A stretch of DNA of 38,331 nucleotides from Pseudomonadota bacterium (GTDB taxonomy: Bacteria > Desulfobacterota > Desulfobulbia > Desulfobulbales > Desulfocapsaceae). Made by a program: the position numbers and the translations under genes. The stretch lies in the NCBI GenBank assembly GCA_018817385.1, contig JAHIUA010000026.1, positions 1 to 38,331 on the forward strand, read 5' to 3'. Shown piece after piece: positions 1 to 38,331 of this stretch (its first letter is position 1; each line of letters begins with the position of its first letter). The notes below the pieces were generated by a model, which ran no database searches, had not been told where the DNA came from, and saw only the letters and a list, made by a program, of their open reading frames with translations.

Positions 1-1
1 G

Positions 2-112
2 AGTCGGCTTGATCACTTTTTGAGAGATCATGGCAGCTCCATCGACGAATTTCAAGAAGATCGGTCTTTCTCCTTTCTGGAGATAAAAAAAGCAAACGCT
101 GCCTCTGTATAA
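2..112 (+). CDS. 3' end of an unidentified gene (truncated by window edge)
   Basis: One frame is open from base 2 to a TAA at 110-112 and encodes 36 residues rich in charged and Ser/Phe residues (includes HFLRDHGSSIDEF). I do not recognise the family. It is called because it runs in the same direction as ssb, and the 105-base gap before ssb has the size of a normal intergenic space. The evidence is only an open frame and plausible composition, so it may be chance. Confidence 0.35.
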   Translation, partial: SRLDHFLRDHGSSIDEFQEDRSFSFLEIKKANAASV

Positions 113-147
113 GGCAAACAAAAACATCCCAGCTCGGGGAGGTCCTT

Positions 148-162
148 TTCCCATGGTGGGAA
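148..162 (+). promoter_or_regulatory. Short inverted repeat in the ssb leader
   Basis: TTCCCA (148-153) and TGGGAA (157-162) are perfect inverted repeats separated by TGG, about 55 bases before the ssb start. It could form a small hairpin or be an operator. There is no T-run, so it is not a terminator. The following two genes also have structured leaders, which makes a shared control style possible. Confidence 0.3.
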
Positions 163-217
163 TCTGCATTTCTCCGGAATTCTATGTTTTATCAATCTTT
201 CATAAGAGGAGAACGGC

Positions 218-613
218 ATGAACAAGACAATGATAATCGGAAACCTAGGCAACGATCCTGAATTGCATTACACCAAAAACAGTGCTGCTCCGGTGACAAC
301 ATTATCCATTGCCACAACCGAACGGTGGAAAGACGCTGATGGTAACAAGCAGGAACAGACAGATTGGCATCGTGTCGTTGCCTGGGGTGGACTTGCCGTC
401 GTGTGTGGCGAACATCTCAGTAAAGGCGATAAGGTCTATATTGAGGGAAAACTTCGTACAAGGAAATGGGAAGATCAAGATGGCACTATTCGCTACACCA
501 CCGAAATCATCGCCAGAGAAATGGAGATGCTCGGTGGAAAGCAGGATGCTGGTACTCTGCTACCCAATGGTGATGCAGATGAGCCACCTTTACCAGAAGA
601 CGTCCCTTTCTAG
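218..613 (+). CDS. ssb: Single-stranded DNA-binding protein (SSB)
   Basis: This 131-residue protein coats single-stranded DNA during replication, repair or conjugative transfer. Residues 1-105 form the OB fold, with the family signatures MIIGNLGNDPELHY near the N terminus and the WHRVVAWGGLA and GDKVYIEGKLRTRKW segments. A short acidic linker leads to the C-terminal tip DVPF, a close variant of the DDIPF peptide that recruits partner proteins. It is shorter than chromosomal SSBs (about 170), which is usual for plasmid and ICE copies. An AAGAGGAGA ribosome site lies just before the ATG. It heads a same-strand block with radC-like and DUF932 genes, a typical conjugative-element cargo set, so it is probably the element's own SSB and not the housekeeping copy. 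Identification is secure. Confidence 0.95.
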   Translation: MNKTMIIGNLGNDPELHYTKNSAAPVTTLSIATTERWKDADGNKQEQTDWHRVVAWGGLAVVCGEHLSKGDKVYIEGKLRTRKWEDQDGTIRYTTEIIAREMEMLGGKQDAGTLLPNGDADEPPLPEDVPF

Positions 614-641
614 CCGATCACACTACCAACCATTCACCTGA

Positions 642-684
642 CCAGGGGAATCAATTCCCTGGAATGGGGCATTGTTTCCCCTGG
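642..684 (+). promoter_or_regulatory. Structured leader of the radC-like gene (radC-RNA-like candidate)
   Basis: CCAGGGGAA (642-650) pairs perfectly with TTCCCCTGG (676-684). A competing copy, ATTCCCTGG (654-662), lies between them and can pair with the same left arm, so two exclusive folds are possible. The element ends just before the AGGAGA ribosome site at 691-696. A conserved 'radC RNA motif' is known upstream of radC, DUF932 and anti-restriction genes of mobile elements. Assignment to that family is inference from position and pairing only. Confidence 0.45.
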
Positions 685-702
685 CCCAATAGGAGAAAGC
701 CA

Positions 703-1185
703 ATGCTCTTTGTAAAAGATCAGGATGGTGAATATCATCCCGCACCGAAAAAGTTGGTTCTCACCGAGGCGAATAAGCTCATGGGCTACCAACTGAGACG
801 CGGTGCCTCTATTCTCTCTTCAGAATGCGCCAAGGCGGTTATCGGTTATAAGTTCCGAGGCAAACAGTGTGAAGTTTTTGCCTGCCTGTTTCTGGACTCC
901 AAGCATCGGGTCCTTGCATTCAAGGAGATGTTCACCGGTACCATCAATCACACAACGGTCCATCCGAGAGAGATAGTCAAAGAGGCCCTGCAGCTCAATG
1001 CCGAGGCAATAATCCTGGCCCACAATCACCCCTCAGGTGGCAGTGAGCCAAGCACTCAGGATATTTCCCTGACGACTACCCTGACCAATATTCTGAAAAT
1101 CATAGACGTGCGGATCCTCGATCACCTGGTAGTCGGTGATGAGGTTACCGCGTTTTCCGATCTGGGACTTTTACCGAAAGAATAA
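703..1185 (+). CDS. radC: RadC-like JAB/MPN domain protein
   Basis: The 160-residue product has the RadC JAB1/MPN metalloprotease-like fold. The metal site is visible as HNHPSG followed by SEPSTQD, i.e. the HxH...D part of the JAMM motif, in the second half of the protein, preceded by the typical GTINHTTVHPREIVKEAL segment. Housekeeping RadC has an extra N-terminal helix-hairpin-helix domain. This short form lacks it, as is usual for RadC-like proteins on plasmids and ICEs. The actual activity of the family is unsettled; a role in DNA repair was proposed and later questioned. I chose ATG 703 because AGGAGA sits 7 bases before it; an in-frame ATG at 664 would put the start inside the predicted leader hairpin. 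Neighbours are ssb and a DUF932 gene. Confidence 0.88.
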   Translation: MLFVKDQDGEYHPAPKKLVLTEANKLMGYQLRRGASILSSECAKAVIGYKFRGKQCEVFACLFLDSKHRVLAFKEMFTGTINHTTVHPREIVKEALQLNAEAIILAHNHPSGGSEPSTQDISLTTTLTNILKIIDVRILDHLVVGDEVTAFSDLGLLPKE

Positions 1186-1201
1186 ACACACATCCCATAA
1201 C

Positions 1202-1240
1202 AAGGGGCGGACATGTCCCTTCGGGGGAGTGGCCTGCCCT
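1202..1240 (+). promoter_or_regulatory. Structured leader of the DUF932 gene (radC-RNA-like candidate)
   Basis: The leader contains several mutually exclusive pairings: AAGGG (1202-1206) with CCCTT (1217-1221), a perfect GGACATGTCC palindrome (1209-1218), a CCC-TTCG-GGG tetraloop hairpin (1217-1226), and AGGG plus GG (1203-1210) with CC plus CCCT (1233-1240). This dense G/C pairing just before the AAGGAGG ribosome site at 1261 fits a structured 5' UTR like the radC RNA motif. Family membership is not proven. Confidence 0.45.
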
Positions 1241-1272
1241 ATTGATAGACAACAAAAATCAAGGAGGCAGGT

Positions 1273-2100
1273 ATGAACGTAATTAAAACTTTAACCAACG
1301 ACAACATAATCACCCTCGCACCGGCAGCAGGATCTCTGGCGCCCATTGGCACCGTTTCGTCACGGTATTCATTTGTGCCGACCTTGACGGCGGTCGATTT
1401 ACTGCGCGATTCAGGATGGTTTCCAATCCATGCGGAGCAAAGCATCGTACGTAAAACTGAGCGTGAAGGGTACCAGCGGCATCTGATTCGTTTTGCCAAG
1501 AATGGCTTGTCTTTTGACGGTGAACGGGTTGACCTGGTTCTCTATAATTCCCACGACTGTGGCTGCGCCTTCAAGCTGATAGCTTCAGTCTGGCGGCAGA
1601 TATGCGGCAACGGACTGATGGTTGCCTCGGAGTTTGCCAACTTCAGCCATAAGCATATCGGCTTCAGTCCGGATGCATTTATCCATTCAGCTGGCGAGAT
1701 TGCATCTGCAGCCGGAACCATTGCCGAGCGGGTTGACGAGATGAAGGTAATCGAGATGACTCCGGACGAGCGAGGGGTATTTGCCCAGGCAGCACATAGC
1801 CTGATTTATGATGAGCCCGAACAGGCCCCCGTGCAACCAAATCAATTGCTTGATGAACGGCGCTACGACGATAAGGGTAATGATCTCTGGACAACATTTA
1901 ACGTGATCCAGGAAAATGTCATGCGTGGCGGCCTCAAAGGCATTAGCAGGGGCGGCGACGGACGACTCAGGAGAACAACCACACGACCGGTCAAAGCACT
2001 CGATCGAAATATCAAACTGAACCAGGCTCTTTGGTTCCTGACGGAAAAAATGGGTGAGCTGAAGAACGTCGAGAGGGATCTTTCGACTGTATCGGCTTAA
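1273..2100 (+). CDS. DUF932 family protein
   Basis: A 275-residue protein of the DUF932 family found on plasmids, ICEs and phages, often near ssb, radC and anti-restriction genes. The family core is visible in the first 160 residues: a start region with VSSRYSFVPT, then GWFPIHAEQS, the RHLIRFAKNG segment, and HDCGCAFKLIASVWRQICGNGLM. The C-terminal part carries a helical region with WTTFNVIQENVMRGG and a basic stretch (GGDGRLRRTTTRPVK) that could contact nucleic acid. Its function is unknown. AAGGAGG at 1261-1267 gives a strong ribosome site 5 bases before the ATG. A strong terminator follows 21 bases after the stop, so this gene closes the left module. Family assignment is good; no activity can be claimed. 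Confidence 0.85.
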   Translation: MNVIKTLTNDNIITLAPAAGSLAPIGTVSSRYSFVPTLTAVDLLRDSGWFPIHAEQSIVRKTEREGYQRHLIRFAKNGLSFDGERVDLVLYNSHDCGCAFKLIASVWRQICGNGLMVASEFANFSHKHIGFSPDAFIHSAGEIASAAGTIAERVDEMKVIEMTPDERGVFAQAAHSLIYDEPEQAPVQPNQLLDERRYDDKGNDLWTTFNVIQENVMRGGLKGISRGGDGRLRRTTTRPVKALDRNIKLNQALWFLTEKMGELKNVERDLSTVSA

Positions 2101-2121
2101 GCAGCCATTAACCACTACACT

Positions 2122-2151
2122 AGCCGTCTCCTTCGGGGGACGGCTTTTTTT
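2122..2151 (+). terminator. Intrinsic terminator after the DUF932 gene
   Basis: AGCCGTCTCC (2122-2131) pairs with GGGGACGGCT (2136-2145) with one wobble pair and a TTCG tetraloop, followed by seven T residues. It ends the ssb-radC-DUF932 transcript and separates it from the abiE pair. Confidence 0.9.
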
Positions 2152-2267
2152 GTTCTCTTACAGAGCATAGAAGTAGTAATACTGAATATTGTTATGATGA
2201 TTTAAAAGGAAACCCATATGAAAATTATGTGTTATAGAATGAAAGTTCAATCTGGCCCAATTTTAAA

Positions 2268-2296
2268 TTGACATTATTGCTTGTAAAACATAGGAT
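2268..2296 (+). promoter_or_regulatory. Probable promoter of the abiE operon
   Basis: TTGACA (2268-2273) matches the -35 consensus exactly. After 17 bases, TAGGAT (2291-2296) matches 4 of 6 positions of the -10 box. It lies 39 bases before the abiEi ATG in an AT-rich stretch. In known AbiE systems the antitoxin represses its own promoter, which would apply here by inference. Confidence 0.5.
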
Positions 2297-2335
2297 GGTT
2301 GTGTGTTATCCAGGGATAAATCAATTTGAGTGCAT

Positions 2336-3142
2336 ATGAAACACGAAACGTTTTTCCGCAAACATCCGGTGTTCACAGGCGGAGAGTTCAACGATCATCT
2401 TGCAAGTCTTGGGAAAAAAGGCCCCAGGACCCGAGAATCCCTGCTGAATTATCATAGGAATACCGGGCATGTCATTCTCATTCGAAGAGGATTGTATGCG
2501 GTTATCCCAATAGGAGCCGATCCGGATTCGTATCCGATTGATCCTTTTCTTGTTGCCGCCAAACTCACAGCAGATGCTGTCCTGTCATACCACACGGCTT
2601 TAGAAGTACACGGTTACGCTTACTCTATACGCGAGCATCTCACGTATTCAGCAGCCCGCCCGGTTTCCCCTGTTACGTTTCGATCCCATGTTTTTCGAGG
2701 TGTCAGGTACCCCCTATCACTTTGCCGCACAGAAAAGGTAGATTTCGGTGTTACCACTGTCGACCGCGCCGGTGTGGAAGTCAGGGTTACTTCCCTTGAG
2801 CGGACTTTGGTGGATGTCTTGGATCGGCCTGCTCTTTCAGGAAGCTGGGAAGAAATTTGGCGTTCCCTTGAAGCGATCGAATTCTTCGATCTCGATAAAG
2901 TGGTTGAATATGCCCTACTGCTCGGCAATGCGACAACGATTGCCAAGGTTGGCTTTTATCTGGAACAGCATCGCGAATCGTTGATGGTTGAAGAGAATCA
3001 TCTGACACCTCTTCGTGATCATCGACCCAGGCAACCACATTATCTGGACAGTTCCAAGAGAAAATCAGGGAAGGTGGTCGCAGATTGGAATCTGGTGGTC
3101 CCTGTTGACTTATTCGAGCGGACTTGGGGAGAAGTGCTGTGA
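2336..3142 (+). CDS. abiEi: AbiEi antitoxin (type IV toxin-antitoxin, transcriptional regulator)
   Basis: This 268-residue protein is the antitoxin of an AbiE abortive-infection pair. The N-terminal winged-helix DNA-binding part (about residues 1-85) has the segments FTGGEFNDHLASLG, then GHVILIRRGLYAVIP. The larger C-terminal part, with DAVLSYHTALEVHG and VTSLERTLVDVLDRP, is the domain that neutralises AbiEii. Type IV antitoxins of this family act without tightly binding the toxin and usually repress their own promoter. ATG 2336 was chosen over an in-frame GTG six bases upstream; neither has a strong ribosome site. The stop codon overlaps what looks like the original GTG start of the toxin gene (3139). 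Length and domain order are normal for the family. Confidence 0.88.
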   Translation: MKHETFFRKHPVFTGGEFNDHLASLGKKGPRTRESLLNYHRNTGHVILIRRGLYAVIPIGADPDSYPIDPFLVAAKLTADAVLSYHTALEVHGYAYSIREHLTYSAARPVSPVTFRSHVFRGVRYPLSLCRTEKVDFGVTTVDRAGVEVRVTSLERTLVDVLDRPALSGSWEEIWRSLEAIEFFDLDKVVEYALLLGNATTIAKVGFYLEQHRESLMVEENHLTPLRDHRPRQPHYLDSSKRKSGKVVADWNLVVPVDLFERTWGEVL

Positions 3143-3190
3143 AAATTTCTTGAAAAACTGATAGCTCAAGCGGAAGCGACAGGATTCAGA

Positions 3191-4105
3191 TTGGATGTGC
3201 TTGAAAAGGTTGCCCACCTGCTGGGGTTGCTCGAAGCTCTTGGCAGCCATCCTTTTTTAAAAGGCAAGCTGGCTCTCAAGGGTGGAACAGCTCTCAACCT
3301 TTTTGTATTTAATGTTCCCCGGCTCTCCGTTGATATCGATCTCAACTATGTGGGGGCTGAGGATCGTGAAGCCATGCTTGCCGAACGACCCAGGATCGAG
3401 CAGGCTGTTCAGGCAGTATTTGCAAGGGAAGGATTCACTGTCAGGCGCATGCCGGAAGAACACGCCGGCGGAAAATGGTCCTTACGCTACCAGAGTGCTG
3501 CCGGCCAAGGCGGCAATCTCGAAGTGGACCTCAACTTCATGTATCGGGTCCCTTTGTGGCCTGTTTCGTTATCCGATTCGTATCCGGTTGGTACCTGGCA
3601 GGCCACACAAATACCTGTAATCGATATCCATGAATTGGCGGCGGGAAAACTGGCGGCGTTGCTTGCACGCAGACAGGCGAGGGATTTGTTTGACAGCCAC
3701 CGCATTTTGCATAAGGAAAATCTCGACCATGACCGGCTGCGAACTGCTTTTGTCGTTTACGGTGCCATGAACCGTAAAGACTGGCGAACGGTTTCCATCG
3801 AGGATGTGAATTTTGAGAGCGCGGAACTCGCTCAGCAGTTAATCCCGACCCTACGCGTTACTGAATCTGCAGAACAAAAATCTATCGACCAATATGGTGT
3901 ACAACTTGTGGAGGAATGTCGACAGGCCCTGTCTGTGGTGCTTCCTTTCTCAGAAAAAGAGAAAACGTTTCTTGATCTCCTGCTTGAGCATGGTGAGGTT
4001 GACTCGACAGTACTGACTGCTGACTCAAGCTTGCAACAGCGCATTCAAAGGCAACCTCTTCTTGAGTGGAAGGCGGTAAATGTGCGAAAATATAAGGGAT
4101 TGTAG
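3191..4105 (+). CDS. abiEii: AbiEii nucleotidyltransferase toxin, 5' end apparently frameshifted
   Basis: The product is the AbiEii/DUF1814 nucleotidyltransferase-like toxin that halts growth of phage-infected cells. The catalytic signature is clear: LKGGTALNLF followed by RLSVDIDLNY (the GG(T/S) and DxD motifs), then EVDLNFMYRVP and HELAAGKLAALLARRQARDLFD. Only TTG 3191 is available as a start in the open frame (304 residues), but family-typical sequence continues upstream in the same frame (FLEKLIAQAEATGFR, from 3146) to the abiEi stop. A GTG at 3139, overlapping that stop, reads V-K-I-S then TGA. Removing one A from the AAAA run at 3142-3145 would join it in frame as M-K-F-L-E-K. The toxin is thus probably mis-started, silenced, translated by slippage, or hit by a sequencing error. 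The domain itself looks intact. Confidence 0.82.
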   Translation: MDVLEKVAHLLGLLEALGSHPFLKGKLALKGGTALNLFVFNVPRLSVDIDLNYVGAEDREAMLAERPRIEQAVQAVFAREGFTVRRMPEEHAGGKWSLRYQSAAGQGGNLEVDLNFMYRVPLWPVSLSDSYPVGTWQATQIPVIDIHELAAGKLAALLARRQARDLFDSHRILHKENLDHDRLRTAFVVYGAMNRKDWRTVSIEDVNFESAELAQQLIPTLRVTESAEQKSIDQYGVQLVEECRQALSVVLPFSEKEKTFLDLLLEHGEVDSTVLTADSSLQQRIQRQPLLEWKAVNVRKYKGL

Positions 4106-4362
4106 TTAGATAAATAATGTTATAGCTGTATATCAGCAGGAAAGAGAAACAAAGAAACCCTTACAACTAACTGAAAGAAAAAAGAAACAGCGTGCAAAAA
4201 GAAACTAAAACACAAGACTTGTTTTGAATAATTTAGGCTGACCGCATGTCCATCTTGACTTGAGTTCAGTAGATTCCGAACCCAGCGTAGGCAGTGTCAA
4301 TCATTGTCGTACAATTGTTAAGCGATAAGCAGGGATTTGCGGGCCTATCCGGACGAAAGCGT

Positions 4363-4391
4363 TTGACAATCGGCTTGAACCTAAATACGTT
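4363..4391 (+). promoter_or_regulatory. Candidate promoter of the BREX operon
   Basis: TTGACA (4363-4368), a 17-base spacer and TACGTT (4386-4391). The -35 is perfect; the -10 matches three of six positions. It lies about 95 bases before the HTH gene. Weak evidence from sequence alone. Confidence 0.35.
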
Positions 4392-4442
4392 AGAAGGTTT
4401 TTAAAGTTGGGAGGGCTCCTCCTAGCATTCCCGCTAATGCTT

Positions 4443-4454
4443 TTGACATGTCAA
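4443..4454. promoter_or_regulatory. Perfect 12-base palindrome, possible operator
   Basis: TTGACATGTCAA is a perfect dyad located 31 bases before the HTH gene and downstream of the candidate promoter. A dyad here is a natural operator for a regulator of the defence operon. Which protein binds it, if any, cannot be read from the sequence; the neighbouring HTH is a monomeric excisionase type. Confidence 0.35.
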
Positions 4455-4485
4455 GAAAACGAATCGCCCATTAGGAGCTAGGGAA

Positions 4486-4689
4486 ATGGCCGAAATGGAA
4501 GACCGCTGGTTATCAGTAAATGAGATAAGCAAGTACCTCGGAGTGAGTGGTGACTCTGTATACCGCTGGATCGACAAACACGCGATGCCCGCACATCGGA
4601 TGGGCCGCCTTTGGAAGTTCAAGAAGGACCAGGTCGACGAGTGGGTGAAGGCTGGCGGGGCTGCGGATTGCAATAAGAAGGATTCATAA
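4486..4689 (+). CDS. Small excisionase-family helix-turn-helix protein
   Basis: A 67-residue protein made almost entirely of one MerR/excisionase-type (HTH_17) domain: DRWLSVNEISKYLGVSGDSV forms the helix-turn-helix, followed by the characteristic wing segment MPAHRMGRLWKFKKDQVDEWV. Such single-domain proteins bind DNA and act as excisionases or local regulators. They are often the first gene of defence islands, where a regulatory role is presumed. TTAGGAG (4471-4477) precedes the ATG. Nineteen bases separate it from the next ORF, so it is probably the first gene of the BREX transcript. Family assignment is firm; regulation of BREX is inference from position. Confidence 0.85.
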   Translation: MAEMEDRWLSVNEISKYLGVSGDSVYRWIDKHAMPAHRMGRLWKFKKDQVDEWVKAGGAADCNKKDS

Positions 4690-4707
4690 GAATAATTACG
4701 GAGTGTA

Positions 4708-5178
4708 ATGCAGATTAATTACACACATGAATTGAGCCGAGTCAGTGGCAATAGAGTTGCCCACCTTTGCTGTGCACTATTTGATGCGTGCTTAAACCTG
4801 AATCCCCACCAGGTTGACGCAGCTCTTTTCGCATTAAGCTCACCTCTTTCAAAAGGCGTGCTGCTTGTCTATAAGGTTAGTCATGGCAAGACCATTGAAA
4901 CAGGCCTCGTGTTTTGCCAATACTGGGTCGAACGCTGGTGGAACATTTTGGTTATCAACTTGACGTCACTCCGCAAGCAATGGAAGATGGAACTCTCCGA
5001 AAAATTTAACCTGCAATTCATCGTTTTGGATGCAAAAGACAAGAAAGATCACGAAACAAAAGAGTGGCTGGATCTGTGGAGGGAGGATTTGATCGACGAG
5101 TTTTTTGATAACGATGGAGTTCTTCCGGAACAACAGATAGACACAGATGTGAATGGAAGGTGCCATGACGATAGCTGA
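4708..5178 (+). pseudogene. N-terminal remnant of a SNF2/RapA-type helicase, motif I damaged
   Basis: The 156-residue ORF resembles the N terminus of the large SNF2-like (RapA/DrmD-type) helicases of defence islands, which normally run to about 900-1000 residues. Recognisable pieces are NPHQVDAALFALSSPLSKG (Q-motif region, residues 32-50), the remains of motif I at 54-62, LVFCQYWVERWWNILVIN (68-84) and SLRKQWKMELSEKFNL (87-102). Motif I normally reads ADEVGLGKT; here it is VYKVSHGKT, losing the DE pair and the GLG turn while keeping GKT. The helicase then ends after about 110 residues in unrelated sequence. I infer a decayed fragment unable to hydrolyse ATP. The ORF is still open, and its stop overlaps the next gene by 14 bases, so it may persist only for translational coupling. 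Confidence 0.6.
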
Positions 5179-6283
5179 GCTTTTGGCGACATTGGTACGG
5201 GACTACCCAAATGGCGTGTCGTTCGATCCGATGGCGGTGAGGTTGTTGCGTCAGAAAATCCCGTTTGAGGATTGGCAGATTGAAAAACTTAAGACCGCGA
5301 TGGTCCAATTGGTGAGCGGGGTGTGGTTTTCCCGTGAGATGATTTTGGACGATGAGTCCCTACTGGCGTTTGAAAGGCAGTCGATGGACTGGCTAATGGA
5401 ACACGGTTGCTTTTCGGTCGAACGTTTGTTTGAAGATTTTCACGGTGTTCTTCACCATATTGCTACACCGGAAGTTTGCGCTGTCTTTCTACGGCATTTA
5501 GGGTACACGGTGAAAACGTTGGGAAAGGGAGGTCATTTTTGTTCCCTGCCCCCGCCTAATCTGGATGACAGTCTGGCGGCAATATCGGAAACGATTTCTG
5601 GATGGCTTGAAGAGGCCGATGGCACGTTGACCTTTAATGAACTAGAACAGGCGATGCCACACCTGACCCGCGAGGCGTTGGAGAGTATCCGCGTGCAATT
5701 CCTGCCGGAAGTCCATGTGGCAGAAATCGGTGGGGTGCCCTGCTGGCGCAGTACTGAGTCGATTACGCTGCCGGAGGATTTTTCGGAGAAACTGACAACC
5801 GTCGTTGATACGCTGGTTGAGTTGGAAGAGACTGTTAACGCTGCAAAACTTGAGTTCTCCTTGAATTTGTTCTACCGCTCTCGTTTGCGTGAGGAATACA
5901 CTTTGCAGGATAACGACACCTTCATGCGCGTCTGTGCGAAACACTACCAAGGCGGCAACGATGTCTTTCTAAATTCGAAGAAAAACTGCGTAAAAGCAAA
6001 AGATTTATCCGGGCCAGGCAGGCGTGTACGTAGTCCGAATACGCGCTTCAGCAACCTTGGTGTTCCGGTTGGCGCGGAACTGGTTTTTACAAAGGACCGC
6101 CATATTACTTGTGTTGTGCTGGATGGCATCAATCAAGTGGAATATGCCGGAAAAGCATGGGCGATTTCGACATTGGCGATACACTTGTTGGGTGTGTCTT
6201 CTGTAAATGGTTTTTGCCTTTTTAACTACGAGGGAGAAACATTGTGGGAGCGACGGTTGCGCCTAGAACAGGCGGCAAAATAG
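5165..6283 (+). CDS. BREX-linked accessory protein, winged-helix-like with DUF4357/RAMA-like C terminus
   Basis: I do not recognise this 372-residue protein by name. The first 200 residues look like a series of helical, winged-helix-like units (for example TIAELLATLVRDYPNGVSF and FNELEQAMPHLTREALESI). Residues about 225-300 are helical and basic. The last 85 residues resemble the DUF4357/RAMA type of small beta domain seen in restriction-modification proteins: LGVPVGAELVFTKD, then VEYAGKAWAISTLAIHLLG and a closing YEGETLWERRLRL. That suggests recognition of DNA, perhaps modified DNA. No nuclease or methylase motif is visible. ATG 5165 has GGAAGG before it and overlaps the preceding ORF by 14 bases; an ATG at 5153 is an alternative. 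It lies 64 bases before brxP, in the same orientation. The domain call is tentative. Confidence 0.7.
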   Translation: MTIAELLATLVRDYPNGVSFDPMAVRLLRQKIPFEDWQIEKLKTAMVQLVSGVWFSREMILDDESLLAFERQSMDWLMEHGCFSVERLFEDFHGVLHHIATPEVCAVFLRHLGYTVKTLGKGGHFCSLPPPNLDDSLAAISETISGWLEEADGTLTFNELEQAMPHLTREALESIRVQFLPEVHVAEIGGVPCWRSTESITLPEDFSEKLTTVVDTLVELEETVNAAKLEFSLNLFYRSRLREEYTLQDNDTFMRVCAKHYQGGNDVFLNSKKNCVKAKDLSGPGRRVRSPNTRFSNLGVPVGAELVFTKDRHITCVVLDGINQVEYAGKAWAISTLAIHLLGVSSVNGFCLFNYEGETLWERRLRLEQAAK

Positions 6284-6347
6284 GGCGAATATCAGGCAAC
6301 GGCGATGTCGTCGACCACTGAAGTATAGGAGACGGAAGGCGTTAGGA

Positions 6348-8705
6348 ATGTATAGTTACAAGTGGAACAAGCTAACGGGCAGGTACTGCCTGACGACAGA
6401 GACAGGGAAATTCGTGGCGAGTGAAATCCGCCCGGTCTTCGCAGAGGAACTGACGCGCACAAATGTGGAGGCACGGTTGGTATTCGATGCAACAGAGCGG
6501 CGGCCACTCCTTTGGGCAAAGCAGAATGTATATCTGTATCGTGGCGAAGAGATAGCGAGACTCCATAGAAAACGTTACGGCAAGCCATTGGACATCGAAT
6601 GGAAGGGTGTTTTGTCCGGAAGTGAAGGCTCGCCCGAAGGTGGGAAGTCACAAAAAAAATTGAAGCTGGTACCGGTTGATGTTGAGGTGCTGGTGGCCGA
6701 AAACAAAGACATTATGGCCGCGCTAGTCGCGGATACACTTAAACGCATCAAAGAAATGTACGACGACTACGCGGGTAAATGCGACGCGGTCTATATCGGC
6801 TTCAGTGGCGGTAAGGACTCGGTGGTTCTGCTCGATCTTTGCCATAAGGTCCTACCGTTGGACGTTCCGGTTATTTTCAGTGATACGGATATGGAACTGC
6901 CGGATACTTATAGGGTCTGGGAAGAAATCCAAAGCCGCTACGAAGGCCGACCATTTTTGAAGGTCGCTGCTAAGACTTCTGCATTAGAAAACTGGCGACT
7001 CTTCGGACCGCCATCGCAAGCGTTACGTTGGTGCTGTTCCGTCCATAAGAGCACTCCCGCGATATTAGCGCTTAAAGAAAGGCTTGGAAAAATGTCAATC
7101 AAAACGATGGCATTCGTCGGAGTACGTGGTGAGGAGAGTCAGCGGCGTTCGGGATACGACGATATTGGAGATGGCTTGAAAAGCCAATCGCAGGTGAATG
7201 CCATGCCAATTTTGGCGTGGTCCGCGCATGAAGTGTGGCTTTACATTTTTGCGCACGATCTAGTTCTGAACGAAGCATACCGAAAAGGGTTACCACGTGT
7301 CGGATGCCTGATGTGCCCGATGTCAACCAACCGTCAGAATGATCTGATCCGGATGAATTACTCCGAAGAGGTCGCGCCTTTTGCTGACGCGGTGCGCTAT
7401 ACGATCGACCGCGAGTTTTCTTCCGAGGAAGACGCGGATGCGTTCGTTTACGAAGGCGGATGGTCTGCTCGGAAAAGCGGCGTATCTTTAAAACAAGTCA
7501 TTGCAGAACCTGGCGTAGAACGCAAAAGGGACCGAGTGATTTGTGAATTCCCAATTGAAGCAGAACTCACCTTAAGGGAATGGCTCAAGGCTATTGGAAA
7601 AATCGAAGGCGCAGAGTTATCATTCCATAAAGACGGTCAGAGAGGGTTGTTAGAATGTGTCTGGACAAACGGTAAAGCCAATAAGGCCGTTTCCAAGTGG
7701 CTGGCATACGCTGTCCACAAAGCTATTGCCTGCACGGGATGTAATACTTGCGCGGCGGAATGTCCGACTGGCGCGTTGCGGTTGGAGAAGGACAACTGTA
7801 GCGGCAAGACGAAGGTCTTAATTGATGAAGCAACTTGCGTCCATTGCATGCGGTGCTATGTGCCTAACGATGGATGTTGGCGATATTACTCAAAACGATA
7901 CGCAGGAGCAAGAACGATGAACATCAGCGGTATCAATAAGTATATGACTTTTGGATTGAAACCTGAATGGATTGAAGTTCTGGCGAACGAGGGACCAAGT
8001 TTTCGTCAGACGACTGCGTTGGGCAACCGGATGGTTCCCGCAGCCGTGACCTGGTTCCGTGAGGCGGGGTTTATTGAAGATTCAACGGCTATCAACACAA
8101 CGCTTCTTTTGGATGTTGGCAAGAAACGTGGTTTTAGCGACTTGCTGCTTTGGCAAATGTTGTGGTTCCGTCTCGCAAATATTTCCCCACTTGTGAAATG
8201 GTATGTCTGCAATACGGATTTAGACACCGGATATCAGCTGAAGGGGCTTGATGAAAGTCTGGCGCAATCAGTTAGTTCGGCCTCGGTGAGGAAGGGCGCA
8301 TTGCAGTCGCTTTGTCAACTGGTTAAGTCTTCTCCGCTTAGCGAAGGAGACTGGGCGTTGGTTGAAGCCGAAATGAAGGGTAGATCTGTTGAAAAACTCA
8401 CACGCCGCTCGCGTTTGGTTGATCCGCTGGTGATTCTTTATGGGTTTTATGTGATGGCGGAAAAGTCTGGGCATTCTACTTTCACGGTCCGTCATATGAT
8501 GGCGGCGGAGTTCGACGGGGAGTTTGTGTCGCCCTTGGTGATTTTCGGCATTTCTCCGGACGAGTTCAAAAAACAGTGCATGGGACTTGCAGCGATGTAT
8601 CCAGACCTCATCACGTGTAGCTTCACGCTGGGGCTGGACGAGATTCGGTTGTTCCCAGAAACGAAAAATCGGGACGATGTGGTCGGATTGATTTTGCGGA
8701 AATAG
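6348..8705 (+). CDS. brxP: BrxP: PAPS-reductase-like BREX protein with ferredoxin and DUF4007-like domains
   Basis: BrxP is the marker of type 4 BREX, which has this gene in place of a BREX DNA methylase. Of 785 residues, about 120-360 form an adenine-nucleotide alpha-hydrolase/PAPS-reductase domain: PP-loop SGGKDS (153-158), FSDTDMELPDTY, RWCCSVHK (227-234), GVRGEESQRR (258-267) and Cys320/Cys323. This is the layout of DndC and SspD, which activate DNA for sulfur insertion. Residues 462-510 form a two-cluster ferredoxin: C462-C465-C468-C472P and C497-C500-C503...C510. The last 265 residues resemble DUF4007, a domain known from phosphorothioation-linked proteins. The likely role, by inference, is Fe-S-assisted sulfur modification of host DNA. 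Start ATG 6348 has a weak GAAGG-like site. Length and domain order look intact. Confidence 0.9.
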   Translation: MYSYKWNKLTGRYCLTTETGKFVASEIRPVFAEELTRTNVEARLVFDATERRPLLWAKQNVYLYRGEEIARLHRKRYGKPLDIEWKGVLSGSEGSPEGGKSQKKLKLVPVDVEVLVAENKDIMAALVADTLKRIKEMYDDYAGKCDAVYIGFSGGKDSVVLLDLCHKVLPLDVPVIFSDTDMELPDTYRVWEEIQSRYEGRPFLKVAAKTSALENWRLFGPPSQALRWCCSVHKSTPAILALKERLGKMSIKTMAFVGVRGEESQRRSGYDDIGDGLKSQSQVNAMPILAWSAHEVWLYIFAHDLVLNEAYRKGLPRVGCLMCPMSTNRQNDLIRMNYSEEVAPFADAVRYTIDREFSSEEDADAFVYEGGWSARKSGVSLKQVIAEPGVERKRDRVICEFPIEAELTLREWLKAIGKIEGAELSFHKDGQRGLLECVWTNGKANKAVSKWLAYAVHKAIACTGCNTCAAECPTGALRLEKDNCSGKTKVLIDEATCVHCMRCYVPNDGCWRYYSKRYAGARTMNISGINKYMTFGLKPEWIEVLANEGPSFRQTTALGNRMVPAAVTWFREAGFIEDSTAINTTLLLDVGKKRGFSDLLLWQMLWFRLANISPLVKWYVCNTDLDTGYQLKGLDESLAQSVSSASVRKGALQSLCQLVKSSPLSEGDWALVEAEMKGRSVEKLTRRSRLVDPLVILYGFYVMAEKSGHSTFTVRHMMAAEFDGEFVSPLVIFGISPDEFKKQCMGLAAMYPDLITCSFTLGLDEIRLFPETKNRDDVVGLILRK

Positions 8706-8729
8706 CTGACAACAGGAGAATTGTAACAC

Positions 8730-11700
8730 ATGGCATTTTACAAAGATTATTTCGGGATCAGACCAGATTACGCGCCATTCATGACGCGTGCGAACATTGA
8801 TAAAAGTCCCGAAACCTGGCTGGCTTTTTACCCGCACGACTCGTTTGTGGAGATTTTGCGGGAGTTGCTTAAAAGCCTGAACGGTGGAAAAAAGACGATC
8901 TGGATTACGGGCGCCTACGGTACAGGTAAGAGTCATGCGTCACTGGTACTGCAGAAATTGTTCACCGACGATGAGGTGCGCGTCCAGAAATGGCTGGATT
9001 TGCGCGAGACTCAGATACCGGACCCCGTGCGGAAAGGGGTCCTGGAACGGCGCGGCGAAAAGACGCTTGTCGTTTATGACGTGAACACGGATGGCGTGGA
9101 CGCGAAAAACCAGTTTCTGATGCGCTTGCAGCGCGGTATAACGAAAGCTCTGGAGGCGGGGGGACACACTATTCCGCTGAAAGGCAAGCTGGATGAAGTT
9201 ATTCAGCGCATTCGGCAGGATGAGCCGCATTTCTTCGCAAAGCGCGATGAAATGCAGGAGCGGCTCTCGCACCTGAACGCGGGCATTAAGACGGTGGATG
9301 CGTTGGAGAAAAAGTTGCGGGATGTGAACCAAGAGGCGGGACTGGTAAGCGATGCGATGCAAGTGCTGGAGGCAAGAAATATATACCTTGGTTCGAGCGC
9401 GGAAGAATTTCTGGATTGGGCGGGTGCATCCTTGAAGGCGAACGGACTTTCCAAGTTGGTTTATATCTGGGACGAATTCTCGGCGTTCATGGATCGCAAT
9501 CGAGCGGCATTAAAGACGTTGGAACAATTAGCAGAGGCTGCGCAGCAGGGGATGTTTTATTTCGTGCCGGTGACGCATACGGATATCTCATCGTATGTGG
9601 CGGCGGGCTCCGAAAGCGCGAAGAAGGCGAACGACCGGTTCACATTCAAGCGGCTTGACTTGCCGAATGAGACTGCGCTGAAACTGGCAGCAGATGCCTT
9701 CGTTATAAAACCTGAGAAGGCAGCGGAGTGGAGACTAGAGCGCGACGAACTGTGGCACAGTGTGAACGGCGTGGCCGAAAATTACATGGCGGCTAAGAAG
9801 GCGGGCATAGATGCGGCGGACTTTAAAGGTATCCTGCCACTGCATCCAATGGCTGCGTTCCTGCTGAAACATCTTTCGGTGGCGATCGGATCAAACCAGC
9901 GGAGCATGTTTGAGTTCCTGAACGGCGAGGAGTTCAGAGCGTTCATTGAGAAAGGCGGGCTAGAGATTCCCGATCATCAGTTTCTGACGGTGGATCATCT
10001 GTGGCAGTATTTTGTGGAACGAGATGATCTAGGGACGGGGCAAGCCGTACAGGAAGCGCGGGCAGAGTACGCTCGACGCGAACAGGAATTGCAACCAGAC
10101 GAGCGGCGCGTGTTCAAAGCGGTGTTGCTGTTTGGCTTGATTGAACAGATACAGGGAACGGGGCATCCGCTGTTGGGTGTGACGGTAGAAAATGTTCAAC
10201 GCAGTTTCGAAGGGGATGGCGCTTTGCAGGGGGTGGATGCGATCCTACGTAATCTGGAACAAAAGCATTGTTTTGGGATTGTGAACGGGCGTTGCGAACG
10301 TTTTCGTGACCGTGCGGACACCAAAGAGATCGAGGAGAAAAAAGCGGCGTTGGACGGCAAGTTTGGCGATCTCGTGTTGAAAGACACCGAGGCGGAGCTG
10401 GTCAAACAATTGAAAGGTGTCAATTACGGCGGTCGTTTTAATGTGCGCGCGGCGGGTATCGGCGGCCTTTCGGCATCAAGCATTGCGAGACGCGAATCTT
10501 TTAGTGCGACGGGGAACCGCGTGCTTATACAGTTCATTCTGGCGCGAGACGAGCAGGAGCAATTGCGTATTCCTGACAAGGCAAGAGAATTGGCTAAACA
10601 GTTCAAAGACCACAGGATGCTGTTTGTGACGCTGCCGGAGGTCAGCTTCTGCCGAGATAAAGCGAAGGCATGGGAGGAGTTCACGGAAAACAGTGCTCGT
10701 CTTGCATTGGCAAGCGACAGCGCGAGCAAGAAGGTGTTCGAGACACAGGTCAACAGCGCCAAGGCGGAGTGGCAATCCAAAGTGAGTGCTGCTAAGTTCA
10801 TTGTGTACAAACCCAATCCAAACGGGGAACCGTTCGCGGAGGAAGTGACGTGGGGGCAATTTAAACGAGACTGGCTCACCGGCTATGTGAAACAGACGCT
10901 CGAGGCATATACTGACGATCTGAGTGGCTTTAACATCAGCGCGTTCGCGGCGCCGAACGCCTTGCAGAGCTGGGCGTTGGCAGGCATGGAGTTCGACAAG
11001 TTTGCCAAACCAGGCCCGTGGAGGACCGTAGTGGCGACGTGGCAGAAAAATGGCGTCACTGGTGAGGATGGATGGTTCAATGCTAATCCGAACCATCCAC
11101 TGACACAGTTGAGAGACTGCTGCAAGAAACGGCAAGACACCACGGTGGGCGCTGGCAGCACCTGCTCCATACGTAAACTTTACATCGATTTGCAACGCCC
11201 CCCATTCGGACTTCTGGGTGTGCCGCATTCGGCCTTCGTCATGGGCTTTGTGCTGAAAGCTTGGTTGATTGGTCAGCGCAAACTTCAATGGACAGACGGT
11301 GTGACAAGCAAGGCGCTGGATGCCGCGGTGCTGGCGGAAATCATCGAGGTGGTGGTGAAAGACGATGGCGCCAATGCCATCAGAAACGAGAAGCTGATCT
11401 GTCGCCTGTCGAAAGAGGAAAAGACGTTCATCGAACAGAGCAGCGTGATTTTTGAGAATAGTCCACTGGCGGACGGAACGGTGGAGGCGGCATTGAACGC
11501 GGTCGGGATACGGCTGGAAGCGATCTCAGGGCGCGTTCCACTGTGGGTGCTGCCGGAATATATCCGTGCGCAAGCTGAGCCAAGCGCTGAAGCGATGGGA
11601 ACCGTAATCGCCGCTTTGTGTGCTGCGAACAGTATCAGTTCCAAAGGAGACACCGAAACTCGCGGCAATAAGGTGAAGGAAATCGGCGAGATTCTTCTTG

Positions 11701-12881
11701 CAACGCCGGGGCTGGCGGAGGCGATGGCCAAGTATATGACGCCGGTGATCTTTGAAGAGGCGTTCCAGAGGTATGTTGATACCGCCAAACCAGAATTGAA
11801 AGCGGCTGCAGAGCGTATGGGCGATTCGTTACACAGCTATTGCAGAGCTGTCAAAAACCGTTTCGCGGAAACGAGCGGCTGGTTGTGGAAACGTGGTGAC
11901 GCTGAATCTGTACTCGAAGAAGTTTATCGGCAGACGATGTGCACTGAGCATATCCGCAGGCTGGCTGGTTCATCGGGCTACATGGGCTTCAAGGATGCTA
12001 TGAGCCGCTTGAGCATTGCAGTGCTGGACGAGAACAAAGTGCCGATGGAGTTCTGGACCAGGAAACACCCGGCGTTGCAGCGCTTCTTTGATTTACTCAA
12101 TAGACCGCTGTTGTCCGGAGAGGATGTGAAAGCTTTTGAGGAGATTTTAGCACAGCAAGAAGCTGTTATCCGCGAGGTGTTCTTTGATGTCGCTCAAAAG
12201 CGGCAGCTGAATGCGATGCGGGAAATTTTTGGAGAGATTTGGCCGGTGTCGATTGCGGAAAGCAGGGAGCTTTACAATACCTTCCCGTCGAATCTGGCGA
12301 CATTTGATGAGCTGAGTTTTAAGACTCAAGGGCGTGGCAGGATTGAGGAGTATAGCCGGACACTGGTTTCCAAACAAGTGTTGGTGGTGTGGCGCGAACG
12401 TACAGGAACGGAGTCGCCAAACGATTGGAGCTGCAAACACGCGCTTCCCGCCGAATTCGTTTTAGCGGTGGACGATGCCAAAGGTATCATCGATGCGGTC
12501 GCGAATCCAGGAGGAGTGTCGGCGGAACGCTTACAATTTGTGCATAACGAACTTCAAAAAGAGGGTACGTTTGAGGATGTGTCCAAGGCGGGTGAAAAAT
12601 TTCTCAAAAGGGTACTGCCTGATCGTTATCAAATATTCGGGTTCAGAGTCGAAGAACTGAGTGATTGGTTGTGCAGGAAATTAGGCGACGAACCGAACCA
12701 ATGGCAGACGGACGGAGGGTTTAGCGATGCAGTCGAGTCGTTCATTAAACAAGGATATGACAATCTTGCACGGAACCAGGCTGCAGAAAAGGTTAATAGG
12801 CTTTCGGATGCCGAAGCGAAGATACTGCTCTTGAAGCTGATTGATCAAATCCCCGATGTAGGGTTTTCGGTGCTGGAGTAA
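8730..12881 (+). CDS. brxC: BrxC/PglY: large P-loop ATPase of BREX
   Basis: This 1383-residue protein is the BREX ATPase (BrxC/PglY, DUF499-like). Walker A is GAYGTGKS (61-68) and Walker B is LVYIWDEFSAF with D248/E249, followed by a typical sensor-like segment FYFVPVTHTDIS. The remaining 1000 residues are mostly helical, with no other enzymatic motif visible, as expected in the family. BrxC is a core component, conserved in all BREX types, that probably loads or coordinates the DNA-acting complex. AGGAG at 8714-8718 precedes the ATG by 11 bases. It begins 24 bases after brxP and ends 4 bases before pglZ, so the three are co-transcribed. No frame break was seen. Confidence 0.93.
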   Translation: MAFYKDYFGIRPDYAPFMTRANIDKSPETWLAFYPHDSFVEILRELLKSLNGGKKTIWITGAYGTGKSHASLVLQKLFTDDEVRVQKWLDLRETQIPDPVRKGVLERRGEKTLVVYDVNTDGVDAKNQFLMRLQRGITKALEAGGHTIPLKGKLDEVIQRIRQDEPHFFAKRDEMQERLSHLNAGIKTVDALEKKLRDVNQEAGLVSDAMQVLEARNIYLGSSAEEFLDWAGASLKANGLSKLVYIWDEFSAFMDRNRAALKTLEQLAEAAQQGMFYFVPVTHTDISSYVAAGSESAKKANDRFTFKRLDLPNETALKLAADAFVIKPEKAAEWRLERDELWHSVNGVAENYMAAKKAGIDAADFKGILPLHPMAAFLLKHLSVAIGSNQRSMFEFLNGEEFRAFIEKGGLEIPDHQFLTVDHLWQYFVERDDLGTGQAVQEARAEYARREQELQPDERRVFKAVLLFGLIEQIQGTGHPLLGVTVENVQRSFEGDGALQGVDAILRNLEQKHCFGIVNGRCERFRDRADTKEIEEKKAALDGKFGDLVLKDTEAELVKQLKGVNYGGRFNVRAAGIGGLSASSIARRESFSATGNRVLIQFILARDEQEQLRIPDKARELAKQFKDHRMLFVTLPEVSFCRDKAKAWEEFTENSARLALASDSASKKVFETQVNSAKAEWQSKVSAAKFIVYKPNPNGEPFAEEVTWGQFKRDWLTGYVKQTLEAYTDDLSGFNISAFAAPNALQSWALAGMEFDKFAKPGPWRTVVATWQKNGVTGEDGWFNANPNHPLTQLRDCCKKRQDTTVGAGSTCSIRKLYIDLQRPPFGLLGVPHSAFVMGFVLKAWLIGQRKLQWTDGVTSKALDAAVLAEIIEVVVKDDGANAIRNEKLICRLSKEEKTFIEQSSVIFENSPLADGTVEAALNAVGIRLEAISGRVPLWVLPEYIRAQAEPSAEAMGTVIAALCAANSISSKGDTETRGNKVKEIGEILLATPGLAEAMAKYMTPVIFEEAFQRYVDTAKPELKAAAERMGDSLHSYCRAVKNRFAETSGWLWKRGDAESVLEEVYRQTMCTEHIRRLAGSSGYMGFKDAMSRLSIAVLDENKVPMEFWTRKHPALQRFFDLLNRPLLSGEDVKAFEEILAQQEAVIREVFFDVAQKRQLNAMREIFGEIWPVSIAESRELYNTFPSNLATFDELSFKTQGRGRIEEYSRTLVSKQVLVVWRERTGTESPNDWSCKHALPAEFVLAVDDAKGIIDAVANPGGVSAERLQFVHNELQKEGTFEDVSKAGEKFLKRVLPDRYQIFGFRVEELSDWLCRKLGDEPNQWQTDGGFSDAVESFIKQGYDNLARNQAAEKVNRLSDAEAKILLLKLIDQIPDVGFSVLE

Positions 12882-12885
12882 TGCC

Positions 12886-15015
12886 ATGACACTGAACGAG
12901 TTTTGCGAATACCTCAAGAATCCCCTTGCGGAAGCGAAGGCGCGGGTGGTCATCTCTCCTCCTGGAGAGAGTTGGACGGCGTTGCGACGGTTTTGCCTGG
13001 AACACGGGGGCATTGAGTTGCGTTTGAGCGATATTGTGAATGAAAACGCGTGGCTCCCTATGCCTGATGAAGTCTTCCGGCGAGTGTCAGGAATAATGAC
13101 GGCACAGGAAGCAAGCGGTAAGGATGTGGTATTGTTGGGGTTGCCCGGCTATCTTGCGTTGTTAACGGACGAGAATAAACGGGCTGCGATTGTTGCATTA
13201 CGCGAATGGGTGGACGGTGCGTGTGGGTATGAAGCGTTATGTTTGTTGCGGAGCGATGATGGCACAGGATTGATTGTCAAGGATATTTTCGTCAATCCTC
13301 GCTACCGACAGGGTAAGCAACTCATTGTAATTGAAGACGGAAATGTCCTGTCGCCGATCGCCTCCGAAGAAACGGAAAGAATCTCGAGGCGTACGGAGGT
13401 GATGCTAGTCGAGGACGCTTTGGCATCCTTTGTCCCGGAAGTGTGTGACACATTTCAGAAGTATTTACGATATATCGAGGAACATCCAAGCGACAGCTCT
13501 GCACGGCGGATTGTTGTAGCATCAGAAGGGCGGGAATTGGCGGGGCTCAGCGTCGAGGTGCGGCAGGTGGTGTGTCTGCGGGATTTTGCTCGCGTGTTTT
13601 ACGACGTTGAAGATACGGGATTATCCGAAGATGTTTTGCGGTGGATGTGTCAGCAGGGTAAAAAAGGTGCAGGTAAAACACTGCCAGAAATACTCAAGAC
13701 TTTTTTTTTCCAAGAAGATGGGATAACAAAACGAGTCTTGTGTGTGTTTAATGGACACAACGGAATAGAACGTGAGGCGTTACTCTGGCTGATTAAACAC
13801 CTCGCGCACAAGGGAAGTTACCTCGAGTGTGTTGCGAGGCAAGAAGGGGTTCTTGTCAGCAATTTCCGCTCCGCATACATAACTGGCGCGGCGGAATGGC
13901 TGGATGAGTCTGTGTTGTATGCTAGTGAACGTAGAGATGCTATACGGGAAGCGGATGTTAGAATGTCCGGTGCGGATATCCGACAGTTCATCGTGCGTTG
14001 CACGGGCGAATCCACGTCGCGCGTTGCGCCATGGTTGAATTGCGGGACGGATATGGAGCGAGCGGAATTACTGCGGCGTTGTGCGGTGGATGGCATTGCG
14101 TCAAACGCCGTAAAAAACGTGTATCCAGAAGTGGCCGCGTATTTACACTTGGAGAGTTTTTTTAACGATGTGACTCTAGAAGACTATTTCAGGAAATACC
14201 GTGAGCTAAAAATAGCAGGCCGAGTGACACCTGAGTTTTACGAAAGAGCGCAGTTGGAGGTTCCCCCGAATTTTGTACAATCGCGAGACGCGATCGTGCA
14301 ACGGTATACATTGGACAACGGGTGCGCGTTGCTGGTGGTGGACGCAATGGGTGCGGAGTGGTTGCCGATGTTAGTGATGCTGGCACTGCAACGGAATATG
14401 GGCGTGGATTCAATTGCGGTTGGTGAGGCTAATTTACCGACAACAACGCAGTTTAACAATATCTATTGGCCGGACGTGGCGCGGCGATTACCGGATATCA
14501 AACGCTTCGACAACATTGTGCACAACGGTGTGGAGACGCACGAGACTAGGTGCGCGGAGGAAAATCTGGCTGCAGCATTGGATGTTATTGGTGGCGAGGT
14601 GTTACCGCGTGTGGCGGAAGGGCTGATACAGTTTGAGCGGGTGCTTGTTACAGCAGATCATGGGAGTTCGCGGCTAGCGGTGTTAGCATGGCAGACAAAA
14701 CCTAGACTAGCGCGGACACTCTCCTGTGAAACTGGGGCTGATGTTGCAGATTGGCGTTACCGTGAGCGAGCGGCGCAAGGCACATGTCCTCCGGAGCTAG
14801 AGGAAACATTGGACGGCAGGCATTGGGTGGTACGCGGGTATAATCGGTTGCCCAAGAAGGGTGGCGGACAGGGCTTTGAGATACACGGAGGGGCTACATT
14901 GGATGAGCGACTGGTGCCGGTTGTGATTTTCTCGAGGAAAGGTCAGTTCGTGCCGAATGAGAAGACTAGTGGCAAGAGAGCGCAGATTGTTGAGAACGAC
15001 GATTTTGATTTGTAG
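12886..15015 (+). CDS. pglZ: PglZ: alkaline-phosphatase-superfamily protein of BREX
   Basis: The 709-residue PglZ is the hallmark BREX gene. The C-terminal half is the phosphatase/metal-hydrolase domain: LLVVDAMGAEWLPML (metal-binding D486), then VLVTADHGSSRLAVL (D591-H592), followed by the HGGATLDERLVPVV segment typical of PglZ C termini. The N-terminal 450 residues are the less conserved helical part. The exact reaction is unknown; PglZ is required for phage defence and contacts other BREX proteins in studied systems. The start at 12886 is 4 bases after the brxC stop. brxL follows after 22 bases. Metal-binding residues and length are intact, so the gene is likely functional. Confidence 0.92.
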   Translation: MTLNEFCEYLKNPLAEAKARVVISPPGESWTALRRFCLEHGGIELRLSDIVNENAWLPMPDEVFRRVSGIMTAQEASGKDVVLLGLPGYLALLTDENKRAAIVALREWVDGACGYEALCLLRSDDGTGLIVKDIFVNPRYRQGKQLIVIEDGNVLSPIASEETERISRRTEVMLVEDALASFVPEVCDTFQKYLRYIEEHPSDSSARRIVVASEGRELAGLSVEVRQVVCLRDFARVFYDVEDTGLSEDVLRWMCQQGKKGAGKTLPEILKTFFFQEDGITKRVLCVFNGHNGIEREALLWLIKHLAHKGSYLECVARQEGVLVSNFRSAYITGAAEWLDESVLYASERRDAIREADVRMSGADIRQFIVRCTGESTSRVAPWLNCGTDMERAELLRRCAVDGIASNAVKNVYPEVAAYLHLESFFNDVTLEDYFRKYRELKIAGRVTPEFYERAQLEVPPNFVQSRDAIVQRYTLDNGCALLVVDAMGAEWLPMLVMLALQRNMGVDSIAVGEANLPTTTQFNNIYWPDVARRLPDIKRFDNIVHNGVETHETRCAEENLAAALDVIGGEVLPRVAEGLIQFERVLVTADHGSSRLAVLAWQTKPRLARTLSCETGADVADWRYRERAAQGTCPPELEETLDGRHWVVRGYNRLPKKGGGQGFEIHGGATLDERLVPVVIFSRKGQFVPNEKTSGKRAQIVENDDFDL

Positions 15016-15037
15016 TATTAATGAGGGGCAATCCACC

Positions 15038-16492
15038 ATGTTTGGTACTGAAAAATTACGGGCGGCATTCCAGGACACGACGGTCTTTAAGGATCCTAAC
15101 ATCGTGGCGATCTTCAAAGCGGCGTCGATTCCGTCTTTTTTGCGGGATTGGATTTTGAAGCGCAAAGCGGAGTCTGACGGTAGAATCCACGATGCTGAGG
15201 CTTTGCGAAAATACATTTACGAAATCATCCCACGCCGGGAAAATTTATTGGAATTGAAGGACGCGGCGCGAAGTGAGGGATGCACGAAGAAGTTTCTAGC
15301 CAAAATTGAAATCCAATTCAGCGTGCGGTCTGACGAATACACGTTTGCGATTCCAGAATTGGGTTTTGGGCATGCTGAAACTCTGATCGAGGATTATGTT
15401 TGGAATCGAATCAAAGATGATGTTGTAAAAACGTCTGGTGGCTGGGGGCTTGTACAACTGGGATACCGGAGCCCTGATGGCGAGAATCCTCGAGGATGTT
15501 TCACTCTCTTAGAATACAAGAATTTCTGTCCTTACACGATTGATCTGGATGCCTATAGAGAGGCTCGCAGTCAATTCACAGCGGAGGAGTGGATCGACGT
15601 TGTGTTGGGAGCGATTGATTACAACCCTGAGGGATACGAAGATTGGGTACAGAAACATACTGTCCTGACGCGTCTACTACCGTTCATTGAACCACGACTG
15701 AATCTTGTGGAGCTGGCGCCCAAAGGAACGGGTAAGTCGTATATGTTCGGGCGGGTGGGGAAATACGGTTGGTTAGTCAGTGGAGGGACACTAACGCGTG
15801 CGAAGATGTTTGGTGACATCAATGGGAAGAGCCCAGGTCTGATCGCGTCGAATGACTTTGTAGCATTGGATGAAATCCAGTCGATCAATTTCCACGACCC
15901 GAGCGAGATGCAAGGCGCGCTCAAAGCTTTCATGGAAAGTGGGGAGATCACGGTTGGCAAGAACCGTATAATTGGTGGGGCCGGTGTCATCCTGTTGGGG
16001 AACATACCACAAACAGAGATGGACGAAACCAAAGACATGTTTCAGAGGCTACCGACAGTGTTTCATGAATCGGCATTATTGGACCGGTTCCATGGTTTTA
16101 TCCGAGGGCGTGACATCCCTCGTATGAGTGAGAACCTGAAAATCAACGGTTGGGCTCTGAACACGGAGTATTTTTCCGAGATAATGCATCTATTGCGCCA
16201 GCCGGCGGAGACGCTAATTTATCGGCATGTTGTTGAAAGGCTGGTAGACTATCCTCCCGAAGCGGACACTCGTGACACAGAAGCGGTTTTACGGTTGTGC
16301 ACGGCCTACCTTAAACTGCTGTTTCCACACGCCACAGAGCCGGATGGCATTGACAAGTTAGAGTTTAAGAGATACTGTCTACGCCCCGCCGTGCAGATGC
16401 GCACGGTGATCCGGCAGCAGTTACAGAAGATAGATCCACTTGAATACGGAGGAAAGAACGTAGCCGCATACACGTTACGCGAAGTAGAATAA
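15038..16492 (+). CDS. brxL: BrxL: AAA+ Lon-like BREX protein, short type 4 form
   Basis: A 484-residue AAA+ ATPase of the BrxL family. The N-terminal region carries family segments AFQDTTVFKDP and PSFLRDWILKRKAE. The ATPase core has Walker A APKGTGKS (227-234), the pore-side segment LVSGGTLTRAKMFGD, Walker B FVALDEIQ (D278/E279) and the arginine-rich ALLDRFHGFIRGRD. Type 1 BrxL is near 680 residues and ends in a Lon-like protease domain; here nothing follows that could hold its Ser-Lys pair. The short form is known in type 4 systems. Structural work on BrxL indicates DNA binding by a barrel-shaped AAA+ assembly. ATG 15038 is preferred because GAGGGG lies 9 bases upstream; the in-frame extension to 14957 would overlap pglZ by 59 bases. 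Confidence 0.9.
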   Translation: MFGTEKLRAAFQDTTVFKDPNIVAIFKAASIPSFLRDWILKRKAESDGRIHDAEALRKYIYEIIPRRENLLELKDAARSEGCTKKFLAKIEIQFSVRSDEYTFAIPELGFGHAETLIEDYVWNRIKDDVVKTSGGWGLVQLGYRSPDGENPRGCFTLLEYKNFCPYTIDLDAYREARSQFTAEEWIDVVLGAIDYNPEGYEDWVQKHTVLTRLLPFIEPRLNLVELAPKGTGKSYMFGRVGKYGWLVSGGTLTRAKMFGDINGKSPGLIASNDFVALDEIQSINFHDPSEMQGALKAFMESGEITVGKNRIIGGAGVILLGNIPQTEMDETKDMFQRLPTVFHESALLDRFHGFIRGRDIPRMSENLKINGWALNTEYFSEIMHLLRQPAETLIYRHVVERLVDYPPEADTRDTEAVLRLCTAYLKLLFPHATEPDGIDKLEFKRYCLRPAVQMRTVIRQQLQKIDPLEYGGKNVAAYTLREVE

Positions 16493-16701
16493 TGAGGAGA
16501 AGAAAACAAATTAATTGTGCTTATTGTAGCAAAGAGAAGCTTTCCAAGAATGTCATCGGACTTAACAAGAAACTTATCCAACCGCATATTGAACGGATGA
16601 TGTGCCTTGTGTGTATGGCTGGGTATTTTGAGACGACAGAAGATGAATTGAAAGATATGATCGAAAGATTTAAGAGGGAAGGTTGCGCGTTATTCGGATG
16701 A
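16492..16701 (+). CDS. Small CxxC/CxxC protein, probable zinc ribbon, coupled to brxL
   Basis: A 69-residue protein with C9-x2-C12 and a second CxxC in MMCLVCMAGYF (about residues 38-41), spaced like a small treble-clef or zinc-ribbon domain, followed by a helix and a closing REGCALFG. Similar small proteins of unknown function, with the pattern CxYC...LGLN-K...MCLxC-A-Y...F-EEGC-LF, occur in many anaerobes. The ATG shares a base with the brxL stop (TAATG), so it is translationally coupled and belongs to the BREX operon. A metal-binding adaptor is the simplest reading; a cluster donor to the BrxP ferredoxin is speculation. It is the last gene before the convergent methyltransferase. Confidence 0.75.
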   Translation: MRRRKQINCAYCSKEKLSKNVIGLNKKLIQPHIERMMCLVCMAGYFETTEDELKDMIERFKREGCALFG

Positions 16702-16733
16702 GGCAAGGGTGGAAAGTGTTCACTCGTAGTAAA

Positions 16734-16748
16734 TCAGATCAGATCTGA
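16734..16748. repeat. 15-base inverted repeat at the convergent junction
   Basis: TCAGATC and GATCTGA flank a single A (16734-16748), 33 bases after the CxxC gene. It contains three overlapping GATC sites. No T-run follows, so it is not a clear terminator; it may be a protein-binding site or a weak transcription barrier between the convergent operons. Confidence 0.35.
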
Positions 16749-16873
16749 CAAATACCAGTTTTGGCAGGGCATTCTTTTTTAAGTGGATAATAGGTAATCG
16801 TTTTTTTAACTATCTGTCCATAATTGCGAAAGCTTCTTATTGAAGACTAATTGTTTCTAGAAATGGGTTTTCC

Positions 16874-18910
16874 CTACTGCCTGTAAAATCTATATCCACG
16901 AATCACCAGTCCCTCTTGCTCCTTAAGGTTTGATTCAAAATCTTCCCACGCTGGTCCAAATTCTTTTAGATCAAGCCACTTAAAGCTTTTCAACCGTTTA
17001 TCAAAGGCTAATTGTTGCTTGAAGTATGGGAAATCTCCTCCGATATAAGTGGTTTTTACATAAAGAGGCTGGGGCTTATACTTCCCAGTATAATTAAAAA
17101 AATCTATAGATTGCTCCTTTAGTTTGACCTTAATTCGTTCTAACAGAAGAGGTAAGGGTTTACCCTCAAAATCATCATAGCGCATGAGTGAAACTTTTCC
17201 TGAGCAGATATGAATTTTTATAAGGTTAGCATTTTCGATGTCACCATAAAGTTGTGTAGCATAACCAATGTAAACTCGAAGAACGGCTGGGAGCTCATTC
17301 AAATAATCACGGTGGATGGTTAATGAATGTCCTTCAACCATTTTGCCTTTTGGAACTCTGTCGTAAAATTCTTCACAAGCCGTCTGAATAGTATCTGGTT
17401 TACCTACTGAAAACAATAGATCCTTCGCTTGGTTGAGGGCATCTGTGTATTTTCCGAAAAATGACTTTATATCACGTTTTAAACCCTCAGGCATATGGAC
17501 GTATGGTTTACGTTGGCCAAAAAGACCCAGGGCAAAATACACGAGCAGATCATCACATCGAGCCTGTGCTGCTTGTCTGAAGATCTCATCACCATGAAAG
17601 GTAGTCAAAACAGTAAGAGCTCGCGCGTGTGATCCACATAGTGCCCGAATACGTTCTGAGAATTCAAACTCTGCATTTGCTGGTAAGCGCCCAAGGTCAA
17701 GGCATAAATTCCAAAAATCGTCAAAGAGTTCACGATGTCTCTCAAGCAACGAGCGTTGCTGTATTTTGAGCTTTTCTGGATGATCAGTGTATGACAACCG
17801 CAGCCATGTTTTTTTGCTGGTTTGTCGCTGGACAAGAAAATTTTGTTCTTCAATCTCGTCCTTAAATACATAAAATAGACCTGGACCAACAGCTACAGGA
17901 TCTTGATTTAAGGAATCAGCAATGTAATTCTTAAGTTCAGTTTGGGTATAATATTTTTGAAATGTGTTGCGTGAAGTGACAACTCCATCGCCGAACTCTT
18001 TAAACTGACTGGTAATTGATTCTCCTCCAAGCATGGCAGATACAACCAAAATCTTCTTTGTTTGTTTAAATGCCTGTTGAAGTGTTTCTTTGCGCTCTTT
18101 GGGATTTTCAATGACATTTATTACAAAGCCTAAGTTCACAATATCAGACGGTATTTTTGGTTTATCTGGATTGTAAACAGGATCCCATCCTGAAGCTTCA
18201 ACACCATTCTCCCTCAGAATGGTTAAATCATCGCCCTTACCACAGCCATAATCGAAAAGAGAATATTGTCTTTCAAAATAATTATGCCTGAGAAGTGACT
18301 GCATAGGAGTTGATAATTTGTTGCGATCAATTGCTGTCCTATGACGGGCAATTTCTTGCGGATAAGTAGCATTGACTGGTGTTGGTATTTTGTCTTTATT
18401 CCTTTGCAAATGACCATTCAAAAGCACATATCCTTTCTTGGTAATAAGGAGTTCCCAGGACTTTTTGAATCCGATCGTCCGTGTGTTTTCAAACAACCCG
18501 GCTTTCTCGCCTTCTCTAGTTATCTCTCGGAACACTGGTACGGAAGGATGCGTTGATTCTAAAAAGGTCTCTTTTCTATGCAGAATCGGTGGGTTTTCTG
18601 ATTTTTCGTAACTACTTGACCGGACGGTGTTTTTCTGAAGGTCTATGGTGTGGCTTGCATGGAGGGCGGGGTAAGAATCCTCAAAAAATGCAGGGTAAAA
18701 CAGAAGGGAAATTTTAAAGTCTTTTTTAAAAAACTTAACGATGTTCCATGGGGTACTAGCAATTTCTATCTTTTCAATTGTTTTGAAAAGATAGGCGTGC
18801 AAATCATTTGGGACAGCAGCCATTGCAGATTGATGGAGATAGATTGCATCTGGCAATCTTTTACCAACTTTTAGCTGGCCAACCAGTTTTTTATATTCAG
18901 CGAAATCCAT
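16874..18910 (-). CDS. DNA phosphorothioation-associated putative methyltransferase
   Basis: This 678-residue protein belongs to the Dnd-related putative methyltransferase family (TIGR04096 type). The N terminus has the family start VGKRLPDAIYLHQSA. After about 185 residues the segment ARHRTAIDRNKLSTPMQSLL leads into a class I methyltransferase core: motif I DYGCGKGDDL (220-229), then GWDPVYNPDKPKIPSDIVNL and a VINVIENPKER helix. The remaining 350 residues are family-specific. Its target is unknown; the name comes from recurrent linkage to dnd phosphorothioation genes. Here no dnd genes are seen, but brxP next door is the DndC-like enzyme. It is much more AT-rich than the BREX genes, suggesting separate acquisition. 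No clear ribosome site precedes the ATG; the upstream gene ends 54 bases away on the same strand. Confidence 0.85.
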   Translation of the reverse strand: MDFAEYKKLVGQLKVGKRLPDAIYLHQSAMAAVPNDLHAYLFKTIEKIEIASTPWNIVKFFKKDFKISLLFYPAFFEDSYPALHASHTIDLQKNTVRSSSYEKSENPPILHRKETFLESTHPSVPVFREITREGEKAGLFENTRTIGFKKSWELLITKKGYVLLNGHLQRNKDKIPTPVNATYPQEIARHRTAIDRNKLSTPMQSLLRHNYFERQYSLFDYGCGKGDDLTILRENGVEASGWDPVYNPDKPKIPSDIVNLGFVINVIENPKERKETLQQAFKQTKKILVVSAMLGGESITSQFKEFGDGVVTSRNTFQKYYTQTELKNYIADSLNQDPVAVGPGLFYVFKDEIEEQNFLVQRQTSKKTWLRLSYTDHPEKLKIQQRSLLERHRELFDDFWNLCLDLGRLPANAEFEFSERIRALCGSHARALTVLTTFHGDEIFRQAAQARCDDLLVYFALGLFGQRKPYVHMPEGLKRDIKSFFGKYTDALNQAKDLLFSVGKPDTIQTACEEFYDRVPKGKMVEGHSLTIHRDYLNELPAVLRVYIGYATQLYGDIENANLIKIHICSGKVSLMRYDDFEGKPLPLLLERIKVKLKEQSIDFFNYTGKYKPQPLYVKTTYIGGDFPYFKQQLAFDKRLKSFKWLDLKEFGPAWEDFESNLKEQEGLVIRGYRFYRQ

Positions 18911-18964
18911 ATTTGCATTTTCTATATTTGTGACCTAGTCAGTATCTCTTCATGTTTGCTGCAC

Positions 18965-20173
18965 TTATTTTACAAGAATCAGAGTGCTTAGGCCAAGATC
19001 CGTAATTTTAGCATTCTCCATCGTTATTGAAAGATTAATGTTAAAGTCTTTTGGAAAAGGTCGAGTATAAGCAGGGTTCATACATTTCCCCTCTTTTTCT
19101 CTGCAATCGGCAGGCAAGCAAAATGGGCACGGGATAGGATAATGAAAGGAAAAAGCTAAAAGAGCAAATTTCTCTATGAATTTCTCAATTTTTAACAATT
19201 GTCTGATTAGCATTTTTCTATCGTGGCTTGTGACCGGTTGGCTTGCTGTGGTAATGATAACTGCGTAGTTAAAGTAGGAAAGGAATTCACCCCAACCGTA
19301 TCGTTTGGTCTCGTCAGTAATGACTTCTGACAGTTGAAGCCAATAACAGTTTGTTTCTCCAGAGGAAAGCTTGGTGATCTCATCTGGTAAACTAATTGTA
19401 TCTTCCCCCCGGGCTGGATTCTCATAACTTGGTGTAGATTTTTTTTGAATGTCGACGAAGTCAGCCCCGTAAAAAAGAGGAATGTGGTAATCTTGACTTA
19501 ATTGAATTGCTATTAATTTGTTGATTGCCACACTTCCTACACAGACCTGTGTCGTCTCTTTCCGGGCAGATATGAAGCCCAAAAGTTCCCTCAAATTTAC
19601 AATACAGGTATTGAGCATACAAGAAATGCTGAGAAAATCGGGCTGATGTTTATCAATGGCGTCAAGCCAGGAATGCGGTTTGATTTTTGCCCCGAGTTTA
19701 AAGACATTATAGCCCTGAGTTTGCCAAAGTTGTTCAAGAAAAGAGCTGCCAAGATCCTGCCCTGCTGGCGCCATCACTCCGGATACAATAATCAGAGGTT
19801 TTGCGGGGCGTTCCGGCGGTAAAAAGAGAAAGCAGTACGTTATTGCTTGGGAAAAGGCGTAGATGTCAGCAACGGCAACCCTTTTATCCTTTGAAATATT
19901 TTTAGCTAATCGGTAGCCATTATGGGAGAGCATGTATTGAAATTTAAACTCATCCAGACACTCCATTAATAGGGTTAATATTTCATTGACAGTATGTGCT
20001 CTACGAAGCTCTTTGATAAGAGCTGAGATGTTTTGCTTTGTTTCTTCTTCGTCTATGACTGGAAGGCTATAAGAATGTTGTTTAGTTTGAAGAATGGAAC
20101 CATTTTTGTCCGCTTGGAACGAGATCGCGGACCATATTGAAGTTGTTGTATGAGAAAAATTATTTTTTATCAT
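18965..20173 (-). CDS. Cobalamin-binding-fold protein with Cys-rich DUF2284-like tail
   Basis: A 402-residue protein I do not recognise by name. Residues about 125-245 have the Rossmann-like layout of B12-binding domains: PLIIVSGVMAPAGQDLGSSF, GYNVFKLGAKIKPHSWLDAI, QPDFLSISCMLNT, then a VCVGSVAIN segment. The DxHxxG loop that supplies the cobalt-ligand histidine is replaced by PAGQDLG, so base-off binding with a His ligand is unlikely. The C-terminal 60 residues carry C349-x2-C352-x4-C357-x6-C364 followed by NPAYTRPF, as in DUF2284 metal-binding proteins. Together this suggests a corrinoid- or Fe-S-linked function. It overlaps the DUF2797 gene by 4 bases (ATGA) and lies 54 bases before the methyltransferase gene, so a three-gene operon is likely. 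Function unknown. Confidence 0.65.
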   Translation of the reverse strand: MIKNNFSHTTTSIWSAISFQADKNGSILQTKQHSYSLPVIDEEETKQNISALIKELRRAHTVNEILTLLMECLDEFKFQYMLSHNGYRLAKNISKDKRVAVADIYAFSQAITYCFLFLPPERPAKPLIIVSGVMAPAGQDLGSSFLEQLWQTQGYNVFKLGAKIKPHSWLDAIDKHQPDFLSISCMLNTCIVNLRELLGFISARKETTQVCVGSVAINKLIAIQLSQDYHIPLFYGADFVDIQKKSTPSYENPARGEDTISLPDEITKLSSGETNCYWLQLSEVITDETKRYGWGEFLSYFNYAVIITTASQPVTSHDRKMLIRQLLKIEKFIEKFALLAFSFHYPIPCPFCLPADCREKEGKCMNPAYTRPFPKDFNINLSITMENAKITDLGLSTLILVK

Positions 20174-20967
20174 GATGTTATCACGACTTCATACCCTTCA
20201 AATTTTCTAATGTTGATTACCTTCTCAGCATCAAACATTAGATATTGACCTTTAATGCCAGTCAGAACACCTTCAATGTATGGTGATTTCTCGGGGTTAA
20301 AGGATATTATTTTGCTAGGATATTGCAACACAGGAAATCGGCCTGTAAAAACAGAGTAGTTGGAACACAGATATTTTCGAAGTTCGACAGTTAAAGACGT
20401 TTGCGCTAGGCTATAGGCCTCTTGAAAATCAGCTGCTAGCAAAACCTCATTCCGTAACATTTTTTGCCAATGTGTTCTATCTGTGAATAATTCTTTCAAT
20501 TCAACTTCAATTTCTCCAGCTAGATATCTGTTGGGCGTGTGGGCAATAGTGACAGCATATGAAGCCCCTTGGTCAATCCAACGTGTAGGGATATTGCTAT
20601 CTTTTGTCACCCCAACTTTTACTGCACTACTTATTGCCAAATAAACAACATGAGGTTGGTTATGATTATGTTGTTCCCATTCGATATCTCTTCCTTCTCC
20701 AAGATGTGCACGGCAAAGTTCTGGCCGAATAATGCAGGGTGCTGCCTCAGGAGCATTTCTAAAACATGGGAAGCAAAAGCCTTGAGCGAAGCTTTTCTTC
20801 GTTAGTTTGCCACAACTTTTACAATAAATTTTACCTGTAAACTCTATTTTGAGTTCTTTACCAATGAAATCATTAAGAAGCACCAATCCATCATCGGTAG
20901 ATAATTGATACTGAATCGGATCTCCGTTTGAGGCTATTAATTTCTTTAAATTTGTATTGATTATCAT
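20170..20967 (-). CDS. DUF2797 family protein
   Basis: A 265-residue protein with the strong DUF2797 signature. A four-Cys zinc site CKSCG...GFCFPCF is followed by APEAAPCIIRPELCRAHLGE, EWEQHNHNQPHVVYLAISS, and VKVGVTKDSNIPTRWIDQGA, then TPNRYLAGEIEVELKEL. The VYLA...KVGVT-R-IDQGA part resembles a GIY-YIG-like fold, hinting at nucleic-acid cleavage or binding, but no activity is established for the family. ATG 20967 was chosen; an in-frame TTG at 20979 is the alternative, and neither has a clear ribosome site. It is the first gene of the - strand set DUF2797/B12-like/methyltransferase. Low GC, like its neighbours. Family call is firm, function unknown. Confidence 0.85.
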   Translation of the reverse strand: MIINTNLKKLIASNGDPIQYQLSTDDGLVLLNDFIGKELKIEFTGKIYCKSCGKLTKKSFAQGFCFPCFRNAPEAAPCIIRPELCRAHLGEGRDIEWEQHNHNQPHVVYLAISSAVKVGVTKDSNIPTRWIDQGASYAVTIAHTPNRYLAGEIEVELKELFTDRTHWQKMLRNEVLLAADFQEAYSLAQTSLTVELRKYLCSNYSVFTGRFPVLQYPSKIISFNPEKSPYIEGVLTGIKGQYLMFDAEKVINIRKFEGYEVVITS

Positions 20968-20979
20968 CACATTTTTCAA

Positions 20980-21350
20980 ATGTTATATCTAAAATAGTCC
21001 GTGTCTCTAGTTGGTTAAGCTCAACTAGAAATTTGGTGGATCGGTTTACATGTGCGAGGCAATCATTGAGAATGCAGTGCTTATCAAGCGACTTTAATCA
21101 GCAAATAATATTTTTGTCATTATTTTGATTATGAGGTAGTCAAAAATGGAGACCAGACAGAGTGATAGTCATAAAACCATTATCTGGGCATTGGAAGAAC
21201 TGTTGCCTTTGAGATAGAGTATCTCATAGCAACTGCTAGAATATGCTGACCAAGGATTGAGAGCAGAATTGGTTTCCACGATCTTCATGAAGATACAAAC
21301 GTTTCTCGGGAAGATGGATGTCTGTTTAAGGCCAGTACATAGGAAGGAAC
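20980..21350. other. Intergenic region with an inverted repeat and gene debris
   Basis: No intact gene is supported. TCTAGTTG (21006-21013) and CAACTAGA (21022-21029) form a perfect 8-base inverted repeat 39 bases before the DUF2797 start, a plausible operator for that operon. The rest, to 21350, has short frames broken by stops and probably contains decayed sequence of the regulator whose C terminus survives at 21351-21584. Confidence 0.4.
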
Positions 21351-21584
21351 TTGGTGGTGAAGTATTATCGACAGTGTCGGGGATACGTCGGGGAAAACGT
21401 CGGGGACAATTTTGGGGAAAATTTTGGAGGCTATCTTGCAAATAACACCATCACCATCCCAGAACTATCAGTACTCATTGGAATAACAGAGCGTTCCATT
21501 GAACGTAATCTTCAGAAACTACAGAAGGAAGGTACACTGAAACGTATCGGCCCAGCCAAAGGCGGGCATTGGCAGGTTTCTTGA
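21351..21584 (+). pseudogene. C-terminal remnant of an AlbA/RecG-like transcriptional regulator
   Basis: The ORF encodes a single HTH of the type that ends the RecG-like/AlbA_2 ATP-binding regulators: NNTITIPELSVLIGITERSI, then RNLQKLQKEGTLKRIGPAKG and GHWQV. It is preceded by the repeat GYVGENVGDNFGENFG, a linker typical of the same proteins (VGENVG repeats). The whole protein is normally 400-500 residues, and the AlbA and ATPase parts are absent; upstream sequence has stops in every frame. The ATG at 21351 lies within the linker and has no clear ribosome site. This is most likely the surviving tail of a gene destroyed by insertion or deletion. It could still yield a free HTH peptide. Confidence 0.6.
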
Positions 21585-21685
21585 CATATTTGCAAGAAGT
21601 GGTAATGGATGTTTGAAGTAAGGTCGATATTTTTGCCGGTTAACCTGTTTGTAAATCGATTTTCGTGCAATGAGAGGGGGAGGCC

Positions 21686-21886
21686 ATGACAATTGGAGCC
21701 ATTAGTATAATCATAGGCGTTGTTCTCTTGATTCTTCTTAAAATGTTCTTTAGCGATTCGGAAAATATCAATCAAAATGGCCAAATCCATGGGGTTGATC
21801 ACGATGAGCTGTTCAAAGAGGATCTTGATTTCGATCCGAGCTGGGCTGTTCTTTCTTCAAATACTCATCATTCCGAAGATGATTAA
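21686..21886 (+). CDS. Small single-span membrane protein
   Basis: A 66-residue protein with one N-terminal hydrophobic segment (AISIIIGVVLLILLKMFF, residues 5-22) and an acidic, His-containing cytoplasmic or periplasmic tail. The ribosome site GAGAGGGGGAGG just before the ATG is one of the strongest in the window, and a good terminator follows the stop, which supports a real gene. I do not recognise the family. It lies tail to tail with traG. Confidence 0.55.
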   Translation: MTIGAISIIIGVVLLILLKMFFSDSENINQNGQIHGVDHDELFKEDLDFDPSWAVLSSNTHHSEDD

Positions 21887-21898
21887 TACAACACTGCG

Positions 21899-21935
21899 GT
21901 AATCCATCTTTCCATATGAAGATGGGTTACTTTTT
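21899..21935 (+). terminator. Intrinsic terminator after the small membrane protein gene
   Basis: GTAATCCATCTT (21899-21910) pairs with AAGATGGGTTAC (21919-21930) with one wobble and an 8-base loop, then TTTTT. It terminates + strand transcription. The hairpin overlaps the last bases of traG; the - strand side lacks a T-run, so it is less convincing for traG. Confidence 0.75.
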
Positions 21936-24900
21936 CTCAAACACACTTCCTTTCCAGAAATCTTCATCATTTGTTGGCGGGGAAGAAGCTGCGTCGCCAT
22001 GAATGATTCTGCCTGATGGTAATACAATTCCACCCTCATGTTTTTCCGGCTGCACTAAGTTTCCTTCATAGTAAAACGATTGGTTTCGGTACAGATCATG
22101 GGTTGGCCTAGGCGGGGCACCATGATTTAAGCCGGCGACATCTTTCGCCAGTTCTCCTGCTGTTGTGTGGATGCCACCACTACCAGATTCTTCAGTGCGG
22201 TTTCTGGTACGAATGTCTTGAGCAGGACCGGTAACAGATCCTGCATTTGGATTGTCCATTGGAGTGCCTGATTGTGGCCTCGAAAGTGTGCTATCGTTGA
22301 TACCATAGGTTTTCGATCCGGCAACACTTGCGGCCATTCCAACATCTTGCTTAAAAGCGTGGTCTTTGACGCGATTTCTCGTGCTGGCAATGGTATTGCC
22401 CACTGTATTTGCAGTGCTTCCCCAACCATAGCCATTGCCACTGACAAAGCCGGAAACAATGGTATTCATATTATCCACGCCCTGACTTCCCTGTTGGGTC
22501 AGGAAATGATTGAAGTCGCTAATGGTTCGCCGAATGTTTTCCGGTGATTCACTTCCATAGCGCTCATTGGCGTAATTTCTGACTAAGGCGGTGGTGAGAT
22601 CTGCTCCGTATGATTCATTTGCGCTTCGCATTTCCCTTGCATCGCGCAGATATGAATAGGCTTCAGTGGCTCCGACCTGTTCTGCGAGCTTTGTCATATA
22701 GTCGAGGCTTTTAGAATCCTGTAGCGTTTGTTGGAGGGATTCTGAGCGTACTTGTGCAGCAGTATTTTCGAAAGCCCTGGCAGTATCTTCAGACACATTG
22801 AAACTGACTTTTTCATTATTCTGACCAACCACTGTGAGCTGGCCGCCAGCACTAAAGATCCTTTTAAAACCTGCACCGACAGTACTGGAGAACTGAGTTC
22901 TTACATTTTCCTCCATCGTATTTACAAAACTGGACTTATCGCTGATTGCTCGTTGCCAGTTCTCTCGGGACGCATTGTCAAGCCGGGTGGTGAAAGCACT
23001 AGCTTCACTGCTGGTCAAGCTTGCTCTCTTGGCTGCATCCATAGCCAGTTGCCAATTCTGACTCCTGCCCAGACTGTTTGACGCAGCCACAATCTGTTGT
23101 TGTTGGGCCATGGCACCTACGGTGACAGGATTCAGACCATTAACTGCTGCGTGAGTTGTTTGGTGATTACCGGAACTGTCGACTGAGTATGCAGCTCGGC
23201 CCTCGGCCATGGTGTCAGTCGCGACTCCGTTGCCACCTGCGCCGGTGGTTGTGACAGTGGTAGAGCCGTCTGGATTTACTGTTTCTGATTTTGTTCTTGT
23301 GGTGCTGCCATCCGGACCGGTTGAAACTTCGACAGGACCTGAGCCTGTTCCCGCACTCACCCTTGCCGAAGCAATCATGGTGGCCATTTCACCGTCTGAT
23401 GTACCCTGGGGAATCTGTCCGGATTCCTGCAGGGAGTTTTTCGTGTTCATAGCAGCGGTATATCCACCAACTGAGCGGTGGGTGCTCCAGGCCTGTGCCG
23501 CTGCCATGTTGGAAAACCGGTGCTCCGGCATACCTGAAAGCAATCCGGCGGCACGAACTTGCTGATTCATGGCGGCCGAAGTCCCCTCCGGGGTGAGTAG
23601 TTGGCCCGCTTGTGCCCCTGCAGATTGGACGATTCTACTGAGGTTGCCGGCAAGCATTGCCAGGGCATGACCGCCGAAACGGATAAGCATCATGGAGAAA
23701 AAACTTGCCAGCATGATACCGGCTGAGCGAATCACTCCAAACATTGCCAGCAACTTGATGGAGATGGTTGGAAATGCAGCCATAGCATAGACTCCCAGAT
23801 TGGATTGGCGCATGTCCTCGAAGGCGTAAGAGGCATAATCCATGGCTGCTCCATGAATCACGGCATCAGTTATTCCCCAGGTGGTGAGGAACACAAAAAA
23901 GCCAAACATTACCGACACCGCTTTACCGACAACAGGGGTAAAGAGAAAGAGCACCAGAAAGGGAATAACGCCGATGGCAATGGCTGTCATGACGGCTCGG
24001 ATAATTGGGATCCACTCGTTCATGGTAAGGCCTATGCCTAAGCCGGTTGAGGTGATCTTGCGGTTACTCTCCATGAGCATGGATGTCTCGTAATCGTCCT
24101 GGAAATAGAAGTTGTAGAGGATTTCTGATATCTGGCGTTGCTGGATGATCTTTTCCGGAGTCGTGGCGGTACCGGTGGTAAAGTTCAGGGTACTGGTAAG
24201 CAGTGTTTTGCAGGTGTTCAGTTCAACCGCATTGGATGGATCAAAATAGGCTTTGCTACATACCTTCTTTATAGCTTCATCATAGTTGGAGGGATTGGCG
24301 TAGATGGGTTGCAAACTGTTCCAGGCATCGGTGCAGGTGACATTAGTCCCCTCTGGGTGGACTGCATCATAATAGACGGTATAGATTGCTGGATTGACCG
24401 CTGCACTCAGGTCGACGAGGAAATCCGAGGTGTTATTTCGTATATCGTCTAAAGAGAGTGTTGTGCCTGGGCGCAATAACTCAAAGGTCACACAATCCTT
24501 GACGTAGCGGATCATGCTTGTTCTGGCATAGTTGTTTTTTGGGGCCGATCCCCTCACTGACTCCAGTGCCTTGAAACCTATGCCACCGGCTGTCGAGGTA
24601 TAATAGGCATCAGGAGCGGCGGCGGTATCGATGATATCGACCATACCCCTTTCGATCTTGTTGAGAAAACCAGCGGTAAATACCACTGCATCCGGTACCT
24701 GGCCGATGGTTTGAAACCTGTTTAAGACCGGATCATAAACAGTGATATTGCCTTTAGGTACAAAGAGAGCCAGATAGAGGACAGCCCCGAACAGTACCGG
24801 CACCGCCCACACCAGGGGAATGACTCGTGCTCCGGTGGCTGCCCGTGCCAGCCAGGCGCTCACCCCGGCGATCAGGCCAAGCACCATGATGACAAAAAGT

Positions 24901-25076
24901 AAGCCCTGGTAGCCTGAATCGCTGAAAATGAGGGCAATCTTGGTGAATGCCTGGGTGATTGGATTAAAGCCGCCGTAGGTATAATACTCCATATCCAGGG
25001 CAAAGACTGGTCCTGCCGAAAGCAGGAACAGGCAGAAGGAGGCTGCCAGGATGATTGGGAGATTGTTTTTCTTCAT
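21927..25076 (-). CDS. traG: TraG: F-type mating-pair stabilisation/assembly membrane protein
   Basis: This 1049-residue inner-membrane protein is TraG of F-type type IV secretion, needed for pilus assembly and mating-pair stabilisation. It starts with a signal/anchor segment (NNLPIILAASFCLFLLSAG). Further membrane spans follow near residues 45-70 and 80-100, and a cluster near 360-480 contains IPFLVLFLFTPVVGKAV and neighbouring helices. The C-terminal 500 residues are soluble, glycine/serine-rich and repetitive, with many Ser/Thr/Asn. ATG 25076 was preferred because the upstream extension would lie within traH. It is the last gene of the tra operon, 7 bases after the traH stop. No ATPase motif is present, so it is not the coupling protein TraG of P-type systems. 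Confidence 0.85.
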   Translation of the reverse strand: MKKNNLPIILAASFCLFLLSAGPVFALDMEYYTYGGFNPITQAFTKIALIFSDSGYQGLLFVIMVLGLIAGVSAWLARAATGARVIPLVWAVPVLFGAVLYLALFVPKGNITVYDPVLNRFQTIGQVPDAVVFTAGFLNKIERGMVDIIDTAAAPDAYYTSTAGGIGFKALESVRGSAPKNNYARTSMIRYVKDCVTFELLRPGTTLSLDDIRNNTSDFLVDLSAAVNPAIYTVYYDAVHPEGTNVTCTDAWNSLQPIYANPSNYDEAIKKVCSKAYFDPSNAVELNTCKTLLTSTLNFTTGTATTPEKIIQQRQISEILYNFYFQDDYETSMLMESNRKITSTGLGIGLTMNEWIPIIRAVMTAIAIGVIPFLVLFLFTPVVGKAVSVMFGFFVFLTTWGITDAVIHGAAMDYASYAFEDMRQSNLGVYAMAAFPTISIKLLAMFGVIRSAGIMLASFFSMMLIRFGGHALAMLAGNLSRIVQSAGAQAGQLLTPEGTSAAMNQQVRAAGLLSGMPEHRFSNMAAAQAWSTHRSVGGYTAAMNTKNSLQESGQIPQGTSDGEMATMIASARVSAGTGSGPVEVSTGPDGSTTRTKSETVNPDGSTTVTTTGAGGNGVATDTMAEGRAAYSVDSSGNHQTTHAAVNGLNPVTVGAMAQQQQIVAASNSLGRSQNWQLAMDAAKRASLTSSEASAFTTRLDNASRENWQRAISDKSSFVNTMEENVRTQFSSTVGAGFKRIFSAGGQLTVVGQNNEKVSFNVSEDTARAFENTAAQVRSESLQQTLQDSKSLDYMTKLAEQVGATEAYSYLRDAREMRSANESYGADLTTALVRNYANERYGSESPENIRRTISDFNHFLTQQGSQGVDNMNTIVSGFVSGNGYGWGSTANTVGNTIASTRNRVKDHAFKQDVGMAASVAGSKTYGINDSTLSRPQSGTPMDNPNAGSVTGPAQDIRTRNRTEESGSGGIHTTAGELAKDVAGLNHGAPPRPTHDLYRNQSFYYEGNLVQPEKHEGGIVLPSGRIIHGDAASSPPTNDEDFWKGSVFEKK

Positions 25077-25083
25077 ACGCTTT

Positions 25084-26532
25084 TTACATCTGCAGTCTTG
25101 CCGCGACATCTTTACCATAGCGCCGGGTAATCTCTGCGGTTATCTGTTGCTCGACTTTCTGCATATGCTCTAGGTAATCCATGATCGTGGACATCTCTTT
25201 AGCCGAGGCGACATAGCTGGCCCGGGCAGCATCTTGAAGCCGCCTGATTCGTGCCTGCATAAGCGATATATTCTGGTCGGCATGTTCGGCAAAGATGACC
25301 GCTGCACAATTTTCCGATGGCTGGCCTGTGGCAGCTTCTGCCTGTTTCTCCAGCATCTCTCTTGCCTTCCAGGCGATGGTTTCCGCCCGGACGTAGAGAT
25401 CGGACAACATCTGCAGGGCGTAGGCATTGGCGGTAATATCGGCAAGTCCTGCTACGGCAGCCTCTTTCATACCTGAACCAACGGCAGTTTTAAGGATGGG
25501 AAGGGCGGAAAGAGGACTTGCAGCCAGAAAGGTCTCTTCATCCCCGCTGAGCACACCTTTGTTTTCGATCTTATCAGCAATGGAACTAAGAATAGTCTGG
25601 ACGTATTGCCGCAAGTCACGATTGGTATCGGTTATCTGGCTGCAGGTTCCACCGGAATTTTTTGCGAACACCTCACCACTGGTAAAGGCTTTGATATCAT
25701 CCGGGTTATTCTCCGAACATGGGGGTTCGTAGGATATCTTGTAGGCGTTGGCTGGGCCTTCGAGGTTGACGTCGCCAACCAGGCCGCGAATAAGGCTCGT
25801 GTAATCGGCGGGAAGACTGATTTTACTCCCGACATTATCGAGCAGGGAGCCACCTGAGAGGAAAGTAGATGTTATTTCACTGTTGCAGCCACTGGTAACC
25901 CTTGAGACATCTGCTGTTTGCGGGACATTGTTGTTGGCTTTATCCTCGGTGGTAATAATATCCCACATCTCGGAGACGCCCTGGCTCAGTTTGTTCTCCT
26001 TGATGGAAGTGCCAAGTTTTTCCTTCATCACTTCGCTGGAGTGAAACCCGTTTTCGTCCATAACCACCCCAACCAGTTCTTTTGCCGCCGCGCATTCATC
26101 GAGCTGCATGGAGTTGAGCTTATCGGACATTGCTTCAAAGTTTTTGATTGTATTGGAGCATTGCTCGCAGAGTGTTTTCAAACCAAGGTCAAAGGCCACC
26201 GCAGCCGCACCGGAGAGAATTCCCTGGAGTTTATCAACGAGATAATCGGTATTCATGAAGGAAAAGCCACCCATGAATACATCTATCCCACCGCAACCGC
26301 TTTTGATTCTCGGCGGTTCAATTGTTACCGGATAGGAGGTGCTACTCGGCCACCTGGCGTTGAAACTTCCCCCGGAATAGTATCCTCGCTGTTGGCCGGA
26401 GAGGTAATTGGGTGAAGTGGTGGTTCTTTGATCCAGCCAGTCGTCAACCCAGGCAGATGTTGCAACAACGGGATGTAGTAAAAGCGGTAATGTCAGAGCC
26501 GCAGCAAGGAGGGCTATTCGGGGCTTTTCCAT
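25084..26532 (-). CDS. traH: TraH: F-type pilus assembly protein
   Basis: A 482-residue exported protein of the TraH family, located in the periplasm/outer membrane and needed for F-type pilus extension with TraF and TraU. A signal peptide is visible (ALLAAALTLPLLLHPVVATS, residues 7-26). The family core includes IKSGCGGIDVFMGGFSFMN (76-94) and a C122-EQ-C125 pair that may form a disulfide. The C-terminal third is a long helical/coiled-coil region with frequent Arg, Gln and Ala. The start overlaps the thioredoxin-like traF by 19 bases, in keeping with tight coupling through the operon. Length is normal for the family. Confidence 0.9.
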   Translation of the reverse strand: MEKPRIALLAAALTLPLLLHPVVATSAWVDDWLDQRTTTSPNYLSGQQRGYYSGGSFNARWPSSTSYPVTIEPPRIKSGCGGIDVFMGGFSFMNTDYLVDKLQGILSGAAAVAFDLGLKTLCEQCSNTIKNFEAMSDKLNSMQLDECAAAKELVGVVMDENGFHSSEVMKEKLGTSIKENKLSQGVSEMWDIITTEDKANNNVPQTADVSRVTSGCNSEITSTFLSGGSLLDNVGSKISLPADYTSLIRGLVGDVNLEGPANAYKISYEPPCSENNPDDIKAFTSGEVFAKNSGGTCSQITDTNRDLRQYVQTILSSIADKIENKGVLSGDEETFLAASPLSALPILKTAVGSGMKEAAVAGLADITANAYALQMLSDLYVRAETIAWKAREMLEKQAEAATGQPSENCAAVIFAEHADQNISLMQARIRRLQDAARASYVASAKEMSTIMDYLEHMQKVEQQITAEITRRYGKDVAARLQM

Positions 26533-27449
26533 GGCTGTTTTCCCTTGTTGAGGATTGATGTTGGATCGAACGCTGAACCCTTTTGAAAATCGTACATCAG
26601 GAATGTGTCTTCCCGGGTGTTACCCTGCAACAGACGTATGGCCCGGTAGAGTTTTCTTTCCAGCTCTGTCATTGCTATGACGCCACTTGCTACGGTCATG
26701 TAATTATCCTGCCCCTTTTTGATAAGCAGAAGGGTTGGGGTAAGGGTAATGTTGAAGCGAGCCGCGCTGTTGATATTTCTGCTGATATCCACCGTCTTGA
26801 TCTGCCAGCCGTATTTATCGACGAAATAGTTGAGTATCCCTGCCTGTTTTTCACAAAAGCTGCATCCGGGGCTGACGAAAAAGATCAGGGCATGATCATT
26901 GCCAGCGCTATTGATTGTCTGGAATATTTCATCATTCTGCATGGTGACTCTGGCGGTGACGCCAGGTCCTGCAGTTGGATACACATGATTCACATTGAAG
27001 AGTTCACCATATTTCTGGGTGACGTACATGGTGGCATTGGTATACGCGAGGGCTTTACGCCTGGCTATATCCTGCATGGTCAAATACTCCAGGATGTTTT
27101 GCTCGGTTGGGGTCTGGACAGCCTTTTTCTGTAGGACATTCAGGAGTTCCTGGAAGTCGTCCGGGTACATATTCCACAGCTTATCGATGGAATATGAGTC
27201 CAGAGATTGAGCTCGCCCTGGTTCTTTGATGGGCTGCGCCGGTTTGGTTGCCTGTTCTTCTTGTTCCAGCGGCGGATTTTCATACCAGAACCAGCCGTGC
27301 TTGGTGTCGTTGTAAAATCTGTTCTGTTGTTCAGGTAGTTCATTGAGATCAGCAGCTGTTACATTGCCGGCAACTATCAAAAAGCAAACCGACCATAGTA
27401 GGAGTAGATCACCAAATCGGCAAGGCTTTATAGAGAATGTCGTCTGCAT
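26514..27449 (-). CDS. traF: TraF: thioredoxin-fold conjugative assembly protein
   Basis: A 311-residue periplasmic protein of the F-type TraF family. A hydrophobic signal segment (GDLLLLWSVCFLIVAGNVTA) is near the N terminus. The C-terminal half has a thioredoxin fold with an active-site-like CSFC in FFVSPGCSFCEKQAG and a cis-Pro-type segment LTPTLLLIKK. In the F plasmid, TraF lacks the CxxC and TrbB supplies it; here the motif is retained, so this protein may do both assembly and disulfide chemistry for TraH, TraU and TraN-like partners. ATG 27449 is used; an upstream TTG (27476) is possible. The gene begins inside the 3' end of the signal peptidase gene. Confidence 0.85.
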   Translation of the reverse strand: MQTTFSIKPCRFGDLLLLWSVCFLIVAGNVTAADLNELPEQQNRFYNDTKHGWFWYENPPLEQEEQATKPAQPIKEPGRAQSLDSYSIDKLWNMYPDDFQELLNVLQKKAVQTPTEQNILEYLTMQDIARRKALAYTNATMYVTQKYGELFNVNHVYPTAGPGVTARVTMQNDEIFQTINSAGNDHALIFFVSPGCSFCEKQAGILNYFVDKYGWQIKTVDISRNINSAARFNITLTPTLLLIKKGQDNYMTVASGVIAMTELERKLYRAIRLLQGNTREDTFLMYDFQKGSAFDPTSILNKGKQPWKSPE

Positions 27450-27951
27450 GGACAAAACCAAAATATTTGGAATCAAAACTGCGTGGATTTGTCCCCACCA
27501 TGAAATAGCTGTCCTCCGGCACCGGGCCGGAGAACTGAAACAGCGGCAGGGAACGACCTTTACTGTCTGTCTGCAGCGCTACTCCCAACAGTTTTTGACC
27601 GCAAAAGTAGTTCCTCTCAACATCGGTTGAAAAATTATCCCCTGGACGGCAACCGACCTTTTTGATAATACGGTCATTTGCCGGATCCAGCCCTTTCTGG
27701 ACAAAACTTGAATCCTTATGTCTGAACACCAGGTAATCTCCAAGTTTGATCTCGCTATTCGCCCTGGTGAGGAAAAATATCCGATGCTCGAGCGATGGAC
27801 TGGTGGAAACAATAATCCGTTCCGGCAGCCAGGCACCTACTAGAAGGGCTGCCAGAATGACAATAACCAGCGTCTTTTCCCGGTTGTTGAGCCTGAGATT
27901 TTTTGTCTCAAACTGTTGGGAGCAATTACTTGATACGGATCTCGTCTCCAT
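27409..27951 (-). CDS. S26-family conjugative signal peptidase (TraF/TrhF type)
   Basis: A 180-residue membrane peptidase of the S26 family. A transmembrane helix (TLVIVILAALLVGAWLP) is followed by the Ser box VSTSPSLEHRIFFL and the Lys box DRIIKKVGCRPGD, the serine-lysine catalytic pair of leader peptidases. GPVPEDSYFMVGTNPRSFDS and GFVHADDIL are the later conserved boxes. In P- and some F-type systems this enzyme matures the pilin or other transfer proteins. The pilin gene is not in the window, so its substrate is not visible here. The ATG overlaps the trbI-like gene by 26 bases. Confidence 0.88.
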   Translation of the reverse strand: METRSVSSNCSQQFETKNLRLNNREKTLVIVILAALLVGAWLPERIIVSTSPSLEHRIFFLTRANSEIKLGDYLVFRHKDSSFVQKGLDPANDRIIKKVGCRPGDNFSTDVERNYFCGQKLLGVALQTDSKGRSLPLFQFSGPVPEDSYFMVGTNPRSFDSKYFGFVHADDILYKALPIW

Positions 27952-28258
27952 TCCTCAGCACCACATCTTTCAAAACGATGACCTGATTAGGGTGGCTCGC
28001 GGCCTCACTGTTTAAAATCTGTTCAACGGCATCCAGCTTCATTGTCCACTGCTGTTCGGTAATTTCGCCGGCAGCCAGAAGTGCTTTTTGGGTGCGCAGA
28101 TATCCTTTCAAATCAAGGACCCTGATCTTTTGAGCAAACATTCTGTCATAGCCCATCACCGTAGCTGCAGAAAGTATCAGGGCAAGAATGATCACCTCGA
28201 GGTAACCAGGGCCGGTGTTTGCCGGATTTTCAGGTTGTGTGGTGTTCTCTTCGCTCAA
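27926..28258 (-). CDS. trbI: TrbI-like F-type conjugation protein
   Basis: A 110-residue protein with a single transmembrane segment (GYLEVIILALILSAATVMGY, residues 18-37) followed by an exported helical region KIRVLDLKGYLRTQKALLAA and a short C-terminal beta-rich tail. Size, topology and position match TrbI of F-type systems, an inner-membrane protein that affects pilus outgrowth and retraction. The start is TTG (28256-28258) overlapping the trbC stop by 4 bases (TTGA); no ATG is available. Sequence conservation in this family is low, so the name rests partly on context. Confidence 0.72.
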   Translation of the reverse strand: MSEENTTQPENPANTGPGYLEVIILALILSAATVMGYDRMFAQKIRVLDLKGYLRTQKALLAAGEITEQQWTMKLDAVEQILNSEAASHPNQVIVLKDVVLRNGDEIRIK

Positions 28259-29028
28259 AGTGCGCCCCGTATTTTCTTGATCAGCTTGGTGATACCGGTG
28301 CTTTTCACTTCCCGGTTGATTCGTTCCAGGAGAAAATCAAGTCCGGCATCTCCCTGGATTAAAAAGGCATTGCCTTCATGTTCATAGACAACAGCTGGTA
28401 CTCTGGTGATGCCATATCTCGCGAACAGCGATGGTTGCAGGTGGATCGGTACTTCATACCGCTCACATGGTGTTTCCGTTCGAGGGCAATCCAGCTCTTT
28501 TTTCAAAATCCTGCTGAAATACGATTGACCCTTATTGGCCCTCGCAGAAGACATTCCTCCGACCATCCCACGCATTACCAGCAAAACATTGGGTTCAGCG
28601 GCTTTATCCAGACCTGCGATATAGGCATGGACAGTTTCATCCGGCACTGAGCTTGAGATAAAGAGAAGAACTTTTTCTCCAGCTGCGAGACTCCCCTTTG
28701 GACCCGCCTTTTCCGCTGCCGTCTGTTGGCTCTTTCGTTTCCATGGAGCTGTATATTGACCAAAGACCTCCTTTTCCAATCGCTGCTGCTCACATTGGAC
28801 ACGTTCCTGAAACTCAGGAGAATGGAAGAGCCGTGACGTTTCCTCTGCTTCCTTCAACCCTTCCTCGCTATATTTGTTGACCGACAGGGCCATTTTTTCT
28901 GCATCCTCCCTGGCTTTTTTCATGATCAGAGACACATCGCTTTCGGTCAAATCCTGGGCATGGTTTGGCCAGGGGAATGAGCAAAGGATGAAACTTGCAA
29001 AAATCAGCTGTCGCAGCAGGTACAGCAT
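28255..29028 (-). CDS. trbC: TrbC: F-type pilus assembly protein
   Basis: A 257-residue periplasmic protein of the F-type TrbC family. A signal peptide (LLRQLIFASFILCSFPWPNHA) is followed by a charged helical stretch, then a thioredoxin-like domain without a CxxC: VLLFISSSVPDETVHAYIAG, NVLLVMRGMVGGM, and ARYGITRVPAVVYE, where the RVPAVV cis-Pro segment is typical. In F, TrbC works with TraW in pilus assembly, and in many systems the two are fused. Here they are separate genes flanking traU. AGGAAAC precedes the ATG; the gene overlaps the 3' end of traU by 25 bases. Confidence 0.85.
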   Translation of the reverse strand: MLYLLRQLIFASFILCSFPWPNHAQDLTESDVSLIMKKAREDAEKMALSVNKYSEEGLKEAEETSRLFHSPEFQERVQCEQQRLEKEVFGQYTAPWKRKSQQTAAEKAGPKGSLAAGEKVLLFISSSVPDETVHAYIAGLDKAAEPNVLLVMRGMVGGMSSARANKGQSYFSRILKKELDCPRTETPCERYEVPIHLQPSLFARYGITRVPAVVYEHEGNAFLIQGDAGLDFLLERINREVKSTGITKLIKKIRGAL

Positions 29029-29930
29029 CGTTGTTTCCTGTAGATCACCCAGAGAAATTCATCGTTTGAGCCTTTCGCTCCCTGGTAAGGCACATTCAGG
29101 CCGGAATCATAAAATTTGGCTGCCTTGCCTACGGGATAGGCTGGAGATCGGTCGTCTGGTCTGACGACGTGCATCTTGTAATGGCTCTTGATCCAGACAG
29201 GCGTATAATTGCATCCACAGAGGTTATCTGCAGGATCACAGATCATGAAAAGCCGGTTGAGTTTATAGAGAAGTCGTGAGGCGACCGCGTTGTTGGCCTG
29301 GACGATATTGTCATTGTCCACATGGCCGGTCATTGGGTAGGCGGATCCACTGCTGCCGATACACCAGGGCATAAAGTCGAGAGGGTAACCAAGGTTGACT
29401 GCAGCGGCATCGGCCATGCAGGCCATTTGCATGGCTTTGTTGGCGTAGAGGGCCGCTTCAGGCGTGATGACGGCGGATAGTTCGTCATTCTGCCACATGG
29501 AGTCGTACTCGCTCCACCACATGCCGTAATCTTTATGTTTGCAAAAGCCGTACATCATCGGGAAGAGATAGGCATGTCCCTGGGCAAAGGTCGATTCATT
29601 GGCGATATCCACTGAATCCGAGCTTTTGTTCTTGCCGCCGAGTTCATCTATGAGTGATGATCCTGTTTGTTTTCCCAGGTATGCAGAATAGTTGGCCATG
29701 GAAACGGTACCTTCCACCAGGAAAGGCTCCCAGTATTCCCATATTTCCCCTTCTTCGTAGAAAATTGGCGGTGGCCGTGGGCAGATACAAATGCCCTCGA
29801 ATCTCAGCTCGATTTCATCCCAATGGACGTCTGAGAATACATTAAAAGAATCACCGGACTTCGCGGCCCATGCAGAGAATGGGAAGGAGAACAACAGAAA
29901 GATGATGGCAATGTTTCTATCTGGTCGCAT
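29004..29930 (-). CDS. traU: TraU: F-type conjugation protein
   Basis: A 308-residue exported, cysteine-rich protein of the TraU family, which is needed for DNA transfer and pilus assembly in the periplasm. The signal peptide is RNIAIIFLLFSFPFSAWAA. Family segments include FEGICICPRPPPIFYEEGEI, WEPFLVEGTVSMANYSAYLG, the AHAYLFPMM-type stretch GHAYLFPMMYGFCKHKDYGM, and LDFMPWCIGSSG. At least ten Cys residues fit disulfide bonding, probably assisted by TraF. ATG 29930 is preferred because GAGGAAAACG precedes it; the in-frame extension upstream would sit inside traW. It overlaps the traW stop by 14 bases. Confidence 0.92.
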   Translation of the reverse strand: MRPDRNIAIIFLLFSFPFSAWAAKSGDSFNVFSDVHWDEIELRFEGICICPRPPPIFYEEGEIWEYWEPFLVEGTVSMANYSAYLGKQTGSSLIDELGGKNKSSDSVDIANESTFAQGHAYLFPMMYGFCKHKDYGMWWSEYDSMWQNDELSAVITPEAALYANKAMQMACMADAAAVNLGYPLDFMPWCIGSSGSAYPMTGHVDNDNIVQANNAVASRLLYKLNRLFMICDPADNLCGCNYTPVWIKSHYKMHVVRPDDRSPAYPVGKAAKFYDSGLNVPYQGAKGSNDEFLWVIYRKQRCCTCCDS

Positions 29931-30567
29931 CGTTTTCCTCAGTAGTTCTTTTTTGAGGTACAAAAAATTCACGCACCTGCAGCATGTTGTCTTTTTGTAT
30001 GACCAGGGATGGTGCCGCTGCAAGTTGTAACCGCTCTGCAATTTCGTCGACTAAGTAAAACACCGAACGTTTGAGCTGTTCAGTGAGCTGGAAAGCATAG
30101 CCACCAGCGAGCAGCAGCCGAACCTTATGATTAGTGGCATAAGGAGTTTTCTTAAACCATTTGATCTGGGAGGGATCATCACCGTCAATAACGAGCAACC
30201 CTCCAGGGAATGAGACATAATCAAGGGGATTGAAGGTAAACCCCCTGGGGTAGATGACCTTGCCGTTGCCGTCGACCAAGTCCTGGTCAAGGGTATAGGT
30301 CATATCAACCAGAAAGGTTCTATCCTCTGTTGCCCGTGGAAGTGGATGAAGATCCTCAGGCTGATATGTTCTTACCCGATCAAGGAACTCATCCTCCTCA
30401 ACATGATTCTTTGCGACGGCCTGTTGTTCCAGCTCTGTTGCAATATCCGGCTCGACTACCTGATACAACTTGCCGGCAACACCGAGGTGCTTGGCCTCCC
30501 CAAAGGCCGGCCAAGCACCAAAAACAACGTAAATGGTAGAGAAGAGAATAGAGAGTTTACAGTTCAC
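29917..30567 (-). CDS. traW: TraW: F-type conjugation protein
   Basis: A 216-residue periplasmic protein of the TraW family. A signal peptide (LSILFSTIYVVFGAWPAFGE) is followed by the family start GVAGKLYQVVEPDIATEL, a helical stretch, and then YTLDQDLVDGNGKVIYPRGF with FNPLDYV and LLLAGGYAFQLTEQLK. TraW acts with TrbC in pilus assembly. I placed the start at GTG 30567 because GGAGG lies 7-8 bases upstream and a signal peptide begins there; it overlaps the traC stop by 11 bases. A longer frame to 30627 would lie inside traC and lacks these features. Confidence 0.88.
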   Translation of the reverse strand: MNCKLSILFSTIYVVFGAWPAFGEAKHLGVAGKLYQVVEPDIATELEQQAVAKNHVEEDEFLDRVRTYQPEDLHPLPRATEDRTFLVDMTYTLDQDLVDGNGKVIYPRGFTFNPLDYVSFPGGLLVIDGDDPSQIKWFKKTPYATNHKVRLLLAGGYAFQLTEQLKRSVFYLVDEIAERLQLAAAPSLVIQKDNMLQVREFFVPQKRTTEENDATR

Positions 30568-33103
30568 CTTGTTGCCTCCGATTAACCATTTCCTGGATTG
30601 CTTCATGGTAGGTTTTGCCATGAGCAACCATCTGCTCGATCCTGGCTATTTCACTGGCCTTGGAAGTGTAGATGAAATAGGCATAATCGTTGACCACCAG
30701 TCGGGCCACACCCACCCCAAAGGGGGTGTCAAAGAAGAGTTCGGAGTATTTGGGCGGATTGGATTTGACGCTTTTCAGCAGCTTGAGAGTGAAGTTGTCA
30801 TAATCGATCAACCCTTTCTTCTGCGCCTGGTCAAAGTCGGACGATTCCAGGTAGATTTTAAAGGCCGAATTGGAGTTGATGACATTGCCGACTTCACCGA
30901 AGTTTTCCAGGTCGAGCAGGGACTGGGTGATGACCATGAAACTGCCGTTGTACTTCCGGGCCCGGCGGTAGCCTTCGTTTATCACCGGGGCGATCATGGC
31001 ACCTTTATCGAGAAACTGCCAGGCCTCGTCAAAGATGATGAGTCGTGGCCGGGAGCGGTCGGAAAGATAGAGATCCTGGGTAACGCCATTGATAATCAGG
31101 AGTGTTACGACCCGGTACAGGTCCGGCTGAACCTTCAGGTTTTCCAGCTCGAGTACGACAAATTCATCTTGGCGGATGTCAAAGGTACTTGGCCCGACGA
31201 AGAATTTGCCGTGGAAACCGTGGCTGGTGAATTCGCGGATATTGAAGGCCATTTTTCTGGCAACTTCGATAAGCATACTGTTGTCGGCCATTTCATCCAG
31301 ATCCGATCCTGGCGCATTGGGGAACTTCATGAGAAATTCATAGACGGTGTCTGCGTCAGCCTCTTGCCCCTTTTGTTGCCAGGCCCAGCGCACCGCATTG
31401 CGGATCAGGTTCATCTCAGTGTCGTTGCATTTTTCCCGGTCAGAGTTGGAATAGGCCATCTGAGCAAAGACGGCGGCGACACTTTTTAGCTCTTCGTCGG
31501 GCTCCTTTATATGGGTAAAGGGATTGAGACAGATGTTGATGTTAGGACCAAAATCAAGGTATTTGGCACCAAGCATGTTGGCGATTTTCTTGTATGAGCC
31601 GCCGATGTCGATGATTCGCACCAGGGCACCACAAGAATAGTAGTTGAAGGCGATGAAGTTGACCTGGAATGATTTGCCCGAGCCGGAGGTGGCACAGCAA
31701 AAGACGTTCTGGTTGGTGGCGTGGGGATCAAAAAAATCAAGCGACACCAGCTGTCCCTTCCTGCCGGTGAAAATCAGCTTTGGCTCACCTCCTGAACCGG
31801 CGAAATCACCTTGCACAGGCAGAAGCGGGGTAATCGATGGAACTGGGGCGATAAAATCCCGCTCCAGGTTTTCAATGTTTTTGCCGGTGGTATAGAGACC
31901 AAAAGGAAGAGAGGAGAGAAACAGGATCTTGAGGATCATGTTGTCCTGCTGCATGACATAGCCGTTGTTTTCCCACAAGCGCCTTACCCTGGTGCAGGAG
32001 TCCTTGGCCTGTTCGAGATCATCACTCCATACCCAGAATATGGGTAATATCTTGACGAACTTTTCTCCCCGTTCGAGATCGTCGGTTGCGGCAAGATACT
32101 CCTCCTGTTTGCGCCGAAGAGTAGGTGAGAGAGATCCAACGGCCTGCTGGTTGAGTGTTAGATTGCATTTGGCATGGAGCTTCATCTCGAGGCCTGCCTC
32201 AAAAACGATATTAAAACCGTAGAGGAAATCGGTCTTGATCTGGTCGGCATCGGATATAACGCCCCATATTCCACCAAAGAGTGAGTTGGTTTGCAGCGGA
32301 TCGATATTGATAGGGATCACCTTCGGCGTTGTGCAGCAGAAATAGTGGTTGCCTATCTGCATGTGATCTGACTCTTCCCGAATGACCGTATCGCTGTTGA
32401 TGATCTGCTTACGTATGGGAATGGTCGGATTGTAGGCATGGAGGTTTTGGTCAGGATATTCTTCGGGATAACTGTTGAAGAGCCTGCGACTCCATTCCAG
32501 CAGGGCTTCCGGGTGCATATGGCGAGGAGAAAGGAGCGCAGCTTTTAAGGTTTCATGTATTTGCCGTTTTATATCCAGCAGAGGTGTTGTTTTCTCTTTC
32601 TTTGCAAAATCTGTAGAGACTTTGAACTCCTGAGTGTCGCCAGGCATCTTGACACCGACAAACAGCCTGAAATTGCGAACAGGGATATTGGAGCAGGCTT
32701 TCAGACCTTTCTTCCCCTCAACGAGAAATGACACCACTGCATCGGTATTGGTGCTGACTATGGTCTCGGATCTGGTTCGGTTATCCTGGTACCGCGCAAG
32801 AATCGGCTCGATATGGGAATCGGCATGAAAGAGAAGCTGGATAACACTGTCTTTTGGTAAACCTGCACGAAACAAACCTTCAAGCGCGGTAATGGTTTTG
32901 GGGCCTGCGTAGATCAATGGAGAGCACTCCCACAACAAGCCAAGGCTTCCGTCCTGGTTCAGGTATATTTCCAGCTCTGGGTCGTATGCCAGGTAATTGA
33001 GATAGGAAGAAAACGGTGACCGGTTAGTCATCTTTTCCAGATCGCTATGTTTCAAATATTCCCTTGGGCCAAGGAGAATCCTCTGCAGGAACTCGGAAAG
33101 CAT
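30557..33103 (-). CDS. traC: TraC: F-type secretion ATPase
   Basis: The 848-residue TraC/VirB4-type ATPase powers pilus assembly at the inner membrane. Walker A is ATSGSGKSFQ with Lys477, and Walker B is RLIIFDEAWQFL, followed by ARKYNGSFMVITQSLLDLEN, the motif segment typical of VirB4/TraC. The N-terminal 450 residues carry family segments such as FSSYLNYLAYDPELEIYLNQ, GSLGLLWECSPL and KCNLTLNQQAVG. AGGAG precedes the ATG. The gene starts 3 bases after the traV stop. Full length, no break. The long open frame on the opposite strand here (30533-31489) is a codon-bias shadow. Confidence 0.95.
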   Translation of the reverse strand: MLSEFLQRILLGPREYLKHSDLEKMTNRSPFSSYLNYLAYDPELEIYLNQDGSLGLLWECSPLIYAGPKTITALEGLFRAGLPKDSVIQLLFHADSHIEPILARYQDNRTRSETIVSTNTDAVVSFLVEGKKGLKACSNIPVRNFRLFVGVKMPGDTQEFKVSTDFAKKEKTTPLLDIKRQIHETLKAALLSPRHMHPEALLEWSRRLFNSYPEEYPDQNLHAYNPTIPIRKQIINSDTVIREESDHMQIGNHYFCCTTPKVIPINIDPLQTNSLFGGIWGVISDADQIKTDFLYGFNIVFEAGLEMKLHAKCNLTLNQQAVGSLSPTLRRKQEEYLAATDDLERGEKFVKILPIFWVWSDDLEQAKDSCTRVRRLWENNGYVMQQDNMILKILFLSSLPFGLYTTGKNIENLERDFIAPVPSITPLLPVQGDFAGSGGEPKLIFTGRKGQLVSLDFFDPHATNQNVFCCATSGSGKSFQVNFIAFNYYSCGALVRIIDIGGSYKKIANMLGAKYLDFGPNINICLNPFTHIKEPDEELKSVAAVFAQMAYSNSDREKCNDTEMNLIRNAVRWAWQQKGQEADADTVYEFLMKFPNAPGSDLDEMADNSMLIEVARKMAFNIREFTSHGFHGKFFVGPSTFDIRQDEFVVLELENLKVQPDLYRVVTLLIINGVTQDLYLSDRSRPRLIIFDEAWQFLDKGAMIAPVINEGYRRARKYNGSFMVITQSLLDLENFGEVGNVINSNSAFKIYLESSDFDQAQKKGLIDYDNFTLKLLKSVKSNPPKYSELFFDTPFGVGVARLVVNDYAYFIYTSKASEIARIEQMVAHGKTYHEAIQEMVNRRQQGEL

Positions 33104-33106
33104 AGG

Positions 33107-33523
33107 TTATTGCTCCTTGAGATCAGTCAGAACCCACTGGGAGTCCTCAATTTTGAGATAGACATAGCGACTCATGAACAGTTCTTGGTCTTCACCTTTA
33201 TAAGGAAGCAGAAGAACCCGAAGTATTTTTGGTGGCTGCAGGAGCGGCTTTTTTTCCTCTTTAAGAAGCTCGCTGACTATTTTGTAACGGTTTTCTTGTA
33301 GCTCCTGCTGGGCTGTTTCTGCAGGAGCTGGGGTAACCGCTGCTTCTGTCTTTGGATACCGGGCTTTTTGGTAAGCAGTGGGTGTGTCGATACACTCCCC
33401 CGCATCATCCTTTGCGCGACATTTGAAATCCTCATTGTAGGGATTGAGCACAGGGCCGCAGCCTGCGAGGAGTAGCATAAAGAGGAGAAAGAGATATCCG
33501 ACAATTTGGTTCAATTTGTTCAC
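33107..33523 (-). CDS. traV: TraV-like F-type outer-membrane lipoprotein
   Basis: A 138-residue lipoprotein: signal segment IVGYLFLLFMLLLAGC with the lipobox LLAGC (Cys22). After the lipid anchor comes NPYNEDFKCRAKDDAGECID, whose two Cys and spacing match the TraV pattern, then a Pro/Ala/Glu-rich middle and a basic C terminus. TraV forms the outer-membrane ring with TraK and TraB in F systems. The start is GTG 33521-33523 with only a weak ribosome site. It is the first visible gene of the tra operon; traK and traB, which normally lie just before it, are not in the window. The TraV name rests on size, lipobox, Cys pattern and position before traC. Confidence 0.78.
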   Translation of the reverse strand: MNKLNQIVGYLFLLFMLLLAGCGPVLNPYNEDFKCRAKDDAGECIDTPTAYQKARYPKTEAAVTPAPAETAQQELQENRYKIVSELLKEEKKPLLQPPKILRVLLLPYKGEDQELFMSRYVYLKIEDSQWVLTDLKEQ

Positions 33524-33861
33524 AGGTCATTCCCAAGATTCGAATTATCACACCAACGGGGAGTGCAAGGATCGTCTTTTTTCTTACTATCTATTTTCTC
33601 AGGGGATGACTTGTGAAATGGATCGGAAATAGCGGAGAAAGCGTTGAAGGGATCAGAGGGCTGGTTTTGAGTGCAAAAGAGCCGCTATGTCAAAGTTGAT
33701 AACAGGCGAAAAGCAATCAAAATTAACATGATATAGTAACACTCACACTGAGCAGTGTGGCATTTGGGTAGTTTTGAGCGGCAATCGCGTTCTAATTTGA
33801 TTTACTTCCAGAGGTATTCTCGAGGCAGGTGATGCATGCCAAGAAAGAGGCTCCACTAAAA
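33524..33861. other. Intergenic region upstream of the tra operon, possible element boundary
   Basis: No gene is supported. CACACTG-AG-CAGTGTG (33744-33759) is a perfect 7-base inverted repeat and a possible operator or protein site. Short direct similarities (TTTTGAGTG near 33667 and TTTTGAGCG near 33773) are noted. No good sigma-70 promoter for traV was found on the - strand. Since conjugation genes stop and chromosomal-type cobalt genes begin here, the edge of the mobile element may lie in this stretch. Confidence 0.4.
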
Positions 33862-33902
33862 GAAAATACCTGGACCAATATGATATTGGACCAGATATTT
33901 TC
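33862..33902 (-). terminator. 41-base imperfect palindrome, probable cbiK terminator
   Basis: GAAAATA (33862-33868) pairs with TATTTTC (33896-33902), CTGG (33870-33873) with CCAG (33891-33894), and CCAATAT (33875-33881) with ATATTGG (33883-33889); single mismatches interrupt the arms, and the centre is one G at 33882. It starts 15 bases after the cbiK stop on the - strand, where the 3' arm runs on into TTTTAG. That fits an intrinsic terminator, although the near-zero loop is unusual and a protein or recombination site is possible. Confidence 0.6.
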
Positions 33903-33917
33903 AACTTGGTAAGGAGT

Positions 33918-34910
33918 TTACTTGAGTGTTATCCCAGCGTCCTCGGCAGCATCAGCGGCATGATTGACAAAGATATCGGCAAAATTGTCATTTTCGCCAA
34001 GTCCTTCAGTTACAACAATAACTTCAAAGCCACTTTTCTCTAAAATAGATTTCCATGAATCATCTTCGGGGCCGGCCATGTCATTAATTGTATGATCACC
34101 GGCAACCACCATAAACGGTTTAAGAATTACCCTTTTGATCCCATACAGTTTCAAGGTTTCAATAACATCTTCAATGCCAGGATATCCCTCCACATTTCCG
34201 ATAGCGGTTACAACATCGGGATATATCTTCCGCATCTTGGCCGCCAGCTCTAGATATATCCCTCCATTACCGGGAAAAAATTCATTGCCATGCCCCATGT
34301 AAAGAAGCCCTGCTTTTTCGTTGATTGCACGTTTAACATCCGGCTCCATTATCTCTGCAACTGCATTAATGTCTTCGGCATAGGGGTGTTTTAAGCCATA
34401 TGTACCCAACGCTGGTCTACCTAGAACCACTTTATAAAAAGGTTTATACTTAGCCTTTTTTAAGGTGCCCATGTTCATCAGTGCATCTACGTATGTGTGT
34501 AGGTCAAGAAATTCCTCTCCCATGGAAATATGTGTTGGCTGTATGACTATGGTGTCATAGCCATCATTCTGCAAATCAGCAATCGTGGCAAGTGGCGTCT
34601 TTACGTGGAGGATATCTGCGGGTATTTCGGGGTGAGCTTTAATATATTCTGCATCTTCAGCCCGGTGCTGCCATTTTTTTCGAATAATATTTGAGGTAAA
34701 TGCTATCCGCACTGTTGTGTCCGGATATTTGGTGATGATTTTAGAGCGGATATTGAGCAATCCTTGTAGTGCTGGCTCCACGGTGGTGCCAAACATTGCG
34801 AGAACAATGGCATTTTTATGTGTAACTTCATAAGCACCGCTTGCTTGACTATGTGTTGTCATAGCCAGGCATGTAACGACAACCGCGAAAAAAAATGACT
34901 TCAACTTCAT
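33918..34910 (-). CDS. cbiK: CbiK: exported sirohydrochlorin cobaltochelatase
   Basis: A 330-residue class II chelatase of the CbiK family, which inserts Co2+ into sirohydrochlorin in anaerobic cobalamin synthesis. The N terminus is a clear signal peptide (FFFAVVVTCLAMTTHSQA), so this is the periplasmic form known from Desulfovibrio, where roles in metal or tetrapyrrole handling outside the cytoplasm are suggested. The core begins KNAIVLAMFGTTVEPALQG. Metal/catalytic His residues are visible in LLYMGHGNEFFPG and VVAGDHTINDMAGPEDDSW, plus the conserved LKPFMVV before the latter. ATG 34910 is chosen because GGAGG lies 7 bases upstream and the signal peptide starts there. A cobalamin riboswitch precedes it on the same strand and should repress it when B12 is plentiful. 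Confidence 0.93.
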   Translation of the reverse strand: MKLKSFFFAVVVTCLAMTTHSQASGAYEVTHKNAIVLAMFGTTVEPALQGLLNIRSKIITKYPDTTVRIAFTSNIIRKKWQHRAEDAEYIKAHPEIPADILHVKTPLATIADLQNDGYDTIVIQPTHISMGEEFLDLHTYVDALMNMGTLKKAKYKPFYKVVLGRPALGTYGLKHPYAEDINAVAEIMEPDVKRAINEKAGLLYMGHGNEFFPGNGGIYLELAAKMRKIYPDVVTAIGNVEGYPGIEDVIETLKLYGIKRVILKPFMVVAGDHTINDMAGPEDDSWKSILEKSGFEVIVVTEGLGENDNFADIFVNHAADAAEDAGITLK

Positions 34911-34930
34911 AATAACCTCCTTCTTTTCAC

Positions 34931-34956
34931 GGTCTGGAAAACAAAAATCCCAGACC
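34931..34956 (-). promoter_or_regulatory. Hairpin between the riboswitch and the cbiK ribosome site
   Basis: On the - strand GGTCTGG (34956-34950) pairs with CCAGACC (34937-34931) around a T-rich 12-base loop, just before the AAGGAGG site of cbiK. It may be part of the expression platform of the cobalamin riboswitch, controlling access to the ribosome site. There is no downstream T-run, so translational control is more likely than termination. Inference from position. Confidence 0.45.
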
Positions 34957-35040
34957 AATTAAATAATTGATCCAGGATATCCCTATCATCTCCCAGATTA
35001 CACTGTGTTCGTTTCTTTTCCGGAGAGCACGAACAGAAAT

Positions 35041-35196
35041 TCAGGTAGGTCTTCTGACTCTCGGATCTTTCTCCTTCCACACCTTCCCATTCCTCAAGAA
35101 CAGTGGCTTTACCGTGGAATTCGTCCCCGATTACAGCGGCGGGCCCGTCCCGGATTTTCACCGGGTTCCCTTTTCAGCTTGTTAGCAAGCACCTGA
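35041..35196 (-). promoter_or_regulatory. Cobalamin riboswitch controlling cbiK
   Basis: Read on the - strand, the conserved landmarks appear in order: CAGGTGC at the 5' end (35195), AAAAGGGAA, CCGGTGAAAATCCGG, CGGGCCCGCCGCTGTAA (core/B12 box region), GCCACTG, GGGAAGG, and the 3' pairing partner GTCAGAAGACCTACCTG. This is the standard adenosylcobalamin riboswitch architecture. It lies about 130 bases before cbiK and in its orientation, so cobalamin should reduce cbiK expression. The opposite-strand frames in this stretch are shadows. Confidence 0.93.
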
Positions 35197-35327
35197 AAGT
35201 ATCAGGAATATATACAAAAAGATGACGTCACGTCAATATGTTAATTGATCTCAAGCGTTAGGCTTCTGGCCCACGATTATTGACGAAAAGAACCGAAGAA
35301 GGGTTTTTGTTGATACAACCTTTTGTG

Positions 35328-35356
35328 TTGACACACGAATTTGAGTTTTGTAACAT
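35328..35356 (+). promoter_or_regulatory. Probable promoter of cbiMQO
   Basis: TTGACA (35328-35333), a 17-base spacer and TAACAT (35351-35356, 4 of 6 matches). It lies 109 bases before the cbiM ATG, leaving a leader that shows no cobalamin-riboswitch landmarks on the + strand. Confidence 0.5.
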
Positions 35357-35432
35357 CTTGGTAATACTTATATGAAATTAGTGTTACTTTGATGTTTAGC
35401 TATTTTTCCTATAAGAAGGAGTATATCAAATC

Positions 35433-35501
35433 ATGATCACTTTTTTATCAGGAGGTACAACCAAATGCATATGGCCGACGCACTTTTATCACCTGCTGTA
35501 G
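35433..35501 (+). CDS. Possible 22-residue leader ORF overlapping the cbiM start
   Basis: ATG 35433 is preceded by AAGGAG (35416-35421, rather distant at 11 bases) and opens a 22-codon frame (MITFLSGGTTKCIWPTHF...) that stops at 35499-35501, inside cbiM in another frame. The cbiM ribosome site AGGAGG lies within this small ORF, so its translation could affect cbiM initiation. No homology is claimed, and it may be chance. Confidence 0.25.
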   Translation: MITFLSGGTTKCIWPTHFYHLL

Positions 35502-36499
35502 GTGGCACCATGTGGGTAGCAACAGCTGGAACAATTTTCTATTGCTCCAAAAAAGTCAAACAAGACCTTGATGACCGTAAAATTCCTTTAATGGGGGTTC
35601 TTGGTGCTTTTATCTTTGCTGCCCAGATGATTAATTTCACCATTCCTGCAACGGGTTCCTCCGGCCATTTGGGCGGAGGTTTGCTCCTCGCTATTTTACT
35701 TGGCCCGTATGCGGCATTTTTGACGATAGCCTCAGTACTGGTGGTGCAGGCACTGTTCTTTGCAGATGGTGGTTTATTGGCGTTGGGCTGTAATATCTTC
35801 AACCTTGGTGTATTTCCATGTTTTATTGCATATCCATTTATTTATAAACCGATTGCCGGAACAAATCCGACACCACTGAGAATTGGAATTGGGGCAACGC
35901 TTGGAGCAATAATTGGCCTGCAGTTGGGGGCCGCAGGAGTTGTTTTGCAGACGGTTGCTTCTGGTATTTCAGAACTCCCATTAAGTGCATTTATTTCTGT
36001 AATGCTTCCGATACATCTTGCCATTGGTCTTGTGGAGGGGCTTGTTACTGCCGCCGTGGTCTCTTTTGTCTGGAAGTCGCGGCCCGAATTGCTTGAGCTG
36101 ACGGCTGCCGCTCGACCTTTAGGAGACATATCGCTAACAAAAGTTATCGCCGCTCTTGGAGCAGTCACAGTTATCACCGGGGGGGCTCTTTCCTGGTTTG
36201 CATCTTCATCTCCTGATGGGTTGGAATGGTCGATGTTTAAAGTTTCCGGCCACGAAGAGCTTGAAGCTCCGGAAAAAGGGATACATCATACCCTTGCTGT
36301 TTTACAGGAAAAAACATCTTTCTTACCCGATTACAGCTTCAAAGCAGGTGAGCCTGAGGCCGAAGGCTTGGCTGAAACAGCGTCTTGGCCGGCAGTTGAC
36401 AGTGGCACGACAACTTCCGGGCTGGTAGGAGGTTTGATGACTCTGGCCCTTGCCCTATCAATAGGTCTTCTCTTTAGAAAACGCAGTAAGACTGCTTGA
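35465..36499 (+). CDS. cbiM: CbiM with fused C-terminal PDGLE/CbiN-like domain, cobalt ECF transporter
   Basis: A 344-residue membrane protein. Residues 1-215 are CbiM, the cobalt-binding S component: it starts MHMADALLSPAVGG, where the free N terminus, His2 and later His residues bind the metal. GAFIFAAQMINFTIPATGSS, GHLGGGLLLAILLGPYAAFL and FFADGGLLALGCNIFNLGVF are family signatures. After a linker and another hydrophobic segment comes SPDGLEWSMFK, the PDGLE motif of the CbiN-like domain, and a final membrane helix (GLVGGLMTLALALSIGLLF). CbiN is thus fused, not separate. AGGAGG lies 9 bases before the ATG. It heads the cbiMQO operon, divergent from cbiK. Confidence 0.93.
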   Translation: MHMADALLSPAVGGTMWVATAGTIFYCSKKVKQDLDDRKIPLMGVLGAFIFAAQMINFTIPATGSSGHLGGGLLLAILLGPYAAFLTIASVLVVQALFFADGGLLALGCNIFNLGVFPCFIAYPFIYKPIAGTNPTPLRIGIGATLGAIIGLQLGAAGVVLQTVASGISELPLSAFISVMLPIHLAIGLVEGLVTAAVVSFVWKSRPELLELTAAARPLGDISLTKVIAALGAVTVITGGALSWFASSSPDGLEWSMFKVSGHEELEAPEKGIHHTLAVLQEKTSFLPDYSFKAGEPEAEGLAETASWPAVDSGTTTSGLVGGLMTLALALSIGLLFRKRSKTA

Positions 36500-36512
36500 T
36501 ACGCACCTTTCA

Positions 36513-36550
36513 AATGGTAGGGGAGACGAATGACTCTCCTGCCATTTTTT
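36513..36550 (+). terminator. Terminator-like hairpin between cbiM and cbiQ
   Basis: The 13-base arms at 36513-36525 and 36534-36546 pair fully with two G-T wobbles around an 8-base loop, followed by six T residues (36545-36550). It meets the criteria for an intrinsic terminator, yet cbiQ begins only 32 bases later with no separate promoter visible. Partial termination could lower cbiQO relative to cbiM. Confidence 0.7.
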
Positions 36551-36581
36551 ATGCATGAGATTGAAACAGAAAAAAACTGGC

Positions 36582-37391
36582 ATGGCTAAAATTGATACCG
36601 CATTTTTTGATCTCAGCAAATTAGAGGAGATGGCGAACAATGACACGATCATTCACCGAATTGATCCACGGATAAAAGTTTTAGTTGCCTCGATATTTGT
36701 ATTGTGCGTTGTTTCATTCCATAAATACACAATTTCCGCTATCTTACCGTTTTGTCTTTTTCTTATCATTGTGATGGGATTGGCAGAAATTCCGGCTTTT
36801 TTTCTGCTGAAAAAAATAGTACTGGTTTCACCTTTTGCTGTCATGGTCGGAATCTTTAACCCCTTGTTCGATCAGCAACCGATTATGGTTTTGGGTGCAA
36901 TTACCATAACAGGTGGATGTGTTTCCTTTGTGTCTATCTTGTTGCGTTTTGGTCTCTGTGTCGGTGCAGTGTTCGTTTTGATAGCTTCTACAGGTTTTAA
37001 TACGATCTGTTTGGCCATGGTTAAGCTCGGGATGCCAAAGATCTTTGCAGTACAATTGCTGATGCTTTACCGCTATATCTTTGTTTTGATCGAGGAAGGG
37101 CTGCGTATGTACCAGGCTATGACCCTCCGCACTTTTCATGGACGAGCCATAGCTATGAAAACCTATATGCATCTGGCTGGTCAGTTACTACTAAGAACTC
37201 TTGATAGAGCTCAACGGATTCACCTGGCTATGCTTTGCCGCGGATTTGATGGAAATATCAGGATTCGTCAGTCATTACGAATGGCCAGGCTAGACCTTTT
37301 TTTTCTTGCAGTATCTTTTGCAATTCTTCTACTTATGCGCTGCTATAATATCCCTGCGATGTTTGGGCGGTTGATTACTGGAATAACATAA
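36582..37391 (+). CDS. cbiQ: CbiQ: transmembrane (T) component of the cobalt ECF transporter
   Basis: A 269-residue inner-membrane protein linking CbiM to the ATPase. Five or so hydrophobic helices are visible (for example VLVASIFVLCVVSFHKYTI, AILPFCLFLIIVMGLAEIP, CVSFVSILLRFGLCVGAVFV). The cytoplasmic coupling helices contain the family motifs ARG-like TLRTFHGRAIA and LAMLCRGFDG, matching the two A-R/x-R-G motifs that contact the ATPase. ATG 36582 gives a family-like N terminus (MAKIDTAFFDLSKLEEMANN); ATG 36555 is an alternative. Neither has a strong ribosome site. Its stop overlaps the cbiO start (TAATG). Confidence 0.92.
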   Translation: MAKIDTAFFDLSKLEEMANNDTIIHRIDPRIKVLVASIFVLCVVSFHKYTISAILPFCLFLIIVMGLAEIPAFFLLKKIVLVSPFAVMVGIFNPLFDQQPIMVLGAITITGGCVSFVSILLRFGLCVGAVFVLIASTGFNTICLAMVKLGMPKIFAVQLLMLYRYIFVLIEEGLRMYQAMTLRTFHGRAIAMKTYMHLAGQLLLRTLDRAQRIHLAMLCRGFDGNIRIRQSLRMARLDLFFLAVSFAILLLMRCYNIPAMFGRLITGIT

Positions 37392-38149
37392 TGAGCCATC
37401 ACATCGTTGAAGTCCAAAATCTCAGCTATATCTATGCAGATGGCACAAAGGCTGTAGACGGTATCTCATTTCTTATTCACCATGGTGAATCGGTAGCCGT
37501 CGTTGGGGCCAATGGTGCAGGGAAGTCGACCTTGCTATTGCACCTGAATGGATATCTGACTCCCCAGAACGGTAAGGTAAGAATAGGTGATTTTCCGCTT
37601 ACCAAAAAAACTATAAAGGACATTCGAAAAACAGTCGGAATGGTTTTTCAAAATTCTGACGACCAGCTCTTTATGCCGACTGTCTACGATGATGTCGCCT
37701 TTGGCCCTCTGAACTTGGGGTTGCCAGCAGAAGAAGTAGAAAAACGAGTTCTAGAAGCGCTTTCTCGAACAAATGCCGAACATCTCAAGGACCGTCCGCC
37801 ATACAAGCTTTCTGGTGGAGAAAAACGAGCGGTAGCCATTGCAACTGTTCTTGCTATGAGTCCAGATATTCTTGTTATGGATGAACCAACCTCAAACCTC
37901 GACCCCAGAGCTCGCCGTTCTCTTATTGACCTTTTATCTGGTTTTCATCATACCAAGATCATCGCTACTCACGATCTCGATATGGTCCTTGACCTCTGCG
38001 AGCGTACCATCGTTATCCTGGATGGTAAAATAATGGCCGATGGTCCAACGTTGGAAATTTTTCAGAACACGGACCTCTTGGTCACCTGCCACCTTGAAAA
38101 ACCACTCCGAATGCAGCCTTGTCCATTAGTAAACCCAAAAGCACAATAG
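37391..38149 (+). CDS. cbiO: CbiO: ATPase of the cobalt ECF transporter
   Basis: A 252-residue ABC ATPase that energises cobalt uptake with CbiM and CbiQ. Walker A is GANGAGKST, the Q-loop is VFQNSDDQLFMPTVYDDVAF (the DDQ(L/I)F form is typical of ECF ATPases), the signature is LSGGEKRAVAIATVLA, Walker B is ILVMDEPTSNLD and the switch His is in IIATHDLDMVLDL. All motifs are intact. The ATG overlaps the cbiQ stop by one base (TAATG), so the two are translationally coupled. Only one ATPase gene is present, so a homodimer is expected. Confidence 0.95.
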   Translation: MSHHIVEVQNLSYIYADGTKAVDGISFLIHHGESVAVVGANGAGKSTLLLHLNGYLTPQNGKVRIGDFPLTKKTIKDIRKTVGMVFQNSDDQLFMPTVYDDVAFGPLNLGLPAEEVEKRVLEALSRTNAEHLKDRPPYKLSGGEKRAVAIATVLAMSPDILVMDEPTSNLDPRARRSLIDLLSGFHHTKIIATHDLDMVLDLCERTIVILDGKIMADGPTLEIFQNTDLLVTCHLEKPLRMQPCPLVNPKAQ

Positions 38150-38180
38150 CAAGATATATTATATTTAAGGGGGGAGGGAG

Positions 38181-38237
38181 GTGAAAGAAGAACGAGAGTC
38201 TGTTGTATGGCACCGATTTGTTCGTTTTTTCAGGTAA
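38181..38237 (+). CDS. Possible 18-residue ORF after cbiO
   Basis: GTG 38181 follows a very strong ribosome site (GGGGGGAGGGAG) and opens an 18-codon frame (VKEERESVVWHRFVRFFR) ending in TAA. The product would be basic and amphipathic. It may be a leader peptide or chance; nothing else is supported between cbiO and the window end. Confidence 0.25.
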   Translation: MKEERESVVWHRFVRFFR

Positions 38238-38331
38238 GCAAAAATCTTTTTGTGAACTTTTTGCCTAGTCGACGACTTCAGTGGTCTTTTGATCTGTGAA
38301 TTGTGGAGCCCCTACTTAACCTTTCCGCCAC

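Follow-up and report, generated by a model that had tools for sequence, protein, structure and literature searches.

A TIGR04096 putative methyltransferase adjoining a type 4 BREX operon looks like an exchangeable accessory of phosphorothioation systems

Our analysis partly bears out, in a broader form, the proposed link between DNA sulfur marking and the TIGR04096 putative methyltransferase encoded next to a type 4 BREX (BREX-4) operon: the family looks like a shared, exchangeable phosphorothioation accessory, paired in this case with BREX-4. The DNA analysed, hereafter the window, consists of 38,331 nucleotides (positions 1 to 38,331, forward strand) of contig JAHIUA010000026.1 in assembly GCA_018817385.1, from a Pseudomonadota bacterium (GTDB Desulfobacterota; Desulfobulbia; Desulfobulbales; Desulfocapsaceae) with a 100% complete genome of 5.38 Mb in 105 contigs. 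In the stretch studied (6348-20967), the BREX-4 operon on the plus strand converges on the methyltransferase operon on the minus strand, and 172 bp separate the zinc-finger-like gene (16492-16701) from the methyltransferase stop codon. We assign a probability of about one half to the explanation, taken as a whole, that BREX-4 marks DNA and that the TIGR04096 protein is a separately acquired, general phosphorothioation accessory that meets this mark. The sulfur half of the explanation is already known: passages of PMC11931770 and PMC12839542 state that brxPCZL makes phosphorothioate, both citing a preprint by Yuan et al. (2024), so that the role of BREX-4 as a phosphorothioate writer, proposed in the initial annotation, had already been published. 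The new part of our analysis is the census of TIGR04096 neighbourhoods.

Six plus-strand genes constitute the type 4 BREX operon: the gene at 5153-6283, brxP, brxC, pglZ, brxL, and the zinc-finger-like gene. Its assignment to BREX type 4 follows from the presence of BrxP with an SspB/DUF4007-like part, a BREX-4-type PglZ, BrxC, and BrxL. The SspC-related brxC/pglY ATPase (8730-12881) scored 2631 bits with the PADLOC BrxC profile and 74 bits with SspC, and carries a Walker A motif at residue 61. PglZ (12886-15015) scored 1231 bits with the PADLOC PglZ profile and 147.7 bits with NF033445 (BREX_PglZ_4; cut-off, 140), and BrxL (14957-16492) scored 391 bits with TIGR02688 (cut-off, 329), 363 bits with PF13337, and 754 bits with the PADLOC BrxL profile. 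The simple Walker A pattern present in BrxC was not found in BrxL; the ATPase domain of BrxL was nevertheless matched along its whole length.

The gene directly upstream of brxP (5153-6283, plus strand) encodes 376 residues, the C-terminus of which resembles the PADLOC candidate PDC-S57 (65 bits). Homologues occupy the corresponding position in G161 (648 bits), G919 (620 bits), and G865 (588 bits), the closest relatives found, in which the order orf-brxP-brxC-pglZ-brxL is kept, and also on the IMG/VR contig L135; the gene belongs to the BREX-4 operon. The 69-residue CxxC...CxxC zinc-finger-like product, read from the sequence, is encoded on the plus strand by a gene that overlaps the brxL stop codon. 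G161 (107 bits) and G224 (48 bits) have a matching gene close to brxL, and none was found in G919 or G865. For type 4 BREX, passages of PMC12839542 mention a small zinc-finger protein, a putative relative of this product. Compared with type 4 BREX as presented in those passages, the window has the same four core proteins, the fused PAPS-reductase/SspB-like part, and a small zinc-finger-like gene; it differs in the adjoining TIGR04096 operon. The same passages report a cysteine desulfurase in 56% of taxa, and there is none among the annotated genes of the window.

BrxP (785 residues; 6348-8705, plus strand) combines a PP-loop, PAPS-reductase-like sulfurtransferase domain, a 4Fe-4S domain, and a C-terminal SspB/DUF4007-like part, and matched the PADLOC BrxP profile from end to end (957 bits). 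The initial annotation had assigned it a DndC/SspD-like PP-loop domain, and this was confirmed: residues 150-324 matched PAPS_reduct (PF01507; 108 bits), the matches to SspD (44 bits) and DndC (30 bits) were weaker, and the SGGKDS PP-loop is intact. The 4Fe-4S domain lies near residues 461-504 (Fer4_7 match), and eight ferredoxin-type cysteines are kept across the seven BrxPs compared. Cys229, Cys320, and Cys323 are also found in one SspD (locus L052), the SspB of which aligns to positions 550-776 of the BrxP profile.

A single candidate for a sulfur writer, BrxP, was detected in this genome. PF01507 gave two matches genome-wide, BrxP and a second protein that we read as TilS, and the best DndD match, at 28 bits, was below the cut-off of 246; thus, these searches revealed no dnd or ssp writer to account for the methyltransferase. 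Neither a Dnd system (DndC and DndD) nor an Ssp system (separate SspD) was detected in this genome, the absence of DndC and SspD being judged through the PF01507 matches instead of their own profiles. The earlier observation that no dnd genes are visible thus holds for the whole genome, and the search for dndCDE or sspBCD elsewhere did not refute the proposed link to sulfur. Hidden dnd or ssp genes elsewhere in the genome were rejected as a candidate by the same PF01507 and DndD searches.

The putative methyltransferase (16874-18910, minus strand) matched TIGR04096, named "DNA phosphorothioation-associated putative methyltransferase", with 656 bits against a cut-off of 150 over residues 186-677, so that the gene opposite the BrxP operon does belong to the dnd-linked family named in the initial annotation. 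A class I SAM domain (residues 186-360), with a DYGCGxG motif in 42 of 45 sequences, lies between two copies of one domain. The duplication is apparent from a homologue in G018 that has the C-terminal copy only: it aligns to the C-terminal part of the window protein, and the same copy also aligns to residues 8-170 (33% identity, E 5e-20). The N-terminal copy of this flanking domain contains NPPILHRKE, which is exact in 36 of the 45 sequences.

A species-genome collection scanned with a nine-sequence alignment yielded at least 522 confirmed TIGR04096 relatives. The best 80 of these, picked by methyltransferase similarity and not by their neighbours, form our census, in which neighbouring genes were sorted with small in-house profiles made from few seeds. 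Among these best 80 of at least 522 relatives, a Dnd writer was present at 28 loci, an Ssp writer at 25, and a BREX-4-like system at five; the others had SspFGH only (four), a cysteine desulfurase only (six), or none of these (12). Phosphorothioation genes were found at 41 of the 47 loci for which each flank covered 9 kb or more (22 Dnd, 13 Ssp, three BREX-4-like, and three SspFGH only), a raw count that is not set against the background of other defence genes. A DndC search of 20 genomes (the 18 with no such gene or a desulfurase only, and two others) gave four matches over the cut-off elsewhere in the genome and one just under. The writer was within 3 kb at 27 of 28 Dnd, 10 of 25 Ssp, and three of five BREX-4-like loci, and an Ssp writer was within 500 bp of the methyltransferase at one of 25. 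Where a full-flank locus had a writer, the nearest writer gene lay 3' of the methyltransferase in 35 of 38 cases, as in the window (binomial p 7e-8, with relatedness ignored). The TIGR04096 locus of the window likewise counts as linked to phosphorothioation, lying 172 bp from a BREX-4 operon whose phosphorothioate chemistry is predicted from published relatives. The link between methyltransferase and sulfur put forward earlier is broader than stated, extending to dnd, ssp, and BREX-4-like loci, and one fixed two-operon system is not supported.

The arrangement differs among the systems. At 27 of 28 Dnd loci the methyltransferase gene is followed by dndB on one strand, and a passage of PMC8416521 lists the TIGR04096 product name beside dndABCDE. 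The window protein belongs to the same family, with a strong score, as those in the dnd loci of Rhodococcus RL1 and of a Pseudoalteromonas plasmid, and shares with the latter its domain layout and 47% identity; in contrast to these loci, its gene faces BREX-4 instead of leading dndBCDE, in a genome where no dnd was detected. G018 carries TIGR04096-sspB-sspC-sspD on one strand, and plasmids of Azospirillum, Methylobacterium, and Falsirhodobacter combine TIGR04096 with SspBCD-SspFGH (a system treated in passages of PMC8092258). The likeness to these plasmids lies in the Ssp-type writer genes near TIGR04096, whereas the window is without SspFGH, has PglZ and BrxL, and encodes a fused writer. The parts of the open-licence full text covered, including those of PMC8092258 and PMC10853773, do not describe TIGR04096 together with Ssp or BREX-4. 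The six plasmid records examined, of 30 listed matches, include publicly annotated ssp-SspFGH and dnd cases and one cyanobacterial case with DUF4007 and a cysteine desulfurase; record L045 shows TIGR04096 without any phosphorothioation gene.

Five census loci (L052, L067, L073, L078, and L122) combine TIGR04096 with an unfused writer. SspC- and SspB-type genes, PglZ, and BrxL were found in L052, L073, and L122, a separate SspD in L052 only, and L067 and L078 were seen in part, being cut by the contig or the flank. The PglZ proteins tested, from four of the five loci, are distant and all scored below the NF033445 cut-off; we therefore call these loci BREX-4-like. The methyltransferase faces brxL in four of the five, with other genes between, and four of the five have a cysteine desulfurase. 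A partner gene of about 175 codons was also found in four of the five; it was present at 43 of 89 other loci searched and was not found in the window.

A tree of 92 sequences, 71 of them labelled by system with SspFGH-only loci counted as Ssp, required at least 16 changes between the Dnd, Ssp, and BREX-4 labels, where the minimum is 2 and shuffled labels gave a mean of 27.2 (none of 200 shuffles was as low). The count is approximate, since the LG+G4 tree was built quickly and some of its long branches were flagged. The system label is thus related to the tree but often exchanged. BREX-4 cases occur in five separate places and cluster no more than expected by chance (71 of 500 shuffles gave a value as low). 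The window methyltransferase groups with two ssp-linked proteins (L055 and L049). TIGR04096 looks like a plug-in common to Dnd, Ssp, and BREX-4.

The claim of a fixed two-operon system was not upheld. TIGR04096 exceeded its cut-off in none of the eight other genomes with a fused BrxP (including G014, in which brxP is broken), indicating that BREX-4 does not need it; in G206, a fused-BrxP genome, the match was 18.6 bits, below the cut-off. Among 395 genomes of the phylum, BrxP scored above 400 bits in seven (including that of the window and one broken copy) and TIGR04096 passed its cut-off in three, and both genes occurred only in the genome of the window. When 28 genomes with TIGR04096 were searched with the BrxP profile, no full-length BrxP was found (best match, 63 bits). 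Fused BrxP was found at E 1e-80 in none of 398 genomes in the phylum of G406 (Vibrio), a weak negative, with only two candidates per genome scored among the matches shown and silent controls. It was found in two of 316 genomes in the phylum to which the Labilibaculum MAG G820 belongs.

Base composition further separates the two operons. The AT-rich block that holds the methyltransferase operon (16700-21900; about 38-41% GC) lies between BREX-4 (51%) and tra genes (50%), its GC steps are sharp, and it differs from BREX-4 by about 12 points; given this contrast, BREX-4 and the methyltransferase block were probably acquired separately. Distant DNA searches with this block matched 3% of the query in plasmids and, in its own genome, the block itself and one stretch of about 200 bases at 69%. 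An F-type conjugation (tra) operon lies beyond the DUF2797 gene, and AbiE is also nearby. In Rfam and tRNA scans, the sole match was a cobalamin riboswitch. A phage origin of the pair was rejected, since there was one partial phage record and most viral-contig matches covered the methyltransferase domain only.

A rival reading, which we think less probable than not by some distance, is that the two operons are chance neighbours in a defence island on a conjugative element and do not work together here, the methyltransferase serving a phosphorothioation system that its lineage used elsewhere or being idle. The abrupt changes in GC near 16.6 and 21.9 kb, the F-type tra genes and AbiE alongside, the lack of an over-threshold TIGR04096 in the eight other fused-BrxP genomes, and the ssp-linked position of the nearest methyltransferase relatives would all fit such an arrangement. 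However, no other phosphorothioate writer was detected in the genome, the 3'-side layout is that of 35 of 38 linked loci, and there are five further BREX-4-like pairings on four other branches; the methyltransferase reading frame is also intact. We favor the pairing of a general accessory with BREX-4. Counting against this reading, besides the fused-BrxP genomes and the GC contrast, are the frequent distance of the writer from the methyltransferase at Ssp loci, the occurrence of TIGR04096 in L125 with no recognised writer, and the missing partner gene of about 175 codons.

The methyltransferase gene is probably part of a three-gene minus-strand operon with a DUF2797 gene (20170-20979; PF10977, 288 bits) and a gene for a protein like a B12-binding domain with a DUF2284-like, Cys-rich tail (18965-20173; NF047996, 45 bits, and PF02310, 27 bits, both below cut-off). 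The right edge of the studied stretch (20967) is near the end of the DUF2797 gene. In corrinoid proteins the cobalt-ligand His sits in a DxHxxG motif; in the B12-like protein all corrinoid-protein scores were below cut-off and this His is absent by eye, the stretch reading AGQDLG. Its structure model, made from a single sequence, had a pLDDT of 38.8, and a viral-contig scan for it yielded nothing useful. The family was found in one of 395 genomes of the phylum, that of the window. The 4-bp overlap between the DUF2797 and B12-like genes and the 54-bp gap within the operon could point to a shared job of the three proteins unrelated to DNA sulfur, as could the case of L125 (Desulfoferrobacter), in which a second, broken B12-like copy lies some 1 kb from TIGR04096, no writer was recognised, DndC was not found, and the sole BrxP-profile match (63 bits) matched neither the in-house SspD nor the DndC profile. 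We consider this unlikely: 79 of the 80 census loci, many with short flanks, had no B12-like match, which argues that this gene is not the usual need of TIGR04096, and linkage to phosphorothioation is far commoner.

The AlphaFold2 model of the methyltransferase (mean pLDDT, 89.7) bears on its substrate. The only six chains at E ≤0.001 in a fold search were METTL6, toxoflavin N-methyltransferase, RedM, and an unassigned Aquifex enzyme, and the next solved folds include Trm9, HEN1, and CmoA. The alignments span about 170-290 columns with query TM scores of 0.12-0.19, which fits the aligned region of the model being the methyltransferase domain. None of the titles of the 50 best solved folds listed names a DNA methyltransferase; small-molecule enzymes are among them, as are some structural-genomics entries of no known substrate. 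No solved sequence homologue was found at E 0.01. PC[QN] is the Cys motif of DNA base methyltransferases, and neither it nor [SND]PP[YFW] occurs in any of the 45 sequences. The latter motif of DNA base methyltransferases is described in a passage of PMC10853773. The absence of both motifs, together with METTL6-like, tRNA, HEN1, and small-molecule folds, does not favor the methylation of a DNA base in or beside the mark, a base-level version of the earlier proposal, and despite the family product name and the linkage to phosphorothioate writers, a conventional base methyltransferase adding m6A, m4C, or m5C beside the mark is highly improbable. Judging from the motifs and the modelled fold, candidate acceptors include RNA, a terminal or backbone oxygen or sulfur, and a small molecule.

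As we picture the pairing, BrxP, together with BrxC and its own SspB-like C-terminus, would mark the DNA of the host with phosphorothioate, whereas unmarked DNA would be the target of PglZ and BrxL, as published BREX-4 work suggests. The convergent methyltransferase would be a separately acquired accessory of phosphorothioation systems generally, with flanking NPPILHRKE-type domains that may recruit the SAM-dependent class I methyltransferase to something all three systems share. Since TIGR04096 follows the product across three machineries, it more likely acts on sulfur-marked DNA than on one machine. The shared target would then most likely be the sulfur-marked DNA itself, the methyltransferase would modify a nucleic-acid target, and the only such mark it would meet in this genome is that of BREX-4. 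A more specific proposal, which we regard as speculative and improbable, is that TIGR04096 is a common second-step enzyme of Dnd, Ssp, and BREX-4, the flanks reading the mark and the HEN1/METTL-like domain either methylating the mark or the adjoining sugar-phosphate, to give a doubly modified backbone, or removing marks.

Dnd, Ssp, and BREX-4 have a common product and little common machinery. The recurrence of TIGR04096 beside all three and its movement between them point to a step that acts on the product; such a step would be a novelty in the chemistry of DNA backbone marks, and the pairing in the window suggests that a common methylation step may exist. TIGR04096 is also a testable candidate for the reason why phosphorothioate sites are only partly modified. 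With no writer besides BREX-4 detected in its genome, the window offers a clean test case.

Our analysis revealed a relative of the BREX-4 operon on a viral contig (L135, from IMG/VR), with 79.5% identity to positions 6335–15037 of the window; the contig ends within the operon. The PP-loop of its BrxP, the candidate sulfur writer, reads SCGKDS, whereas that of the window copy reads SGGKDS. The viral copy of the gene directly upstream of brxP (5153–6283 in the window; 7873–10008 in L135) contains additional repeats of a stretch of approximately 90–100 aa. Upstream of the BREX-4 operon, the window holds an AbiEii toxin-like gene preceded by a weak AbiEi-like gene (2330–4105), together with a short fragment of an SNF2 helicase gene of DrmD/DpdE-like type (4708–5178).

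A search of 89 other loci revealed, in 43 of them, a gene of approximately 175 aa that adjoins or is fused with TIGR04096, the putative methyltransferase family linked to DNA phosphorothioation; one example is L078 (9463–9996). The L073 copy showed no match in a Pfam search and the L078 copy none in PADLOC and NCBIfam searches; a search of the window for this partner likewise gave no match. A mixed arrangement was also observed, in which TIGR04096 occurs together with an Ssp-type writer and a DndD-like ATPase gene (L053, L054, L058, L062, L077, and L095).

In three viral contigs (L139, L140, and L141), a methyltransferase domain resembling TIGR04096 shares its reading frame with a preceding stretch, which by eye looks like the ParB-N type in the L139 and L141 sequences. 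The next gene in two of these contigs, L139 and L140, is PAPS-reductase-like and directly follows the methyltransferase gene. The domain that flanks the TIGR04096 SAM domain also occurs as a stand-alone 157-aa copy without methyltransferase in genome G371 (L176, 8768–9238), and the profiles used found no phosphorothioation gene in the surrounding 18 kb.

The window further contains a CbiK-like gene with adjoining CbiM, CbiQ, and ABC ATPase genes (33918–38149), and a cobalamin riboswitch upstream of the CbiK-like gene (35027–35211, minus strand; 124 bits). The minus-strand gene at 18965–20173 encodes a B12-domain-like protein whose tail is Cys-rich and DUF2284-like. Among 395 genomes of the phylum, this protein was found in one, that of the window. 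The sole further copy seen, in the Desulfoferrobacter locus L125 (8297–8966, minus strand), is broken and likewise lies near TIGR04096.
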